From positions 3,348,001 through 3,412,000 of the forward strand of contig NZ_CP013926.1 of the NCBI RefSeq assembly GCF_001562115.1: a stretch of 64,000 nt of DNA, written 5' to 3'. Positions 1 through 64,000 of this stretch are shown here, one piece after another. A program made the translations under genes and the position numbers. The notes beneath the pieces were generated by a model that was not told the origin of the DNA, searched no databases, and saw only the letters and a list, made by a program, of their open reading frames with translations. Source of the DNA: Alteromonas stellipolaris. Lineage in GTDB: Bacteria; Pseudomonadota; Gammaproteobacteria; Enterobacterales; Alteromonadaceae. Within the stretch, counting starts at the first letter, position 1. Each line of letters opens with the position of its first letter.

Positions 1-2170
1 CAAATGCAGCTTTATCGTCGGCACTCACATAATATTGCTGATTAGTAAGATTCCGCCAACTCGCTTGCACCGACATACGTTGATTGAATTGCCATAGCGC
101 GCCAATATCTATGGTGGTTACATTGCCGAGTTCCTTTTCACTATCACCAATATCTCGCTTGCTTGCACGATGAACCAATGTTGAAAATAGCCGAACATCT
201 TCTAGCTCATACCCTAATGTTAATCGCTGACTATTAGGCGGAATATCGGAAATAGCGCTTCCCAAAGTATCTTCGCCGTCAATCCAGGCTCCATTTAACT
301 GAGCAAACCAATACCCTTGCTCTGTTGCTTTATTTTGCGCTTTATTTACAGCTTGTGACTGCTGCCAATCTAGCTGATAGCTTATGCCTCGAATCGTCGC
401 ACTGTCTAAATTGCTATAAACCTGCACATTTTCAGATACCGTAGTACGTTCAATATAGTGATTAATTTTCTGATGAAACACTTCAACTGAGCCCGTTAAA
501 TCAATGCTGTTGTACGATAACGAAGCCTGTACATTTGTGGCCTGCTCTGTTTCTAAATTGTCATCACCTAAGACAGTGCCCCGAGGGGTTTCTCCCGAAA
601 AATAACGCTCGGTTAAAGAAGGATTTCTAAAAGCGCTAGATAAGTAAACACTTGCCGACCATTGAGGCGAAAGCGTATGGCTGGCCCCAATAAACCCGCT
701 AACGTTGGTATTAGTAACATCATCAGCATTGTTAGACTGCTGCTGCCAATCAAGCCTGCCTCCAAAGGCTAGCGAAGTAGCACCAAAGGTACGCGATGCA
801 TCGGCAATACCTGCCACTGTGGTTTCACTAGCATCCAATGTACGAAGTTCGTAAGCCAATTCAGAAGTAAAGAATGAGTCAGTTAGATTTGAAGCTTCAT
901 CTAAGACAGGTTGATTTATAAGAGATTCATCTACAGTCAATTCACTAGCAGAGGAAACCAAGGTGAACTCTCTTTCATCAATAATTACCCCTTCTCGCCC
1001 CATTAATTGAACTTGCCAGTTTACTTGCCAATTATTTATGCGTGCGTTACTGCCAACATCAAGCCCGAAGTCTAACGCCTCGCTTTCACTTTCGTTTATC
1101 CGATCTTCTGGCCTTAAAATGTGGGTGTCCAATGTGGATTGGTGCCACCAAAGGTTGCTAACTAGGTCTGTGCTAGATGTGTCAGGGCTAGCCATGTCAT
1201 CGCTAAATAAGTCAGAGCTAAATATATTAGAAAATGCAAAAGTCATTTTGCCTAACCAATGCGTATTTTCTGGGTAGGTAGTTACTCTATCTTCAGGAAA
1301 GTCACTACTCGACTTACCAATATCACTGTTGTCTGAATACAAGGTCCAGGCTTCTTTCAGCACCCCACTTACCGGACGGTGCCTTATGAATAGCGCGGAT
1401 TGTTCGAATTTATCAAACAGAGTATTACCTTGCGCGTCATTACCGTTATTGCCTTTACGGTACGACAGGTTCCAGTCCGTATTGGCTGCGTAATCGGCAT
1501 AACTATAGTCTTGTGCCTGTTGGTTACTGCTCCACCCTATTTGAAGGTTAGATTCTGTGTTATATGGAAGTAACAAATCTACAGCGCCACCAATAGCGCC
1601 CGAGCCTAAATAGGTAGATGCAGCCCCTGGAATGACGGCAACACTTTGAATAAAAGAAGGTGGAACAAAGCCAACACTCGCCCCCGCTCGGCGGTCACTC
1701 ACAATAGGTACGCCATCAAGTAAGGATTGAATTCGCCAGCGAGAGAAGCCGCGAATATTAATATTTTGAATTTGCCCACCTTGCCCATTTAAATTAACTG
1801 ACGGCGATTGCAGCAAAATGTCATTGATGTGAGGGCTACCCACAAGGTTTGATTTATCGTAGCTATATTGGGGAAAAATGCTGTTTAAAGTTTGATTGTA
1901 ATACGGGCGCTCTGCGGTGACCGTGTACCGCTCTAGCGCTTCAATACTCTTATTGTCAGTGCTCTCGTTGTCAGTGCTCTCGTTATCAGCGTTCAGGCTC
2001 TCGGTACTTGTATTTGTGCTGGCACTGGCCGAAAAAACGGGGGCAGCTAAAAATGAAATGGTTAAAAATAGCTTAAAAGGGGCTAATCCAAAAGTTGATA
2101 ACTTAGCTGAATGTAATTCAAAAAACTTTGAACGAAATATAAAACAGAAAAAATACGACAGGCTTTTCAT
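1..2170 (-). CDS. TonB-dependent outer-membrane receptor (3' end outside window)
   Basis: The reading frame opens at ATG 2170 and stays open to the window edge, so the C-terminal end is missing. The N-terminus has a hydrophobic export segment followed by an acidic Asn/Asp/Glu/Ser-rich stretch, then a plug domain with the usual features: a TonB-box-like ERYTVTAERP segment, QIQNINIRGFSRWR, and GAASTYLGSGAIGGAVDL. The rest is beta-barrel sequence rich in aromatic and Asn/Gln strands. Such receptors take up siderophores, vitamins or glycans across the outer membrane with TonB energy. Substrate cannot be told. A terminator and a VPS10-like gene lie upstream on the same strand. Confidence 0.88.
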   Translation of the reverse strand, partial: MKSLSYFFCFIFRSKFFELHSAKLSTFGLAPFKLFLTISFLAAPVFSASASTNTSTESLNADNESTDNESTDNKSIEALERYTVTAERPYYNQTLNSIFPQYSYDKSNLVGSPHINDILLQSPSVNLNGQGGQIQNINIRGFSRWRIQSLLDGVPIVSDRRAGASVGFVPPSFIQSVAVIPGAASTYLGSGAIGGAVDLLLPYNTESNLQIGWSSNQQAQDYSYADYAANTDWNLSYRKGNNGNDAQGNTLFDKFEQSALFIRHRPVSGVLKEAWTLYSDNSDIGKSSSDFPEDRVTTYPENTHWLGKMTFAFSNIFSSDLFSDDMASPDTSSTDLVSNLWWHQSTLDTHILRPEDRINESESEALDFGLDVGSNARINNWQVNWQVQLMGREGVIIDEREFTLVSSASELTVDESLINQPVLDEASNLTDSFFTSELAYELRTLDASETTVAGIADASRTFGATSLAFGGRLDWQQQSNNADDVTNTNVSGFIGASHTLSPQWSASVYLSSAFRNPSLTERYFSGETPRGTVLGDDNLETEQATNVQASLSYNSIDLTGSVEVFHQKINHYIERTTVSENVQVYSNLDSATIRGISYQLDWQQSQAVNKAQNKATEQGYWFAQLNGAWIDGEDTLGSAISDIPPNSQRLTLGYELEDVRLFSTLVHRASKRDIGDSEKELGNVTTIDIGALWQFNQRMSVQASWRNLTNQQYYVSADDKAAF

Positions 2171-2221
2171 TGGGTCTTGCTACGGTAATAAAGCTAATAA
2201 AAGGAAGGGTAAGAATAAAAA

Positions 2222-2246
2222 ATGCGGCAGCGTAATGCTGCCGCAT
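2222..2246 (-). terminator. intrinsic terminator after the VPS10-like gene
   Basis: A perfect 10-bp stem (ATGCGGCAGC / GCTGCCGCAT) with a 5-nt loop is followed on the minus strand by a T-rich run. It lies 20 nt after the stop of the VPS10/BNR gene and before the TonB receptor start. Confidence 0.85.
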
Positions 2247-2265
2247 CTGTTTTTACTAACACTCG

Positions 2266-5200
2266 TTAGTTTGTAATTACCGGAATGCCAGCGGTCCAAG
2301 GGCCACCTTCATTCACTACGGCTTGCTGTAGTGCAGGCACTGTGGTTTCTTGCAGTGTTTTAATACGTGCACTCACTTGGTTTAATTCATCTTCAGCATA
2401 ACCAAGTTGGTCTTTATGCTGTTGAGTAGGCCCGTAAGATGAACCCAGTGCCGATCTTGCATAGCGTAAACGACTCATAATATTCGCCGGTTTAATGCCT
2501 TTGCGATTACGCGATTCTAAGCCACTAAACGCCTTGTTAATGTCGTTCAATTCACGTTGAATACTCGCAAACTTAGCTTCAAGCTGGCTTACATCACTAG
2601 GGGTACGGTCAATAGCAACACGAAGCAATTCCATTGTCTCTTTCACTTGCCCTAGTACAGTAGTTGCAGACATTGCACGTTTCTGCAATTTAGTAACAGC
2701 GTTCCCATACGCTGTAATGTCCTCAGCAGAGGCCCCTTTCAAAGCACCTTCATAAATAGACTCTAGCGTAAACTCAACCGGCTCTGCTAGCTGAGTAACA
2801 GTTGCACCCTCGCGCTTAAATAACGTAGCGCTATAAGTGCCTGGCAATGCCATTAAGCCATTATTTTTGCTATCTTTCTTAGTAAGCGGTGTGGTGTTTG
2901 AATACTTCATGTCCCATGTAATGCGGTGAAGTCCTTTCTTAGTGCTACCCGCTACGCGATTTATTACGTCGCCCGCATTGTCACGAATTTCAACATAAAC
3001 TGCAGGTTCTGGCTCTTGAAGTTCAGCTTCAATCGCTTCCCAACTTGGATACTTAGGATATTTGTCATCTTCAAGTAGCTTTTTCTCAGCTTCTTGACGC
3101 TTACCCTTCGCGGTTTGCAAGCTGTCTTTCAAGAAATAAGTTAACGTAGCACCATGAGCTGGGTTCTCTGCCACAAAACGGTCATCGCCGTCTGAATCAG
3201 AATGCTTGGTGTCTAGCTTAAACCATTTCACGGGGCGGCTAGGCGCGAACAACAGTGCATCTTGCTGCATCGACTTTTCAGTTAATGCACGAAGCGGGGC
3301 GTAATCATCTAGAATATAAATTCCACGGCCAAATGTACCGGCCACTAAGTCATTTTCTCTGCGCTGTATTTTCACATCGCGAGTAGAAATGGTTGGCATA
3401 CCGCCATCAAGTTCAACCCAATTTTTACCGCCGTTAACCGTAAAGAAAACGCCAAATTCGGTACCAATGAACATCAAATCTTTGTTCACATGATCTTGAA
3501 CAATACGCCAAACAAGGTGTTTTGCAGGTAAGTCATCGGCAAGTGATGTCCACTTTTTACCTAGGTTAGTCGACTTGATCAAGTAGGGTTTGTAGTCGCC
3601 ATATTTGTGGTTATCTAAAGCAACATATACGGTATTCGGATCGTATAAATCAGCGCGAATATCATTCACATAAGCGGTAGCGGGAATACCTTTGATATCG
3701 TCTAATTCAATTTTCTTCCACGACTCACCGCCGTTGGTAGTGACTTGAATAATGCCATCGTCTGTACCTGCCCAAAGAATATTCTCATCCACTGGGCTTT
3801 CAGAGAAGTTAGCAATGGTGTGAAATTCTGTCATGGCATACAAATCCCAACCCGCTTCTACCGACCACGTTCTGCCCATCATAGGCATATGCATACGGTT
3901 TCCGTCTTGGGTCAGGTCGCCAGAAACGGCCGTCCAGCTATCGCCGCGGTTGTCTGAACGCCATACGCGCTGGGAAGCAAAGTAAATACGCGCAGGATCG
4001 TGGCTAGACACATTAATTGGAGCATCCCAGTTGTAGCGCTCTGCTGGGTCGCCTGGCAGTGGCTGCGGCTTAACGTAAACGCCTTCTTTGGTGGTCATGT
4101 CTACGCGGGTAAGGTTGCCCTGTTGCCACTGAGAGTAAATAATATCTGGGTTACCCGGCTCAACTGCAGGCTGATGCCCATCTCCGCCTAGAGTTAAGAA
4201 CCAATCTTTGTTCTTAATGCCATCTGCGCGTCTAGTACGTGATGGCCCGCCTTGGGTCGAGTTATCCTGTGCACCCGCATAAATCATATAGAAAGGTTTC
4301 GAATCATCCGGTGCTACTTTATAAAACTGGGTTAGCGGCAAATTCGCCATAAAGTGCCAATTCGCCATTCTGTCATGAGACATATAAATACCACCGTCTG
4401 ATCCCATCAAAACAAAATCAGGATCAGTAGGATGGAATGCCATAGCATGGTCATCTACGTGCTTGCGCTTAGTATTGATTGGCGTCCACGTTTTACCGCC
4501 ATCGTCAGACACTTTACTGTAGTTACTGGCAATATAAACACGGTCGAACTGGTGTTGGTCAGCAAAAATTTCTTGGTAATAATGAGGGCCTGTTCCAGCA
4601 CCTATCTCATCAGACACTTTGGTCCAACTTGCGCCTTGGTCGGCTGAGCGATAGAAACCACCTTTGCGGTTATCAGTTTCGATAGTAGCGTAAAGCACAT
4701 CAGGGTTCATAGGCGATATCGCCATACCTATTTTACCCATGTTGCCTTCTGGCAAACCGGTTTTAAGTTCTGTCCAAGTTTCACCGCCATCGTCAGAGGT
4801 ATGAATGCCTGCGCCTTCATTGGTCCCTACATATACGGCAATAGAACGTTGGCGAGCCCACGTGGCGGCATAAAGTTTATCAGGATTTCGCGGGTCGATA
4901 AGTAAAGAGGTTACACCGGTCCATTTGTCAGCAGGCGTTAGCACTTGCTTCCAAGTATCACCACCGTCAGTCGTTTTGTACAAACCACGCTCGCCACCGC
5001 CAGACCACAATGGCCCTTGAGCTGAAACCCACACAATGTCAGGGTTTGTTGGGTGAATAATAATGTCAGAGATATGTTCAGACTTCGCTAAGCCCACATT
5101 TTTCCATGTTTGACCGCCATCGACAGATTTGTATACGCCGTCACCAAAGCTGATATGGCGCCCGCCGTTATTCTCTCCTGTACCTACCCAAATAATATTT

Positions 5201-5523
5201 GAGTTACTAGGCGCAATGGTCACATCGCCAATTGAATACACTGCTTGGTTATCGAAAATGGGCGTCCATGTGTTGCCTGCGTTCGTGGTTTTCCACACGC
5301 CACCAGAACCTACTGCGGTATACCATGTTGAAGGATTATTTTGATCAATAGCAATGTCTGCTATCCGACCAGACATGTAAGCGGGTCCAATATTTCTCAG
5401 CTCCATTGCTTTAAAAGTTGAACTGCTAAAAATAGATTTGTCGTCGTTAGGTTTTTCTGCAAAAACAGTCGAGCATGAGAGTGCAAGAGATACAGCTACT
5501 GCAGCTTTAAAAAGCTTATTCAT
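2266..5523 (-). CDS. secreted VPS10/sortilin-type BNR beta-propeller protein
   Basis: 1085 aa with a clear signal peptide ending VFA at about residue 22. The first ~730 residues are repeated beta-propeller blades with the BNR/Asp-box signature S-x-D-x-G-x-T-W (SVDGGQTW, TTDGGDTW, TSDDGGETW, SADQGASW, SDDGGKTW, TTNGGESW). This architecture is usually annotated as sortilin/VPS10 domain or 'glycosyl hydrolase'. The C-terminal ~350 residues form a separate, partly helical region. An exported or periplasmic surface protein is likely. Hydrolase activity is not demonstrated by the sequence: Asp-boxes are structural. Confidence 0.85.
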   Translation of the reverse strand: MNKLFKAAVAVSLALSCSTVFAEKPNDDKSIFSSSTFKAMELRNIGPAYMSGRIADIAIDQNNPSTWYTAVGSGGVWKTTNAGNTWTPIFDNQAVYSIGDVTIAPSNSNIIWVGTGENNGGRHISFGDGVYKSVDGGQTWKNVGLAKSEHISDIIIHPTNPDIVWVSAQGPLWSGGGERGLYKTTDGGDTWKQVLTPADKWTGVTSLLIDPRNPDKLYAATWARQRSIAVYVGTNEGAGIHTSDDGGETWTELKTGLPEGNMGKIGMAISPMNPDVLYATIETDNRKGGFYRSADQGASWTKVSDEIGAGTGPHYYQEIFADQHQFDRVYIASNYSKVSDDGGKTWTPINTKRKHVDDHAMAFHPTDPDFVLMGSDGGIYMSHDRMANWHFMANLPLTQFYKVAPDDSKPFYMIYAGAQDNSTQGGPSRTRRADGIKNKDWFLTLGGDGHQPAVEPGNPDIIYSQWQQGNLTRVDMTTKEGVYVKPQPLPGDPAERYNWDAPINVSSHDPARIYFASQRVWRSDNRGDSWTAVSGDLTQDGNRMHMPMMGRTWSVEAGWDLYAMTEFHTIANFSESPVDENILWAGTDDGIIQVTTNGGESWKKIELDDIKGIPATAYVNDIRADLYDPNTVYVALDNHKYGDYKPYLIKSTNLGKKWTSLADDLPAKHLVWRIVQDHVNKDLMFIGTEFGVFFTVNGGKNWVELDGGMPTISTRDVKIQRRENDLVAGTFGRGIYILDDYAPLRALTEKSMQQDALLFAPSRPVKWFKLDTKHSDSDGDDRFVAENPAHGATLTYFLKDSLQTAKGKRQEAEKKLLEDDKYPKYPSWEAIEAELQEPEPAVYVEIRDNAGDVINRVAGSTKKGLHRITWDMKYSNTTPLTKKDSKNNGLMALPGTYSATLFKREGATVTQLAEPVEFTLESIYEGALKGASAEDITAYGNAVTKLQKRAMSATTVLGQVKETMELLRVAIDRTPSDVSQLEAKFASIQRELNDINKAFSGLESRNRKGIKPANIMSRLRYARSALGSSYGPTQQHKDQLGYAEDELNQVSARIKTLQETTVPALQQAVVNEGGPWTAGIPVITN

Positions 5524-5727
5524 TATTATTGTCCACAGAGTGTTTATTTGAATTTAGAATTATAGGAAGTAACACTATATAGAGTTACTAATAAACCTAT
5601 GAAGTTTCAATAAACACACGACCAACTACCTAATATAGAGGTTAAAAAATAGTCGTGAGTGGAAAAGGATTTTTGGTGGGATAATAAGAGAAAAATACTT
5701 TACCCAGTTGAGTGGCTACCATTTAAA

Positions 5728-5762
5728 AAAGAGCCAAGCTTCTGATGAAAACTTGGCTCTTT
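5728..5762 (-). terminator. intrinsic terminator after SDR gene
   Basis: An 11-bp stem (AAAGAGCCAAG / CTTGGCTCTTT) with a 13-nt loop and a six-T tail on the minus strand, between the SDR stop (5851) and the VPS10-like start (5523). Confidence 0.8.
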
Positions 5763-5850
5763 TAAGATCGTATGCGCTAAGCAGAACTAAGCTGTTTTTA
5801 GCAGGTACAGCCTGAGTATAAGTACGTGCTTATTTAAGCGCCTGATTTTA

Positions 5851-6744
5851 TCAAAAAGTGACGATGTCATCATTTATTAAATGGCCTACCACAGAGCTGT
5901 TCTCAGCATCGATAAAACCATTATCAATTGCTTTAGCACGGCCACGTGTGACCTTACGGTAGTTAGGATGCGTGTAAATATACGTCTGTTTTGAACGTAA
6001 AGCTTCCAATACGCGCTCGGCCAACATCGATACAGGAATTCCAGATTCCACGGCCATAGTGGCAGCTTTGGCCCCTGCTTTTAGTTTTTCTTTATCGATA
6101 CGCTTTGCAGTGGCTACCGCATACTTTTCTTGTCTATTACGATAAGACTCATGAATACGGGTTTTTACGAATGCAGGGCACAACACCGACGTATGAATAT
6201 TGAAAGGTTCTAGTTCTGGCACCCAGCCTTCTGTCATCGACACTACTGCAGCCTTAGAAGCACAATACGCACCAGCATACGGCATACCCAACATGCCCGC
6301 CATCGATGCCACGTTTAACACCCAGCCCCCTTCACCGTGCTCTTTTATAGCAGGCACGCAAGCTTGAGCACCGTATAGAACGCCCATCACATTCACGTCC
6401 ATCACCCAGCGCCAGGTTTCAGCTTCTGAGTCTTCTATTTTTCCAGGCGAACCACCAACACCCGCGTTATTGATGATCATATGTATTTTGCCGAACGCTT
6501 CTTTGGCTTTCGCAACAACCTCTTCCCACTGGGCATAATCGGTGACATCAAGTGAGCAGGTTATTAGCTTATAACCCTTAGCGCGTAAATCTTCGCTAGA
6601 TTGTGCAAGAGCAGCCGCATCAATATCGCCCATCACAATATTCATTCCCTGCGCCGCTAATGCTTCACTTAGGGCTAAGCCAATTCCACCCGCTGCGCCA
6701 GAAATAACTGCGGTTTTACCTGAAAATTCATTAGACTGAGACAT
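5851..6744 (-). CDS. SDR family oxidoreductase
   Basis: 297 aa classical short-chain dehydrogenase. Visible are the Rossmann motif GAAGGIG (residues 16-22), NNAG (about 92-95), a Ser at 147 and the catalytic Y160-x3-K164 (YCASK). An acidic residue ending beta-2 (GDID) hints at NAD preference. The C-terminal ~90 residues are longer than in minimal SDRs. ATG 6744 is preceded by GGAGAGCAG, a good ribosome binding site. It is a single gene with its own terminator. The substrate is unknown; hydroxysteroid, polyol and retinol-like dehydrogenases share this layout. Confidence 0.88.
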   Translation of the reverse strand: MSQSNEFSGKTAVISGAAGGIGLALSEALAAQGMNIVMGDIDAAALAQSSEDLRAKGYKLITCSLDVTDYAQWEEVVAKAKEAFGKIHMIINNAGVGGSPGKIEDSEAETWRWVMDVNVMGVLYGAQACVPAIKEHGEGGWVLNVASMAGMLGMPYAGAYCASKAAVVSMTEGWVPELEPFNIHTSVLCPAFVKTRIHESYRNRQEKYAVATAKRIDKEKLKAGAKAATMAVESGIPVSMLAERVLEALRSKQTYIYTHPNYRKVTRGRAKAIDNGFIDAENSSVVGHLINDDIVTF

Positions 6745-7451
6745 CTGCTCTCCTGTTGTCTTTATTAGCGCAGCAAATACGATTGTTGCAACGCCTGCTT
6801 GCCGCTACCACTACGACCAGATCAAAGTAAGGTCAACAAAGAAGCGGAGCTCAATGAGTTATATAATCGATAAGTAGAGTAGTCTGCGGATGTAAGGGTA
6901 GATACTTTATTTGGCTAATTTCAGATACTTCATGAAATCAATAATGTGAAGAAAATAGACTACTGCTTTTTAGTGAAACTAATAAAACCAACGCGTTTTT
7001 ATTATTTCAAAATATGACTTCTTAATAAAATATGACTGATATTCAAAATATATTTAGGTTGTAAGCCACAATTGAGTGCTTCTACTCATCGCAAAAATCG
7101 GCTTACTTAACCGTTATCCCAACTTACTTCGTGCAAGCCAAATCACGCGGAAAAACAAAACATTAAATTAACAAAATCGAATCTGAGCGGTGAGTTAACT
7201 ATACAAGTCGAATGCACACGCCCAATTTACCGAGCTTTCAACTAACAGCAGCACCTCTACTCTCAACCCTATTAAAGATTAATTATTTGTTAACACGCGT
7301 GAAAATCGAAAGTTTTTATTGAGGTGCGTTTTAATAAAGTGGGCATACTCCCCCTTGAGATAAATAGAATTAATCATTACTCTCCCTCGCTGAAATAGCG
7401 ACTCAAGTTCATTTGATTGCCCCGGCAATTTTCGAGGTTTTTTTACTTAGC
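6745..7451. other. 707-bp intergenic region upstream of the cyo block
   Basis: AT-rich, with no supportable gene on either strand. It holds a short direct repeat AAAATATGACT at 7009-7019 and 7027-7037, and a small palindrome ATTGCC-CC-GGCAAT at 7416-7429. It lies between the divergent SDR and the small membrane protein gene, so it probably carries both promoters. I could not place -35/-10 boxes with confidence. Confidence 0.5.
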
Positions 7452-7871
7452 ATGGCTAATCGACCCCCTTCAATTGATGTTTTTCTGCAGCCTGCTTTCG
7501 CAGCGTTTGTGCAGAAGCTTCAACGCTACACAACAGGTGTAGGGGTATTCCTATGGATTGCAAACGCAGCCTTATTGCTTAACGTAGCGTTGATAGCCAG
7601 CGGCACAATGGCCGACTCAGGCGAGTTTGTTAGTGCACTCCACGACAATATTGTTATTGAGCCTTTTTTCATTGCCGCTTTTAACCAAGCGCTTTCCCTG
7701 TTTTCTCTTCCTACCATTATATTGGTGCTGGTTGGCCTTCAAGTTCATGCTTGCGCCACCGCTAGAGCCCATTTTATTGGTAATGATCAACCTGTTCCTT
7801 TCGTTTTTCACGAATACCCTCACCCCTTTATTCAAAAAATTGGTAGCCGAGCCCCTCCTACTCTTAGCTAA
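7452..7871 (+). CDS. small membrane protein of unknown function upstream of cyoA
   Basis: 139 aa from ATG 7452; a TTG start at 7413 would add 13 residues. Neither start has a strong ribosome binding site. Two hydrophobic segments (about residues 28-48 and 80-102) flank a polar loop, giving a two-helix inner-membrane protein. I do not recognise the family. It lies 182 nt before cyoA on the same strand, so a role near the terminal oxidase is possible, but only by position. Confidence 0.5.
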   Translation: MANRPPSIDVFLQPAFAAFVQKLQRYTTGVGVFLWIANAALLLNVALIASGTMADSGEFVSALHDNIVIEPFFIAAFNQALSLFSLPTIILVLVGLQVHACATARAHFIGNDQPVPFVFHEYPHPFIQKIGSRAPPTLS

Positions 7872-8053
7872 CCGTTTTTGATGTCGATGTGTAAACACTA
7901 ATCGTTACCCGAAAACGCTAAATTGCGTGCTTGTCTTTGCGGATTAATCACCACGGCTATCGATTGTCTTCGATGTGCATATCCAGGCTTTTGTTCTGGT
8001 TATCGGTGCTGTTTAATCGCGGAATTCCCTTGAACTTACGGGTTATAGGAAAA

Positions 8054-9001
8054 ATGTTTTTGTCTATTCGTAACCTCTTGAAACTAACTTTTACCACAAT
8101 CGTGCTGATGCTGGCCGGTTGCAGCGGCGGCGTACTCGATCCTAAAGGGCAAGTAGGTGTGGATGAAAAGAATCTAATCATTCTTTGCACCATTCTTATG
8201 CTCATTGTTGTGATCCCCGTCATTGTGCTAACACTTTATTTCGCTTGGAAATATCGCGCCAGTCGCGACTTTGAAATTTACACCCCGAAATGGGCCCACT
8301 CTACCAAAATTGAAGCCTTGGTATGGTCGGTTCCGGTACTCATTATTATTGCGCTAGGCGTTATTACTTGGCGTTCAACACAAGCGTTAGACCCCTACGC
8401 GCCGCTCGAAGGCAAAGGTGAGCATCTCACTGTAGAGGTGGTGTCCTTAGACTGGAAGTGGCTATTCATCTATCCAGAGCAAGGCATTGCTACGGTTAAC
8501 GAATTAGTTTTTCCTGCTAACAAACCCATTGCTTTCAAAATTACCTCTGAAAACGCCATGAACTCGTTTTTCATTCCTCAGTTGGGCAGTCAAATCTACT
8601 CAATGGCCGGAATGGAAACCAAGCTACACCTCATTGCAAATGAGCCGGGTACGTTCAAAGGCATTTCATCCAACTACAGTGGCGCTGGCTTCTCCGGCAT
8701 GAAATTCGATGCTATTGCCACCCCTACTGAAGCTGATTTCGACGATTGGGTACAAAAGGTTAAGCAAGAAGATACAGCATTAACTTCTGGCTCTTACAAA
8801 GAACTTGCAGAGCCCACCGAAAATCATCCTGTGACCTACTACGGCGATGTAAGTGATGGGTTGTTCCACGAAATACTAATGAAATATATGAAAGACCACG
8901 GCTCGATGGATTTTTACAGCAAGCCTGATAACGCTGCCACAGGCATGCGAAAAGCTATGCCGGATATGCACAAAGGTCATCATGAAGAGGTTAACGAATA
9001 A
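8054..9001 (+). CDS. cyoA: cytochrome o ubiquinol oxidase subunit II
   Basis: 315 aa from ATG 8054, preceded by AGGAAAA; this start gives a lipoprotein signal with lipobox LAGC (Cys23) and a length typical of CyoA. A TTG at 7931 would extend it, but would bury the signal peptide. Two membrane helices follow, then the periplasmic cupredoxin domain ([25 protein letters not shown]). The cysteine and histidine ligands of a CuA centre are absent, as expected for quinol rather than cytochrome c oxidases. First gene of cyoABCDE, 2 nt before cyoB. Confidence 0.95.
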
Positions 9002-9003
9002 TT

Positions 9004-10992
9004 ATGTCTTTTTTAGGTAAATTATCAATAGAGTCAGTGCCTTACCACGAGCCTATTATTATGGTTACGTTGGCAGTGATTGCTGTAGTGGGTACTGCTA
9101 TTGCGCTGCTCATTACAAAATACAAGCAGTGGGGAACACTGTGGAATGACTGGATCACGTCTGTGGATCATAAACACCTAGGCATTATGTACATTGTACT
9201 GGCTATGGTGATGTTACTACGTGGTTTTGCCGACGCTATTATGATGCGTACCCAGCTTGCGGTAGCAACGAATGGCGCACCAGGCTATTTGCCACCGGAA
9301 CACTACGACCAAATTTTCACTGCCCACGGCGTGATTATGATCATCTTTATGGCCATGCCATTTATGATTGGTTTAATGAACATTGTGCTGCCACTGCAAA
9401 TTGGTGCCCGTGATGTGGCCTACCCTTTTTTAAATAACTTAAGTTTTTGGCTTACCGCTGGCGGCGCCATTCTCATAAATATTTCATTAGGTATAGGTGA
9501 GTTTGCAAAAACAGGTTGGGTAGCTTATCCGCCAATAGCGGGGCTTGAATTAAGCCCGGGGGTTGGCGTCGACTACTACATATGGGCCTTGCAGATATCA
9601 GGGCTCGGCACGCTACTTACTGCGGTTAACTTTCTAGTGACTGTATTTAAGATGCGTGCACCGGGCATGAAATTGATGCAAATGCCAATCTTCACGTGGA
9701 CATGCACATGGGCAAATATCCTTATTGCTGCGTCGTTCCCTATCCTTACGGCAGTGCTAGCTATGCTAACACTAGACCGCTATCTAGATTTCCACTTCTT
9801 CACTAACGAAGCTGGTGGTAACTCTATGATGTACATTAATTTATTCTGGGCATGGGGCCACCCTGAAGTTTACATTTTGGTGCTACCTGCTTTTGGTATT
9901 TTCTCAGAAGTTATTTCCACCTTTACGGCAAAACGCTTATTTGGTTACACCTCAATGGTGTATGCATCGGGTGCAATTGCTATTTTAGGCTTTGTAGTAT
10001 GGCTGCACCACTTCTTTACTATGGGCTCAAGTGCCAATGTAAATGCGTTCTTCGGTATTATGACCATGGTTATCGCTGTGCCGACAGGGGTGAAACTATT
10101 CAACTGGTTATTCACCATGTACCGCGGCCGTCTCGTACTTAGCGTACCTGTTCTATGGGCGTTGGGCTTTATGGTGACCTTTACCATAGGCGGAATGACA
10201 GGTGTTTTATTAGCCATTCCTGGTGCCGATTATGTACTGCATAATAGTCTGTTTTTGATTGCTCATTTCCACAACACCATTATTGGTGGAGCGGTATTTG
10301 GTTACTTGGCAGGTTTTGCGTTTTGGTTCCCGAAAGCCATGGGCTTCAAGCTTGATGAAAGAACCGGTAAAGCTGCATTTTGGTGCTGGCAAATTGGTTT
10401 CATGATGGCGTTCTTACCACTGTATGTGCTGGGCTTCTTGGGCATGACCCGCAGACTTAACCATACCAACAACCCTGACTGGAACTTATGGTTATATATT
10501 GCTGCAGTAGGGGCGTTTATTATTGCCTTTGGTATTTTCTTCCAGCTATTACAGTTGTACATAAGCTTCAAAAATAAAGACAAGCTTGATGACACCACTG
10601 GCGATCCATGGAATGGACACACACTTGAATGGTCTACGGCGTCTCCGCCTCAGTTTTATAATTTTGCGCACATTCCTCACATTAAAGATATTGATGCGTG
10701 GACAGACGCAAAAGAACGAGGCGACTCTTACCAAAAGCCTGAGAAATACGCACCTATTCACATGCCAAAAAACACCTCTGCTGGCGTATTCATGAGCATG
10801 AGTTTCACCGTAATGGGCTTTGCGCTTATTTGGCATATTTGGTGGTTAGCCGCTGCAGCGCTTATTGCTGGAATAGGTGTATTTGTTAAGCGTTGTTATA
10901 CCTCTGATGTTGATTACTACGTTCAGGTAGATGAGATAGAAAAAATTGAACAAGCGCATTTAGCTGCCAATGCGAGAGGAGCGTCTGTATGA
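9004..10992 (+). CDS. cyoB: cytochrome o ubiquinol oxidase subunit I
   Basis: 662 aa heme-copper oxidase catalytic subunit. Seen are the CuB/cross-linked Tyr helix [13 protein letters not shown], the HH pair in [10 protein letters not shown] and the heme ligand region [14 protein letters not shown]. It reduces O2 to water with quinol electrons and pumps protons in the inner membrane. It ends in ATGA with cyoC, so the two are translationally coupled. Its length is close to the E. coli protein. Confidence 0.97.
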
Positions 10993-11621
10993 GCGCATTA
11001 GCAAATGATATAGCTCAGGATATACACGAAGAGCAAGCGTTAGAAAGCGGTCACAGCCACGAACATCACGAAAGCAATACGGTATTTGGCTTTTGGCTGT
11101 ACTTAATGACCGATTGTTTGTTATTCGCGTCGTTTTTCGCAACTTACGCTGTGTTGTTTATGAACACGGCCGGGGGCGTGTCTGGAAAAGACATATTCGA
11201 ACTAAACTTTGTGGCGGTTGAAACCGCCGCGCTACTGGTAAGTAGTATTACCTTCGGCTTCGCCATGATTTGTGCGCACAAGCAAAACAAACGTGGTGCA
11301 TTGGCATGGCTTGCTATTACGTGGGTGTTGGGTGCTACCTTTATAGGTATGGAAGTGTATGAATTCCATCACTTAATCGTGCATGGTAACGGCCCTCAAG
11401 AGAGCGCCTTTCTTACTGCCTTTTTCTCACTAGTAGGCTTACATGGTATTCATGTTACGTCGGGGCTTATTTGGATGACCATTTTGTTTATCGAGGTGTC
11501 GCGCAGAGGTTTACCTGAGAAAACGGTCACAAGACTAAGCTGCTTAAGCTTGTTCTGGCATTTCCTCGATATCGTATGGATTTGTGTTTTCACCGTTGTT
11601 TATTTAATGGGGGCAATGTAA
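10989..11621 (+). CDS. cyoC: cytochrome o ubiquinol oxidase subunit III
   Basis: 210 aa with five hydrophobic helices and typical subunit III motifs ([52 protein letters not shown]). The N-terminus has a His/Glu-rich tail. It overlaps cyoB by 4 nt and shares its last base with the cyoD start (TAATG). Confidence 0.95.
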
Positions 11622-11989
11622 TGGCGCATCAAGATAAACACACCACGGCTCATGCTGAATCGGCTCATAATAACGGCGCTCACTCACAAGATCATGGCGA
11701 TGTGAAAACCTATCTAATTGGTTTTGTGCTTTCAGTGATTCTGACGGTTATCCCGTTTTGGATGGTAATGGAAGGCGACTTCTCAAAAGTGACCACCCTA
11801 TGGAGCATCGTCGCTTTTGCACTTGTACAAATTTGGGTTCATCTAAAGTACTTCCTTCACCTTAACTTTGTAACTGAAGACGGTCGAGCCAGTACCATTT
11901 CGTTTTTATTCAGCGCACTCATTATCTTCATGGTAGTAGGGTTGTCGATTTGGATTATTTACGAATCAAACGCCATGATGATGTACTAG
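11621..11989 (+). CDS. cyoD: cytochrome o ubiquinol oxidase subunit IV
   Basis: 122 aa from ATG 11621, which abuts the cyoC stop as TAATG. A His-rich soluble N-terminus is followed by three membrane helices, as in CyoD; the WVHLKYFLHLNF segment is characteristic. It is an assembly/stability subunit of the bo3 oxidase. Confidence 0.93.
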   Translation: MAHQDKHTTAHAESAHNNGAHSQDHGDVKTYLIGFVLSVILTVIPFWMVMEGDFSKVTTLWSIVAFALVQIWVHLKYFLHLNFVTEDGRASTISFLFSALIIFMVVGLSIWIIYESNAMMMY

Positions 11990-12032
11990 TGCTTCGCTAG
12001 TACTGCAGCACTGAAAAAAGGTAAACAGTAAG

Positions 12033-12917
12033 ATGAACGTTATACTTCGCCGTTATTTATCGGTGACCAAACCCGGCATTATTATGGGAAATTTAATTTC
12101 CGTAGCAGGTGGTTTCTTACTTGCCGCCCGTGGGAATGTTGACTGGCCTTTAATGGTAGCGACCTTGGTTGGCCTGTCTTTGGTAGTAGCATCAGGATGT
12201 GCAGTTAACAACTGCATAGACAGCGACATCGACACCAAAATGCAGCGAACACGTACTAGGGTGACAGTTACCGGCGAAATGTCGTTGAAAGCAGCCTTCT
12301 GGCACGGTGTCGTACTAGGGGTTGCGGGGTTCGCTTTACTGGCTTTTTACACCAATCTAACGGCAGTGTTTTTTGCTGCCTTAGGCTATGTGGTTTATGT
12401 AGGCGTATACAGCTTATACATGAAGCGCAATTCTGTGTATGGCACCCTTGTGGGTAGCTTATCAGGGGCAGTACCGCCCGTGGTAGGCTACTGTGCAGTA
12501 ACGGGTGAGTTCGATACGGCCGCTGCGATATTACTGGTTATGTTCAGCATATGGCAGATGCCCCATTCTTACGCCATTGCTATCTTTCGTTACAAAGATT
12601 ACGAAGCTGCCAATATACCAGTACTTCCCGTAGCAGAAGGCATTGCAAAAGCTAAGCAACACATTGTGTTATACATTGCGGTATATGCCATGGTAACGCT
12701 GCTGTTACCCATTAGTGGCTATACAGGTGTGGGCTTTTTGGCCGTCGCCTTTTCCACTAGCTTATGGTGGCTGATAATGGCGCTACGAGGATATCGCCGC
12801 GATATTAATATTGAAGGCTGGGCTCGCCAAGTGTTCGGGTTTTCGATTATCAATATCACGGCGCTCTCAATTGCCATGGCTGTGGATTATCACAGCAATG
12901 TTTTAAGCCTTTTTTAG
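12033..12917 (+). CDS. cyoE: protoheme IX farnesyltransferase (heme O synthase)
   Basis: 294 aa UbiA-family prenyltransferase with about nine helices. The Asp-rich [18 protein letters not shown] motif binds the farnesyl diphosphate-magnesium complex, and the second conserved loop is [14 protein letters not shown]. It farnesylates heme B to heme O for the CyoB active site. A 43-nt gap separates it from cyoD in the same operon. Confidence 0.95.
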
Positions 12918-12946
12918 TTAAACTTTTTTACGTATCGATGTAGGTG

Positions 12947-13255
12947 CTAGCTCGCTTCTATGGGAGAGAGGTGGCGAATTTCAGGTGCTGTTGCCAAAAT
13001 GGTTTCATACAGTGCAAATACCGACTTGGTATATTCTTGCGCGTAATGAAAATCTAAGTCGGCCTGGCGTTTAAAGTGTTCAACCAAAATATATTGGCCA
13101 TTTTCTCTATCTTCAAAAACATCAAAACGAATACACCCTGGTTCACCTCTAGTGGGGATGAGAAGGCGTTGTAGTGCCTCGATTCCCTTTTCATAGTAGC
13201 GCGGCTGTGGTTGAATAATGGCAACAATATGCACCGGTTTGTCGGCTTTTGTCAT
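12947..13255 (-). CDS. putative quinol monooxygenase, ABM domain
   Basis: 102 aa antibiotic-biosynthesis-monooxygenase fold. Typical pattern: GEPGCIRFDVFEDRENGQYILVEHFKRQADLDFHYAQ. YgiN-like family members are small cofactor-free dimers acting on quinols or related aromatics. The gene starts inside the last codons of the DUF2798 gene (ATGA overlap at 13252-13255), so the two form an operon, divergent from a LysR regulator. Confidence 0.8.
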   Translation of the reverse strand: MTKADKPVHIVAIIQPQPRYYEKGIEALQRLLIPTRGEPGCIRFDVFEDRENGQYILVEHFKRQADLDFHYAQEYTKSVFALYETILATAPEIRHLSPIEAS

Positions 13256-13467
13256 GAATTTGATCCTATGATTTTTTGGGTTAATAATTTAATTGGCTTA
13301 GCAAGGCCATACGCAGCCACAAAGGCCATAGGGTAAGCCTTAATGAATGCTATTGACCAATCTGAGAAAAACGTATCTGTGATCCCTAAATTAATAAATG
13401 TCACCCAACCGGACATCAGTCCTGACAGACAACATGAAAACAGCGCAGTAAAGATTATTCTTTCCAT
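13252..13467 (-). CDS. DUF2798 small membrane protein
   Basis: 71 aa with two predicted helices (residues about 4-26 and 40-58) and the DUF2798-like core SGWVTFINLG...FIKAYPMAFVAAYGLA. ATG 13467 is preceded by GGAGGATT, a strong ribosome binding site. Function unknown. It is co-transcribed with the ABM gene and faces a LysR regulator across 87 bp. A second, longer DUF2798 gene with a MarR regulator sits at 52953. Confidence 0.75.
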   Translation of the reverse strand: MERIIFTALFSCCLSGLMSGWVTFINLGITDTFFSDWSIAFIKAYPMAFVAAYGLAKPIKLLTQKIIGSNS

Positions 13468-13554
13468 CCAATCCTCCTTTGAGCGATGTTAGTGTATACA
13501 TGTGTCGCTTGGTGAGAATAAACGAAATGGAAACCTTAGATTGCAGGAAATGAT
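13468..13554. promoter_or_regulatory. divergent promoter region, LysR / DUF2798-ABM
   Basis: An 87-bp gap between divergent genes, the usual place for LysR autoregulation and target control. It contains an 8-bp palindrome TGTATACA at 13493-13500. No precise operator could be assigned. Confidence 0.45.
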
Positions 13555-14457
13555 GTGCTAGATGACTTAACGCTTTTTATCGAAGTAATCCAAAGAGGCA
13601 GTTTCGCTAAAACGGCGGAAGATTTGCGTATATCTCCCTCAGCATTATCAAAACGTATCGCAAAACTTGAAATGCGATTTGGTGCCCCTTTACTGTCTCG
13701 TTCGTCTAGGGGCGTGGTATTAACTGCATTCGGTAAAATGATATACGATGATGTTGCCGATGTTATTTTACGCGTAAAACAAAAGGTGCAAGCATACGAC
13801 AGCACACAACTTAATATGCTTAGTGTGTTATGCCCACAAAATTTGGTAGCCGGCCCATTATTTACGCCATTCAGTGAATTTCAATTTGCTCACCCAACAT
13901 TACAACTGCGCATAGAGCCTAACAACCGCAACGTATTAACGAGTCAAAAGCAATTTGATATCGCGTTTCGGGTAGGAGAACAGCAAGATTCTTCATTAAT
14001 ACAGAGAAGAATGGGCAGTGTTTCCGTTCACATTGTTGGAAGGAATAATAAACTCAATACATCTCATCTTTTTGTACCCTACACCATCAAACAAATTCCC
14101 AACGCTGAGCAGTTTACTAATTTATCCGACACGTATGATAATGTGCATTTCGTGGGTGATATTACGCTAGCGAGACAGTTTGTAGCGTCAGGGAATGGGG
14201 CTGCACTGTTACCCAGCACTGAGATTCAGATACTCATAGATGATAAAACGCCTGATTTGCAGTTTCATAGTGAGCAGTTATTTGCTCGCCCCATCTATGC
14301 ATTGTGGCCTAATTCATCTAGCCCAAGTATTCAAGCGGCTGAATTAATTGAAAACGTTCATCGCTACTGTAGTGCCACTCCATCGTTGTGCGGCGAGGCC
14401 TTGTCTACACCAAATGAAATTGACTATGCATACCTGAATCGCGAAGGGAAACAATAG
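13555..14457 (+). CDS. LysR family transcriptional regulator
   Basis: 300 aa from GTG 13555, preceded by AGGAAATGAT; a TAG at 13537 leaves no other normal start. The N-terminal winged HTH reads FAKTAEDLRISPSALSKRIAKLEMRFGAPLLSRSSRGVVLT, followed by a periplasmic-binding-like effector domain. It is divergent from the DUF2798-ABM operon, its probable target. Its 3' end overlaps the convergent DUF1330 gene by 53 nt. Confidence 0.88.
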   Translation: MLDDLTLFIEVIQRGSFAKTAEDLRISPSALSKRIAKLEMRFGAPLLSRSSRGVVLTAFGKMIYDDVADVILRVKQKVQAYDSTQLNMLSVLCPQNLVAGPLFTPFSEFQFAHPTLQLRIEPNNRNVLTSQKQFDIAFRVGEQQDSSLIQRRMGSVSVHIVGRNNKLNTSHLFVPYTIKQIPNAEQFTNLSDTYDNVHFVGDITLARQFVASGNGAALLPSTEIQILIDDKTPDLQFHSEQLFARPIYALWPNSSSPSIQAAELIENVHRYCSATPSLCGEALSTPNEIDYAYLNREGKQ

Positions 14458-14680
14458 CCTGATACGCCGCACTGTTGTACCACGCCTTTGCGCTTTCTTT
14501 GTCAGGAAACGCAATGACAGCTTTCATCGGATGCTCAGACTCACCATGTAATACCTCTATGTGACCTTTGGCAATAAATTCACCGCTAAACGGCTTTAAT
14601 GTTTCGGCAGCTAAAGCGCTATATTCAGCTATGACGGTTTTGTTTACTGGGGTTAGGTCAACGACAACTAAACTTTGCAT
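14405..14680 (-). CDS. DUF1330 family protein
   Basis: 91 aa ferredoxin-like dimeric alpha/beta barrel type protein: KGHIEVLHGESEHPMKAVIAFPDKESAKAWYNSAAYQAIVSLR is characteristic of DUF1330. It is related in fold to the ABM protein nearby. It is divergent from the LysR gene starting at 14800, which probably controls it, and its end overlaps the upstream LysR gene by 53 nt in antisense. Function unknown. Confidence 0.78.
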   Translation of the reverse strand: MQSLVVVDLTPVNKTVIAEYSALAAETLKPFSGEFIAKGHIEVLHGESEHPMKAVIAFPDKESAKAWYNSAAYQAIVSLRDSGMHSQFHLV

Positions 14681-14799
14681 CTTTTGGTTCCTTATTAATG
14701 ACTATTTAATAACTGCGTTTCATCTGTTTTCGTTGACTCAAGATAAACCCGTAATGCATATTGAACAATACACACTATTTGAACACTTTGTTTAATATT

Positions 14800-15702
14800 A
14801 TGAACACCGTTAAAATGGCCCCGTTATTACTTATTTTTGTTGAAGTTGCGCACAAGCGATCGTTTACATTAGCCGCTAAAAAGCTAGGATTGAGCAAGTC
14901 GGCGATTAGCCAACAAATTACAAAATTAGAAAGTGAAATAGGGCAACAGCTCCTTATACGCAACACCCGTGGCGTAATTCTGACTGCCGTTGGCGAGAAG
15001 CTACTTGCACGCAGTGAGCTCCTTAGTGAGCAGATAGATCTCACCGTTCTAGAATTGGACAACGCAAAAAGCTACCCCAGTGGCTTATTTAAAGTATCGG
15101 TTCCCCCTTTTTTCGAAAAAGACATTGTTGTCCCTGCATTGAGACAGCTATGTATAGAATTTCCAAAGCTTAATCCACAATTATTAGTAACAGGTAGATG
15201 GCAAGATTTAATAGAGAATAAGTTGGATGCCGCCATCTTCGGCGGCAACATCAAAGATTGTGATTATCGAGCGCTGTCAATTGGTAAAGTGTCAGAAATA
15301 TTTTGTGCTTCGCCTCGATACATAAAGCAGCACGGCAATATAAACAACATAGAAAAATTGCCAAATCACAAATTTATCGCCACCGAATGGCAACATGACA
15401 CGCTACATTTATTTGATAATAACCATGCCAATGAAGCGCTAATTGACGTGAAGCATTATGCAAAAACCAACACCCCCACCACGGCCTTAGAAATGGTACT
15501 AAATGACATGGGCGTGGCTTTACTTCCTGAGTTTCTAGTTCACTCTCTTTTAGCCGAAGAGCAGATTAAAAGGGTGATACCAAGCGTTCGAGGAAAAGCG
15601 TGGCATTTTTATTTTCTTCACCACTATAAGGGAGAGAAGCCACTTCATGTGACACGTTTTTATCAACTTTTTAAACACTATTTTACTAAAGTAAATAATT
15701 AA
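14800..15702 (+). CDS. LysR family transcriptional regulator
   Basis: 300 aa from ATG 14800. A TTG at 14761 would add 13 residues ahead of the HTH and seems less likely. HTH: FTLAAKKLGLSKSAISQQITKLESEIGQQLLIRNTRGVILT; then a substrate-binding domain. It is divergent from the DUF1330 gene (120-bp gap). It is one of two LysR genes within 2 kb, which suggests paired small regulatory cassettes. Confidence 0.85.
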   Translation: MNTVKMAPLLLIFVEVAHKRSFTLAAKKLGLSKSAISQQITKLESEIGQQLLIRNTRGVILTAVGEKLLARSELLSEQIDLTVLELDNAKSYPSGLFKVSVPPFFEKDIVVPALRQLCIEFPKLNPQLLVTGRWQDLIENKLDAAIFGGNIKDCDYRALSIGKVSEIFCASPRYIKQHGNINNIEKLPNHKFIATEWQHDTLHLFDNNHANEALIDVKHYAKTNTPTTALEMVLNDMGVALLPEFLVHSLLAEEQIKRVIPSVRGKAWHFYFLHHYKGEKPLHVTRFYQLFKHYFTKVNN

Positions 15703-15756
15703 GCTTATTTGCTAAGTATGTGCGATCAATGAGTGGGACATGTTGAACATTTAAAG

Positions 15757-15794
15757 TATATGGCAGCGGAAAGTTCTACACCCGCTGCCATATA
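15757..15794. terminator. bidirectional hairpin between convergent genes
   Basis: A perfect 13-bp inverted repeat TATATGGCAGCGG / CCGCTGCCATATA with a 12-nt loop lies between the convergent LysR (ends 15702) and SDR (ends 15831) genes. It has no strong U-tract, so terminator function is likely from position rather than certain. Confidence 0.65.
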
Positions 15795-15830
15795 TACCGT
15801 GAAATTACACATATTAAGCTTGTAAGTCGT

Positions 15831-16523
15831 CTACGACGTTGGCATAACGTACACTTCCCGTACGCATGCCGAATCATTAGCTGAAAGGGCAAACAACACC
15901 GATTTGGCAATATCTTCAGGTTGTAGTTTGTCTTCTTTGGGCTCATCGAAAAATGGTGTATTAACCATACCAGGGCAAATAGTGGTGCATCTACCGCCCC
16001 ACTCTTTCATTTCTTCCGCTAAGTTTTGCCCAAAGCCATAAGCAAACCATTTACTTGCGCCATATACAGAACCTTTTAGCGCAATGCGTCCTGCTACCGA
16101 ACTGGTTAATATAAAGTGTCCTTTAGTTTGTTTAAGTAAAGGCAATGCTAGTTTAGCAGTGTATAAAAGCCCGTTTATATTGGCGCCCAGCATGCTTTGC
16201 CATTCTGCAACGTCGCCATTTTCGATACCAGCGCTTTTGGCTCCTGTACCCGCATTCGCAAATACACCATCTACCTGGCCGTAATGTTTATTGACTTTAC
16301 TGAACGCCTTTTCTAAATCATCGAAATCGCTCACATCGGCAGTAACTGCGAATGCATTTCCATCGCCAAGCTCTGCCACTAGGTCGTTAAGCTTGTCTTC
16401 GCTTCGAGCAATTAAGGCAACTTTATTGCCTTCATCTACCAACGCTTGCGCAGTCGCTTTGCCAATCCCGCTTGATGCGCCGGTAATTACAATAACCTTT
16501 GAATCTGTTTTCTGATTCGACAT
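15831..16523 (-). CDS. SDR family oxidoreductase
   Basis: 230 aa classical SDR: TGASSGIG (14-21), ANAG (89-92), Ser142, and Y154-x3-K158 (YGASK). The basic residue after beta-2 (ARSEDK) suggests NADPH preference. Starts at ATG 16523 with AGGAGTTGGA upstream. It lies 73 nt downstream of a DJ-1/PfpI gene on the same strand, probably co-transcribed. Substrate unknown; the context suggests reactive-carbonyl handling. Confidence 0.87.
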   Translation of the reverse strand: MSNQKTDSKVIVITGASSGIGKATAQALVDEGNKVALIARSEDKLNDLVAELGDGNAFAVTADVSDFDDLEKAFSKVNKHYGQVDGVFANAGTGAKSAGIENGDVAEWQSMLGANINGLLYTAKLALPLLKQTKGHFILTSSVAGRIALKGSVYGASKWFAYGFGQNLAEEMKEWGGRCTTICPGMVNTPFFDEPKEDKLQPEDIAKSVLFALSANDSACVREVYVMPTS

Positions 16524-16596
16524 TCCAACTCCTATCCAATCTATTTATTTACCCATCTAAATCTTTGCTAGTAAGTGCGTATCTCACCTACAAATC

Positions 16597-17148
16597 TTAA
16601 GCAATGAGCTGACTAATCTTCTCTACGAAAGCAGGAATATCATCAGGGTTTCGACTGGTAACGAGTTTGCCATCTTGTACAACTTGTTCATCTTTCCATG
16701 TTGCGCCCGCATTTATTAAATCGGTTTTAATACTTGGGAAAGAGGTAACCGTGCTATCTTCTGCCAGTTCAGATTCAACAAGTAACCAAGGCCCATGGCA
16801 GATAGCGGCAAGGGCTTTTATACGAGGCTCAGCGTGCGCTTGCTTTATAAATGCAACTGCGTCGCTATTGGTACGTAAAATATCAGGGTTAATTTGACCG
16901 CCTGGCAATACCAGCGCATCGTAATCGCTTGGCGCTACCGAAGAAACTTGGGCATCTACCGATATCTGTTTACCCCAATTGCCTTCATTCCACGCAGTGA
17001 TACTGCTTTGATCGTCAATTGATAGTATCTCTACTGTCGCCCCCTGCTCTGTAAGCATATCTCTTGGCTGCACAAGCTCACTTTGCTCAAAACCATCGGT
17101 AGCTAAAATTGCGATTTTTTTGCCTTCTAAATTTTGTTGGTTACTCAT
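16597..17148 (-). CDS. DJ-1/PfpI family protein (type 1 glutamine amidotransferase-like)
   Basis: 183 aa with the nucleophile elbow ALAAICHGPW (Cys117, His118), an acidic DGFEQSELV segment (Glu22) and LPGGQINPD, the typical catalytic set of PfpI/YhbO-type proteins. These act in carbonyl or glycation stress as glyoxalase III or deglycase-like enzymes, or as proteases in older annotations. ATG 17148 has AGGAGCTTC upstream. Upstream of the SDR on the same strand. Confidence 0.85.
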   Translation of the reverse strand: MSNQQNLEGKKIAILATDGFEQSELVQPRDMLTEQGATVEILSIDDQSSITAWNEGNWGKQISVDAQVSSVAPSDYDALVLPGGQINPDILRTNSDAVAFIKQAHAEPRIKALAAICHGPWLLVESELAEDSTVTSFPSIKTDLINAGATWKDEQVVQDGKLVTSRNPDDIPAFVEKISQLIA

Positions 17149-17372
17149 AATGAAGCTCCTATTTCATATTCAACATTGTTGCCATTTTCTATTCAGGTGT
17201 CTGCGTAATGCAAAGCTGAAAAGTGAAGATTACTGGTGCGTATGCTTTTCTAAGCTGGCAACTCGGATAACTAACTTGTTTGTGTGGCTTTAAGACTGCA
17301 ATAACCAAACCACTGCCATAAAAACCTTAAGCATCTGTTTATATTTAATTTTCTCTAATACATGAAAAGTTA

Positions 17373-17394
17373 AGGTGCTTTGGCCAGCACCTTG
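17373..17394 (-). terminator. hairpin after glutaredoxin-MauE gene
   Basis: An 8-bp stem AAGGTGCT / AGCACCTT with a 6-nt loop lies 53 nt after the stop of the minus-strand fusion gene, followed by a short T-containing tail (AACTTTTC). A weak intrinsic terminator. Confidence 0.55.
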
Positions 17395-17446
17395 AGCGTG
17401 CGACTTTTTCAGTACTTATGAAGGTTTTACATGAGGATGAACCCTG

Positions 17447-18181
17447 CTACATGTAGAAGAACATCAACAGAGCACCAGCTATCATAAACAGATTTTCAGT
17501 TAGCGATACAAAGCCCAATGGCACATTACTGTCGCCACCTACACATGCACACTTTAGCTCCCGCTTGTCGATATACACCGCTTTAATAACTGAAACTGCT
17601 CCTACCGTGCCGATAAACAGAGAAAACGGCGCCACTAGCAATGCGGGCAATTGAGCCACCATTGCTATACCCGCAAAAGCCTCGATAAACGGATAGATAT
17701 AACCGTAGCGAACCCATCGCATGGCGAGTAAATCGTAGGTGATAAATGAATTGGTAAAACTGAATAAATCTTTAAGTTTTTGTACTGCTAGTAACGTCAT
17801 TGAAAACGCAATAAATAACATTAAAGTACGCAGTGAGAAATACGCACTCGCTACAGCATATTGAGATGCTAAAGCTAATAACGCTGCAACAGAGAATATG
17901 GCTATTACTGGGGTGTAAGTTGTACCGGTTTGGCCTGCCTCGCCTTTTCCAAAATACGTACGCAACTCATCGTACCCACCTATCCTCTCGTTGTTTATAA
18001 AAGCTTGTGGCGTAGTTTTTACATCGTGCTTAGTTTTAAACGCATCGGTTTCTTCTCTGGAAGTAAGCGGTCGATCGTCTATCTCATAGCCTTCTCTTTC
18101 GAGCAAATCTTTCGATCGTAAGCCAAATGGGCAAATATGATTGTCGGTGACCATTCTGTAAAGGATTGCCGTTTTACTCAT
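17447..18181 (-). CDS. glutaredoxin-like domain fused to MauE/DoxX-like membrane domain
   Basis: 244 aa. Residues 1-80 resemble a glutaredoxin (ILYRMVTDNHICPFG, TTPQAFINNERIGGYDEL), but the active site is C17-P-F-G, so the second cysteine of CPxC is missing; the TTP cis-proline loop is retained. Residues ~90-244 form four to five membrane helices like MauE, with a CxC pair at 211/213 (CACVGG) just before the last helix. The fusion suggests a membrane redox relay passing electrons between the soluble thiol and the membrane cysteines. Start ATG 18181 with GGGGAGAAAC upstream. Confidence 0.78.
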   Translation of the reverse strand: MSKTAILYRMVTDNHICPFGLRSKDLLEREGYEIDDRPLTSREETDAFKTKHDVKTTPQAFINNERIGGYDELRTYFGKGEAGQTGTTYTPVIAIFSVAALLALASQYAVASAYFSLRTLMLFIAFSMTLLAVQKLKDLFSFTNSFITYDLLAMRWVRYGYIYPFIEAFAGIAMVAQLPALLVAPFSLFIGTVGAVSVIKAVYIDKRELKCACVGGDSNVPLGFVSLTENLFMIAGALLMFFYM

Positions 18182-18620
18182 GTTTCTCCCCTTTTTTCAT
18201 CTTTGCTAATAGTGTTGGAACGATTGCATAAAACTCGCTAATAGCATCTTTTGCTAACGTTGCAGTGCAGTACTCTCAGCGAGTTGCTTGACAGTATGTG
18301 GTGATATGTAGTGATATTTACCATCGCTGTGAATGACGGCCGATGGTTGCGAAGCTTCACAAAAGCCAATTCAAATAAGCTCCATAAGAAACACTTACTT
18401 GATAGCATCCCTAAGCCTGTAAATTGCTCACACTTTAACCGCTCAATACGTCAACAGATAGGTAGTTACAATATTCGTACCGACTACACCGCGCACCACC
18501 GAATTGGTCGGTATAAGCGCAAAATTACTCTTCTATCCACGTTTAACTCACCTAAAAATAAACACAGAATTAACATTTGCGTTACCATTCAATTACAGAT
18601 GGTTGAAAGGGAAGAACGAC
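18182..18620. promoter_or_regulatory. 439-bp divergent intergenic region with a TACCGAC/GTCGGTA dyad
   Basis: No gene is supportable here. It separates the minus-strand redox fusion gene from the plus-strand monooxygenase remnant. A dyad ACCGA-N5-TCGGT lies at 18498-18512, and TACCGAC at 18478-18484 pairs with GTCGGTA at 18507-18513. This TetR-like arrangement would suit control of the monooxygenase/hydrolase pair. Operator function is inferred only. Confidence 0.35.
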
Positions 18621-19398
18621 ATGGCGTCAGTGCAACATGATGATATACCGCATTTTGATGTACTCATTATTGGTGCAGGGCTTTCGGGTATTGGCACCGC
18701 TTGTCATATTAAAAATACATTCCCCAAAAAATCTATCACACTACTAGAACGGCGAGAAACACTGGGTGGAACCTGGGATTTATTCAAATACCCAGGTATT
18801 CGCTCAGACTCTGACATGCTTACATTTGGCTACAACTTTCGCCCTTGGAACAAATTACATACGTTGGCCGATGGGCCTGCAATTAAACAATATATTTCTG
18901 ATACTGCAGATGAATTTGGGGTAACAGAGAAAATTCAATTTGGCGTTAAAACGATAAGTGCTAATTGGGATAATGAAATAAGATGCTGGACGGTTATAGC
19001 GCTTCACGATAAATCGGGTGAGAAACGCAAGTACACCTGTGGGTATTACATAAGCTGCACCGGCTACTACAATCAAGATGCGGGATATTTGCCGGTTATT
19101 TAAGTACATGCAAGACAAGGAGTTCGAGGTAGCCGTACCTGAAGATCATGATAATTGCGCACTCGATGACGGTATCATGGATTCTTTGCAAGCCGGCTAC
19201 GTGCAAAGAGGCAAACACCAACTCCCCCGCCAAGGTACTAAATACCCTTGGAAAGTCACTATGCACTACGGAAAAGACAGAAAAATGTTACTAGACGACC
19301 CCATCGAGGACGCTGCTTTGAATTTCTTTAAAAAAGAAAACAGTACGTATAAAGCCGCTCCCTTAAACAACATAACAACAAAAGAGGCATCAGCATGA
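18621..19398 (+). pseudogene. flavin-containing / Baeyer-Villiger-type monooxygenase with internal deletion
   Basis: ATG 18621 has AGGGAAG upstream and starts a normal FAD-monooxygenase N-terminus: GxGxxG at 18-23 (IIGAGLSGIG), ERRETLGGTWDLFKYPGIRSDSDM, and CTGYYNQDAGYLP. The frame then ends at 19103. The true C-terminus (LFKYMQDKEF, DSLQAGYVQRGKHQLPRQGTKYP, HYGKDRKMLLDDPIED) resumes in another frame from about 19090 to 19398. Family proteins are near 500 aa, so roughly 250-300 residues, including the NADPH-binding domain, have been lost at the joint. The product should be inactive. The last codons still overlap the hydrolase start (ATGA). Confidence 0.85.
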
Positions 19399-20108
19399 CC
19401 TTCGTTTTTTTACACGGCTCTGGTTGCACAAGTAACGTGTGGGAACATCAAGTTTCGTTTTTCAACAATAGCTTGGCGCTTAATTTTCCAGGCCACCCTG
19501 AAGGGGAAGCATTGCGCGATGTGAAATCTATTGCGAAGTGGGTACTTAACACCGTTGAACAACACGATTTAACAGACGTGGTAGTCGTGGGCCATTCTTT
19601 GGGAAGTGCTGTTGCCATGCAAGCTGCTCTGCTTGCTTTAAGCAACTCAACGACATTTGATGCCAATAGACTTAAAGCACTGGTGCTCATTGGGGCTGGC
19701 GCGAAATTAAAAGTAATGCCTCAACTGCTTACTTCGCTATCCACGCTTATAGAAGAAGGCGGAGAATTTCCCGATTACCTGCTGGCTTCAAACCAACAAC
19801 TGCAAGAGCCTTTAAGAACCCAAGTGAATACGGCAATTATTAACAACGGTGTAGCGGTTATGTTGAACGACTTTACTGCTTGTGACCATTTCGACGCTAT
19901 GCAAGAGATAGGCAGCATTAATTTGCCTGTACAACTCATTGTGGGTGATAAAGACATTATGACCCCCGTTAAGTACTCTGAATACTTACTCGCGCAACTG
20001 CCTAATGCCCAATTAGAGATTGTAGAAGCCGGCACCCACATGGTGTTTGCCGAACAATATGAAAAAGTGAATGCATGCATTCAACGTTTTGTTGATAGGT
20101 TAATCTAA
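19395..20108 (+). CDS. alpha/beta hydrolase
   Basis: 237 aa. N-terminal oxyanion region FLHGSGCTSNVWEHQ, nucleophile elbow GHSLGS (Ser68), acid in GDKDIMTPV and His in GTHMVF complete a catalytic triad. It starts at ATG 19395 inside the stop of the broken monooxygenase (ATGA), a pairing typical of Baeyer-Villiger monooxygenase plus esterase operons. Followed by a strong terminator. The gene looks intact although its partner is broken. Confidence 0.85.
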   Translation: MTFVFLHGSGCTSNVWEHQVSFFNNSLALNFPGHPEGEALRDVKSIAKWVLNTVEQHDLTDVVVVGHSLGSAVAMQAALLALSNSTTFDANRLKALVLIGAGAKLKVMPQLLTSLSTLIEEGGEFPDYLLASNQQLQEPLRTQVNTAIINNGVAVMLNDFTACDHFDAMQEIGSINLPVQLIVGDKDIMTPVKYSEYLLAQLPNAQLEIVEAGTHMVFAEQYEKVNACIQRFVDRLI

Positions 20109-20133
20109 GCAGTAATACGGTAAAAGCAAAAAA

Positions 20134-20159
20134 GGCGTTACCCTCACACAGGTAACGCC
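20134..20159 (+). terminator. intrinsic terminator after alpha/beta hydrolase
   Basis: A 9-bp GC-rich stem GGCGTTACC / GGTAACGCC with an 8-nt loop, followed by TTTTT; preceded by an A-run, so it can also work for the opposite strand (the DUF885 gene ends at 20262). Confidence 0.9.
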
Positions 20160-20261
20160 TTTTTACTTTGTAAATTAAGTGTTTGTTTGCAGCGTTTAGA
20201 TCTAACTTTGCATCGCCAATTTTTGCTTGCGCTATTATTGAACGCTGTTTATAAGCACTTT

Positions 20262-22076
20262 TTAATTAAGCGTATCTTCAATATAGCCGTCAACTATTTG
20301 TGCTAATACATCTAATGGCACGGCACCATTTTTCAGTACTGCATCATGGAATTCACCTAGAATAAACTTATCACCTAACGCTACTTTCGCCTTTTCACGC
20401 AGTTCTATAATTTTCATCATGCCCACTTTATACGCAGTGGCTTGGCCCGGCATAACGATGTAACGTTCAATTTCAGAGGTTACGTCAGATTCGGCCATAC
20501 CTGTATTCGCTAGCATGTACTCTATGGCTTCTTCACGCGTCCAGCGTTTCGCATGAATACCGGTATCAACCACTAGTCTTACTGCACGGAAGAGCTCGGC
20601 TTGCAAACGGCCGATATTGTCAAACGGATCGTCTTGAAACCCGAGTTCCCATGCCAAGCGTTCAGAATAGAGCGCCCACCCTTCGATATAAGCCACAAAA
20701 GGCGCAACCGTTCTAAAAATAGGTAAACCTTCTAGCTCCATTGCAATGGCAATTTGGAAGTGGTGACCAGGAATGCCTTCGTGATACGCAAGTGTTCGCA
20801 TGCTGTAGGTAGGTGTTGCTTTAATGTCGTAAAGATTAGCAAAGAAAACACCAGGACGAGAACCATCGAAAGCAGGCGGTTGATAATATGCACCAGGCGC
20901 CGTTTTCTCTTTAAACAGTGGAATGCGTTTCACTTCCATACCCGCTTCTGGGCGTACTAAAAATGCATCGCCTAGGCCCGCATCAATTTCATCTAAAATA
21001 GTTTGGTAATCGGCTAGAATTTGCTCCCGTCCTTCATCCGTATCTTCATAATAAAAGCGCTCATCTTCTGCTAGCGTATTTATTGCCGCGGTAAAGCCTT
21101 GGCTAACATCAAACCCTTCTTGCGCTAAAATGGCTAAGATCTCAGCTTGAATACGATCAACCTCTGATAAACCCACATTATGAATATAGTCAGCAGAATA
21201 ATTCGTGGTAGTGAAGAAACGCAGGGCAAGTTTATAAGCCTCATCTCCGCCGTCTAAATGCCATAAACCATCATCTGTACCCGCTTTTTCCTTAAGAGCA
21301 GTAAAGTAATCGATAAGCATTTGGTAAGTAGGATAAACCGTATTTTCTATTTCTGTAGCAACGTTGGATAAAAGTCCGTCGTAATCAGCTTTAACAATGG
21401 CTTCAGACTCTTCCATGCGGCGCTGAACCGAGGTATACAGAATATTTTCTTTCACTGGCTTATCGATAAAGCCCTGCATTTCATCTATTACCCTTTGAAT
21501 AACAAAGCGTGGTGGAAGGATATTTTTCTCTTCCCGCAGGTACATACCTTCAAGCATTTGCGTGAAATAGCGCTTACTCTCACTTAAGCGATTAATGTAA
21601 TACTCAACGCTTTCTACATCAGTAATAGGATGTTGACCATCCATGAAGCTCGGAAAGTTGCTTTGGGCTCCAGACATTTGATTAAACGGGTAACTATGAT
21701 ATTGATATTTTTCGAACCCGCTCAATGTGTTAAGCAAGTAAAGGGCGATGTCTTTGGATAATTGCTGATCTTCATCCAAATTTTCGTATTGCATAAGCAC
21801 ACTTTTAACCTGCATAAGCTCATCAAATGTGGCTTGTGACGAGGCTAAGCTGGCATCATCAAGGTGGGCGTTATGACCTGTAATACCCATGCCATCCAAC
21901 ACACCTATAGACGTTAACGTTTCTGGGCTCTTCAATGCCTGCTTGATAAGGGTTCTGTCTAGAAACACACGAAATGAAAGCGGCTTTTGCGCATTCCATT
22001 CATACGTTCCCCACGCAGCTGCACCCAGTATAATTACCAGCACACCTATGCCTAACCATTTAAAAAATGTTTTCAT
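20262..22076 (-). CDS. DUF885 family protein (M32-like metallopeptidase fold), membrane-anchored or secreted
   Basis: 604 aa. The N-terminus has one hydrophobic segment (residues ~8-25) without an obvious cleavage site, so it is a signal anchor or signal peptide. The DUF885 signature TLAYHEGIPGHHFQIAIAMEL (about residues 430-450) carries an HEGxPGHH metal-binding-type motif, with a downstream GWALYSERLAWELG helix that supplies a glutamate. The C-terminal end PGQATAYKVGMMKIIELREKA is also typical. Likely a periplasmic peptidase; exact activity unproven. Monocistronic. Confidence 0.87.
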   Translation of the reverse strand: MKTFFKWLGIGVLVIILGAAAWGTYEWNAQKPLSFRVFLDRTLIKQALKSPETLTSIGVLDGMGITGHNAHLDDASLASSQATFDELMQVKSVLMQYENLDEDQQLSKDIALYLLNTLSGFEKYQYHSYPFNQMSGAQSNFPSFMDGQHPITDVESVEYYINRLSESKRYFTQMLEGMYLREEKNILPPRFVIQRVIDEMQGFIDKPVKENILYTSVQRRMEESEAIVKADYDGLLSNVATEIENTVYPTYQMLIDYFTALKEKAGTDDGLWHLDGGDEAYKLALRFFTTTNYSADYIHNVGLSEVDRIQAEILAILAQEGFDVSQGFTAAINTLAEDERFYYEDTDEGREQILADYQTILDEIDAGLGDAFLVRPEAGMEVKRIPLFKEKTAPGAYYQPPAFDGSRPGVFFANLYDIKATPTYSMRTLAYHEGIPGHHFQIAIAMELEGLPIFRTVAPFVAYIEGWALYSERLAWELGFQDDPFDNIGRLQAELFRAVRLVVDTGIHAKRWTREEAIEYMLANTGMAESDVTSEIERYIVMPGQATAYKVGMMKIIELREKAKVALGDKFILGEFHDAVLKNGAVPLDVLAQIVDGYIEDTLN

Positions 22077-22269
22077 TCTGTCCCTTATTATTTTATTTGT
22101 TTTATAGAATATAGACGCTGAAGTTCGCGCTTTGCGAGCTCTACATTTATTCAGCGGCGCAGGAAAGTCAATAAAAAGGCTTTTGAGGTGTGGCTTTACG
22201 TTATTAAAATATCAATACACAGTGCGGTGACAACGATAGAGCGCCTCATGTCTAGTCGCTTACATCTAA

Positions 22270-22488
22270 TTTAGTACTGTCACAGGGAAGATTCGATTTA
22301 ATCTGACGGGCAGGAATAGACAAGGAGCGGACGTTCAGGTATTAATTCATGAGATTCTGCATTTTGCCAATTGCAGCCGTTTAAAAGAAGTTCTCTGGAA
22401 GGCAGATGTGAACCTAAGTGGACAGACGAGCGTTAAACCTGCCGAAGATGTTTATGTCATTTGCGGATCTTCATTCCACCTTGATTGA
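22270..22488 (+). pseudogene. HEXXH-containing fragment, possible zinc metalloprotease remnant
   Basis: A 72-codon open stretch with no start codon lies between a TAA at 22267 and a TGA at 22486. It reads NLTGRNRQGADVQVLIHEIL then HFANC, so it has an HEILH motif inside a VQVLIHEILHF context like the active-site helix of zincin metallopeptidases. Residues after that do not match a family I can name. Probably a decayed gene piece; chance occurrence cannot be excluded. Confidence 0.35.
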
Positions 22489-22583
22489 AATAGTGGCAAT
22501 CGTAGCATTCTGGATAATCAGTTCCTTATTGGTGGACACACTATCCAGTGATCATTTTCAATTATTTTGAATTTTAAGACGAA

Positions 22584-22613
22584 AAGCACCGTATCTTCTT
22601 AAATACGGTGCTT
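22584..22613 (-). terminator. terminator of the vanished RND gene
   Basis: A perfect 11-bp stem AAGCACCGTAT / ATACGGTGCTT with an 8-nt loop begins 5 nt after the stop of the RND tail on the minus strand and is followed by TTCG. It kept its position although the gene body is gone. Confidence 0.65.
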
Positions 22614-22618
22614 AACAA

Positions 22619-22726
22619 TCACACTTTCGTTGATTTCGAATGCATTACCCGATACAAAATAGGCAAAACGACCAATGTTAGAATGGTCGATGAGATGATC
22701 GGAAACAGATTTGGGCTGAGAAGAAT
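22619..22726 (-). pseudogene. C-terminal remnant of an RND (heavy-metal/multidrug efflux) transporter
   Basis: A 35-codon tail reads LFPIISSTILTLVVLPILYR up to a TGA at 22619, preceded in frame by a stop at 22727-22729. The SSTxLTLxVLPxLY pattern is the last transmembrane helix of CzcA/CusA-type RND pumps. Everything upstream is missing, replaced by unrelated sequence and the unknown gene at 22791. Confidence 0.65.
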
Positions 22727-22790
22727 TTAGCTCAAATCTAATCTGACGCTGGCACCAGAAAAACTGGGTAACTGTCAGATCAGGTCTGAG

Positions 22791-23483
22791 CTAGTACACT
22801 AAAGTACAGTATTTCCCAAGCTTATAATCTGCTATAAAAATGGGTTTTAACTCCTTTTTATATTTTGGAGTCCAAACCACTCTGAATTCATGTTGCCCCG
22901 AAAACTCGGGGCCTTTAATAAATGCCGGGTTCATTCCCAAGTTTTTACCGTCCCAGTGCTCTTCTCTGCTTTTGTAAACAACAGGCATCCAATTAACTCT
23001 TTTAATCAGAACCTTATGATTAATTGCAAGAGTAAGCGTTTCAATAAACCCTTTAATATCATGTATTCTGACGCAACTATTAGAGCCTTCCAGTTCTTTC
23101 AAAACATCTGTATCGCAACTCGTCGAAAAACAGAGTACATAGCAATCAGCTGCATTAACACTACTGCTATAGCTCAAATTTTTGACACTCTTAAGGTCAT
23201 CTTCTAATGAAGTAACTGCTCCGTACTCATACCCGTTAACATCCTTTTGAAGGTAAGCAACCATATCTTCTCCATCTGGCCCTTTCATTTCAACTCGACG
23301 CCCTGACTTGACCCTACTCCCAGTCATATTAGTAAAAAGTTTTTTTGTTCCCTCAAATTGGTCTTGGATCCCCTTACCGTGTTCCATGCGTCTAAAATCG
23401 TATAGGGTTCCTATTCTTAGTATTCCTAGCGCACACAAACTAGTATTGAATCTGCGTTCTGTGAATCTATAAATATACTTCAA
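22791..23483 (-). CDS. hypothetical protein of an accessory patch
   Basis: 230 aa, not recognised with confidence. The start is TTG 23483 with AAAGGAAT 8-9 nt upstream; no in-frame ATG precedes it. The sequence is soluble with YRFTERRFNTSLCALGILRIGTL at the N-terminus, a central DCYVLCFS segment and HEFRVVWTPKYKKEL near the end. That order (early 'Y+F', mid 'CFS', late 'HEFRVVW') resembles DUF2971-type accessory proteins, but I would not assign it. The gene lies between an RND tail and an HNH remnant, and its codon use looks unlike the neighbouring core genes. Confidence 0.7.
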   Translation of the reverse strand: MKYIYRFTERRFNTSLCALGILRIGTLYDFRRMEHGKGIQDQFEGTKKLFTNMTGSRVKSGRRVEMKGPDGEDMVAYLQKDVNGYEYGAVTSLEDDLKSVKNLSYSSSVNAADCYVLCFSTSCDTDVLKELEGSNSCVRIHDIKGFIETLTLAINHKVLIKRVNWMPVVYKSREEHWDGKNLGMNPAFIKGPEFSGQHEFRVVWTPKYKKELKPIFIADYKLGKYCTLVY

Positions 23484-23709
23484 CTTGTAATTCCTTTTAA
23501 CATGGGCTCTCTACTCCTAGCAGGAAGTACTCTGTAATACACTGCTTATTTCGAGCTCTTCACTTCTAATCGGCGCAGGCCGCTAACTGATTATTAATTA
23601 CTCTGCGTTCGCGGGGTTTAAATTCCAATTTAAAAATTTCTGTAATTTTAATGAACTTGTCTAAGTACTTGCATCAATAAGAATAGTTCGAAGGCATCCA
23701 CTTAGAGGG

Positions 23710-23901
23710 TCACTTCGCCCCCTTTGATCGATTGGCTCTGGCATAAACAGCGATTGTGTTAATAGGGGCGTTCGCAAATTCTCTTCTTAGTACAAGTGGC
23801 CAACCATCAGCGCCATGCTCGTAACCCCACTTTAGAGGCACTATATGGTCAATATCAAGGTCATCATCGTAATAGACTTTATCAGTGTAGTAACTGTATA
23901 T
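23710..23901 (-). pseudogene. C-terminal remnant of an HNH endonuclease
   Basis: A 63-codon open stretch ends in TGA at 23710, with a TAG immediately upstream at 23902. It reads DLDIDHIVPLKWGYEHGADG followed by a REFAN...NTIAVYARANRSKGAK tail. DIDHIVPLKW plus a late N-x-x-K (ANRSKGAK) is the standard His-Asn-His metal finger of small secreted or phage-type HNH nucleases. The N-terminus and any start codon are absent, so this is a fragment. Confidence 0.75.
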
Positions 23902-24012
23902 CTAGACAGACACCTAACTCTCAATAATGAAAATAGCTTGGTTAGCTATGGCAATTAAAGCAGAAGGCCGGTATCAGTCGGGGGGGCGTCAAAAATTCAC
24001 GCACTGACGCCA

Positions 24013-24162
24013 TCAAGTAATCAATGCGCTAACTTCCGCTGCACGTACACAGGAGCTGCACACGCAACCCCGTACAGCCAAAATTTCAATAGATTCCGAT
24101 ACTTCCAAAGCGTCGTCCACCTCGATGCCTGTCACCGACAAATGAGTCTGTTGATAAGCCAT
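24013..24162 (-). CDS. possible 49-aa Cys-containing small protein
   Basis: ATG 24162 opens 49 codons with a CVCSSC segment (residues 33-38) near the end of an otherwise acidic peptide (GIEVDDALEVSESIEILAVRG is amphipathic). There is no ribosome binding site: a nine-A run precedes the ATG. It is divergent from parD. It may be noise in a decayed region; listed because of the C-x-C-x2-C cluster. Confidence 0.2.
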   Translation of the reverse strand: MAYQQTHLSVTGIEVDDALEVSESIEILAVRGCVCSSCVRAAEVSALIT

Positions 24163-24184
24163 TTTTTTTTACATTTAGAGCGTT

Positions 24185-24202
24185 TGGTGTAATATCGCAC
24201 CA
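24185..24202. promoter_or_regulatory. candidate parD operator/promoter
   Basis: TGGTG-N8-CACCA dyad whose spacer contains a TAATAT -10-like box, 25 nt before the parD ATG. RHH antitoxins such as ParD usually repress their own promoter through such dyads. Confidence 0.45.
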
Positions 24203-24226
24203 CCTCTAATAAGTTGGACATTAGTC

Positions 24227-24460
24227 ATGCCTAGACAAAGTATTTCACTAACTGAAAAAAATGATGCTTGGTTAAAGCATCATGTAGAAGGCGCCAAAGA
24301 ATATGCTAGTAAAAGTGAACTAGTTAATGAACTGATTCGCCAAGCACGACGGAATGAAGCCATTAATCAAAAGTTAATGGATGTGGAGTCTTCCAGGTTC
24401 GTCCACCAATCGAAAGAACAGATACTAAGCGAATTCAAAAGTGTGCTGAATTCTAAGTGA
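24227..24460 (+). CDS. parD: ParD family antitoxin (ribbon-helix-helix)
   Basis: 77 aa: RHH N-terminus PRQSISLTEKNDAWLKHHVE, second helix SKSELVNELIRQARR, then a flexible toxin-binding tail. The stop overlaps the toxin start as GTGA, the classic coupling. It is predicted to bind DNA as a dimer and to neutralise the adjacent ParE. Confidence 0.85.
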   Translation: MPRQSISLTEKNDAWLKHHVEGAKEYASKSELVNELIRQARRNEAINQKLMDVESSRFVHQSKEQILSEFKSVLNSK

Positions 24461-24744
24461 GCGATTATAAGCTCTCGGCAAACGCTAAAGAAGACTTAAA
24501 ACGAATCTACATCTTTGAATTCGAGCACTTCGGTGAACAACAAGCTGATGTGCATTACGATGCGTTTTTTGATGCATTTGAGCGCATAGCAAGTAACCCC
24601 AATGCTTACCCATCAGTAGACAATATTCGTGCTGGCTATCGACGTTGTCCGTGTGGTTCAGATTCAATTTATTTTCGAATCCGCAACAATATTGTTGAGG
24701 TCATGGCCATTATCGGAGGACAAGATACGGACATGTGGCTCTAA
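24457..24744 (+). CDS. parE: RelE/ParE family toxin
   Basis: 95 aa from GTG 24457, which overlaps the antitoxin stop. The ParE fold is visible: YKLSANAKEDLKRIYIFEFEHFGE, a helical hairpin, then GYRRCPCGSDSIYFRIRNNIVEVMAIIGGQD. ParE members usually inhibit DNA gyrase; RelE-type RNase activity is less likely for this subgroup. The frame is intact, in a patch otherwise full of debris. Confidence 0.85.
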   Translation: MSDYKLSANAKEDLKRIYIFEFEHFGEQQADVHYDAFFDAFERIASNPNAYPSVDNIRAGYRRCPCGSDSIYFRIRNNIVEVMAIIGGQDTDMWL

Positions 24745-24902
24745 CCTTCGAAAAGCCACTCACGTCTCCATGGCTCCGTTGTGCCGGTTGCCAGAGCAAC
24801 ATTTATGATAATCAGCTTTTCACTCTTAGTCTGTTCAAATTAATCCAATAAATTGCCTATCCACCTTCACACAAGGCTCTCTGTTGGCGTCTAATAGAAC
24901 GT

Positions 24903-25499
24903 CTATATAAGCAATGCTTTTCTTTCGTACTCCGCAATAGCGTTTTCTTCCAGTAATGTTCTTCCTATTTTATCTACTCCAGTTATCAAATTTTGTTTAT
25001 GGTGAAGCGGAATAGCAAAACTGAAAACATCACTGTTAAAACGAACCTGCTGATTGCTTAAATCAACAAATACCAATTGGTTCGGATTCTGCCGACATTG
25101 CATTGCAATATCGTCAACCACATCGCGGGGTAACGTAATCGGTAAAATCTGATTATTAAGGCAATTCGCATAGAAAATATCAGCAAACCCTTTGGCTATA
25201 ATCACTCTAAATCCAAAATCAGCGATAGCCCATGGCGCATGCTCACGACTAGAACCACAACCAAAATTTTCACCTGCAAGTAATATTTCAGCGCCAGCAT
25301 ACACAGGGTCATTGAGCACACAATCTGGGTTCAAAACGCTTTCATTGGAGTCGAGGTAACGTACATCATGGAGAAGATGCTTTCCAAAACCTTGACGCGT
25401 TATTTCTGTCAGAAATTGCTTTGGCAGTAGTTGATCAGTATCCACGTTATTTTCTACAAAAGGTATTGCCTTAGATTCAACCGTTATTAATGGCTTCAT
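24903..25499 (-). CDS. leuD: LeuD-like hydro-lyase small subunit
   Basis: 198 aa swivel subunit of the isopropylmalate isomerase family: [13 protein letters not shown], the [17 protein letters not shown] substrate-loop motif and [19 protein letters not shown]. It starts inside the leuC-like stop (ATGA). Annotation would normally be LeuD of leucine biosynthesis. Here it is the last gene of a catabolic-looking operon, so a citraconate/maleate-type hydratase role is my preferred reading. No leuA or leuB is nearby. Confidence 0.85.
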
Positions 25500-26905
25500 G
25501 GCTGCCTCCTTAATAGCAATCTAACATCGGTGAGTTTACCTTTTAGTGCCGCACCAGCGGCCATGGCTGGACTGACTAAGTGCGTTCTAGCGCCTCGCCC
25601 CTGTCTGCCTTCAAAGTTTCGATTGCTAGTAGACGCACAGCGGTCGCCTTCTTTAAGCACGTCATCGTTCATCCCTAAACACATTGAACATCCGGGCAAT
25701 CGCCATTCAAACCCTGCATTGATAAACACGCGGTCTAGCCCTTCTTCTTCCGCAAGTTTTTTTACTCGCATCGAACCTGGTACCACAATAGCTTTTACTT
25801 GTTCGGCCACTTGTCCATTTAATACCACCGCAGCGGCTTCTCTTAAGTCTTCTATTCGACTGTTTGTACACGAACCAATAAATACATGGGAAATAGCAAC
25901 ATCGCCTATGTTCTGACCAGCGTTAATATCCATATAATGCAGTGCCTTTTGCATAGCGCTACTGTCGCCGTCAGAATAACTGTCAGGCAATTGAGGTACG
26001 GCTTCATCGATGCCGATAACTTGCCCTGGGTTAGTTCCCCACGTCACCTGAGGGGATAAACGAGACACATCAATGTCGACTGTTTTATCAAATTTTGCAT
26101 CAACATCTGAAAAAAGCATCGACCAAGCGGCTTTCATTGCCTCGAACTTCTCTCCTTTAGGCGAAAATGCTTTTCCGTCTAAGTAGCGAAATGTGACATC
26201 ATCCGGTGCAATCATGCCTGCTTTCGCGCCGGCTTCGATACTCATGTTGCAGATTGTCATTCGCCCTTCTATCGACAAACTCGATATCGCGTCTCCGCTA
26301 TACTCCACAACAAACCCGGTTGCACCGTCGTGTCCAATTTCTCGAATTAAGGCTAAAATCATATCCTTAGCGAAGACCCCTTCGGGTAGCTCGCCATTAA
26401 AATTAACCCGCATATTCTTTGCTTTGGTTTGACGAATGGTTTGGGTAGCTAACACATGCTCCACATCTGATGTGCCAATGCCAAACGCTAGCGTACCCAA
26501 AGCGCCATGGGTAGCGGTGTGCGAGTCGCCACACACCACTGTCATACCAGGATGGATAAGCCCCATTTCCGGCCCCATAACATGCACAATACCTTGGTGA
26601 CTATCTCCTACTGGATATAAGACGATATTATTAACTTGGCAGTTTTTAATTAATGTCTTTAACTGCAACGCGTTCTTTGGACCACATGCATCAAGACTCG
26701 TCGACTGCGTAGAAATGCTATGATCCATTGTCGCTATCGTTAAGTCAGGTCGTCTTACTTTTCTGTTGAACTGTTTTAAACCATCAAATGCCTGAGGTGA
26801 AGTCACTTCATGAATCAAGTGCCTATCAATGTAAAGCAACCCGTCACCATCAACTGAAGTAACAAAGTGCCTGTCCCAAAGCTTGTCATAAAGTGTTTTA
26901 GGCAT
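25496..26905 (-). CDS. leuC: LeuC-like hydro-lyase large subunit (4Fe-4S)
   Basis: 469 aa from ATG 26905 (GGACGACC upstream), matching the family length of about 466; an earlier frame opening at 27073 is not needed. The three iron-sulfur ligands are Cys346 (SCTNSR), Cys406 and Cys409 (GCSMCLG). [17 protein letters not shown] and [22 protein letters not shown] are conserved. It overlaps the amidohydrolase gene by 8 nt and leuD by 4 nt. Family members isomerise isopropylmalate or hydrate citraconate, maleate or dimethylmaleate. The neighbouring genes point to hydration of an unsaturated diacid. Confidence 0.87.
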
Positions 26906-27527
26906 GGTCGTCCTCCGCTTCTCTCTTAGCAAAATATGACGACACAGTGTCAAGACTGACAACTTCAGTATACTTTGCGTGTAGGTCGTGCAAGTTCGCT
27001 TTGTGAGCGTCAATGTTTCTGTCTCCGCAGGCTTCTTCGACCACCCATACAGGAAAATTACACGACAATGCATCTACTGCGGTTGCGCGAACGCAACCGC
27101 TGGTTGTTAAGCCACACACCACTACGCTGTCCACCCCGCCGGCTTTTAACTTCTCGTTTAGCTGGGTGCCAAAAAAAGCACTTGGGGCGGTTTTCTCAAT
27201 TAACGTAGCATTATCAGAAAACGATAGGCGGGGGTCTATCTCAACCCACCGGCTACCTCGAGCAAGCATATCTAAGTCAGGCAAATGCTGTCTGAACACC
27301 GATTGCTGGCTGTCGTTGTCATACACAACTGTGGAGAAATAAACGGGTAAGTCTGCGCCATAGAAGTCCTGAATTAGTGCTTCAGCGGCGGTAATTTCAC
27401 TATCAAATACACCGCCAAGAGGACTTTCGGGTGACGCAAAGCCTACTGTCATATCGACAACAATTAACGCAGGGCGCACGCCAAAGACGACACCTTGCGA
27501 GAGTAAATCGCTACTACTAAGCTGCAT
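26898..27527 (-). CDS. isochorismatase-family amidohydrolase (N-carbamoylsarcosine amidase / maleamate amidase type)
   Basis: 209 aa from ATG 27527, one base after the hyuB stop. A TTG at 27542 would overlap hyuB and add five residues. Catalytic triad: Asp25 (ALIVVDM), Lys112 (LIEKTAP) and Cys145 in [15 protein letters not shown]. The TSGCVRAT form is shared by N-carbamoylsarcosine amidohydrolase and maleamate amidohydrolase (NicF), rather than by isochorismatases. Predicted to hydrolyse an amide or carbamoyl group and release ammonia, just after the HyuAB step in the inferred pathway. Confidence 0.85.
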
Positions 27528-27528
27528 A

Positions 27529-29394
27529 CTATTGTCTCGCAACGTTGAACGATGGTGATACAGGTGCGTCTAAGCCTGTTTCCTCTTTCGCTTTGGCTTT
27601 AATTTCTTCTATTGTTCCGCCACGATCAAACAGCGACACTTCACCTCGCTGTTCTTTCAATGTCGCTCGCAAGCGCTGGGTTTCGGTGTCGTTTACCGAA
27701 CCATTTTCAATCACCACACCGTATCGACGCGCGCCTTCTAAAGACACTAATCCCCTGGCGACATCATCGGCTACCGCATTGGGGTCACGATCAAATGGAT
27801 CGCCCCAACCGCCACCGCCCCATGTATCGAAATACAATACATCACCCGCTTTTACTGCAATGCCCTCACATTTGGCAGGCAGAACTTCTGTGCTGCCATC
27901 TTCTCGAATGAGGCGTTTTGTTGAACGTTTACCTGGCAAGCCCCCATTAACGCCCCAAGGGTAAGTTAACCACCTGTCATCATGAATAGCGATGGCGCCA
28001 TCACACAGGAACCGATACCCCACCGACAAGCCATTACCTCCGCGATGCAAACCAGGGCCACCGGAGTCTGGAATAGTTTCATACGTTTCAACACGTAGGG
28101 GAAAATACGCTTCAATAAATTCGTTCGGTACGTTAGTAAAACCAGGCCATAAAGAATGTCCGTCTGGCCCATCACCCACAGGCCTGCCTGGGATACCACC
28201 AAAGCCAATCTGGAAGAGTTGGAACCACTCTCCTTTATCGTCATACCCAGAATAAAACAGATGGGGAGAATCAGAGAAACCAGCTGCATTCATGGCATCA
28301 GGCGCACCTTGCCCTAGTAGCCCTCCCATTACGTCAAAGATACGGCCTAATGCGTGCGTTCTTCCCGAAAGGGCGGCTGGAAAGTTTGGTTTAAGTAAGC
28401 TGCCTTGAGGAATACGCACGTCAACTAAGTCATAAAACCCATCATTGAACAGTATTTGAGGGTCCACCAAATTGATAGTAAATGAGCCGAAGAACATCTT
28501 GAACATGTCTTCATTTAAGTAGAAATTTATTGAGCTTTTCGCTTGCGGATCGGTGCCTTCAAAATCAAAAATTGCCTTTCCATTTTCCCGCCACATCTTG
28601 CAGCGTATTTTGTATGGCCCCATGCCCACACCATCGTCACATAAATAATCTTCAAATACGCGAGGCTCTTCTGGCACCAACATATTGATAATGGCTTCCA
28701 TCGCAACATGGTTACGCTCGAGCATGATTTCCATGGTGGAATAAAACATATCGTCACCGAAACGCTCGGCTATTTCTTGGCAGCGTTTTGCCGCCGTTTT
28801 ACATGCTGCCACAAGTGCGTTTAAGTCAAAACGGTTCCACTGAGGCGTTCGCACATTGTGCAAGATGAGCTCTAATATATCGCTTTGAAGCACACCTTTT
28901 TTATAGAGTTTTGTGGGTGGAATTCGAATACCTTCTTGAAATATGGTCTCCGCTTTAATGGGTATTGAGCCTGGCACCATTCCGCCGTTGTCTGACATAT
29001 GACCAAACATGGCAGACCACGCAATGTGTCGCCCCTCTTTAAAGATAGGAACAAGAATAATCCAGTCGGGTAAATGAGAAACGGCTGCATTTGTCATGTA
29101 AGGGTCGTTGGTAAGGATGATATCCCCCTCTTCTAACTCGCCCTCAAATGCACTTAAGAAACCATGAATGAAAGAACCAAATTGCCCTACTACCATTTTG
29201 CCGTCTTTATTAGCAATCATGGGAAAGCAATCACCCTGCTCGCGGATCCCAGGGCTCATTGCGGTACGAAATAGCACCGCATCCATTTCCTCTCTGGCAT
29301 TACGCAATGCATTCTCAATGATATCCACGGTAACCGTATCAACGTCAATTCTGGTCAACTCAGCTGTGTTGGTTTGTTTAATTTTATTATTCAT
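27529..29394 (-). CDS. hyuB: hydantoinase B / oxoprolinase family subunit
   Basis: 621 aa. Signature regions: LRNAREEMDAVLFRTAMSPG, QGDCFPMIANKDGKMVVGQ, and the late SGGPGLHRGGNGLSVGYRF and GGGGWGDPFDRDP segments. A GGAGGCGTT ribosome binding site sits directly before ATG 29394. It pairs with HyuA 9 nt upstream. HyuA/HyuB pairs hydrolyse cyclic amides such as hydantoins, 5-oxoproline or caprolactam at the expense of ATP. Relatives carboxylate acetone or acetophenone. The substrate here is open; a cyclic imide is proposed from context. Confidence 0.9.
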   Translation of the reverse strand: MNNKIKQTNTAELTRIDVDTVTVDIIENALRNAREEMDAVLFRTAMSPGIREQGDCFPMIANKDGKMVVGQFGSFIHGFLSAFEGELEEGDIILTNDPYMTNAAVSHLPDWIILVPIFKEGRHIAWSAMFGHMSDNGGMVPGSIPIKAETIFQEGIRIPPTKLYKKGVLQSDILELILHNVRTPQWNRFDLNALVAACKTAAKRCQEIAERFGDDMFYSTMEIMLERNHVAMEAIINMLVPEEPRVFEDYLCDDGVGMGPYKIRCKMWRENGKAIFDFEGTDPQAKSSINFYLNEDMFKMFFGSFTINLVDPQILFNDGFYDLVDVRIPQGSLLKPNFPAALSGRTHALGRIFDVMGGLLGQGAPDAMNAAGFSDSPHLFYSGYDDKGEWFQLFQIGFGGIPGRPVGDGPDGHSLWPGFTNVPNEFIEAYFPLRVETYETIPDSGGPGLHRGGNGLSVGYRFLCDGAIAIHDDRWLTYPWGVNGGLPGKRSTKRLIREDGSTEVLPAKCEGIAVKAGDVLYFDTWGGGGWGDPFDRDPNAVADDVARGLVSLEGARRYGVVIENGSVNDTETQRLRATLKEQRGEVSLFDRGGTIEEIKAKAKEETGLDAPVSPSFNVARQ

Positions 29395-29403
29395 AACGCC
29401 TCC

Positions 29404-31485
29404 TTATTTGCCAGTCGATTCAGGGTTGCTTAACGGGTTAAGTAATAGATTGCCTACCGAATCAACGGTTGCAACGTACCCAGGGAGAACCACTGTCGTT
29501 GAGTCCATTTCACAAATAACAGCAGGTCCCTTCACCGATAATGCTTCGTGAAGTTTTCTACGCTCGTAAATGACTGCATCGTGGTAGCTGCCTTCATAAT
29601 AAATTTGGCTATCGGTTAACATGCAATCTTCAAGGGTATAGCTTGTATTAACGGGCGGATGAGTGGGAAGTGCTTTGCTTTTTGCGGTAGCGACTGCGCG
29701 CACCATCACAACTTCATGGCCCTCTTCTAACGCAAAGGTGAATAGCTGTGTATGCTCTGCATCAAAGTGCTTTTTAAGCAAAGAAAGGCCCTTATCTTCA
29801 AGATCTTGCTTAGAGAAAGGAACGCAAAGTTGGAAGGCTTGCCCGGTGTAGCGAACATCTGCTTCATAAGTAATAGTTTGCTCGTCCATCGAAATTCCAT
29901 CGGCGAGCAGGGTAGAAGATGCTTTTTCTGCTAATTCGGTTAGTACTTGCTTAAATGCATCGTCGGTGAGGTTGTCGATAAGCGAAACCAGTGTTTGGGA
30001 GGCCTCATCACGTACCTGAGTGGTGGCATCACCATAGGCACATAATACGCCAGGACCAGGAGGAATAATGGCAGGCCACGCTTGTGTTAGAATACCCAGT
30101 GCATTGGCGTGTAATGGGCCAGCTCCGCCAAAACCTACAAGGGCAAACTCTCTTGGATCAAACCCTTGCTCTACCGACACTAACCGAAGAGCACCGAACA
30201 TAGCTTCGTTAGCAATCTTAATGATACCTTCAGCCGCTTCTTCAACAGAAATATCCATGGCGTCTGCCACTTTTTTTACCGCCGCTACCGCAGCGTCTCG
30301 ATTGATAGCCATTTTGCCACCAAGCTGCACATCTGAAGGAAGATAACCGAGTACCACATTGGCGTCGCATACCGTTGGTTCTACACCGCCTTTCATATAA
30401 GCCGCCGGGCCCGGTTTAGCGCCAGCTGACTCTGGGCCTACGCGCAGTGCTTTGGTCAGTTCAGGTACAAAAGCTATGGAGCCACCACCAGCGCCAACGG
30501 TTCTTACGTCTACCGATGGTGCGCGAACCGTGACATCTCCAACACGGGTTTCTCGTCTTACCCGAGCCGTTGCATTTTGAATAAGCGCAACATCAGTAGA
30601 GGTGCCGCCCATATCAAAAGTGAGTATGTCGTTAAATCCACCTTGTTTACAAAAATGGATAGCCCCCGCTACACCGCCAGCAGGACCAGACATGAGTAAA
30701 TTAACGGGGCTTTCTGCAGCTGAACGCGCAGACGCCAGTCCGCCATCAGAGCGCAAGATAGACAGATGAATATCGCTGCCCATACGCTCTGTTAGCGCGC
30801 CATGTAAATTATCGACATATTTGGCTACTTCAGGGCGAACGTAACTGTTTACCACTGTGGTTTCAGTTCGCTCGTATTCTTGCAATTCAGGAACAACATC
30901 AGAAGAAATAGAGATTGGCATATCAGGGAAAACACGCTGTGCAACCGCTTGAGCTTGGCGCTCGTTCTCTCCGTTTACATAAGCGTTTATAAAAGAGATA
31001 GTGAGAGCAGTAAATCCACCTTTATCTCTTAATGCCTGTAAGCTTTGCGTGAGCTTCTCTTCGTCAAGGGCTTTAACAATGCTTCCATCTGCGCCCACTC
31101 TTTCACTTGCTTCAATAGTGAGTTCTAACGGTGCAAGCAAAGGCTTCTTCATGTAGCTTACCCAACCTCCAAGCCCCCCCGGACAGAATGAACGAGCCAC
31201 TTGCAGCACGTGCTTGTAGCCTTGTGTGGTAACCAGTGCGACACTTGCCCCCTTGCCCGTCAATACCGCATTGGTTGCAACAGTAGTACCGTGCATAACA
31301 CGAGCGATATCAGTAACATTAACACCTGACTCTTCACAAATACGGTCTATACCGTTAAGTACCCCAACGGAAGAATCGTGCGGTGTAGAAGGTACTTTTG
31401 CAGTAAAGGTTTCCCCAGATATTTCGTTAATTAATAGTAGGTCGGTAAAGGTTCCGCCCACATCAACCCCTAATCGATAACTCAT
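29404..31485 (-). CDS. hyuA: hydantoinase A / oxoprolinase family subunit (ATPase-fold)
   Basis: 693 aa. The N-terminus YRLGVDVGGTFTDLLLI and the later LTFDMGGTSTDVALI are the two phosphate-binding motifs of the actin-like ATPase fold, with VRTVGAGGGSIA and GFGGAGPLHANALG also typical. It starts at ATG 31485 with AAGGGGAAG upstream and overlaps the lyase stop (ATGA). It supplies ATP-driven activation of the ring carbonyl for its HyuB partner. Confidence 0.9.
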   Translation of the reverse strand: MSYRLGVDVGGTFTDLLLINEISGETFTAKVPSTPHDSSVGVLNGIDRICEESGVNVTDIARVMHGTTVATNAVLTGKGASVALVTTQGYKHVLQVARSFCPGGLGGWVSYMKKPLLAPLELTIEASERVGADGSIVKALDEEKLTQSLQALRDKGGFTALTISFINAYVNGENERQAQAVAQRVFPDMPISISSDVVPELQEYERTETTVVNSYVRPEVAKYVDNLHGALTERMGSDIHLSILRSDGGLASARSAAESPVNLLMSGPAGGVAGAIHFCKQGGFNDILTFDMGGTSTDVALIQNATARVRRETRVGDVTVRAPSVDVRTVGAGGGSIAFVPELTKALRVGPESAGAKPGPAAYMKGGVEPTVCDANVVLGYLPSDVQLGGKMAINRDAAVAAVKKVADAMDISVEEAAEGIIKIANEAMFGALRLVSVEQGFDPREFALVGFGGAGPLHANALGILTQAWPAIIPPGPGVLCAYGDATTQVRDEASQTLVSLIDNLTDDAFKQVLTELAEKASSTLLADGISMDEQTITYEADVRYTGQAFQLCVPFSKQDLEDKGLSLLKKHFDAEHTQLFTFALEEGHEVVMVRAVATAKSKALPTHPPVNTSYTLEDCMLTDSQIYYEGSYHDAVIYERRKLHEALSVKGPAVICEMDSTTVVLPGYVATVDSVGNLLLNPLSNPESTGK

Positions 31486-32402
31486 TTGCTTCCCCTTTTA
31501 TTTTCTTGTTGTTCTAACCAGGTTTTAGCATGTCCACCACGTGCTGTGCCTGTTAATGCCTTGGCTTTGTCCGACGCTGCAAGTAACAGGCCCATATCTA
31601 TGCCTGTGCTATAACCCATTTGTTCAACCAGCAGCACCACATCTTCTGTCGCTACATTACCGGTGGCGCCCGGTGCAAATGGACAGCCACCCAATCCCGC
31701 AATTGATGCGTCAAATTGTCGAATACCCGCTTCAATCGCGGCATAAACGTTTGCTACGCCCATTGCGCGTGTATCATGAAAATGGCACGACAATTTGTTA
31801 GCGCCAAACTCCGATACCATTTTGCTCATCAGCACATGTACCTGATCTGGAGATGCCGCACCAATCGTATCGGCCACCACAATGTGAGCAGCCCCAGCAT
31901 CTAATAATGCGGCTGATACTTTAATCACTTCATCCACGCTAATGTGCCCTTCAAAGGGGCATTCCCATGCTGTTGCAACATAAGCCTGCACTCTACGATT
32001 TAACTGTGTGGCCAGCGCAAGCACATCTGATGACATAGACAATGCTTGGTTAGTGGTCATACGAATGTTTTTTTCGTTCATCGTTGTACTTGCCGCCACC
32101 ACCAATGACATAAGAGGTACATTCAGTTCCACCCCAGTGCTAAACCCTCTTTCGTTGGGTATAAGCACTGAGTACGCCACCTTATCTTTGGCCTCGAGTT
32201 GATGAATGACCTCATCTGTACCAGCCATAGCAGGAACCGCTTTAGGCGATACAAAAGCCCCGACTTCAATGGCAGGTAATCCAGCTGCAACTAATGCATT
32301 TATTAATGCAACTCGCTCATCCACACTTAGGTGCTTTTTCTGATTCTGTAGGCCATCTCTGGGGCCAACATCGTTGATGATGATTTTTCCTTTCGTTTTC
32401 AT
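31482..32402 (-). CDS. HMG-CoA lyase-family acyl-CoA lyase
   Basis: 306 aa TIM-barrel enzyme. Conserved: NDVGPRDGLQNQ (Arg15, Asp16), the metal-binding HFHD pair (His207, His209), and GLGGCPFAPGATGN with catalytic Cys240, all as in HMG-CoA lyase. HMG-CoA lyase cleaves HMG-CoA to acetoacetate and acetyl-CoA. Homologues cleave related tertiary 3-hydroxyacyl-CoAs. Next to a CoA-transferase and a LeuCD-like hydratase, citramalyl-CoA cleavage to pyruvate and acetyl-CoA fits better than leucine breakdown. No other leucine-catabolism (liu) genes are present. Overlaps both neighbours by 1-4 nt. Confidence 0.85.
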   Translation of the reverse strand: MKTKGKIIINDVGPRDGLQNQKKHLSVDERVALINALVAAGLPAIEVGAFVSPKAVPAMAGTDEVIHQLEAKDKVAYSVLIPNERGFSTGVELNVPLMSLVVAASTTMNEKNIRMTTNQALSMSSDVLALATQLNRRVQAYVATAWECPFEGHISVDEVIKVSAALLDAGAAHIVVADTIGAASPDQVHVLMSKMVSEFGANKLSCHFHDTRAMGVANVYAAIEAGIRQFDASIAGLGGCPFAPGATGNVATEDVVLLVEQMGYSTGIDMGLLLAASDKAKALTGTARGGHAKTWLEQQENKRGSK

Positions 32403-33601
32403 CAGCGAACTACCTTTTTCTCAAATAAAAGGGCTAGCTCACTTTCGCTCATGCCAACTAAACCTTGCAGCACATCTCTTGTGTGCTCGCCAACTTTGGG
32501 CGCAGGCGAGAATATTTCGTCGGTGGTACGCGAAAACTTAATAGGATTACCCGGCCCTTTGGTTTTGTTACCATCACCGGAGGTAAGCTCAACCACCATA
32601 TTGCGGTGCTTCACTTGTTCATCACTAAGGGCTTGAGAGAACGTATTGACAGGCGCACAAGGAATACGCGCCGCTTCTAGCTTTTCAATCCAATAGTCAG
32701 ACGTTTGTGTTTGCAGTGTTTGGTTAAGGGTTTCGTCGATAAAATCTTTCTTCGCCCACCGTCCTGGCTGGGTATCGAATTCGGGTAAGTCCAATGCATC
32801 TATCTTCACCACCGTTTTTAAGTTTTGCCAAAAGTTATCGGTGATAACCGCAATGACAATAAACCCATCTGCTGTTTTAAAGGTGTTGTAGGGCACGTGT
32901 ACAAAGTGCGAATTGCCAATGGGGAATGGGTCTTTCTCTGACAGAAAGTACATTGTAGCCATGTAGTTAAGCAGTGATATCTGACAATCTAACATTGAGA
33001 TATCAACGTCTTGTCCTTTACCACTTTTTGCCCGTTCCAAAAGCGCGGCTTGGATTCCCATGACGGCAAACATACCGCCGCCTAAATCGCCAATTGGAAT
33101 ACCGGCTCGAACAGGGTGATTTGGATCGGTACCAGTGATAGACATACCGCCACCAGTAGCTTGTGCCACTTGATCAAACGCTGGACGTTTGAATTTGGGT
33201 CCGTTGCTACCAAACCCCGTAATTGAGCAGGTGATTATTTCGGGGTTTATTTTACTTAACTGTTCATAGTCGATTTTTAAACGCGTTGGTACACCTGCAC
33301 CAAAGTTGTTGACCACCACATCGGCTTTTTTTACCAACTCATAGAATACGTTTAAACCTTCTTCAGATTTTAAATCGATGCAGACACTTTTTTTGTTTCG
33401 ATTCAGTGTAATGAAGTAAGCGCCCATACCATCCAACGAATTATCGGGATCGGTTGCGAGAAGCTTTCGAGTGCCTTCCCCTTGCAATGGCTCCACTTTA
33501 ATCGTCTCTGCCCCTAAATCGGCGAGTATCATTCCGCAGTATGGCCCTGACAGCATATGCGTAAGGTCAATGACAGTAATGCCTGACAATGGTTTATTCA
33601 T
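32402..33601 (-). CDS. CaiB/BaiF family (class III) CoA-transferase
   Basis: 399 aa from ATG 33601, preceded by AGGATGAATTT; a TTG at 33625 is upstream but lacks a site. N-terminal LSGITVIDLTHMLSGPYCGMILADLGAETIKVEP and the catalytic Asp172 in GIPIGDLGGGMFAV define the family. Such enzymes move CoA from succinyl-CoA or acetyl-CoA to a carboxylic acid. The stop shares a base with the lyase start (TGATG), so the acyl-CoA it makes is probably the lyase substrate. Confidence 0.88.
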   Translation of the reverse strand: MNKPLSGITVIDLTHMLSGPYCGMILADLGAETIKVEPLQGEGTRKLLATDPDNSLDGMGAYFITLNRNKKSVCIDLKSEEGLNVFYELVKKADVVVNNFGAGVPTRLKIDYEQLSKINPEIITCSITGFGSNGPKFKRPAFDQVAQATGGGMSITGTDPNHPVRAGIPIGDLGGGMFAVMGIQAALLERAKSGKGQDVDISMLDCQISLLNYMATMYFLSEKDPFPIGNSHFVHVPYNTFKTADGFIVIAVITDNFWQNLKTVVKIDALDLPEFDTQPGRWAKKDFIDETLNQTLQTQTSDYWIEKLEAARIPCAPVNTFSQALSDEQVKHRNMVVELTSGDGNKTKGPGNPIKFSRTTDEIFSPAPKVGEHTRDVLQGLVGMSESELALLFEKKVVR

Positions 33602-33642
33602 AAATTCATCCTGATTAAAATTCAATCTTCGAAGCGTAGGGA

Positions 33643-36219
33643 TTAGAAGCTCATACTAAGTTCTAAACCGTAGGAGCGTAGCGCCGAGGGGTGAACAAAC
33701 GAGCCGCCGAATTCTGGCGCAGGGATCACCTCTTGCAAATAAGCCTCATCTGTTAAGTTTTTGCCCCACAATGCGACCGTCCACATTTCACCTTCTATGG
33801 AAATGCGAGCGTTAACGGTGCTATATGCATCACGCTGAGCGTTACTGAAGTTTTGAGAGTGAGGGCCGGGAGGAACACCGCCACCTAGCGTGCCGAAGAA
33901 ATCCCAGATAGTAGGCGTTTCTTCACCTTGCAGCGTATGGAAATGGGTTTCTCCCACATATTGATAATCAATTCGTGTGGTAAGTTGTAAGTCGCTGGTA
34001 ATCTCGTGATCGTAAGAAATACCTAAGGTGTAAGAGGATTTTGGTGTTTGTGGTGCTTCATTGCCGACAGAAAGTGGTCTGTTCTTGTTCTCGATGATTT
34101 CACTATCAATAAGCCCCATTCCAGCAAAAACACTCAGATTGTCGTTAACCCGATAATTAGCGTCCATTTCGAAGCCCTGAATTTCTAGCTCATCAATGGT
34201 GGTAACCGCTCTTAATAATCCAAACGGACCAGCGAAAAACTCAAAGAACTGGTTATCTTCAACTTTGGTGTGAAACACCGCGCTGTTCACTTTTAATCGA
34301 TTGTCTAAAAACGTTCCCTTGCCGCCGAATTCAATACTTGTGGTAATTTCCTTGTCATAGTTATCGGGTACGATAAGTTGAGCATCAACCGCATCACCGG
34401 GCGTACCGGCTCCACTTGCATTGAACCAAAAATCTAACGTGGCTTCAGTGCCGATAGAATTGAATCCACCACTTCTAAAACCAACGCCATAACTGGCATA
34501 AAGGTTTAGGGCATCGCTTGCTTCGTAACTAAAGGTTAGCTTTGGCTGCCACTGACTAAAGCTTTGCTCTCGATCGGGAATACCATCAGGGTTGGCCGTA
34601 AATGCAGGGTTGATAGGCCCTACTACACCGTCAACAATGGTATTAACATTAAAACCAGAGGCAGATACATTGGGTACATTATTTGCCACTTCTCGCGACT
34701 CGTTGTCATATCTGAGTGCGAAAGACACTTCCCATTTATCGTTAACGTCGTATTCAATTTGACCAAACGTAGATAGCACGGTGGTTGAAAACGTATCATC
34801 AAACAATAAGTCTGTAGGGTTTGGCCCGTCGGCCGGAACGTATGCTTGACGTAAGAAGCCTTGTCCTAAATCTGCACCGTAAGCTACAACAACATCTCTA
34901 TCTATATTGGCGAAATAGACGCCCGCTATCCATTGCAGGGGCGAATCTGTGTCGTTCGATGTAAATCTAATTTCTCCGCTGTAATCTTGTTGGCTTCGTT
35001 CTTGATATTGATAACCATCACACGAAGATGGCGTATAAGGTCCATATACGCCTTGAAAATCTTGTCCTGGTGGAAGCACTACAAAAGGAGATAGGAAATC
35101 GCCAAACAAGTCGCTTCTTCCCGCGCCACCGAAATCAACTGGAAGGTTATTTAATGTTGCACGATCGGTTTGGCATTGCTCTGTCAATTCATAGCCATAA
35201 AATGAAGCGCTTGTACCATCTGATAACAGATATTCTTCTAGATTGTTGTACGCAACCACGGTAGTGACATCAAATCCCTCGTTGCGCCAATCGGCTTTTA
35301 ACGAAAGCTCTGTGGTCTTTTGTTCATTTTCACCAGGTACGTTAAAAGCAAAGATAAACTCGTGATCATTCACGTCATTAAAAAACGCACTTTGACCAAA
35401 ATCTTCTACAAAACTCGGTAGTGCGAACACGGCGTTGAAGTTTATTGCTCCGCCTTTAGCCTCGCTGTACGAGCCACGAAAATCGTAAGTAAGATCATCA
35501 GTCGCTTCCCAAATAAGCCGCCCTTTGACCGATGTATCTTCTAAGTAATCTACCGCGTCATCACGCCCCAGATACACATTTTCATAAAAGCCATCTGTAG
35601 TTGAATGCGCTACCACAATGCGCCCAAATACATTGTCAGCAAGTGGCCCAGTAAGCATTCCAGAATAGCGCTGCGAATTGTTATTACCAACGCCACCTTC
35701 AATTCTGGCCTCCATCACGTCTGAGGGCTTTTCCGTTGTTATCAGAATGGCACCGGCAACCGCATTTCTGCCATATAGCGCCCCTTGCGGCCCTTTTAAA
35801 ACTTCAATTTGCGCAATATCAGTTAACCCTTCGTTAAAACTATTCGGATTCGTCTGCAACACCCCATCAACGACATATGCAAAAGTAGATTCTGCATCGC
35901 GTGTAGAAATAATTCCCCGGATATTTACTTGTGTATCACCCACGTTGGCCGCATCAACAATACTTACGTTTGGAATTAGGCTAATAAAATCGGAAGGACG
36001 CTCTACCCCCGCAGCCTCTAATTCCCTTGCTGACAACGCCGTTACCGCAATCGGCACTTCCTGAATACTTTCAGGACGCTTTCGTGAAATACTGATAATT
36101 TCAACGAGCTCAGACGTTGCTTGCTTTTCTTCTTGTGCAAAAGCAGGAATGGCTGAACTTCCTATGGTTAACGCGAGCGACACTTGTAATGCTAAATATG
36201 TTTTTCCGGTGGTTTGCAT
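33643..36219 (-). CDS. TonB-dependent receptor of the catabolic operon
   Basis: 858 aa. Signal peptide ends AFA (about residue 28). A plug follows with EIISISRKRPESIQEVPIAV, VDAANVGDTQVNIRGI and VLKGPQGALYGRNAVAGAILITTEKP, then a barrel ending in LELSMSF with a terminal aromatic. The plug style (SRKRPESIQEVPIAVTAL) is common among receptors for diverse organic substrates in marine gammaproteobacteria. Only 15 nt separate it from the regulator gene, and 41 nt from the CoA-transferase gene, so it probably imports the operon substrate. Confidence 0.9.
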   Translation of the reverse strand: MQTTGKTYLALQVSLALTIGSSAIPAFAQEEKQATSELVEIISISRKRPESIQEVPIAVTALSARELEAAGVERPSDFISLIPNVSIVDAANVGDTQVNIRGIISTRDAESTFAYVVDGVLQTNPNSFNEGLTDIAQIEVLKGPQGALYGRNAVAGAILITTEKPSDVMEARIEGGVGNNNSQRYSGMLTGPLADNVFGRIVVAHSTTDGFYENVYLGRDDAVDYLEDTSVKGRLIWEATDDLTYDFRGSYSEAKGGAINFNAVFALPSFVEDFGQSAFFNDVNDHEFIFAFNVPGENEQKTTELSLKADWRNEGFDVTTVVAYNNLEEYLLSDGTSASFYGYELTEQCQTDRATLNNLPVDFGGAGRSDLFGDFLSPFVVLPPGQDFQGVYGPYTPSSCDGYQYQERSQQDYSGEIRFTSNDTDSPLQWIAGVYFANIDRDVVVAYGADLGQGFLRQAYVPADGPNPTDLLFDDTFSTTVLSTFGQIEYDVNDKWEVSFALRYDNESREVANNVPNVSASGFNVNTIVDGVVGPINPAFTANPDGIPDREQSFSQWQPKLTFSYEASDALNLYASYGVGFRSGGFNSIGTEATLDFWFNASGAGTPGDAVDAQLIVPDNYDKEITTSIEFGGKGTFLDNRLKVNSAVFHTKVEDNQFFEFFAGPFGLLRAVTTIDELEIQGFEMDANYRVNDNLSVFAGMGLIDSEIIENKNRPLSVGNEAPQTPKSSYTLGISYDHEITSDLQLTTRIDYQYVGETHFHTLQGEETPTIWDFFGTLGGGVPPGPHSQNFSNAQRDAYSTVNARISIEGEMWTVALWGKNLTDEAYLQEVIPAPEFGGSFVHPSALRSYGLELSMSF

Positions 36220-36234
36220 GACTATCTCCGAACA

Positions 36235-38115
36235 CTAATTATTGTTGTGATTTATTGTTTTTAACCTTCGCCACAATGTGGTTTGGCTAATTCCTAAGTC
36301 CTGAGCTGCTTTACGTTTATCACCCTTCCATCGCGCCAATGCGGCTAGAATGAGTTCGTTTTCTTTTATTTTTATTATTCCTTTGTCTGCCAATACAGGC
36401 TGACGCCCCCCACTTAACTCTGGCGCAATTTGAGGTAATGCTGTTTGCAATCGACCAAGGTCGTTTACGGTATGAAGATAAGCCACGACGCGCTCTAACA
36501 CGTTTTCTAACTCGCGTATATTTCCCGGCCAGTTGTGCGCAATGAAGCTGTCATTGAGATGTTCAAGAATGGTTGATGGGCTGTGTGAAACCCCATAACG
36601 ATTTAATAGCTTTTCAAGCTTGTGCGCCGCAATGTGAAGAATATCGTCGGGGCGCTCGCGCAAAGGAGGAATAGAGATATTGAATACATTGAGTCGATAG
36701 TAGAGATCTTCACGAAACGCGCCTTCATTAACCATTTCCGATAACGAACGGTTTGAAGCGGCGATCAGTTTCAAGTCAACTTCTCGCTCTTGGTTTCCCC
36801 CCAAAGGACGGTAGCTTCTTTCTTGTAAAAACCTCAGCAATTTAGCTTGCTGATCTAGCGCCAGCTCGCTAATTTCATCAAGAAATAGTGCGCCGTTCTC
36901 GGCTTCCTCTATTAACCCTTTGCGACCACCTCGCTTTGAGCCTGTATACGCGCCATCCTGATGACCGAACAGTTCACCTTCAAACAACTCAGATGGGATA
37001 GCACTGCAGTTAAGGGCGACAAACTTGCCACCCGCATAGGGGCCTTGATGATGTATTTGTCTGGCAACTAGTTCTTTCCCCGTACCCGACTCTCCAAACA
37101 GCAATACGTTACTTGGCGATGTTGAAAACGCCTTTACCTGCTGCAACACCGCTTCAATCTCGTTAGATTGGTAAACTAAATCGTGGCGAGGAGACGCCGC
37201 TTGCTTCGAAGGCGTTTTTTTAAGTTTTTTGCGATAAAGTTGGTAAACAAATTTATTCGTACTGCCTTCGGATAACGTGTCTAGATGAAACCACCATTCC
37301 TCGCCGTTAATTTCACATTCGCCATCAGTTTCACGTTTTCCACCCCTTGGGTGAATAAGGGCATCTAAATCGACTTCTGCATTTGTACTTAGATTCAAGT
37401 GATGCTTAGCAGCGCTATTAAGGGTTAAGGCATCATCGCTCTCATCGACCATGATAATGGGGGTTTGAGATTTAGTGAGTAACCATGATACCAACGCTTG
37501 TTCTTTGGCTAACAAACGGGCTTTCTTAGCTTCGTCGATGGCGCTTTGAAGAGTTTTTCTACACGAGCGTTCTGTATAGATTAAGAATGAGGGAATACCT
37601 TTGCTATTCGCTAAACCACATACCAAGCTAGCTCCCACTACAGCTATGCCTTCAGACTGACTCGCAATATGAAACTGCTCTCTTGCTTGGTCGGCCGTTA
37701 AGTAAATCGACTCTACAATATCGATATTGAGGTGGGAATCAGCAAGTTTTGCTGCGCAAGATGCTTCTGCAAAAGAAATGATATGAATTGACTTTGAGAC
37801 CTTAGAGGCTTTTTCAACCGCTTCGAATACGTCCCATTCTGTTGTTTGCATCGATACTACTGGAATAGACAATGCAGATTGTAGATATCGCGCATTTGAA
37901 CCTGCGCTGACTATTACATCAGGGTCAAATTCTGAAATATGCTGTTGAATTTCTTTCGTACTTCCAACGATGGAATCTACAATCTTAAATTGGGCTTCAC
38001 CGACGTATTCAGGTAGCACGCTCCCCACCAGCTGGCTAAATTCGTTATAGCCAACGATAAGGATACGAAGTTGAGGCTGATCCAATCTTACCGATTTCAC
38101 GTTGTTGTTTTCCAT
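36235..38115 (-). CDS. sigma-54 dependent activator with PrpR N-terminal sensor domain
   Basis: 626 aa from ATG 38115 (GGAGAA upstream; a GTG directly before it is possible). Residues ~15-195 match a PrpR-type N-terminal sensor (DPDVIVSAGSNARYL, VVGASLVCGLA), then a PAS-like linker. AAA+ domain: Walker A GESGTGKE near 341-348, a loop-1 motif GAYTG near 388-392 instead of GAFTG, Walker B LFLDEI near 410-415. A Fis-type HTH ends the protein (KRKAAQDLGISQTTLWRRLKTI). PrpR senses 2-methylcitrate; this paralogue probably senses an operon intermediate. First gene of the operon, behind a sigma-54 promoter. Confidence 0.9.
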   Translation of the reverse strand: MENNNVKSVRLDQPQLRILIVGYNEFSQLVGSVLPEYVGEAQFKIVDSIVGSTKEIQQHISEFDPDVIVSAGSNARYLQSALSIPVVSMQTTEWDVFEAVEKASKVSKSIHIISFAEASCAAKLADSHLNIDIVESIYLTADQAREQFHIASQSEGIAVVGASLVCGLANSKGIPSFLIYTERSCRKTLQSAIDEAKKARLLAKEQALVSWLLTKSQTPIIMVDESDDALTLNSAAKHHLNLSTNAEVDLDALIHPRGGKRETDGECEINGEEWWFHLDTLSEGSTNKFVYQLYRKKLKKTPSKQAASPRHDLVYQSNEIEAVLQQVKAFSTSPSNVLLFGESGTGKELVARQIHHQGPYAGGKFVALNCSAIPSELFEGELFGHQDGAYTGSKRGGRKGLIEEAENGALFLDEISELALDQQAKLLRFLQERSYRPLGGNQEREVDLKLIAASNRSLSEMVNEGAFREDLYYRLNVFNISIPPLRERPDDILHIAAHKLEKLLNRYGVSHSPSTILEHLNDSFIAHNWPGNIRELENVLERVVAYLHTVNDLGRLQTALPQIAPELSGGRQPVLADKGIIKIKENELILAALARWKGDKRKAAQDLGISQTTLWRRLKTINHNNN

Positions 38116-38176
38116 CACATTTCTCCAATAGGTTGCCCCATGAAGTAACGTGAATTTTTATTATAGTTACACTGGG

Positions 38177-38196
38177 TATTGCACCAGTTGTGCCAA
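38177..38196 (-). promoter_or_regulatory. sigma-54 (-24/-12) promoter of the catabolic operon
   Basis: On the minus strand TTGGCACAACTGGTGCAA gives GG-N10-GC, with a perfect TGGCAC -24 element and a GTGCA -12 element. The predicted start is near 38169, giving a 54-nt leader to the ATG at 38115. It would drive the activator gene itself and the eight genes behind it. Confidence 0.75.
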
Positions 38197-38287
38197 CTTA
38201 ATAAAAAAACAGTGTGCGGTAGGTTTCACGGGGGCTGTACAATAATCAAGCGCCCAGTGTAGTCATATCGATGAGAAAATAACCAGC

Positions 38288-38335
38288 ATTAATATTTCAA
38301 TTTGAAATAAATAAATTTCAATGTGAAATATTAAT
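38288..38335. promoter_or_regulatory. tandem dyads, candidate upstream activator sites
   Basis: Two 13-bp dyads, TTTCAATTTGAAA (38295-38307) and TTTCAATGTGAAA (38316-38328), have centres 21 bp apart, about two helical turns. They sit inside a perfect outer 12-bp inverted repeat ATTAATATTTCA / TGAAATATTAAT. Centres are about 132 and 153 bp upstream of the predicted sigma-54 start, a normal enhancer distance for a Fis-HTH activator. Confidence 0.65.
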
Positions 38336-38348
38336 ATGAGTGTAAATA

Positions 38349-38738
38349 TTAATGCGTTTCACAAAGTTGCAGTATCGGACCGAATTCATAATCTAATGAA
38401 ATATCTTGCACATACCAGTTGTCCAACCCTTTACGCATTTCACTATTGCGAGGGTTTCCCGTTAATCCAGCTAGCGTTTTTGAAAGATCGTCACTACCAA
38501 ATGAAATGAGAAAAATACCTTCTCCTTTCTCTTCTAAAATCGACGCGATAATGCCGTTTTCATCAGTTGGGCTGACAAATACAAGCCACGTATCGCCTAA
38601 TTGGAAACGCGCCGAATTAGCCCCGCGGCTAGAGAGTGGCTCAAATATGGGTTTGGTATTGGTGAGTTTGGCGAATTCCGCTACGGCTTTATCTAACTCT
38701 CTGACTAGAAAGTTAATGTGATGTATGTTTTGTACCAC
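38349..38738 (-). CDS. VOC (glyoxalase/epimerase) superfamily protein
   Basis: 129 aa from GTG 38738 with GGAG about 10 nt upstream. The N-terminal IHHINFLVRELDKAVAEFAKLTN (His6/His7) and the C-terminal EFGPILQLCE Glu are the usual VOC metal ligands. The single betaalphabetabetabeta pair length resembles methylmalonyl-CoA epimerase-type proteins. It lies directly upstream of, and in the same direction as, the catabolic operon, but the sigma-54 promoter and dyads lie between, so it probably has its own promoter. A link to the pathway is possible but unproven. Confidence 0.75.
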   Translation of the reverse strand: MVQNIHHINFLVRELDKAVAEFAKLTNTKPIFEPLSSRGANSARFQLGDTWLVFVSPTDENGIIASILEEKGEGIFLISFGSDDLSKTLAGLTGNPRNSEMRKGLDNWYVQDISLDYEFGPILQLCETH

Positions 38739-39039
38739 AGAGAAGCACTCCTACGTTATTTGATATATATAAATTGTTGCAACTTTAGTATTGTGCCCAC
38801 CTTCTCTTTTGTGCTTAACTCAGCCTCATAAACGGAACCCGTTTATCACATCTAATAATAATAAGTCTAATCAGACAAATCGGCGTTTAGCTGTACCCCA
38901 CATAAAAAGAAAGTAATCGCAATAACTGCGGTGCAGTATGCGTACCAGAAATACGCATAAAACAGACGCGCTTTTAGCGCCCTGTAAATGCAGTTTATGC
39001 TCATGTTGAAATACATTTATAAAAATTCAGGAACACACA
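38739..39039. promoter_or_regulatory. divergent regulatory region with ATAAACGG dyad
   Basis: 301 bp between the VOC gene and the plus-strand TonB receptor. It contains a perfect dyad ATAAACGG-AAC-CCGTTTAT at 38828-38846, a likely operator, and a hairpin ATGCGTA-N7-TACGCAT at 38938-38958 in the probable receptor leader. No gene seen. Confidence 0.5.
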
Positions 39040-41601
39040 ATGCAACAGGCAAAATTTAACGCTTCTGCTTTTAAGCTTTCCTTAATCGCTGGCGCAATCG
39101 CTGCTATTCCTTTTTCGACTTCACCCTTCGCTCAAGAACAACAGAGCATTGACGAACAAGATGTTGAACAGATTCAAATTGTTGGTTCGCGCCGTGTAGG
39201 CCGCACTGTTAATGACTCTCCGGTTCCTATCGATATTATCGATGCGTCTTCTATTGAAGCCACTGGTTTAACCGAAACCAACATGATCCTCAATTCGTTG
39301 TTGCCAAGCTTCAACTTCCCGCAGCCTTCTGTTACTGATGGAACAGACCATGTTCGCCCCGCTCAGCTTCGTGGCTTAGCGCCAGATCACACACTGGTAT
39401 TAGTGAATGGCAAGCGCCGCCATACTTCAGCACTCCTTAACCTAAACGGTTCTGTGGGCCGCGGCTCTTCTGCTGTGGATTTAAATGCTATACCCGCTAA
39501 TGCGATTAAGCGCATTGAAGTATTGCGCGATGGTGCAGCGGCTCAATACGGTTCAGACGCCATTGCTGGTGTTATCAATATTGTATTGAAAGACGCTAGC
39601 GAAGGCGGTGAAGTATCAGCCACTTACGGTGCAAACGTAACTACTATGGACGGCGTGCCTAACCTTGAAGGCGTTAGTGCAGATGCTGATGGCAACCTTG
39701 CATTCAATACAGGTTCAGATCGTGAACTGACCGACGGTCAAACTTTTACTCTTCGCGGAAATATGGGTTTTGAGTGGGGCGACGATGGTTTTGTTAATGT
39801 TTCAGCTGAATACCGCGACCGTGGTGAGTCGAACCGTTCAGACTTCGATACTCGCGAAAATTATGCTCGTGATGCCGATGGTAATTTAGATGAGAGAGAA
39901 TTCACGGTTAACCGCTACAACCACGTATACGGTAATGGCGAAGTAGAAGATTACGCCCTGTTCGTAAACGCGGGCAAAGCCATTAACGACAGCATCGAAT
40001 TTTACGGTACTGCGGGCTTTAGTTCACGTGATTCTATTGGCGGCGGTTTTTACCGCAGAGCATCAGATAGCCGTAACATCACTTCTATCTACCCTGACGG
40101 CTTCTTGCCATCTATTCAAACCGATATTCAAGATATGTCGGTACTTGGCGGCATTAAGGGTTACGGCGATGTGTGGAACTACGATTTGTCACTTACCCAC
40201 GGTGGCAATGCTTTAGAGTACAGCGTAGTGAATAGCTTGAATACCTCTCTTGGTCCAACAAGCCAAACAAGCTTTAACGCGGGTGAGCTGGAGTACAACA
40301 CTACCATTATTAACGCTGATGCATCGCGTTTGGTGGATACAGGCTATTTCTATAGTGAAATGAATTTCGCTATGGGCGCAGAATACCGCCACGAAAGCTA
40401 TGAGATTACCGCTGGTGAAGAAAACTCTTACATCCAAGGTACGTTTGGCCCAGGTGGCGTAGTTACCGACCCTGTTGATGGCCCTTTTGGCTCAGCTGGC
40501 TCACAAGTTTTCCCTGGCTTCACGCCAGAGTCAGCAGGTGAAAACACTCGTCACAACTATAGCTTTTATGTAGATGTAGAAGCCGATGTACTAGAAAACT
40601 GGAATGTGGCAGTAGCTGGTCGTTATGAAGACTATTCAGATTTTGGCAGTACCTTTAACTGGAAAATGTCACACCGGGTAACCATTACTGATGCCTTGGC
40701 TCTTCGCGCCTCTGTATCGACTGGCTTTAGAGCACCGTCGTTGCAACAGCAGCACTTTACTTCTATTGCCACAGTATTTGTGGATGGCGAGCCAACTGAA
40801 ACGGGTACGTTTGCCGCTTCAAGTGATGTTGCACAGGCATTGGGTAGCCCAGGTCTTGATGCTGAAGAATCAGATAACTACAGCGCTGGTTTCACTTACT
40901 CGCCTACTGCCAATTTCAACCTAACCGTAGATTTCTACCGTATTGATATTGACGATCGTATTGTGTTGTCGAACAACCTATCGGGTGATGCTATTGAAGC
41001 GTTGCTTGAAGGCACTGGTGCTAACCAAGCTCGCTTCTTCTTAAACGCGATTAATTCTCGCACGGAAGGAGTAGATATTGTTTCTACTTACACGTTAAAT
41101 ACGGCTGATTTTGGTGCGTTTAACTTCAATGCAGGAATTAACTTCAACGACAACGAAGTAACCGATATTCTTGAAGCGCCAGAAGTGCTCCAAGGCGCAG
41201 GCTTCGATCAAAGTAACTTGTTTGACGATGTAGAACTGCGTCGTTTCGAGACTAGCTCGCCAGATAGCAAAGTGAACCTTGGTGTAACTTGGTCTTATGA
41301 CCGTTATAACGCTACTTTGCGCACTACTCGCTATGGCGAGGTGGAAGACCCATCTTCAATTGAAGCACGTAACGAAATTATACCTTCTGAGTGGATCACA
41401 GATTTAGATGTACGCGTAGCCCTTACCGACAACTTGGCGGTGTCGGTTGGTGCGAATAACATCTTTGATGTATACCCAGAAGCTACACGCGATTTAGTTG
41501 ATGACGTAACTACCTTCTCGATGATTTTCCCATACTCAGGCTTCTCGCCCTATGGATTCACGGGCCGTTATGTTTACGGAAAAGTGACTTATAGCTTTTA
41601 A
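39040..41601 (+). CDS. TonB-dependent receptor
   Basis: 853 aa; ATG 39040 follows TCAGGAACACACA. Signal peptide ends PFAQ (about residue 31). The plug is the subclass with VEQIQIVGSRRVGRTVNDSPVPIDII, LVLVNGKRRHTSALLNLNGSVGRGSSAVDLNAIP and VLRDGAAAQYGSDAIAGVINI, often linked to peptide, carbohydrate or other organic uptake. The barrel ends YVYGKVTYSF with a terminal Phe for BAM. It has its own terminator. Substrate unknown. Confidence 0.9.
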   Translation: MQQAKFNASAFKLSLIAGAIAAIPFSTSPFAQEQQSIDEQDVEQIQIVGSRRVGRTVNDSPVPIDIIDASSIEATGLTETNMILNSLLPSFNFPQPSVTDGTDHVRPAQLRGLAPDHTLVLVNGKRRHTSALLNLNGSVGRGSSAVDLNAIPANAIKRIEVLRDGAAAQYGSDAIAGVINIVLKDASEGGEVSATYGANVTTMDGVPNLEGVSADADGNLAFNTGSDRELTDGQTFTLRGNMGFEWGDDGFVNVSAEYRDRGESNRSDFDTRENYARDADGNLDEREFTVNRYNHVYGNGEVEDYALFVNAGKAINDSIEFYGTAGFSSRDSIGGGFYRRASDSRNITSIYPDGFLPSIQTDIQDMSVLGGIKGYGDVWNYDLSLTHGGNALEYSVVNSLNTSLGPTSQTSFNAGELEYNTTIINADASRLVDTGYFYSEMNFAMGAEYRHESYEITAGEENSYIQGTFGPGGVVTDPVDGPFGSAGSQVFPGFTPESAGENTRHNYSFYVDVEADVLENWNVAVAGRYEDYSDFGSTFNWKMSHRVTITDALALRASVSTGFRAPSLQQQHFTSIATVFVDGEPTETGTFAASSDVAQALGSPGLDAEESDNYSAGFTYSPTANFNLTVDFYRIDIDDRIVLSNNLSGDAIEALLEGTGANQARFFLNAINSRTEGVDIVSTYTLNTADFGAFNFNAGINFNDNEVTDILEAPEVLQGAGFDQSNLFDDVELRRFETSSPDSKVNLGVTWSYDRYNATLRTTRYGEVEDPSSIEARNEIIPSEWITDLDVRVALTDNLAVSVGANNIFDVYPEATRDLVDDVTTFSMIFPYSGFSPYGFTGRYVYGKVTYSF

Positions 41602-41630
41602 TTAATCTTGTAAGTTAAAACTCAAAAAAA

Positions 41631-41656
41631 ATGCCGGATGTGAAAACATCCGGCAT
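41631..41656 (+). terminator. intrinsic terminator after TonB receptor
   Basis: An 11-bp stem ATGCCGGATGT / ACATCCGGCAT with a GAAA loop, flanked by an A-run and TTTTT. It isolates the receptor gene from the microcin-like pair. Confidence 0.92.
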
Positions 41657-41834
41657 TTTTTATATGCTAGCAATATTAGCAGCCAAAATTACATTACAAA
41701 ATCACATGCCATAAAACCGTATTTCGTTTTTGTATATAACAAGAACTATTCCCAAGGTCAGTTACCTTTGTTAGCAAGCATGAGTATTCTAAGTACTCCC
41801 ACTTTTGGGTTAACACTTTTAGAAGGAATTAATA

Positions 41835-42074
41835 ATGGAAGTGCTTACGAATAATGAGGTAAACCTTGTATCAGGCGGTTGCGCAGAACATTGCTGGGGC
41901 GATTTTAGCGTAGCAGGATTAGCTGCATCAATGGGAGCTGGAGCTCTAGGCGGTGTCCGTGGTGGTGGCTGGGTTGGTGCTGCTATAGGTGCTATTTCTG
42001 GTGGGTTAGGATATGCAGGTAGTAAAGTTGGCGACAAGATGTCCGAGCGCACCACATCCACAACTGATGAGTAA
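41835..42074 (+). CDS. microcin/class II bacteriocin-like precursor with double-glycine leader
   Basis: 79 aa; ATG 41835 is preceded by AGAAGGAATTAATA. The first 15 residues MEVLTNNEVNLVSGG are a textbook double-glycine leader (hydrophobic positions, E-x-x-x-V-S-G-G) cleaved by peptidase-containing ABC transporters. The predicted mature 64-aa peptide starts at Cys16, has a second Cys at 20, then a Gly/Ala-rich core (GAGALGG, GGGWVGAAIGAISGGLGYAG) with GxxxG-like motifs, typical of membrane-inserting bacteriocins, and a polar tail. No exporter with a C39 peptidase is in the window. Confidence 0.75.
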   Translation: MEVLTNNEVNLVSGGCAEHCWGDFSVAGLAASMGAGALGGVRGGGWVGAAIGAISGGLGYAGSKVGDKMSERTTSTTDE

Positions 42075-42107
42075 TTTTAGGGCTAAGGCCCCTTATTAGG
42101 AGCCAAT

Positions 42108-42308
42108 ATGCTGAAGAATATTAAACAGATTATAAGCTATATCCTTTTTATGGCATGTATTATTGTTATCACCGTAACCACCGTAAAGATTGTAGAAATG
42201 ATCTGGCCTTTAGAGAATGCTAAAACGCTCTTGGTGATTGTGGTCGTTTTTTTGACCACGTTAATTTGCACCCAAGTAGCAAAAAAGTATGGCTTATTTA
42301 CCCGTTAG
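42108..42308 (+). CDS. two-helix membrane protein, candidate immunity protein
   Basis: 66 aa, ATG 42108 with AGGAGCCAAT upstream. Two hydrophobic helices (about residues 8-30 and 39-58) are separated by a short acidic loop (EMIWPLENAK), with a basic C-terminus. It lies 33 nt after the microcin-like gene, same strand. Size, topology and position are those of bacteriocin immunity proteins; sequence alone does not identify it. Confidence 0.65.
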   Translation: MLKNIKQIISYILFMACIIVITVTTVKIVEMIWPLENAKTLLVIVVVFLTTLICTQVAKKYGLFTR

Positions 42309-42358
42309 TTTCCGCTTTCGATAAACACTCGGCTCAAGCCCTTGGTCATTCTACTTTG

Positions 42359-43408
42359 CTATTCATACGTATGGTGACGGGTAACGCTAAAGCGATTTAA
42401 AATATGATGCATGACGTAAACGGCACTCAAACTAAGGGCAATGGCTACGGCCACAGAGCTAAAACGGTAAAGCGCGCTGTAAACTAAATCTTGGTTGGGT
42501 GTTAGCGAGTTTCCAAACAAAATACCAAACGTGGTTAGCACACCAAACCCAATGCCCGGCATCCCGCCACCTAAAATATGATAGCGGCTAAAAATGAACG
42601 CTAAAATCCACAACACAAGCACCGGAAAAAGTAAAAAATCACTGTGATTGTACAAAAACAATTGCGCCAGCAGTGCTAAATTACAACCAATGAGTGTACC
42701 AATAGCCCGTTGCCACCCAGCGAGACTTGCCGCTTTCCAGCAAAGCGAAAATAGAATAAGCACCGATGACGCCTGAGCTGATATCGAGTCTTGCAGATCC
42801 AACGCTTGAAACACCACAAACGATAAGGTTGCCACACTTGCACATAACAGCACTTCGTGACGAATACTTTCTTTCGCCTTAGGCGGTGGAACACGAGGTA
42901 TGCGCGGTGCAACATCCGGAAATATGCCATGCATGAGAACCGCAATAACAATTGATAAAAGCGTAGCTGCACCGTTACTCACTATTAACGGGTATACAGT
43001 ATCTACGCCGGTTACATAGCTTGAAAAGTGTAGCTGTATTGAAAGCCCTACTGCACCTAACGCTCCAAACAAAAAGCCGCCGCCACTGCTCATTTGATAG
43101 AACAAGATACAAAAGCATAGAAACACAATAAGGGTCATCACCACTGGAATGTGGGAAAACAGCCCTTGCAATACCAATACAATAAAGGCGCTAAACCCCG
43201 CGCTGGCGACGAACTGCTTTATCACTGGCTTGCTAATAACAGGTACTAACCCCAGCAACAACATGGGATAAACCGTAAAGAAAATACCATAAGGCCAGTT
43301 CATCAAGTTACTGATGGCAAAGCCAAGGGTACAGCCACCCGCTATACGTAATGCTTGGCGCAGACCGTTGGCATCTAACTGCGGCCCTTGGCTAACTGTT
43401 GTCGACAT
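42359..43408 (-). CDS. DUF2955 / FUSC-like membrane protein
   Basis: 349 aa with about ten hydrophobic helices in two halves and a central polar segment (PRIPRVPPPKAKESIRHE). It resembles aromatic-acid exporter-type FUSC proteins of the DUF2955 group. It is the third gene of a MarR-HlyD-DUF2955 operon, 10 nt after HlyD, so it is probably the inner-membrane channel of an efflux pair like AaeAB/EmrAB-type systems. Substrate unknown. Confidence 0.78.
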   Translation of the reverse strand: MSTTVSQGPQLDANGLRQALRIAGGCTLGFAISNLMNWPYGIFFTVYPMLLLGLVPVISKPVIKQFVASAGFSAFIVLVLQGLFSHIPVVMTLIVFLCFCILFYQMSSGGGFLFGALGAVGLSIQLHFSSYVTGVDTVYPLIVSNGAATLLSIVIAVLMHGIFPDVAPRIPRVPPPKAKESIRHEVLLCASVATLSFVVFQALDLQDSISAQASSVLILFSLCWKAASLAGWQRAIGTLIGCNLALLAQLFLYNHSDFLLFPVLVLWILAFIFSRYHILGGGMPGIGFGVLTTFGILFGNSLTPNQDLVYSALYRFSSVAVAIALSLSAVYVMHHILNRFSVTRHHTYE

Positions 43409-43418
43409 TTAGCCTCCG

Positions 43419-44483
43419 CTAGTAAATGTAATGCAGCCAACTAATGGCGTTAATTTGCAACGTACCAAACCACTGGCCTAATGTTGATTCAGGTAACAAT
43501 TGAACTGTGGCACGGGCACCACTTGGCATACCTTCTACTAAGGCTTCGTTGTCTTGCAGGACAATATGAACCCGTTGACGCTGAGCATCTCGCACCCATC
43601 GATTACTTGTTTCGGTAACGCTTAACGTACCATTTGCACTTAACTGGCCATCGCTAACCCCGGCCTCAAACGAATCAATATGCGCATCAAATACTTCACC
43701 AGGTAAGCTATCGAACACCACTTTAGCAACACTGCTTTCGGCCATGTGCGTTAACGACTTTTCTCTAAAATCGGCTACCAAATCGGTCTCGCTGGTAACT
43801 ATAGCAAGTAGCGGATTACCCTTTACTGCATAGGCCCCTTCACGTAGCTGCATGTTAGACACAACACCATCATTTCGCGCACGCACTTGGGTATATGATA
43901 AATTTAGTTTGGCTTCGGCAAGCTGGTTTGCGGCATGGCGAACAGTGAGGTTATTTTCACCCGAATCACCTCTTGCCAATAAGGCTTCAGATAACTGCGC
44001 TTCAAGGGCCGATTTATTGGCAACACTCGCTTCATAGTTAGCCCGCATAGCCTCAAGTTCTTGCTCTGAAATCGCGCGTTGCTTATATAACGCGGTGCTG
44101 CGTTGTTGAAGTAACTTTTGCTCGTGCAGCTTGGCACTAGCAGCCTTAATTTGAGCCTCTAGCGATTTAATATTGGTATCAAGTCGTTTGTTTTGTAATT
44201 TGGCATCATCTAACGCTAACTTTGCTTGCGTTAGCGCTATGTCGTAAGGCCCTCTATCAATTTGAAATAGCACGTCGCCAGCTTTTACCGTTTGATTGTT
44301 GCTAACAAAAACCTGTGTGACTTCGCCACTTAATTGAGGCGCTACTTGTACAACAGGATGATAAATTCGCGCTTGGGGCGTAACTGGCATAAAGGTGTCA
44401 GCAATGAGGTAGTAAATAAATATCAACACAAAGCCGACTAAGGATAACCTTACGTAGCGAGAAAATTTCTGATCAGGCGTCAT
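43419..44483 (-). CDS. HlyD/EmrA-family membrane fusion protein
   Basis: 354 aa: one N-terminal membrane anchor (residues ~12-30), a lipoyl half-motif (PQLSGEVTQVFVSNNQTVKAGDVLFQID), a long coiled coil (~80-170), the second lipoyl half (YTQVRARNDGVVSNMQLREG) and a beta-barrel domain. It couples the DUF2955 pump to the outer membrane. Its ATG shares the last base of the MarR stop, so it is translationally coupled. Confidence 0.88.
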   Translation of the reverse strand: MTPDQKFSRYVRLSLVGFVLIFIYYLIADTFMPVTPQARIYHPVVQVAPQLSGEVTQVFVSNNQTVKAGDVLFQIDRGPYDIALTQAKLALDDAKLQNKRLDTNIKSLEAQIKAASAKLHEQKLLQQRSTALYKQRAISEQELEAMRANYEASVANKSALEAQLSEALLARGDSGENNLTVRHAANQLAEAKLNLSYTQVRARNDGVVSNMQLREGAYAVKGNPLLAIVTSETDLVADFREKSLTHMAESSVAKVVFDSLPGEVFDAHIDSFEAGVSDGQLSANGTLSVTETSNRWVRDAQRQRVHIVLQDNEALVEGMPSGARATVQLLPESTLGQWFGTLQINAISWLHYIY

Positions 44484-44983
44484 TATTCATCTTCCTCTGT
44501 GTTACTTTTAGCTCGTTTCTCCTGTTGAGAAATGCAGGCTGAGGCATTTTGCTCTATTTGCAACAACGCGCGCGCCATTGCATCGAGCTGTTCATGGGTG
44601 AGTCCCGCATAAAACTGCTGTTTTACATCCGCTATTTTTTCATTTAGCGAATTCAAAACAACACGGCCTTCCTTGGTGAAATATAATTTTTTACTGCGCT
44701 TATCGTTGTCGTCAACTTGGCGGCTAATCAGCGACTGCTCTTCAAGCTGCTTTAATGTGCGGGTTAGCGAAGGCATTTCTATGCCCAAGCTTTGCGCTAG
44801 CGCTAATTGGGTAACCCCTTCTCCAATTAAATTGATGTGCATTAACGCAAGCCACCTTGATTGCGTTAACCCCAAGGGCTCAACAGTCAAAGTAACGGCC
44901 TCTCTGCACAACCGGTGTACTCGGCCCATATTTCCAATAAGCGTAAAATCTAACGTTTCGTGAAACGGCTTTTGTGCAGACAT
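44483..44983 (-). CDS. MarR family transcriptional regulator of the efflux operon
   Basis: 166 aa from ATG 44983 (GGGGTGTGC upstream). The winged HTH reads QLALAQSLGIEMPSLTRTLKQLEEQSLISRQVDDNDKRSKKLYFT. First gene of the operon with HlyD and DUF2955 genes, directly behind a large inverted repeat, so it very likely represses its own operon and is released by an exported toxic compound. Confidence 0.88.
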   Translation of the reverse strand: MSAQKPFHETLDFTLIGNMGRVHRLCREAVTLTVEPLGLTQSRWLALMHINLIGEGVTQLALAQSLGIEMPSLTRTLKQLEEQSLISRQVDDNDKRSKKLYFTKEGRVVLNSLNEKIADVKQQFYAGLTHEQLDAMARALLQIEQNASACISQQEKRAKSNTEEDE

Positions 44984-44995
44984 GCACACCCCAAC

Positions 44996-45042
44996 TTACT
45001 TAGCATGCTAACTATAATAGCACTAGTTAGCATGCTAAGTAA
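44996..45042. promoter_or_regulatory. MarR operator: perfect 19-bp inverted repeat of two palindromes
   Basis: The arms TTACTTAGCATGCTAACTA (44996-45014) and its exact reverse complement (45024-45042) flank a 9-nt spacer. Each arm itself contains the 12-bp palindrome TTAGCATGCTAA. Palindrome centres are 28 bp apart. It lies 13 nt before the MarR ATG and overlaps a TATAAT box (45013-45018). Confidence 0.85.
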
Positions 45043-45179
45043 ATAAGGCGGAGTGATTTAGCCCTTCTATCAATAGATTTATCTGTCCAATTTATGATCG
45101 TTATAAAAGCCTAAACCTTACTCATCCTAGGTTCGCCTTATTTTGCAAGGTTGGAAACGGTAAGGATGGTAAGGGACGC

Positions 45180-47726
45180 ATGACAATAGATAATGATAAT
45201 TTTCTGCAGATACGCGGAGCACGGGTTCACAATTTGAAAGGCGTGGATGTTGATATCCCCCGAAATAAGATTGTGGCTTTTACGGGTATTTCTGGTTCGG
45301 GTAAGTCCTCACTTGCGTTTGGCACCCTATACGCTGAAGCGCAGCATCGTTATCTAGATTCGGTTTCACCTTATGCTAGAAGGTTAATCGAGCAAATTGA
45401 AACGCCCGATGTAGATAGTATTGAAGGCTTGCCACCCGCGGTTGGGTTACATCAGAACCGAGGCGCCCCCTCTATTCGTTCATCGGTAGGCAGTATCACC
45501 ACTATTTCAAATAGCCTTCGTATGCTGTATTCCCGAGCAGGTGATTACCCTGCTGGTCAAAAGATTATTTATGCCGATGGGTTCTCGCCAAATACCGTTG
45601 AAGGTGCCTGCGGGCAATGCCATGGTATTGGTACTGTGTTCGATGTTACCGAAGATAAACTTGTTCCCGACCCCACCCTTACCATTCGTGAAGGCGCTAT
45701 TGCCGCGTGGCCAGGAGCGTGGCAGGGTAAAAATCTAGTTAGGGTATTGCTGTCGTTAGACATTGATGTAGATATACCCTGGCAGGCGTTACCCGAATCT
45801 ACCCGAGACTGGATTTTATACACAGACGATACCCCGCAAGTGCCTGTTTACAGAAACTACAATTTAGCGCAAACCCAAGCGGCGAAGGAAGAAGGCGAAC
45901 CTGCCAGTTATAATGGTAAGTTTATTGGCGCTAAACATTATGTACTTGAAACCTTTAAAACCTCTCAAAAAGAAAAGATTAAGCAAAAAGTCGCCCAATA
46001 TCTTGCCGTTTCAACCTGCCCACAATGTCATGGAAAGAAGCTAAAACAAGCTTCACTTTCGGTGACGCTTTGTGGCTTAGACATCACCGCCTTCTCTCGG
46101 CTTTCTTTAAGCGACGTGGTGGAACATTTACAAACACTTCTTGAAACCGCCGAAGCGCAAAATAACGAACGGGCGCTAGTTATCCGCAATATTGGCAAAG
46201 ACATAGTAGCGCGTATTAAACCTATTATTGCCCTTGGGTTGGGGTATCTTTCTCTAGAGCGAAGCACCACGACTATTTCAGCAGGTGAACTACAACGGTT
46301 GCGGCTAGCCACCCAAATAAAATCAAAATTGTTTGGTGTGGTATATATCATGGATGAGCCTTCGTCTGGCCTTCATCCTAATGATGTAAATGCGTTACTA
46401 GAGGCATTTGATGCACTGGTAGAGGCGGGAAATAGCGTATTTCTGGTTGAACATAACCCGCGAGTCATTAAACACGCCGACTGGGTTGTTGATATAGGCC
46501 CCAATGCCGGCACAAATGGCGGGGAATTAGTTTTTAGTGGGCCAGTAGGTACGTTACAGCAAGCATCTAATTCAATAACCTCGCAGTATCTATTCGATAA
46601 CGCACTAGCCCTTAGGCACCACAACCGCAAGCCCACTGGCTGGCTTTCATTAAAAGCCATTACCAAAAATAATCTTGAAAATATGGACTGCGCATTTCCT
46701 CTGGGGACTATTACCACAGTAACGGGCGTATCGGGGTCAGGTAAATCGAGCTTGGTCAGCCATGCATTGGTAACGCTGGTGAAAGCGTCACTTGATGCGA
46801 GTAAAGCATCAGATAAAAACTCAACGGTTAAAAACGCGCCCACTGAAAAAAAAACGACGGATATTACCGAAGCTACTTTGTTAGAAAGCAACGACGAGCA
46901 GCCCGTAAATGGCTATATTGATAATGCTAATAAAAATGATGTAGAAAAAATAAAACGTTTAGTAGTAGTAAACCAATCACCAATTGGCAGAACGCCCCGT
47001 TCGAATTTAGCGACTTACACAGGCCTATTCGACCATGTGCGCAAACTATTTGCCGCCACACCATTAGCAAAAAAACGACGTTACGATGCAGGTCGATTTT
47101 CGTTTAATACTACCAAAGGAAGGTGCGCCAACTGCGAGGGTGTAGGCTTTGTATCGGTGGAGTTACTATTTATGCCATCAGTGTATTCCCCCTGCCCCGT
47201 GTGCGACACAAAACGCTACAATCAAGACACCTTAGACGTTACTTGGAACGAATTATCGATAGCCGATGTACTGTCGCTAAGTGTGGCCGAGGCACATAAC
47301 ATATTCGCCAATGAAGCTCCTGTTTTTCGTGCACTAGATGCGCTGGTAAAAGTCGGCTTAGGCTATTTGCGATTAGGCCAACCCGCCACCGAACTTTCAG
47401 GAGGAGAAGCGCAGCGAATAAAGCTAGCTACCGAGCTAAAACGCGCCGAAAAGAAACACACGCTCTATGTACTAGACGAACCCACAACTGGGCTTCACCC
47501 CGCTGATATCGCACTACTCATGAAGCATCTAAATACGTTAGTGGATGAAGGCAGCAGCGTGGTAATGGTAGAGCACAATATGCAGGTTGCTTCGGCCAGT
47601 GATTACTTAATAGATATCGGCCCTGGTGCCGGTGATGCAGGTGGAAAAATAGTCGCTAGCGGTACACCAAAAGATGTTGCTAGTTGTGCAGAAAGTAAAA
47701 CAGCCCCGTTTATCACCCCAGTTTAG
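45180..47726 (+). CDS. UvrA-like ABC ATPase (short UvrA paralogue)
   Basis: 848 aa, about 90 shorter than canonical UvrA. Two ABC modules: Walker A GISGSGKSS (36-44) and GVSGSGKSS (~518-526), with signatures ISAGELQRL and LSGGEAQRI, and zinc-type CxxC pairs (CPQCHGKK; CANCEGVGF...CPVC). The UvrB-binding region looks reduced, as in UvrA2/DrrC-like paralogues associated with DNA-binding drug tolerance. A ~50-residue low-complexity polar linker (~537-588, DASKASDKNSTVKNAPTEKK) after the second Walker A is unusual. Starts at ATG 45180 with GTAAGGGACGC upstream. Confidence 0.85.
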   Translation: MTIDNDNFLQIRGARVHNLKGVDVDIPRNKIVAFTGISGSGKSSLAFGTLYAEAQHRYLDSVSPYARRLIEQIETPDVDSIEGLPPAVGLHQNRGAPSIRSSVGSITTISNSLRMLYSRAGDYPAGQKIIYADGFSPNTVEGACGQCHGIGTVFDVTEDKLVPDPTLTIREGAIAAWPGAWQGKNLVRVLLSLDIDVDIPWQALPESTRDWILYTDDTPQVPVYRNYNLAQTQAAKEEGEPASYNGKFIGAKHYVLETFKTSQKEKIKQKVAQYLAVSTCPQCHGKKLKQASLSVTLCGLDITAFSRLSLSDVVEHLQTLLETAEAQNNERALVIRNIGKDIVARIKPIIALGLGYLSLERSTTTISAGELQRLRLATQIKSKLFGVVYIMDEPSSGLHPNDVNALLEAFDALVEAGNSVFLVEHNPRVIKHADWVVDIGPNAGTNGGELVFSGPVGTLQQASNSITSQYLFDNALALRHHNRKPTGWLSLKAITKNNLENMDCAFPLGTITTVTGVSGSGKSSLVSHALVTLVKASLDASKASDKNSTVKNAPTEKKTTDITEATLLESNDEQPVNGYIDNANKNDVEKIKRLVVVNQSPIGRTPRSNLATYTGLFDHVRKLFAATPLAKKRRYDAGRFSFNTTKGRCANCEGVGFVSVELLFMPSVYSPCPVCDTKRYNQDTLDVTWNELSIADVLSLSVAEAHNIFANEAPVFRALDALVKVGLGYLRLGQPATELSGGEAQRIKLATELKRAEKKHTLYVLDEPTTGLHPADIALLMKHLNTLVDEGSSVVMVEHNMQVASASDYLIDIGPGAGDAGGKIVASGTPKDVASCAESKTAPFITPV

Positions 47727-47851
47727 CATTGCTAGATGCGATACTGGTGCGTGTTAATTGTAAGTACAAATGAGCTAGCAGTTTTTTTTATAATCTGACT
47801 TGTCCTGCGCTCTGTATAAACATTATCAACGAGCAAAGTGAACTGCATTAC

Positions 47852-48808
47852 ATGAGCACAACGCAATCTACTCAGGCAGAGTCTGCTTTGGGATTAACGC
47901 TAAAAAACTGGTGGAGTATTGTTAAACGAACCTTTACCAATATCCAAAGCCATAACATTCCACTTATTGCCGCAGGCGTTGCGTTCTACTGCTTGCTGGC
48001 AATATTCCCACTTCTTGGTGCAACCATTTCTTTATATGGCTTAATGGTGTCGCCGGAAGAATTACAAAACCACATGGCCTTATTGGTTAACGTAGTACCT
48101 AGCGATAGTAGCTATATTATTGAAGAACAGCTTAAAAATCTTACCCAAAAATCGAATTCAGCACTGGGTTGGGGCTTCTTTCTTACGCTCTTTTTATCAT
48201 TGTGGAGTAGTAGCAAAGGTGCCAACGCACTTATTACTGCATGTAACATTACCTACATCGAAGATAATGGCAGAGGCTTTTTTAAAGGCTTGCTTGCCCG
48301 CATAACCGGCACCATCAGTATGATAGCTACCGTTATTGTTGCGCTAGTTTGCATTACGGTACTGCCGGAAATGATAAGTTGGGTGTCTGGCGGCTTAATA
48401 AGCTTTAAGCAAGCTTCATGGATAACCTGGCCTGTGTTGCTATTGCTCTTTAACATCGGACTATCGGCACTATACCGTTACGCACCGCATAGGCGTTCAG
48501 CGCAGTGGCGATGGGTTACACCAGGATCTTTATTCGCTACCTTATTGTGGATTGCCGCATCTTATGGGTTTTCTATTTATTTGAATGAATTCGCCAGCTA
48601 CAACAAAACCTACGGTTCGGTAGGTGGCATTATTATTCTACTTATGTGGCTGTACTTAAGCGCCTATATCATACTTATTGGCGCGGAAGTAAACTCGTCC
48701 ATTGAGCTTCAAACCTCGGCAGACAGCACCGTAGGCGAAGACAAACCTATGGGTGAACGAGATGCCGTGGTGGCAGATAACACGCCGGAGGATTTGAGGG
48801 GAAGTTGA
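47852..48808 (+). CDS. YihY/BrkB family inner-membrane protein
   Basis: 318 aa with six membrane helices; typical stretches are HNIPLIAAGVAFYCLLAIFP, SSSKGANALITACNITY, ALYRYAPHRRSAQWRWVTPG and SYNKTYGSVGGIIILLMWLYLSAYIILIGAEVN. Function is not established; old annotations as ribonuclease BN are wrong. An acidic C-terminal tail of about 35 residues is cytosolic. It follows the UvrA-like gene by 125 nt. Confidence 0.88.
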   Translation: MSTTQSTQAESALGLTLKNWWSIVKRTFTNIQSHNIPLIAAGVAFYCLLAIFPLLGATISLYGLMVSPEELQNHMALLVNVVPSDSSYIIEEQLKNLTQKSNSALGWGFFLTLFLSLWSSSKGANALITACNITYIEDNGRGFFKGLLARITGTISMIATVIVALVCITVLPEMISWVSGGLISFKQASWITWPVLLLLFNIGLSALYRYAPHRRSAQWRWVTPGSLFATLLWIAASYGFSIYLNEFASYNKTYGSVGGIIILLMWLYLSAYIILIGAEVNSSIELQTSADSTVGEDKPMGERDAVVADNTPEDLRGS

Positions 48809-48888
48809 AGCAACTAATGAATTTTAAGTTTGGATTAGTTTGTCAGGTTCCTAGCTTCAAACTTTGGGCATGGGTAGAGGATGCAGCA

Positions 48889-49407
48889 CTATTCAATAGG
48901 GACTTTCATTGATTGCCTTCTCTCATCCCAGAGGGAGCTAAATCTGTGTAAATAGTCTTTTCTTTCCGATGCGCACTTTACGAACACAGTCATATCTCCG
49001 CTATTGTTCATACAGTCCGGTGATTCTTTGTAAAAATTATCCCAGGCTTCTCGTTTTGCACCTTTGAAATTGTGATAGCTGCTTACTGAGAAATTGCGGG
49101 TTGAAGGATATTTGCGAACACTCGATTGTTGAGACCTACTTGTGTTTCTGCGTACATTCAAATTTTTCTGCGTGTAAACCTGTGTTTTAACGCTACTATC
49201 GCGACTATTTACACTTCCTAAACAAGCCAAAAACGTAGATTTAGCGTCGCGATGTTTTGAACGTCGATATTCCGTCACTTCATGCCTTAAGAGCCCATTC
49301 CAATGATCTACAGCCGCTTTCTCCTCAACGCATGTTTCGACTGCGAATGCGCTAAAAGAAAAGGTGATTATTATTAAAAATAAAGAAAAATACTTAAGGC
49401 AATCCAT
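48889..49407 (-). CDS. exported hypothetical protein
   Basis: 172 aa. Signal peptide with a hydrophobic core (FSLFLIIITFSFSAFA, cleavage near residue 22). The mature part is basic and Ser/Arg-rich with four Cys (ETCVEE, FLACLGS, SPDCMNN, VKCASE), which may make two disulfides in the periplasm. I do not recognise the family. Good ATG at 49407 with AAGGAATTATAAGC upstream. Stand-alone gene between YihY and RecQ. Confidence 0.65.
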   Translation of the reverse strand: MDCLKYFSLFLIIITFSFSAFAVETCVEEKAAVDHWNGLLRHEVTEYRRSKHRDAKSTFLACLGSVNSRDSSVKTQVYTQKNLNVRRNTSRSQQSSVRKYPSTRNFSVSSYHNFKGAKREAWDNFYKESPDCMNNSGDMTVFVKCASERKDYLHRFSSLWDERRQSMKVPIE

Positions 49408-49695
49408 GCTTATAATTCCTTGTTCTACTACTTAGGCAAGTTTGCGGTGAAGTAACACTGCACCGAAAAAACGGTATCATCTATGACGATATTCATCATT
49501 ATAGTAAAAGCCTACATTCGATTATGTCCAGCAATAAGAATAAATATTTTACTACTACTTGTTTGTTTTAAAAGACTTATTAGAGAATACATACCAAGAG
49601 CCATGTACAGAATGTGCCAACTAATAGCTTTTGCGCAAACGCATCTTTTATTGCTGTATCATAACCTCAAATACATCAAGGCTATGCGCAGCTAA

Positions 49696-51717
49696 ATGAC
49701 CACAGACTACTCTTCACAATTACAAAACCTGTTTGGATTTCCCTCGTTTCGCTCCGGCCAGCAAGAGGTTGTAGATGGTCTGTTAAATCAGCGCTCATCG
49801 CTTGCCATATTTCCTACCGGTTCTGGGAAGTCGTTGTGTTATCAGTTTGTGGCAACCCAACTGCCCCACTTAACCTTGGTGGTATCCCCGTTATTAGCCT
49901 TAATGAAAGATCAGCTCGCTTTTCTACATAGCAAAGGCATTGCTGCCGCGAGCATCGATTCAACACTAACTGCTGAGCAAAATAAGCAAGTCATGAACGA
50001 TGTTCGCTCTGGTGAGTGTAAAATTTTAATGGTGTCGGTAGAACGTTTTAAGAACGAACGTTTCAGGCAGTTTATAGAGTCTGTTGCGGTTTCAATGTTG
50101 GTTATCGACGAAGCGCATTGTATCTCTGAGTGGGGGCACAACTTTCGCCCTGATTATTTGAAACTGCCAGCCTATCAACAAGAATTAAATATCCCTTTAG
50201 TGCTGCTGCTAACCGCAACGGCCACTAAAAAAGTGAAACTCGATATGGCACGCCGGTTTGATATTGCGCCCGAGAATATTGTCCAAACCGGTTTCTACCG
50301 CCCAAACCTTAATTTGAATGTGCTGCCGGTGGTAGAAGCAAATAAAAACCAAGCGCTATTAGATGAACTTAAGCGCCAGAAAGGCGCAGGCATTGTATAT
50401 GTAACACTGCAACAAACCGCTGAACAAGTGGCCCGCTATTTACAACAAAACGGCTGTGCAGCAAGTGCATATCACGCGGGGCTAGACAGTGATGTGCGCC
50501 AGAACATTCAACAAGATTTCATGGCGAACAAGCTACAAGTGGTAGTGGCCACCATTGCGTTTGGCATGGGCATTGATAAATCTGACATTCGTTTTGTTGT
50601 GCATTACGATTTACCTAAGTCTATAGAGAACTACAGCCAAGAAATTGGCCGTGGTGGGCGCGACGGACAAAACGCGAATTGTACTGTATTGGCTAATCTT
50701 GATGGTCTGGTGACTATTGAAAATTTTGTTTATGGCGATACGCCAGACAAATCCGCTATTGAGCGGGTAATTAAGGACATTGCCAGTCAAGCGCCAGAGC
50801 AAGGCTCTGGCGCTTCAAGCAGTACTGCAAACAGTGCATCGGACAAAGGTATGTATCAATGGGAAACACAAATTAATAGCTTATCGACGTTAAGTAATAT
50901 TCGTCAGCTACCCCTTAAAACGCTGTTAGTACAGTTGGAACTAGCCAAAGTTATCCGTCCGTTATACGCCTATTTTGCTGAATTCAAATACCGCTTTAAT
51001 ACCGAAAAAGCCGATATTCTCAACTTATTTGGTAAAGAACGAAGCGATTTCCTAAACGCCGTTTTCACCCATACCGATATGAAAAAAGTATGGGGCGTAG
51101 TGAATTTCGACAGTATTTTTGAGCATTACGGTGCCGAGCGTTCAAGAGTGGTGACGGCGTTAGAATATTTACACGAACATAATCATATCGAACTCGCCTC
51201 GCGTTTAATCACCGATGTGTACGAGGTGAATCAACAAGCACTGTTAGCAGATGATCTATCAGAAAGCTTGGCCGAAAGCCTAGCCCGGTATTTTGCTGAA
51301 AATGAGCTTAAAGAAGTAAAACGTATTGCTGCTCTGGTACGGTTCTTCGAGCTTAATAGCTGTTTAAACTATAACTTATCGGCCTATTTTGATGACCAAC
51401 AGGCGCCAAAAGAATGCGGCCATTGCAGTGTGTGCAATGGTAAAGTGGCCAAACTAGACTACTCAACACCTATTCCCTTACCAAATAAAACCCAAGTAGC
51501 CGAGTCGATGGCAGCGCTTAATGCTCACCTTAAAGGTAAGTTTAACGAAACCATTACTGAATCTATCTATTGCCGTTTTTTAACCGCGATGACTATGCCT
51601 TTATTTACTCGTTTAAAAGTAAGGCAAGTTCCAGGGTTTGGAAGTTGTGAGTTTTGCAGGTATGGGGATGTGAAAGCCGTAGTTACTGAAATTTTAGATG
51701 AGGGCACAAGGCTTTAA
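49696..51717 (+). CDS. RecQ family ATP-dependent DNA helicase
   Basis: 673 aa: motif 0/I FRSGQQEVVDGLL and PTGSGKS (40-46), DEAH box with IDEAHCISEWGHNFRPDYL, motif VI YSQEIGRGGRDG. The zinc-binding region holds CGHCSVC (~residues 575-581). A C-terminal Cys-containing end (FGSCEFCRYGDV) replaces the HRDC domain of canonical RecQ, so it is a RecQ-like paralogue rather than the housekeeping enzyme. A Ser/Gly linker (GSGASSSTANSASDKG) follows the helicase core. 3'-5' unwinding in repair is inferred from the family. Confidence 0.88.
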   Translation: MTTDYSSQLQNLFGFPSFRSGQQEVVDGLLNQRSSLAIFPTGSGKSLCYQFVATQLPHLTLVVSPLLALMKDQLAFLHSKGIAAASIDSTLTAEQNKQVMNDVRSGECKILMVSVERFKNERFRQFIESVAVSMLVIDEAHCISEWGHNFRPDYLKLPAYQQELNIPLVLLLTATATKKVKLDMARRFDIAPENIVQTGFYRPNLNLNVLPVVEANKNQALLDELKRQKGAGIVYVTLQQTAEQVARYLQQNGCAASAYHAGLDSDVRQNIQQDFMANKLQVVVATIAFGMGIDKSDIRFVVHYDLPKSIENYSQEIGRGGRDGQNANCTVLANLDGLVTIENFVYGDTPDKSAIERVIKDIASQAPEQGSGASSSTANSASDKGMYQWETQINSLSTLSNIRQLPLKTLLVQLELAKVIRPLYAYFAEFKYRFNTEKADILNLFGKERSDFLNAVFTHTDMKKVWGVVNFDSIFEHYGAERSRVVTALEYLHEHNHIELASRLITDVYEVNQQALLADDLSESLAESLARYFAENELKEVKRIAALVRFFELNSCLNYNLSAYFDDQQAPKECGHCSVCNGKVAKLDYSTPIPLPNKTQVAESMAALNAHLKGKFNETITESIYCRFLTAMTMPLFTRLKVRQVPGFGSCEFCRYGDVKAVVTEILDEGTRL

Positions 51718-51880
51718 TACCTGTTACCATATGCAATAAATAAGCGCAGTAAATAAGTGCTGTAAAAAGGCAGTGCAAGAAATTTTATACTTGTACAAAA
51801 ACGCCAAATGAATATTAAGATAAAAATAAAACTAGCGTTAAGCATTACATAACGCACTTGGCATAATACTCAGGATTACC

Positions 51881-52429
51881 ATGGCCCTTAAAGCAACCAT
51901 TTTTAAAGCGGACATATCAATAACTGATATGGACCGTAATTACTACAATGAGCACAATCTCACTATTGCTCGTCACCCTTCTGAAAATGATGCACGCATG
52001 ATGCTTCGCATCGTGGCCTTTATTGTAAATGCTCACGAACAATTACAGTTTACAAAAGGCCTATCTGATGATGAAGTGCCAGACATTTGGCAAAAGGACT
52101 TCAGCGACGTAATAGAACTGTGGATTGAGTTGGGGCAACCATCTGAACAACGTATTAAAAAAGGCTGCAATCAAAGCCAGCAGATGATGATTTATGCTTA
52201 CGCAGATAACAGCTTCGATGCTTGGTGGAAGAAAGAACAGAACAGCTTGCGTACCAGAAAGAACTTATCGGTGTTTACCTTGCCTGAGAGCTTATCTACC
52301 ACTCTGGCTAATGCCGTAGACCGTTCGATGCAAATGCAAGTAACGGTGCAAGATGGTCAAATCTGGCTAACTATCGAAAGCGCGGGCAATAGCGAATGTA
52401 TAGAAGTGGAAATTGAAAAGCATTTATAA
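51881..52429 (+). CDS. yaeQ: YaeQ family protein
   Basis: 182 aa matching YaeQ along its whole length: MALKATIFKADISITDMDRNYY, ENDARMMLRIVAFIVNA, WIELGQPSEQRIKKGCNQSQQMMIYAY. The fold is nuclease-like (PD-(D/E)XK type), but the function is not settled; early work connected it to RfaH-type haemolysin expression. Stand-alone, with the next gene convergent. Confidence 0.92.
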   Translation: MALKATIFKADISITDMDRNYYNEHNLTIARHPSENDARMMLRIVAFIVNAHEQLQFTKGLSDDEVPDIWQKDFSDVIELWIELGQPSEQRIKKGCNQSQQMMIYAYADNSFDAWWKKEQNSLRTRKNLSVFTLPESLSTTLANAVDRSMQMQVTVQDGQIWLTIESAGNSECIEVEIEKHL

Positions 52430-52433
52430 CAAT

Positions 52434-52453
52434 AAGGTGAGTTAACTCACCTT
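52434..52453. terminator. 20-bp palindrome between convergent yaeQ and marR
   Basis: AAGGTGAGTTAACTCACCTT is a perfect palindrome starting 5 nt after yaeQ; it covers the stop codon of the convergent MarR gene. It can fold with a TTAA loop. There is no real U-tract, so terminator function is tentative. Confidence 0.45.
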
Positions 52454-52884
52454 TCATCTAAATTATGTTTGAATGTAAGTACTAGTTTCTTAAATATCTC
52501 TTTTTCTTCATCGCTAACATCTTTAAGCATGTCAAAAAAAACGCGCTCTTCTATTTCTACGAATATCTCAAGTGCGCGTTTTCCACTTTCCGTTAGCGAT
52601 AGAATTTGGCTACGTTTATCTTCTTCACTTTGTACTTTACGCACTAAGTCGTTTTCCACCAATTCCTTAATTAATCTATTTATCTGAGCCTTATCTCTAC
52701 CCAAAAAGTCTGTCAGCTTTTGCCCTGTACAAGCATCTATTTGACTAATGATTTTTAACGACTTCAACTGCATTGGCGCCAATGCTAAAGGGGTATTTTT
52801 TATCTCAGATAAGATCGTATTACGAATAGTATTGAGAAGATTGAACAAGGCATCATTGAATTTCATAGTACGAACAGAACCCAT
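52447..52884 (-). CDS. MarR family transcriptional regulator
   Basis: 145 aa, winged HTH with CTGQKLTDFLGRDKAQINRLIKELVENDLVRKVQSEEDKRSQILSLT. ATG 52884 lacks a visible ribosome binding site; ATG 52866 (MKFNDALFNLL) is an alternative. The proximal operator palindrome (52887-52903) ends only 2 nt before ATG 52884, so repression would block initiation directly. Divergent from a DUF2798 gene, its likely target. Confidence 0.85.
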   Translation of the reverse strand: MGSVRTMKFNDALFNLLNTIRNTILSEIKNTPLALAPMQLKSLKIISQIDACTGQKLTDFLGRDKAQINRLIKELVENDLVRKVQSEEDKRSQILSLTESGKRALEIFVEIEERVFFDMLKDVSDEEKEIFKKLVLTFKHNLDER

Positions 52885-52886
52885 TT

Positions 52887-52930
52887 AGTTGACATTGTCA
52901 ACTTTTTTCATTAAGGTTGACATTGTCAAC
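52887..52930. promoter_or_regulatory. tandem TTGACATTGTCAA palindromes (MarR operators)
   Basis: AGTTGACATTGTCAACT (52887-52903) is a perfect 17-bp palindrome; GTTGACATTGTCAAC (52916-52930) is its 15-bp twin. Centres are 28 bp apart, filling the space between the divergent MarR and DUF2798 genes. The core TTGACA doubles as a -35-like hexamer in both directions. Confidence 0.82.
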
Positions 52931-52952
52931 TAATAGAGTGAGCGTGGTCATC

Positions 52953-53402
52953 ATGAACCATATAAAGAAAATCTTAATTCTGCTGCCGGTAGCTATGCTA
53001 CTGATTGGATTACTAACAGCCATAATGACATCTGTGAGTATTCTACCAGAACAAGCATTCATTCCAACGTGGTTAAGTGCGTTTACGTTCGCATTCTTAA
53101 TAATGCTCCCCTTCGGCGGCGTAACTTTTTATTTCGTTAACAAACTCGTTCAGCGTATTTTTTCCTCTCTTTCAGTGTTGCAGCGCAATGTAATTCACGG
53201 TTTGACCATGGCCTTTATTATGGAGTCGGTTCTAGCGCTGATCACAACGTTTAATAACCAAGGCTTTCCGTCGCTTGAGCTATTTGTAAAAGAGGCATCG
53301 CTAAGCTTACTTGCCGCTTTACCTATTGGCATAGCAATGGCGTGTTTGATGAGTTTGGTAATTAAGCCAAGATTAGAAGCGCATTTTTCCTCGGCTACTT
53401 AA
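52953..53402 (+). CDS. DUF2798 membrane protein (double-length)
   Basis: 149 aa from ATG 52953; an upstream frame opening at 52917 would overlap the operator and is unlikely. Four hydrophobic helices in two similar halves (TSVSILPEQAFIPTWLSAFTFAFLIMLPFGGVTFYFVNKL and the second half ending AALPIGIAMACLMSLVIKP), i.e. a tandem duplication of the two-helix unit seen at 13252. Function unknown; controlled by the divergent MarR. Confidence 0.75.
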   Translation: MNHIKKILILLPVAMLLIGLLTAIMTSVSILPEQAFIPTWLSAFTFAFLIMLPFGGVTFYFVNKLVQRIFSSLSVLQRNVIHGLTMAFIMESVLALITTFNNQGFPSLELFVKEASLSLLAALPIGIAMACLMSLVIKPRLEAHFSSAT

Positions 53403-53628
53403 AAGCACTCCACTTTGATAAGCACAGCTTATCTCCCATGTTAGATAGCATGCCCTTTGAAGCGCTGTTCTCACAAGTATCATCTGTTCCATTACTGTCA
53501 GCGCTTTCAACGTTAGCAATATTATCACCTTGTAAAGAATCTCGTTTTTTCGCGTAGTCAAAACTGCCTGCAAGCTTATCTTTTATTGCTATTAAATATG
53601 AAACCGCCCCACTTTTTTTCGTATTCAC
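53395..53628 (-). CDS. small hypothetical protein
   Basis: 77 aa from GTG 53628 with a perfect AAGGAG 8 nt upstream (53637-53642), which is the main support for this being a gene. Soluble, polar, Asp/Ser/Asn-rich, two cysteines (DDTCENS, KLCLS). No family recognised. The 3' end overlaps the convergent DUF2798 gene by 8 nt. It is divergent from a LysR regulator starting at 53738, which may control it. Confidence 0.5.
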   Translation of the reverse strand: MNTKKSGAVSYLIAIKDKLAGSFDYAKKRDSLQGDNIANVESADSNGTDDTCENSASKGMLSNMGDKLCLSKWSAFK

Positions 53629-53737
53629 GCCACTAGCTCCTTGTCATTTAGTGTAGCTAGTGTCGCGATTAGCTCTTTACTAAACCAACGATTAAATCTA
53701 ACTTATAAAATAAGCTGAACTTATATGATGGAAAATA

Positions 53738-54661
53738 ATGGATAAGCGATTACGATGGCTAAATAACCTGCTTTGTTTTGAAGTAGCCGCAAGACATGAG
53801 AGTTATAGCAAGGCAGCAGAAGAGTTATATATTTCACAAGCGGCAGTTAGCCAACAGATGAGACAACTAGAAACCAATCTAGGCGTAAGCTTATTTCGTA
53901 GGCAATCACGAAAGATGATTTTAACTGGCCCTGGCAGAACACTTTATGCATCGTGTGAAAAAGGATTTAGCGAAATCGTTAATGGTATGAACCAAATACA
54001 CGAAGAGCCTTTAGAGGGAAGCTTAACAGTTACATCTACTCAAGCTTTTTGTTCATTGTGGCTTATGCCTAATTTATTCGAGTTTTTTAATGAGTTCCCC
54101 AATATTAATATCAATATTCAAGCATCTAATCGCATTGAAAGTTTACATAAAGGCGATATCGACGTAGCCATTCGTTTTTATACCTCAACCACCGCATCTC
54201 AGGATGACGGCCTTATTACGCGAAAATTTGGTGAAAATGGCGTCGTACCTGCTTGTTCGCCTGCCTTTCAAACTCAAAAGCAACTGCATTCTGTTGAAGA
54301 TATGCTAGGCACGCGCCTGCTAGCACTTGCTGGAGAAGAGAAAGCAAGTTGGGAGTCATACTTCGAACACAATAAAATAAATCTATCGAATAAAGTGTTG
54401 AGAAAAACAGTGGTGTCTTCTAGCGATCTGGCCCTTAGCGCAGCGCTGGCAGGTCAAGGCGTCATGTTAGCCTCTGATGTTATGATAGGTCAGTATTTAA
54501 AATCGGGGCAATTGGTGGTGCCCGTTGATATTCCACATCCTGTACGCTGGAAATCTCACTTTGTTTATCTTAAAAACTCGCCGAAGCAGCAACGTATCGC
54601 ACATTTTTGCGAATGGCTTAGAAAGAAAATGGCAAACCACGAAGCACTTCAACTGCAATAA
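53738..54661 (+). CDS. LysR family regulator, GcvA-like
   Basis: 307 aa. HTH ESYSKAAEELYISQAAVSQQMRQLETNLGVSLFRRQSRKMILTGPG, and the GcvA-type effector-domain opening GSLTVTSTQAFCSLWLMPNLFEF. ATG 53738 with a purine-rich ATGGAAAATA upstream. Faces the small GTG-start gene across 109 bp. Effector unknown. Confidence 0.87.
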   Translation: MDKRLRWLNNLLCFEVAARHESYSKAAEELYISQAAVSQQMRQLETNLGVSLFRRQSRKMILTGPGRTLYASCEKGFSEIVNGMNQIHEEPLEGSLTVTSTQAFCSLWLMPNLFEFFNEFPNININIQASNRIESLHKGDIDVAIRFYTSTTASQDDGLITRKFGENGVVPACSPAFQTQKQLHSVEDMLGTRLLALAGEEKASWESYFEHNKINLSNKVLRKTVVSSSDLALSAALAGQGVMLASDVMIGQYLKSGQLVVPVDIPHPVRWKSHFVYLKNSPKQQRIAHFCEWLRKKMANHEALQLQ

Positions 54662-54666
54662 TAGGG

Positions 54667-54963
54667 TTAAAAGCGCATTAGCCGGCGCTGAAGATTTTCG
54701 TTCTCTTCTGTCAGTTTTTCTTTTTGTTTCAGCAACTCGACAATCATCGCGACCGCTATCCAATCCAATTCTAATTGGGAATATAGTGTTATAGCTTTTT
54801 TCACCCACCGTACACTATTGGTATCGAATACCCAGTTACGCGTATTGTCGCCTGAAACGGGCTCAGCAATACCATAATCGATAACTTCAATAATCATGTC
54901 TTTGCTTAGCTGTTCAATGTGGCAAAGTTCTTCAAAGGAAATAATGAGCAAGGTTTCAGACAT
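54667..54963 (-). CDS. cbpM: chaperone modulator CbpM
   Basis: 98 aa from ATG 54963, overlapping the cbpA end by 8 nt. MerR-like fold: FEELCHIEQLSKDMIIEVIDYGIAEP, then SVRWVKKAITLYSQLELDWIAVAMIVELLKQKEKL and a C-terminal helix. It binds the CbpA J-domain and inhibits its co-chaperone and DNA-binding activity. Position after cbpA matches E. coli. Confidence 0.9.
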   Translation of the reverse strand: MSETLLIISFEELCHIEQLSKDMIIEVIDYGIAEPVSGDNTRNWVFDTNSVRWVKKAITLYSQLELDWIAVAMIVELLKQKEKLTEENENLQRRLMRF

Positions 54964-55918
54964 CTTTTTGACTCCATTTTGAACGAGGATCATCGTGCGC
55001 TAATTGCGCTAGTTGTTGCCACAAAGCCTTGTCTTCGTCGGTCGTTTTATCTGGAGTAACGATTTTTAAAACAGCAATCATATCACCAAGGCCAGTTTTC
55101 ATTTTAAGCCCTTTACCCTTAACTCGTAATTTATGACCCGTTTGACTATTTGGCTTTATATTCAGGTTAATCTTTCCTGCCAAGGTAGGTACTTCAACTT
55201 TACATCCAAGTACGGCTTCCCAAGGCAATATAGGCACTGTGAGTACGAGATTGTGCCCTTCTACATCAAACAGTGGATGAGGCACTAGGCGAATGTGCAA
55301 ATAAAGATCGCCGCTTCTCCCCTTCCCCAGCCCTTTGCCGCCTTGGCCTTTTAGCCTGATCCGCTCTCCGTCAACCACGCCGCTAGGTATTTTAACTTTT
55401 AGGGTTTTATTGACGTGTTTAACGTTTCCATCTTCTAATGATGGCATCGAAAATTGAATCGTTTTTGGCGCTTCTGAAAAAAGGTCCTCAAGAAATACGG
55501 GAACTTCAATTTCGGCGTCTTGACCCTGACTATTAAATCCTGAAAAATCGTCTGGCTGATGGCTACGCTGCCTTTGGTCGAAGCCTCCACCACCAAATAC
55601 TGAATTAAAAAAGTCGGAAAAGTCACCACCGGAGTGAGCGCTATTAGAATCATTACTACTTTGCCAGCCAGGAGGGGGTTGAAAATTGTCGTGCGAAGCA
55701 GTGCCATATTTTTTCAATTCATCGTATTCAGCTCTGCGTTGTGGATCTTTAAGCACCTCATAAGCTTCGACTAATTCTTTGAATTCATCATCAGAATTCT
55801 TTTCAGGTTGCATATCTGGGTGCAGCTTTAACGCAAGCTTTCGATATGCTTTTTTTATTGCTTTTAAATCAGCATCTTCTTCGACACCAAGAACCTGATA
55901 ATAATCTTTAAATTCCAT
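54956..55918 (-). CDS. cbpA: curved DNA-binding protein / DnaJ-class co-chaperone CbpA
   Basis: 320 aa. J-domain (1-70) with HPD at 33-35, a Gly/Phe/Ser-rich linker (~75-130) and two C-terminal peptide-binding barrel domains (KVKIPSGVVDGERIRLKGQGGKG, VPTLAGKINLNIKPNSQTGHKLRVKGKG). No zinc-finger Cys repeats, so type II DnaJ. It stimulates DnaK and binds curved DNA in E. coli. Heads the cbpAM operon. Confidence 0.92.
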   Translation of the reverse strand: MEFKDYYQVLGVEEDADLKAIKKAYRKLALKLHPDMQPEKNSDDEFKELVEAYEVLKDPQRRAEYDELKKYGTASHDNFQPPPGWQSSNDSNSAHSGGDFSDFFNSVFGGGGFDQRQRSHQPDDFSGFNSQGQDAEIEVPVFLEDLFSEAPKTIQFSMPSLEDGNVKHVNKTLKVKIPSGVVDGERIRLKGQGGKGLGKGRSGDLYLHIRLVPHPLFDVEGHNLVLTVPILPWEAVLGCKVEVPTLAGKINLNIKPNSQTGHKLRVKGKGLKMKTGLGDMIAVLKIVTPDKTTDEDKALWQQLAQLAHDDPRSKWSQKDV

Positions 55919-56150
55919 GCAATGGTGCTCAGCGTAATGACTATAGAATTAATAATATAGCGGATGCCGACAATGCATCGTTTGATACTGATCAAATATC
56001 ATTGCGACTGCAAATTAAACGTACTTTTTAGCATAAGAAGGTCAGATTAAGCTCAACAATAGCGCTTACGCATCGAAAGTCTGCGTAATAACTTACCTGA
56101 AATGGGGCGCCAATCAATAATGCTGTACGCCCCAGCTATACTTTGTTTGG

Positions 56151-57332
56151 TTATAAATCTTGATGAGGACCGAAAATTTCGTAATGTATATGCTCGTTTT
56201 CAACTCCTAACTCTAACAACTGCTTTTTCACAAATGCCATAAATCCTGCAGGCCCACATAAATAGAAATCGCCATTTTTAATCGGTAACTGTGCTTGTAC
56301 TGCGGTTAAATCCATTTGCCCTGTAAAATCTACACCGCCACTACTTTGATTAAACCACGTCATAGTTTGCAAACGGCTATACACTGCACTTAATTCATTT
56401 AAATAATTTGAAAATGAGTGCTGCTTTGTATTCTCGCATGCATGTAAATAAACAATGTCTTGGTTGGTATTATCGCTTAATAATGTTTCGAGCATCGCTA
56501 CCATTGGCGTTTGCCCAACACCTGCTGAAATAAGCACCACAGGGTTAGCACTAGTGCGTAAAAAGAAATCTCCCGCAGGCGGGTAGAGTTCAACTATGTC
56601 ACCTTGAGCTAGTGAGTGTAGATGATTTGACACCATGCCAGGCTTTGGCATTAGCTCTTTCTTAACGCTAATGCGGTAGTTTTCACCATTGGTTTTTTGT
56701 GAAATTGAATACTGACGAATTTCTTCGTATTCAGCGCTCTCAGGCTGAACTTTAATACCCAAATATTGACCTGATTTATGAGCAACAACTGCTTTGCCAT
56801 CTACGGGCGTAAGTGTAAAACTTGTTACAAATTCAGATTCGAGCTGCTTATTAGTTATTTCAAATTGACGCGTACCTGCCCAGCCACCAATAGTGTTTTT
56901 ACTATGCTCATACAATGCAGCTTCTTCGGTTATGCATATTTCAGCAAGCAGAGCATAAGCTTCACGCCATGCGTATTCTACGTCTGGGGTAAACTGCTCA
57001 GGAATTAGCTCTTTAAGAGTGCCAATTAGATGTGCGCCTACAATCGGATAGTGCTCAGGTAAAATATTTAAACTGGTGTGTTTATGATTAATGCGTGCTA
57101 ATGCCTCTTTTAATACCGATAAATTATCAATATTTTGAGCGTATGCGGCTAATGCGTTAAACAGCGCGAATTGTTGGCGTCCACTCTCTTGATTCGTCAT
57201 ATTAAAAATATTCCTGAGCTCAGGATGCTGGCTAAACATACGCTTATAGAAATGATCGGTAACCACCGTACCTGCTTGCGCTAATAATGGAACGGTACTT
57301 TTAACAATCTCAATAGTTTTATCAGATAACAT
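56151..57332 (-). CDS. hmp: NO-inducible flavohemoprotein (nitric oxide dioxygenase)
   Basis: 393 aa from ATG 57332 (CAGGAATACATT upstream), giving the standard length; the frame opening at 57434 lies in the NnrS gene. Globin domain with Tyr29, Gln53 and proximal His85, at the same numbers as E. coli Hmp. FAD-binding RQYSIS and NAD-binding GVGQTPM follow, ending with YLCGPAGFM and HYEIFGP. It converts NO plus O2 to nitrate with NAD(P)H. Third gene of an NO-response operon, 20 nt after nnrS. Confidence 0.95.
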   Translation of the reverse strand: MLSDKTIEIVKSTVPLLAQAGTVVTDHFYKRMFSQHPELRNIFNMTNQESGRQQFALFNALAAYAQNIDNLSVLKEALARINHKHTSLNILPEHYPIVGAHLIGTLKELIPEQFTPDVEYAWREAYALLAEICITEEAALYEHSKNTIGGWAGTRQFEITNKQLESEFVTSFTLTPVDGKAVVAHKSGQYLGIKVQPESAEYEEIRQYSISQKTNGENYRISVKKELMPKPGMVSNHLHSLAQGDIVELYPPAGDFFLRTSANPVVLISAGVGQTPMVAMLETLLSDNTNQDIVYLHACENTKQHSFSNYLNELSAVYSRLQTMTWFNQSSGGVDFTGQMDLTAVQAQLPIKNGDFYLCGPAGFMAFVKKQLLELGVENEHIHYEIFGPHQDL

Positions 57333-57352
57333 AATGTATTCCTGTTGGTAAA

Positions 57353-58558
57353 CTAACCACTGCGCCCATCGACGCGACATCGCGTTAATATAGGTGTGCA
57401 GTGAATTAAAAATAATAAGAAAGCCGCTAACCACAGCAAAGCGCTAACCCGCCAAGCGAAGTATGGGCCAATAAAATAAGGTAGAATTGAGCGAGTAATG
57501 CCTGCCACCAGCACAAGAACAAAAGCAATGGACATGTAATTAGGAATGATGAGCGCGCGTCCCGTGTGACCAAGCGATACTCGGGTCATCATGGCTAAAA
57601 TCATCATTCCTACTGCACCAATAGTGATGAGATGCAACGCGTCTTTAAAAGATATGACACTTGTGTAAAAGCTCAATGCTATCAGTAATAAGCCAACACC
57701 TAGCGCAAGGTAAGAAAAGTGCAAAGACCACAACAAAGGTACTTTCAGCACTTTTTTATTCCACCAAATACCGGCTCTAATTAAGTGAAGCGAAGCAACG
57801 ACTAACACAATTAACGCAGGGCTAATTGAATCTAAAAAAAACTTGCTGATAAAAAACAAAGTGATTCCTAACATTGATAAATAAAGCAGTGCTTTATCAA
57901 TGTTAGGCGTGCGCACTTGCTCGCTCAGCGCTAATCCCTTAGCGGTGAAAAAGGGAAGCACTCTTCCTGTCACCACGCCAATAAGTAAACTAATAACGAG
58001 TACCGCAGTATCTACCACCGCCAGTGCGAGCTGAATGTTGTTAATTAAAACCAGAATTAAGTAGAGTATATTAAGTGCGCACAGCACGCTCAGAATGGCT
58101 AAAAACTGATAGTTATTTTTACTTCTCGCTTTTAGAAGCATATTAGCCAGCACACCGATTGCGCCTAACCACCATGCTAGTTGCAGCACAACAACAGCCA
58201 ATAAATTAGCACTGGCAAAATTAGGTAATACAATAAAAAAAGCTAAACGGGCACTAACCCATATAAAAGTAAGCACCATAAGCGCCTTGCCATTAATACT
58301 AGGAGCGCCCGTCCATGTTTGTGCAGCAGTAAGTAAAAACCCCACAACTACAACACCGGTAAAGCCAAATAGCATTTCATGGGCGTGCCAGATTGTTGCA
58401 GGCATTGTTAACTGCCAAGTCACATAACCTGTTAAAATAAGTAGCCAATACCCTATCGACAAAAATGCAAGCAAGCCTCCGGCTAAAAAACCAGGTCTAA
58501 ACGCACGCATCCACAGCGGCCATGTCGTGATTTGATGGATAGTCGAACGTGAATGCAT
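57353..58558 (-). CDS. nnrS: NnrS family protein
   Basis: 401 aa, about twelve membrane helices: FRPGFLAGGLLAFLSIGYWLL, IWHAHEMLFGFTGVVVVGFLLTAAQTWTG, GRVLPFFTAKGL and MTRVSLGHTGR are conserved NnrS segments with metal/heme-type His. It protects against nitrosative stress in other proteobacteria. ATG 58558 shares its A with the upstream stop (TGATG), so translation is coupled to the small membrane gene. Confidence 0.92.
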   Translation of the reverse strand: MHSRSTIHQITTWPLWMRAFRPGFLAGGLLAFLSIGYWLLILTGYVTWQLTMPATIWHAHEMLFGFTGVVVVGFLLTAAQTWTGAPSINGKALMVLTFIWVSARLAFFIVLPNFASANLLAVVVLQLAWWLGAIGVLANMLLKARSKNNYQFLAILSVLCALNILYLILVLINNIQLALAVVDTAVLVISLLIGVVTGRVLPFFTAKGLALSEQVRTPNIDKALLYLSMLGITLFFISKFFLDSISPALIVLVVASLHLIRAGIWWNKKVLKVPLLWSLHFSYLALGVGLLLIALSFYTSVISFKDALHLITIGAVGMMILAMMTRVSLGHTGRALIIPNYMSIAFVLVLVAGITRSILPYFIGPYFAWRVSALLWLAAFLLFLIHCTPILTRCRVDGRSG

Positions 58559-58827
58559 CAACGAACTTCCAGCCCTAAACCATGCTGAGCAACACAGCGC
58601 ATCACATAGCTCACCTTTAAAATAGCTGCCATCACGATAGTACTAATATGGGCTAATAACTGTGCATGCATCGAAAAGTACTCTGCATACGGATAGCTAA
58701 TTAAAATACTCACAATGATAAAAGCGAAGCTAAGCCCCAATATGGTATTAGCTGCAAACAAGAGCGAATGAAAAAAAGAGCCTAACTCAGAATTTCTGCT
58801 GGCATTACTTATTGTCAGAGTGTTCAT
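58558..58827 (-). CDS. small two-helix membrane protein of the NO operon
   Basis: 89 aa from ATG 58827, preceded by GAGGTGGTT; a GTG two codons earlier is less suitable. Two hydrophobic helices (about 25-46 and 57-76) end in a Cys- and His-containing tail (YVMRCVAQHGLGLEV). Not recognised as a named family. It is the first gene behind the candidate sigma-54 promoter and is coupled to nnrS, which makes a nitrosative-stress role likely by context. Confidence 0.65.
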   Translation of the reverse strand: MNTLTISNASRNSELGSFFHSLLFAANTILGLSFAFIIVSILISYPYAEYFSMHAQLLAHISTIVMAAILKVSYVMRCVAQHGLGLEVR

Positions 58828-58863
58828 AACCACCTCAGTAACCGTTAACGTTACTTAGCTATT

Positions 58864-58878
58864 ACACATACTGTGCCA
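58864..58878 (-). promoter_or_regulatory. candidate sigma-54 promoter of the NO operon
   Basis: On the minus strand TGGCACAGTATGTGT keeps a perfect -24 TGGCAC and GG-N10-GT at -12 (the last C of the consensus GC is T). The predicted start near 58852 leaves a ~25-nt leader to ATG 58827. NorR, encoded divergently, activates sigma-54 RNA polymerase. Confidence 0.6.
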
Positions 58879-58932
58879 CTAAATTAAATGACTATTTATC
58901 AATACGTTAAATATATTAACTTTACATAATAT

Positions 58933-58987
58933 GTCTTTATGACCTACTCTAATTTGAATCATAAACACACGTAAAGGTCATTTTGAC
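58933..58987. promoter_or_regulatory. NorR binding sites
   Basis: GTCTTTATGAC (58933-58943) and GTCATTTTGAC (58977-58987) fit the NorR consensus GT-N7-AC; the second is a perfect GTCA-N3-TGAC. They sit about 86 and 130 bp upstream of the predicted operon start. The second abuts the norR ATG, so NorR would also limit its own expression. A degenerate third dyad GTTAA-N5-TTAAC lies at 58906-58920. Confidence 0.75.
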
Positions 58988-60544
58988 ATGAGCCAACAAT
59001 TCAATCTCACCCAAGTCGCGCTAGAACTAGCTCAAAGCACTCTGCACGAGCACAGTTTCGACCAGTTATTGGCAACGGTTGAGCGTGTAATACCAAGTGA
59101 TGCTAGTGCACTGCTTGCCCTACAAAGAGATCAACTTAAGCCTCTTGCTATTAAGGGCCTTATGCCCGACAGCCTAGGTCGGCGCTTTACAATATCTGAG
59201 CACCCTCGCCTACAAGCTATTTGCAGTGCAAACCACGCATTACAGTTTGCACACGACTGTCCCTTACCCGATCCGTACGACGGACTGCTGTTGGCCAAAA
59301 CCGGCGATATTCCTGTGCATGCTTGTTTAGGTTTACCCCTTTACGATAAAAGCGCGTTACTTGGTGTACTTACGTTCGACAGCCTTGATGCAAATGCCTT
59401 TAGCAACATTAGTGCAGATACACTCAATACCTTGCAAACATTGTGCAGTGCACATTTTAAAACGGCCTTAGAACTTGCCCATTACAAGCAAAACGCTCAG
59501 CATTCGCATGCACTTGTGCAAGAACTAACACGCGATACGTTAACTCGCGATGGCGGCGAAATTATTGGCCAAAGCGGGGTAATGCAAACACTTAAAAACG
59601 AAATAAAACTCGTTGCTGCATCTAATTTTAGCGTATTGGTTTTGGGTGAGACTGGCGTAGGTAAAGAATTAGTAGCACGAAATATACATATGAATTCTGC
59701 CCGCAAAGATCAGCCACTTATCCATTTAAATTGCGCCTCACTTCCCGAAAACCTGGCAGAAAGTGAGTTTTTTGGACACGCAAAAGGGGCTTTTACTGGC
59801 GCACAAAATGCGCGCCAAGGAAAATTTCAGTTAGCTGATGGTGGCACATTATTCTTAGACGAAATAGGTGAATTACCGCTGGCAATGCAAAGTAAATTAT
59901 TACGCGTATTGCAAAGCGGTGAAATTCAAACAGTAGGTGAAGATACCCCAAAATATGTAGACGTGCGCGTAGTAGCCGCCACCAACCGTGACTTAAAAAA
60001 CGAAGTGGCACAGGGCCGGTTCAGGGCTGACTTATATCATCGCTTAAGTGTTTACCCTATTACCGTGCCAGCACTTAACAAGCGCGAGCAGGACGTGACT
60101 TTGCTTGCTGGTTACTTTATTGAGCAAACAGCACGTAAATTAGGTATTAAGCAATTAAAACTGAGTGCAGAGGCAAACCTATTGCTGAACCAGTACAATT
60201 GGCCGGGTAATGTTCGCGAACTTGAACATGTGATTAGCCGCAGCGCACTGAAAGCTAAACAAAGCCAATGGCAAAACCCAATAGTGACTATTACAAGTGA
60301 ACATTGCGACTTAACGCCGCAACCAAACGCAACCATGCTAGTTAGCGCTAAAAACACTATTCATACTATTACCAATCAACCTTTAAAACAGGCGGTCGAG
60401 TCATTGCAATTTGCGGTTATAAGCGAGCAGTTAAAACAGCATGATTATAACTGGGCCGCAACAGCACGAGTACTTTCGCTAGATCGGGCCAATCTAGTAC
60501 GTCTTGCTAAGCGCTTAGGCATCGAAGTAAAAAAGACGATATAA
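58988..60544 (+). CDS. norR: anaerobic nitric oxide reductase regulator NorR
   Basis: 518 aa. N-terminal GAF domain (~1-170) that would hold the mononuclear iron sensing NO. AAA+ domain with Walker A GETGVGKE, the sigma-54 contact GAFTGA and Walker B LFLDEIGELP. C-terminal Fis-like HTH (NWAATARVLSLDRANLVRLAKRLGIEVKK), as in NorR. Divergent from the small-protein/nnrS/hmp operon, with its own sites in the gap. No norVW or norBC is in the window, so NO disposal here is through Hmp/NnrS. Confidence 0.93.
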   Translation: MSQQFNLTQVALELAQSTLHEHSFDQLLATVERVIPSDASALLALQRDQLKPLAIKGLMPDSLGRRFTISEHPRLQAICSANHALQFAHDCPLPDPYDGLLLAKTGDIPVHACLGLPLYDKSALLGVLTFDSLDANAFSNISADTLNTLQTLCSAHFKTALELAHYKQNAQHSHALVQELTRDTLTRDGGEIIGQSGVMQTLKNEIKLVAASNFSVLVLGETGVGKELVARNIHMNSARKDQPLIHLNCASLPENLAESEFFGHAKGAFTGAQNARQGKFQLADGGTLFLDEIGELPLAMQSKLLRVLQSGEIQTVGEDTPKYVDVRVVAATNRDLKNEVAQGRFRADLYHRLSVYPITVPALNKREQDVTLLAGYFIEQTARKLGIKQLKLSAEANLLLNQYNWPGNVRELEHVISRSALKAKQSQWQNPIVTITSEHCDLTPQPNATMLVSAKNTIHTITNQPLKQAVESLQFAVISEQLKQHDYNWAATARVLSLDRANLVRLAKRLGIEVKKTI

Positions 60545-60616
60545 GGCATCATGAATTACCCGTTCAACCCTTCAGAGTTAGAGCACTTTATACATAATGA
60601 ACGCTGCCTCTACAAA

Positions 60617-60925
60617 TTATGCTTCCGGCCCTTCTACAGTAAATACTAAGTGCCTTCGCATATCTTTTAAAATAACCCCTTTTTTTACCATAGCGGCACT
60701 TAACCGCTTTCGCCATTTTAATAATTCCGGCTCTGAAGCTGCTAGGGCTTGCTCATTTTCAAACTGAAAGCGCAGCAATAAAGAGCTTGGGAAAAGCTCA
60801 TATTTCATATCAAACCAGCATTGCACCATGCCAGGAATTTCAGCGCGCCCTTGCTCTTCAAGCATATTGGCAACATCAAGGACAAGTGCTTGTTGTTTAA
60901 TTTGCACTTTAGAAAGCTTTTTCAT
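60617..60925 (-). CDS. hypothetical protein downstream of norR (convergent)
   Basis: 102 aa, soluble, alpha/beta pattern: LVLDVANMLEEQGRAEIPG, CWFDMKYELFPSSLLLRFQFENEQ, LKWRKRLSAAMVKKGVILKDMRRHLVFTVEG. Single intact frame with start ATG 60925 and AAGATGGACACC upstream. I cannot name the family. It is convergent to norR across 72 bp, so the link to NO may be accidental. Confidence 0.6.
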   Translation of the reverse strand: MKKLSKVQIKQQALVLDVANMLEEQGRAEIPGMVQCWFDMKYELFPSSLLLRFQFENEQALAASEPELLKWRKRLSAAMVKKGVILKDMRRHLVFTVEGPEA

Positions 60926-61300
60926 CTATGGTGTCCATCTTAAGGATTAGCGTTCACAGGCGCTAAACTTAAACGAAAACCTAGACGAATACCAAGAAAG
61001 CAGAGCTAATCAAAGCAAAAAACTCACTGCAGAATATTCTTAACATACCTTTTAGCTGCGTAAAACAGAACTCAACTCAATATATTCCAAACTCACTCAA
61101 ATCTTTCAACCAATTGAATAATTTATACTTTCCCACCCCGTAAGTTTGACTTCATGAAGTATTTTCAAACCGTTAAGTTTCCGTAAGTTCTTTTTCTTGG
61201 TATCCGACAATACTCATTCCAACACCAATCGCTTTAAAGGCGCAGGTTGATGTCGCGACAAGAAGGATTGGTCTTTTCCACCCTACTTTAAGGAATGAAC
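60926..61300. promoter_or_regulatory. 375-bp regulatory region with CCGTAAGTT direct repeats
   Basis: No gene. CCGTAAGTT at 61138-61146, CCGTTAAGTT at 61170-61179 and CCGTAAGTT at 61181-61189 are direct repeats; the last two start 11 bp apart and the first is 32 bp (about three turns) upstream. Such one-turn direct repeats are the usual target form for OmpR/PhoB-type winged helices, a domain encoded at 62601. Confidence 0.5.
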
Positions 61301-61915
61301 ATGAAACCGTTAATGCTAGGTTGTTGCGCAATAATCTTGGTATTTCCTACCTGGGTAAGCGCAGTTACACATACAGATAATCACTATGCTGCCAATAAAA
61401 GCAATGGCTATGTTGCCTATATGAGTGAGCCAGAAACTCTGGTTATAGAGCTGGGAACCAGTACGTCTAAACGTGAAGTTCACCTTCCTCGTGTTCAGCA
61501 AGCCAGTGAGTTTAGTTGGTCGAATGACAATCGCTATCTTACCTTTACGACGCATAACCAGCACCTGTGGTTATATGATACACAGCTTGCCACGCTCCGC
61601 CTTATTGAGTCGATGCCAAGTACAGCATCAAAAAGCAAATACTCCCCCCAATGGTCAAACGCAGGAAATTGGTTGCTGTTTATATCGCACAACCAAACGG
61701 AAACTCGCCCTCGCGTTTATTCACCGTTACGTAAACACAGCTATGCCTTGCCCATCTCAGCCGATGATTTCACCCATATTGCGTGGGCCAATCACAAAAA
61801 CGAAATAACCTTATTGGATTTCGTTGGGAAGCGTGAGCGACTTGCCTCATTTAAGTTGTTTGGCATCACCCTTACCGCCACTGATGCTCGCAGTTTAATG
61901 GCCTTAAAAAATTAA
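61301..61915 (+). CDS. exported beta-propeller-like (TolB/WD40-type) protein
   Basis: 204 aa from ATG 61301, with AAGGA 6-7 nt upstream (an ATG at 61295 is too close). Signal peptide ends VSA near residue 22. The mature part has propeller-type blades: SWSNDNRYLTFTTHNQHLWLYD, SPQWSNAGNWLLFISHN, AWANHKNEITLLD. It is short for a full propeller, perhaps three or four blades. Probably a periplasmic partner of the wHTH/ATPase regulator cluster; function unknown. Confidence 0.7.
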   Translation: MKPLMLGCCAIILVFPTWVSAVTHTDNHYAANKSNGYVAYMSEPETLVIELGTSTSKREVHLPRVQQASEFSWSNDNRYLTFTTHNQHLWLYDTQLATLRLIESMPSTASKSKYSPQWSNAGNWLLFISHNQTETRPRVYSPLRKHSYALPISADDFTHIAWANHKNEITLLDFVGKRERLASFKLFGITLTATDARSLMALKN

Positions 61916-61963
61916 CTTAGACCCTAAATTTACTATCGAAATTTATAGAAAAAGGAAACGATA

Positions 61964-62407
61964 ATGAAAAACGTCATTAGAAAAGCAGCCTTTAGCCTAC
62001 TTCCTGCAGTATTCCTATTCACGGCCGTTCAGGCAGCAAATTTTAACGAGTTGAACAAAGTGGGTGTGGTGAATAACAATCTAGATGCGCCGCAGCAAAT
62101 GGTTATTTATAACAGCGATGAAACTAAGTGCTTGTCGACCTACGGCCATAATCGTAAGGGCACCAATGTATTAACTTATGAAACCTGCCGCATAGATAGT
62201 TACGATACTTGGACAATAACAAGCTCTGGCAAGATTAAAAATCAACGAAGTGGAAAATGTCTAACTTCACCGCAAGGCAGAAGTACCTTAACGCTTGCCC
62301 GATGTAATACGTCCATTAAACGCGGTTACACCGCTTACGACTTCGTTATTCTGAATCACTTAGACACTCCCACAAACAATAGCATCGAAGTAGCCCAGCT
62401 GGATTAA
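61964..62407 (+). CDS. secreted ricin-type beta-trefoil lectin-like protein
   Basis: 147 aa. Signal peptide ends VQA near residue 25. The rest has ricin-B-like repeats: MVIYNSDETKCLSTYG, TNVLTYETCRIDSYDTWTITSSGKIKN, SGKCLTSPQGRSTLTLARC, with paired Cys and the QxW-like W. AAAGGAAACGATA precedes ATG 61964, 48 nt after the propeller gene, so the two are probably co-transcribed. Carbohydrate binding is inferred from the fold. Confidence 0.75.
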   Translation: MKNVIRKAAFSLLPAVFLFTAVQAANFNELNKVGVVNNNLDAPQQMVIYNSDETKCLSTYGHNRKGTNVLTYETCRIDSYDTWTITSSGKIKNQRSGKCLTSPQGRSTLTLARCNTSIKRGYTAYDFVILNHLDTPTNNSIEVAQLD

Positions 62408-62424
62408 TCATGGCGTATTGGCTT

Positions 62425-62448
62425 CTGCCGCAGAGTTTTTTGCGGCAG
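62425..62448. terminator. hairpin after the lectin gene
   Basis: CTGCCGCA / TGCGGCAG, a perfect 8-bp stem with an 8-nt T-rich loop (GAGTTTTT), begins 17 nt after the lectin stop. No U-tract follows the stem, so it may attenuate rather than terminate readthrough into the regulator gene. Confidence 0.45.
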
Positions 62449-62600
62449 GGCTCAACCTACTTAAAACCTTAGAATCGATGAATAGTCTTGCAAACTCACC
62501 CGCTCGGTTTAGACTTATACATGGCAAATTGATGACCCAAAAAAAAGAACCATCAAGGGGTTGGAGTTCAGTCTGTCTTGGATATGGGATATCTGTAGAC

Positions 62601-64000
62601 ATGAGCGAAACCTTTCAACTTGGTGACTGGGAAGTCAATACATCGCTGAATTCCCTGTCTCGTAACAACACATCTGTTCACCTAGAACCTAAGATGATGG
62701 ACGTGCTTGCCTACCTGTCAGCCCATGCGGGCGAGGTGATAAGTACCGAACAACTGCTTATAGAATTCTGGCAAGGTACGTTTTATGGCGATGCCCCGGT
62801 ACAAAAATGCATTGCTATGTTACGCAAGAAGCTTGGCGATAATTCAAGGCAACCTTCATACATAGAAACCGTTCAGCGCCGAGGCTACCGTATTATTGCG
62901 AAGGTGGTGCGATTAGACGAACGTCAGCGGTGGGGCAACCTTCAAAAACTCACTCAGTGGAACCAAGGCTCACCGTATCTGGGATTACAAACTTTTCAAC
63001 CCCAGCACGCGGCTATTTTCTTTGGTAGAAACAAAGCTATTGCTGAAGTGGTTCATCACCTCAACCAAGCAATGGATGATAACTTCAGCTTCTTATTATT
63101 AATGGGGAAAAGCGGCAGCGGTAAATCATCATTGCTGCGTGCTGGCGTTATTCCCTTTATTACCCGAAGTGAAGGTTTGGCGGGTATAAAAGTGCAGCAC
63201 TACACCGTTATCACCCCTACCCGCGGCAAAGCCAGTAGTATATTCAGGCAGTTATTAGGTGCCCTTAACGATATGGGCATGCTGGTTGATACTTGGAATT
63301 TAGACGCCCATGCCTATGACCTAAGCCAACACCCGTCCCACTTAAAAGCACTGCTTAAAGAAAATGATAGCAATACTGAATTAAACGACAATGCGCCATC
63401 AACTCAGCCAGTAGCACGCCCTAACAATCTAATTGTTATCGACCAATTTGAGCAAGTGTTGCAAGACGCAAACTTGTCGAAAGATGACGCGGCTAGCTTA
63501 ATTAGCTTTTTAACCGTGCTAGTAAAAACCCAGCGCCTTATTCTAATTGTGTCGTTACGAAACGACTTCTACGCCAACAGCATGGAATTAGAGGGGTTCG
63601 CAGGGCTTAAAGACGAAGGCCAGCAATACGATCTTCAACCTCCAAATGCTACAGATATTGCCCGTATGATACGCCTGCCGGCACTTTCCGCAGGGCTTAG
63701 CTTTGAAGAAAACCTACAAACGGGAGAAAAGCTTGATGAGGTATTGCTAGAAGCGGCGATTGGGCACCCCGATGCACTGCCCTTAATGGAGTTCACCCTA
63801 GACTTGCTTTACCAGCGTCGCGACAAAGAAAACACGCTGCTGTTTTCTGCCTTTGCCGACATTGGCGGTTTAGAAGGCGCAATAGCGCAACAAGCCGAAA
63901 GTACTTACCAAGGTATGAGCGACACAGCTAAAGCGAGTTGGAAGAGCGTAATGCACGAGTTGGTAAGCGTTAACGATGTTAATCAAACCGGCTTAATTGC
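62601..64000 (+). CDS. winged-helix (OmpR/CadC-type) + STAND ATPase regulator, 3' end outside window
   Basis: ATG 62601 opens a frame that runs off the window; an ATG at 62532 would add 23 residues. Residues 1-105 are an OmpR/PhoB-type DNA-binding domain (FQLGDWEVNTSLNSLSR, LEPKMMDVLAYLSAHAGEVIS, AIAMLRKKLGDN with the IETVQRRGYRI wing). No receiver domain follows. A nSTAND1-like NTPase begins with YLGLQTFQPQHAAIFFGR, Walker A GKSGSGKSS near 168, and Walker B LIVIDQFEQVL near 278. The missing C-terminus is likely to carry repeats. Probably a one-component sensor-regulator. Confidence 0.85.
   Translation, partial: MSETFQLGDWEVNTSLNSLSRNNTSVHLEPKMMDVLAYLSAHAGEVISTEQLLIEFWQGTFYGDAPVQKCIAMLRKKLGDNSRQPSYIETVQRRGYRIIAKVVRLDERQRWGNLQKLTQWNQGSPYLGLQTFQPQHAAIFFGRNKAIAEVVHHLNQAMDDNFSFLLLMGKSGSGKSSLLRAGVIPFITRSEGLAGIKVQHYTVITPTRGKASSIFRQLLGALNDMGMLVDTWNLDAHAYDLSQHPSHLKALLKENDSNTELNDNAPSTQPVARPNNLIVIDQFEQVLQDANLSKDDAASLISFLTVLVKTQRLILIVSLRNDFYANSMELEGFAGLKDEGQQYDLQPPNATDIARMIRLPALSAGLSFEENLQTGEKLDEVLLEAAIGHPDALPLMEFTLDLLYQRRDKENTLLFSAFADIGGLEGAIAQQAESTYQGMSDTAKASWKSVMHELVSVNDVNQTGLI

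What the first reader, a model, noticed from the sequence alone, without database searches (positions are those of the whole stretch)
24903..38115. Nine-gene sigma-54 operon that reads like a complete cyclic-imide (methylmaleimide-type) degradation pathway
Seen: regulator, TonB receptor, CaiB/BaiF CoA-transferase, HMG-CoA-lyase-type lyase, HyuA, HyuB, TSGC-type amidohydrolase, LeuC, LeuD, all minus strand, with 41 nt or less between genes and ATGA/TGATG overlaps. Known: HyuAB opens cyclic amides with ATP; TSGC-type isochorismatase relatives include maleamate amidase; the LeuCD family includes citraconate/maleate-type hydratases; class III CoA-transferases and HMGL-type lyases activate and cleave hydroxy acids. 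Inference: ring opening, deamidation, hydration to a citramalate-like acid, CoA transfer, then cleavage to pyruvate and acetyl-CoA. Natural maleimides arise from chlorophyll, heme and bilin breakdown, an appealing source in seawater. I know of no described system with this exact gene set.
Basis: partly seen in the sequence, partly recalled or inferred. Interest (0 to 1): 0.82.

Follow-up and report, generated by a model that had tools for sequence, protein, structure and literature searches.

The report
Marine cyclic-imide breakdown operon (predicted)
A tightly packed gene set in a sea bacterium appears to open a small nitrogen-containing ring, remove its nitrogen and cut the remaining acid into ordinary fuel molecules; the gene set is real and recurs in other sea bacteria, but its exact food is unproven.

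Summary
The nine-gene minus-strand operon is confirmed at the stated coordinates: gaps of 41 nt or less, four overlaps, and a sigma-54 site before the first gene. A tenth, VOC-like gene is syntenic. Seven of 12 related unnamed loci keep the full order. A smaller core (HyuAB, CaiB, HMGL, amidase) recurs with shuffled gene order across marine Gammaproteobacteria. In 146 relatives, close CaiB and HMGL homologues occur in the same 11 genomes; 10 of these hold the close HyuB.

The genome has a separate leu operon and a separate leucine-degradation HMG-CoA lyase. LeuCD seems to have joined such clusters at least three times.

Best reading: HyuAB opens an alkyl-maleimide-type imide, the amidase yields an alkylmaleate, LeuCD hydrates it, CaiB adds CoA, HMGL cleaves to a 2-oxo acid and acyl-CoA. 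One relative has CaiB-HMGL-LeuCD near an amidase and a maleate-isomerase-superfamily gene, without close HyuAB. The substrate is not shown; hydantoin-type chemistry remains the main rival. My searches of held papers found no description of this set.

The parts
38180..38195 (-). sigma-54 type (-24/-12) promoter site TGGCACAACTGGTGCA
   Evidence: only match in the window, 80 nt before the regulator's ATG; 16 of 33 homologous regulators have one upstream
38349..38738 (-). VOC/glyoxalase-like protein, syntenic tenth gene, role unknown
   Evidence: syntenic in 9 of 9 loci with CaiB and HMGL; below the cut-offs of Glyoxalase_4 and methylmalonyl-CoA epimerase
36235..38115 (-). PrpR_N / sigma-54 activator, first gene of the operon
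   Evidence: PF06506, PF00158, PF02954; 422 bits to PrpR, cut-off 499
33643..36219 (-). TonB-dependent receptor, presumed uptake
   Evidence: PF00593, PF07715; syntenic in 9 of 9
32402..33601 (-). class III (CaiB/BaiF) CoA-transferase, proposed alkylmalate CoA-transferase
   Evidence: PF02515; close homologues in 11 of 146 relatives, each adjacent to HMGL
31482..32402 (-). HMGL-type lyase, proposed (R)-alkylmalyl-CoA lyase
   Evidence: PF00682; PRK05692 325 bits, cut-off 246; catalytic residues conserved 70 of 70
29404..31485 (-). HyuA, ATP-dependent ring-opening subunit
   Evidence: PF01968, PF05378, PF19278; ATP motifs
27529..29394 (-). HyuB, metal-dependent ring-opening subunit
   Evidence: PF02538; D55-H107-D110-H132 tetrad
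26898..27527 (-). isochorismatase-type amidase, proposed maleamate-type half-amidase
   Evidence: PF00857; VVDM, K117 and TSGC motifs
25496..26905 (-). LeuC paralogue, hydratase large subunit
   Evidence: TIGR00170 709 bits, cut-off 560; 66% identical to the leu-operon copy
24903..25499 (-). LeuD paralogue, hydratase small subunit
   Evidence: TIGR00171 226 bits, cut-off 116; 55% identical to the leu-operon copy

Best explanation
A sigma-54-controlled catabolic operon for a small cyclic imide of the alkyl-maleimide type, or for a larger molecule that yields one. The TonB receptor imports it. HyuAB spends ATP to open the imide to an alkylmaleamate. The isochorismatase-type amidase releases ammonia and gives the alkylmaleate (citraconate if the alkyl group is methyl). 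LeuCD hydrates it, as it would isopropylmaleate, to an (R)-2-alkylmalate such as (R)-citramalate. CaiB moves CoA onto it from a donor such as succinyl-CoA. The HMGL-type lyase splits it into a 2-oxo acid (pyruvate) and an acyl-CoA (acetyl-CoA). Where LeuCD is missing from the cluster, the leu-operon enzyme is assumed to hydrate. Shown by computation: gene set, operon layout, sigma-54 site, conservation, co-occurrence, paralogy to leu and liu genes, intact catalytic motifs. Inferred: every substrate, the order of steps, the stereochemistry, the inducer, and the roles of the receptor and the VOC protein.
For: Close CaiB and HMGL homologues occur in the same 11 of 146 relatives, always adjacent, 10 of them with the close HyuB. 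In 51 of 80 named loci with near-full flanks, CaiB-, HMGL- and amidase-cluster genes are all present in 34 and at least two in 40, with gene orders that differ between families. HMGL is not the leucine-pathway lyase and LeuCD not the leucine-synthesis copy: both have their own operons in the genome. LeuC beside HyuAB has at least three origins in the tree (window group, L034, the HyuAB-LeuCD-only clade). G073 has CaiB-HMGL-LeuC-LeuD contiguous about 5 kb from an amidase and a gene of the arylmalonate decarboxylase/maleate isomerase superfamily. In G173 a CaiB (71%) and HMGL (55%) pair lies beside an amidase and a PuuE-family gene, a family related to cyclic imidases (PMC9304392, passages). (R)-citramalate CoA-transferase and (R)-citramalyl-CoA lyase are known activities, EC 2.8.3.20 and 4.1.3.46 (PMC8307300, passages).
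Against: No substrate, transcript or growth data. LeuC lies in only 15 of 80 named loci, and 22 of 37 genomes searched have a single LeuC, so a dedicated hydratase is often absent. HyuA's best solved match is an N-methylhydantoinase and the amidase's is an N-carbamoylsarcosine amidohydrolase. PuuE itself acts on a hydantoin. No substrate-defining NCBIfam equivalog cut-off is reached for HyuA, HyuB, the amidase or CaiB. The TonB receptor hints at a larger substrate. The VOC protein has no place in the scheme.
Confidence: 0.55

Rival explanations
1. Hydantoin/creatinine-type pathway: HyuAB opens an N-methylhydantoin-like ring, the amidase cleaves the N-carbamoyl acid, and the other genes process the carbon skeleton.
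For: Best solved matches: N-methylhydantoinase for HyuA (435 bits) and N-carbamoylsarcosine amidohydrolase for the amidase (159 bits, against 105 for the next sequence). PuuE-family genes in related clusters match an allantoinase.
Against: The amino acid left after such a pathway gives no obvious work to LeuCD, CaiB and HMGL. None of the nine operon genes was assigned to an amino-acid oxidising family. The CaiB-HMGL-LeuCD set also occurs without close HyuAB.
Confidence: 0.15
2. Imide or lactam of a different skeleton, with CaiB and HMGL working on 3-hydroxy-3-methylglutarate or a similar acid rather than on a 2-alkylmalate; LeuCD then has another diacid as substrate.
For: CaiB scores highest against the succinate-glutarate CoA-transferase model (305 bits, cut-off 750), and succinate-hydroxymethylglutarate CoA-transferase is among its best solved matches. 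HMGL passes the HMG-CoA lyase subfamily cut-off.
Against: The genome has a separate liu-type HMGL. Position 212 is Arg in 70 of 70 cluster HMGLs and Tyr in 3 of 3 liu-type lyases compared; Bacillus HMG-CoA lyase 1ydo also has Arg there, so this alone does not decide. LeuCD adjacency is not explained.
Confidence: 0.15
3. HyuAB works as an ATP-dependent carboxylase like acetone or acetophenone carboxylase, making a keto acid that CaiB and HMGL process.
For: Same superfamily; HyuA matches acetophenone and acetone carboxylase subunits.
Against: HyuA is closer to hydantoinase and oxoprolinase (435 and 383 bits) than to carboxylases (280 bits or less). No third carboxylase subunit lies in the operon. 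The adjacent amidase is unexplained.
Confidence: 0.05
4. LeuCD is only a neighbour, for example a spare leucine-synthesis gene pair, and the pathway proper is CaiB, HMGL, HyuAB and amidase acting on an acid that is already hydroxylated.
For: LeuC in 15 of 80 named loci; the window's LeuC is close to leu-operon LeuCs (66%; tree).
Against: LeuCD overlaps its neighbours by 8 and 4 nt. LeuCD of separate lineages lies beside HyuAB or CaiB-HMGL.
Confidence: 0.1

Closest known systems
ATP-dependent HyuAB enzymes: N-methylhydantoinase, caprolactamase CapAB, 5-oxoprolinase
   Same: Domain layout, ATP motifs and metal tetrad (CapAB motifs from passages of PMC8453981).
   Different: Far below the CapA and CapB equivalog cut-offs (508 and 183 of 1000 bits); different neighbours.
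Nicotinate-type maleamate route (FAD hydroxylase, deformylase, maleamate amidase NicF, maleate isomerase NicE; recalled)
   Same: Isochorismatase-type amidase; in G073 also a FAD hydroxylase, an alpha/beta hydrolase and a gene of the arylmalonate decarboxylase/maleate isomerase superfamily.
   Different: The window has no such hydroxylase or isomerase in the operon; the acid is proposed to go to CoA-dependent cleavage, not to fumarate.
Succinyl-CoA:(R)-citramalate CoA-transferase and (R)-citramalyl-CoA lyase (EC 2.8.3.20, 4.1.3.46; Chloroflexus enzymes recalled as class III transferase and HMGL-type lyase)
   Same: Same enzyme classes, paired as neighbours.
   Different: Chloroflexus sequences were not compared here; the context here is an imide-type operon.
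Pseudomonas itaconate cluster (Ict, Ich, Ccl)
   Same: CoA activation and cleavage of a branched C5 diacid.
   Different: It handles the (S) series; [quoted passage not shown] The window's lyase is HMGL-type, not the CitE/RipC type.
Aspergillus HxnM/HxnN nicotinate steps (cyclic imidase, then amidase)
   Same: Cyclic imide opened, then half-amide hydrolysed (PMC9304392, passages).
   Different: HxnM is PuuE-like and HxnN is FAAH-like; here HyuAB and an isochorismatase-type amidase.

Membership tests
HyuAB (ATP-dependent hydantoinase/oxoprolinase) | Hydantoinase_A and Hydantoinase_B domains over cut-off | tested here: met
HyuAB (ATP-dependent hydantoinase/oxoprolinase) | ATP motifs in A (DxGGT twice, GxxPGP) and Asp-His-Asp-His metal tetrad in B | tested here: met
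   HyuA 8, 291, 355; HyuB D55, H107, D110, H132, aligned with five other HyuB proteins
Caprolactamase CapAB | NCBIfam equivalog cut-offs of 1000 bits each | tested here: not met
   508.5 and 182.7 bits
LeuCD isopropylmalate isomerase | TIGR00170 and TIGR00171 cut-offs | tested here: met
   709 of 560 and 226 of 116 bits
LeuCD isopropylmalate isomerase | Fe-S cluster cysteines ([15 protein letters not shown]; motifs recalled) | tested here: met
   C346, C406, C409
LeuCD isopropylmalate isomerase | Lies in or serves the leucine synthesis operon | tested here: not met
   A second LeuCD lies in a leu operon, LeuA and LeuB recognised by eye (L043)
HMG-CoA lyase of leucine degradation | Lies in the liu-type operon | tested here: not met
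   The liu-type operon, genes recognised by eye, has its own HMGL, 40% identical (L200)
HMGL-type acyl-CoA lyase | Catalytic Arg, Asp, Glu, two His, Cys, Asn (human numbering recalled) | tested here: met
   70 of 70 cluster HMGLs
(R)-citramalate CoA-transferase plus (R)-citramalyl-CoA lyase | Activity on (R)-citramalate / (R)-citramalyl-CoA | not testable with these tools
   needs assays
(R)-citramalate CoA-transferase plus (R)-citramalyl-CoA lyase | Sequence closeness to the Chloroflexus enzymes | not tested
   sequences not fetched
Maleamate amidohydrolase (NicF type) | Isochorismatase fold motifs with catalytic Asp, Lys, Cys | tested here: met
   shared by the whole family, so not specific
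Maleamate amidohydrolase (NicF type) | Activity on maleamates rather than N-carbamoyl acids | not testable with these tools
   best solved match is named N-carbamoylsarcosine amidohydrolase
PrpR propionate regulator | TIGR02329 equivalog cut-off | tested here: not met
   422 of 499 bits
Sigma-54-dependent operon | AAA+ sigma-54 activator with a -24/-12 site upstream | tested here: met
   transcription itself not tested

The most novel reading that the evidence does not exclude
The operon is the terminal module of an undescribed marine route for oxidised pyrrole or pyridine N-heterocycles, including maleimides left by tetrapyrrole (chlorophyll, heme, bilin) breakdown. Imidase (HyuAB or PuuE family), amidase, hydratase, CoA-transferase and lyase are exchangeable parts, and related species carry several paralogous sets for differently substituted maleates, each cut to a 2-oxo acid and an acyl-CoA.
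Probability: 0.2. Interest if true: 0.85.

Novelty: new variant of a known kind. Interest (0 to 1): 0.6.

Why it matters
If right, it gives a range of marine Gammaproteobacteria a complete route from a cyclic imide to central metabolism, assigns a role to HyuAB genes now labelled only hydantoinase/oxoprolinase, and gives a catabolic use to LeuCD paralogues that are easily misread as leucine synthesis. Maleimides from pigment breakdown would become a testable part of marine dissolved organic nitrogen.

Tried and rejected
Rejected: LeuCD as the only isopropylmalate isomerase. Rejected: the operon's HMGL as the leucine-pathway lyase. Rejected: the nine genes as a fixed unit; the core is smaller and the order varies. 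Considered and not used: loss of the Ser equivalent to human S75 as a marker of the lyase (Ala in 32 of 70, Ser in 38 of 70). Considered: VOC protein as methylmalonyl-CoA epimerase; below cut-off (27.5 of 115 bits), and by eye the alignment-free listing suggests changed metal ligands (recalled motif, not tested).

Control for the HyuB context: the five HyuB loci at about 30% identity (L038-L042) show no CaiB, HMGL, LeuC or LeuD match at E 1e-10; two amidase matches at 31-32% occur in L038. This is a small control.

Limits of the counts: the clusters used are single-linkage BLAST groups, so TonB, CaiB, HMGL and amidase counts are of homologues near HyuB and may include unrelated members. Many loci end at contig ends. 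The 92 loci include at least five pairs that appear to be the same genome.

Literature: 11 papers, 10 listed; 23, 20 listed; 0; 2; 27, 20 listed; 127, 12 listed; 2, incidental by listing; 0. I saw listings and abstract starts, and passages of PMC8453981, PMC9875883, PMC12290011, PMC8307300 and PMC9304392. No structure prediction or fold search was made.


Full report
What is there. The window holds nine adjacent minus-strand genes at 24903-38115 as described, with short gaps or overlaps at all eight junctions. Pfam and NCBIfam support the family names. The regulator carries PrpR_N and sigma-54 activator domains and is the first gene of the run; a -24/-12-type site starts 80 nt before its ATG. 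One match in 64 kb is expected by chance (0.87), but 16 of 33 homologous regulators have one upstream, against 0.115 on average in mononucleotide shuffles (several of the 33 are near-duplicates). A VOC-like gene further upstream is syntenic in 9 of 9 related loci that carry CaiB and HMGL.

Same genome. The genome has two LeuC-type genes at E 1e-60: this one and one beside LeuD (55%), LeuB- and LeuA-like genes (L043; LeuB and LeuA recognised by eye). A second HMGL, 40% identical, ends what I read by eye as a complete liu-type leucine degradation operon (L200). Neither LeuCD nor the lyase of the operon is thus needed for leucine metabolism.

Distribution. Among 146 relatives, HyuB at 76% identity or more occurs in 12 genomes; five further matches are only about 30% identical. 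CaiB at 68% or more occurs in 11 and HMGL at 50% or more in the same 11, always adjacent; 10 of the 11 have the close HyuB (thresholds E 1e-120 and 1e-80 were my choice; Fisher p 8e-13, not corrected for kinship). The three mismatches: G002 and G016 have HyuAB-LeuCD without close CaiB and HMGL, and G073 has CaiB and HMGL without close HyuB. In a sample of 369 genomes of the class 7 have the close HyuB, the window's own included, so the trait is patchy. Of these 80, 51 have near-full flanks: HyuA 51, TonB 44, HMGL 44, CaiB 40, amidase 37, VOC 21, PrpR 20, GntR 14, LeuC 12 (homologue counts, single-linkage). CaiB, HMGL and amidase are all present in 34 of 51, at least two in 40, none in 4; those 4 have LeuC. 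Gene order differs between families.

LeuCD. In the LeuC tree (60 rows), HyuAB-LeuCD clusters without CaiB and HMGL form a clade (8 rows, 100/99; L096 lies outside on a long branch). L034 lies among leu-operon LeuCs (100/97). The window's group (7 rows, 100/99) lies within the wider set of Alteromonadaceae LeuCs, its exact root unresolved. A third class forms its own clade (9 rows, 100/100), often near diverged CaiB and HMGL. I read this as at least three origins of LeuCD beside HyuAB; gene transfer could also contribute. Against a dedicated hydratase: LeuC is in 15 of 80 named loci, and 22 of 37 genomes searched have a single LeuC (some are incomplete). If the scheme holds, their leu enzyme must hydrate; isopropylmalate isomerase acting on citraconate is recalled, not looked up.

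Exchangeable parts. G073 has CaiB (68%), HMGL (50%), LeuC (55%) and LeuD (42%) contiguous. About 5 kb away, past a LysR regulator and a FadL-type porin, lies a run with an amidase (48%), a FAD hydroxylase, an alpha/beta hydrolase, aldehyde dehydrogenases and a gene of the arylmalonate decarboxylase/maleate isomerase superfamily (solved matches weak, E about 1e-10). In G173 (L203) a CaiB (71%)-HMGL (55%) pair lies beside an amidase (36%) and a gene grouped with PuuE-family proteins (the family search was run on the G002 members, all below the allantoinase cut-off, and the structure search on one of them). PuuE-family proteins are related to cyclic imidases; HxnM opens a cyclic imide ahead of an amidase (PMC9304392, passages). 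PuuE itself acts on allantoin, so this fits a hydantoin as well. In G174 the operon is split: VOC-PrpR-TonB-CaiB-HMGL in one place (L205), HyuAB-LeuCD in another (L085). In six genomes (G002, G016, G154, G173, G174, G175) the sampled stretches hold two LeuC, one or two amidase families, one to three PuuE-like genes and a FAD hydroxylase, most also diverged CaiB and HMGL.

Mechanism. An imide, unlike a lactam, leaves a half-amide, which explains the amidase. A maleate-type diacid explains an isopropylmalate-isomerase paralogue. A 2-alkylmalate explains a CoA-transferase paired with an HMGL-type lyase, as in the (R)-citramalate reactions EC 2.8.3.20 and 4.1.3.46 (PMC8307300, passages). The Pseudomonas itaconate cluster did not metabolise (R)-citramalate or citraconate (PMC9875883, passages), and the Cupriavidus itaconate CoA-transferase gave less than 1 unit with (R)-citramalate (PMC12290011, passages). 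HyuA has the ATP motifs and HyuB the metal tetrad described for caprolactamase (PMC8453981, passages). HMGL keeps the catalytic residues in 70 of 70. Counter-evidence: among solved proteins HyuA and the amidase are closest to hydantoin/creatinine-pathway enzymes, and no substrate-defining equivalog is reached.

Verdict. Observation confirmed. The scheme is likely (0.55); methylmaleimide in particular perhaps one in three. A pigment origin is unproven. My searches of the held open-access library found no description of this gene set or of bacterial alkyl-maleimide catabolism, but several listings were cut and most subscription papers are not held.

Noticed in passing
window 24227-24744 (+): Two short overlapping ORFs (77 and 95 aa) that look by eye like a ParD/ParE-type toxin-antitoxin pair, convergent with leuD; no family search was run.
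   Followed up: no
L231 (G073:C223) 3917-16680, with L233: Relative with CaiB-HMGL-LeuC-LeuD near an amidase, FAD hydroxylase, alpha/beta hydrolase and maleate-isomerase-superfamily gene, without close HyuAB; looks like a related N-heterocycle route.
   Followed up: partly
L154-L156, L035, L213 (G002:C15); L201, L159 (G016:C10); L160, L161, L085 (G174); L167, L168 (G154); L157, L158, L203 (G173): Catabolic islands with repeated LeuCD, amidase and PuuE-like genes, a methylisocitrate-lyase-type gene, FAD hydroxylase, DUF1838 and flavin amine oxidase genes; substrate unknown.
   Followed up: partly
L165 (G155:C57) 7095-12086: HMGL (51%) and LeuCD next to genes that look by eye like TRAP dicarboxylate transporter subunits: possible acid-uptake version of the hydration-cleavage module.
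   Followed up: no
L035-L037, L061, L070, L072, L083, L085, L087: A methyltransferase-domain protein and a small companion of no known family lie next to HyuAB in many loci that lack CaiB and HMGL.
   Followed up: no
L101, L103, L106, L107, L115, L119, L121: In Porticoccaceae/SAR92-type records a liu-like leucine degradation gene run lies divergent from the CaiB-HMGL-HyuAB cluster.
   Followed up: no
L030 5386-5965 (same gene in L112): The amidase of this Alteromonas locus is split over two reading frames: a frameshift or a sequencing error.
   Followed up: no
window 38349-38738: VOC-like protein with conserved synteny but no role in the proposed scheme; 34 homologues in the loci.
   Followed up: partly
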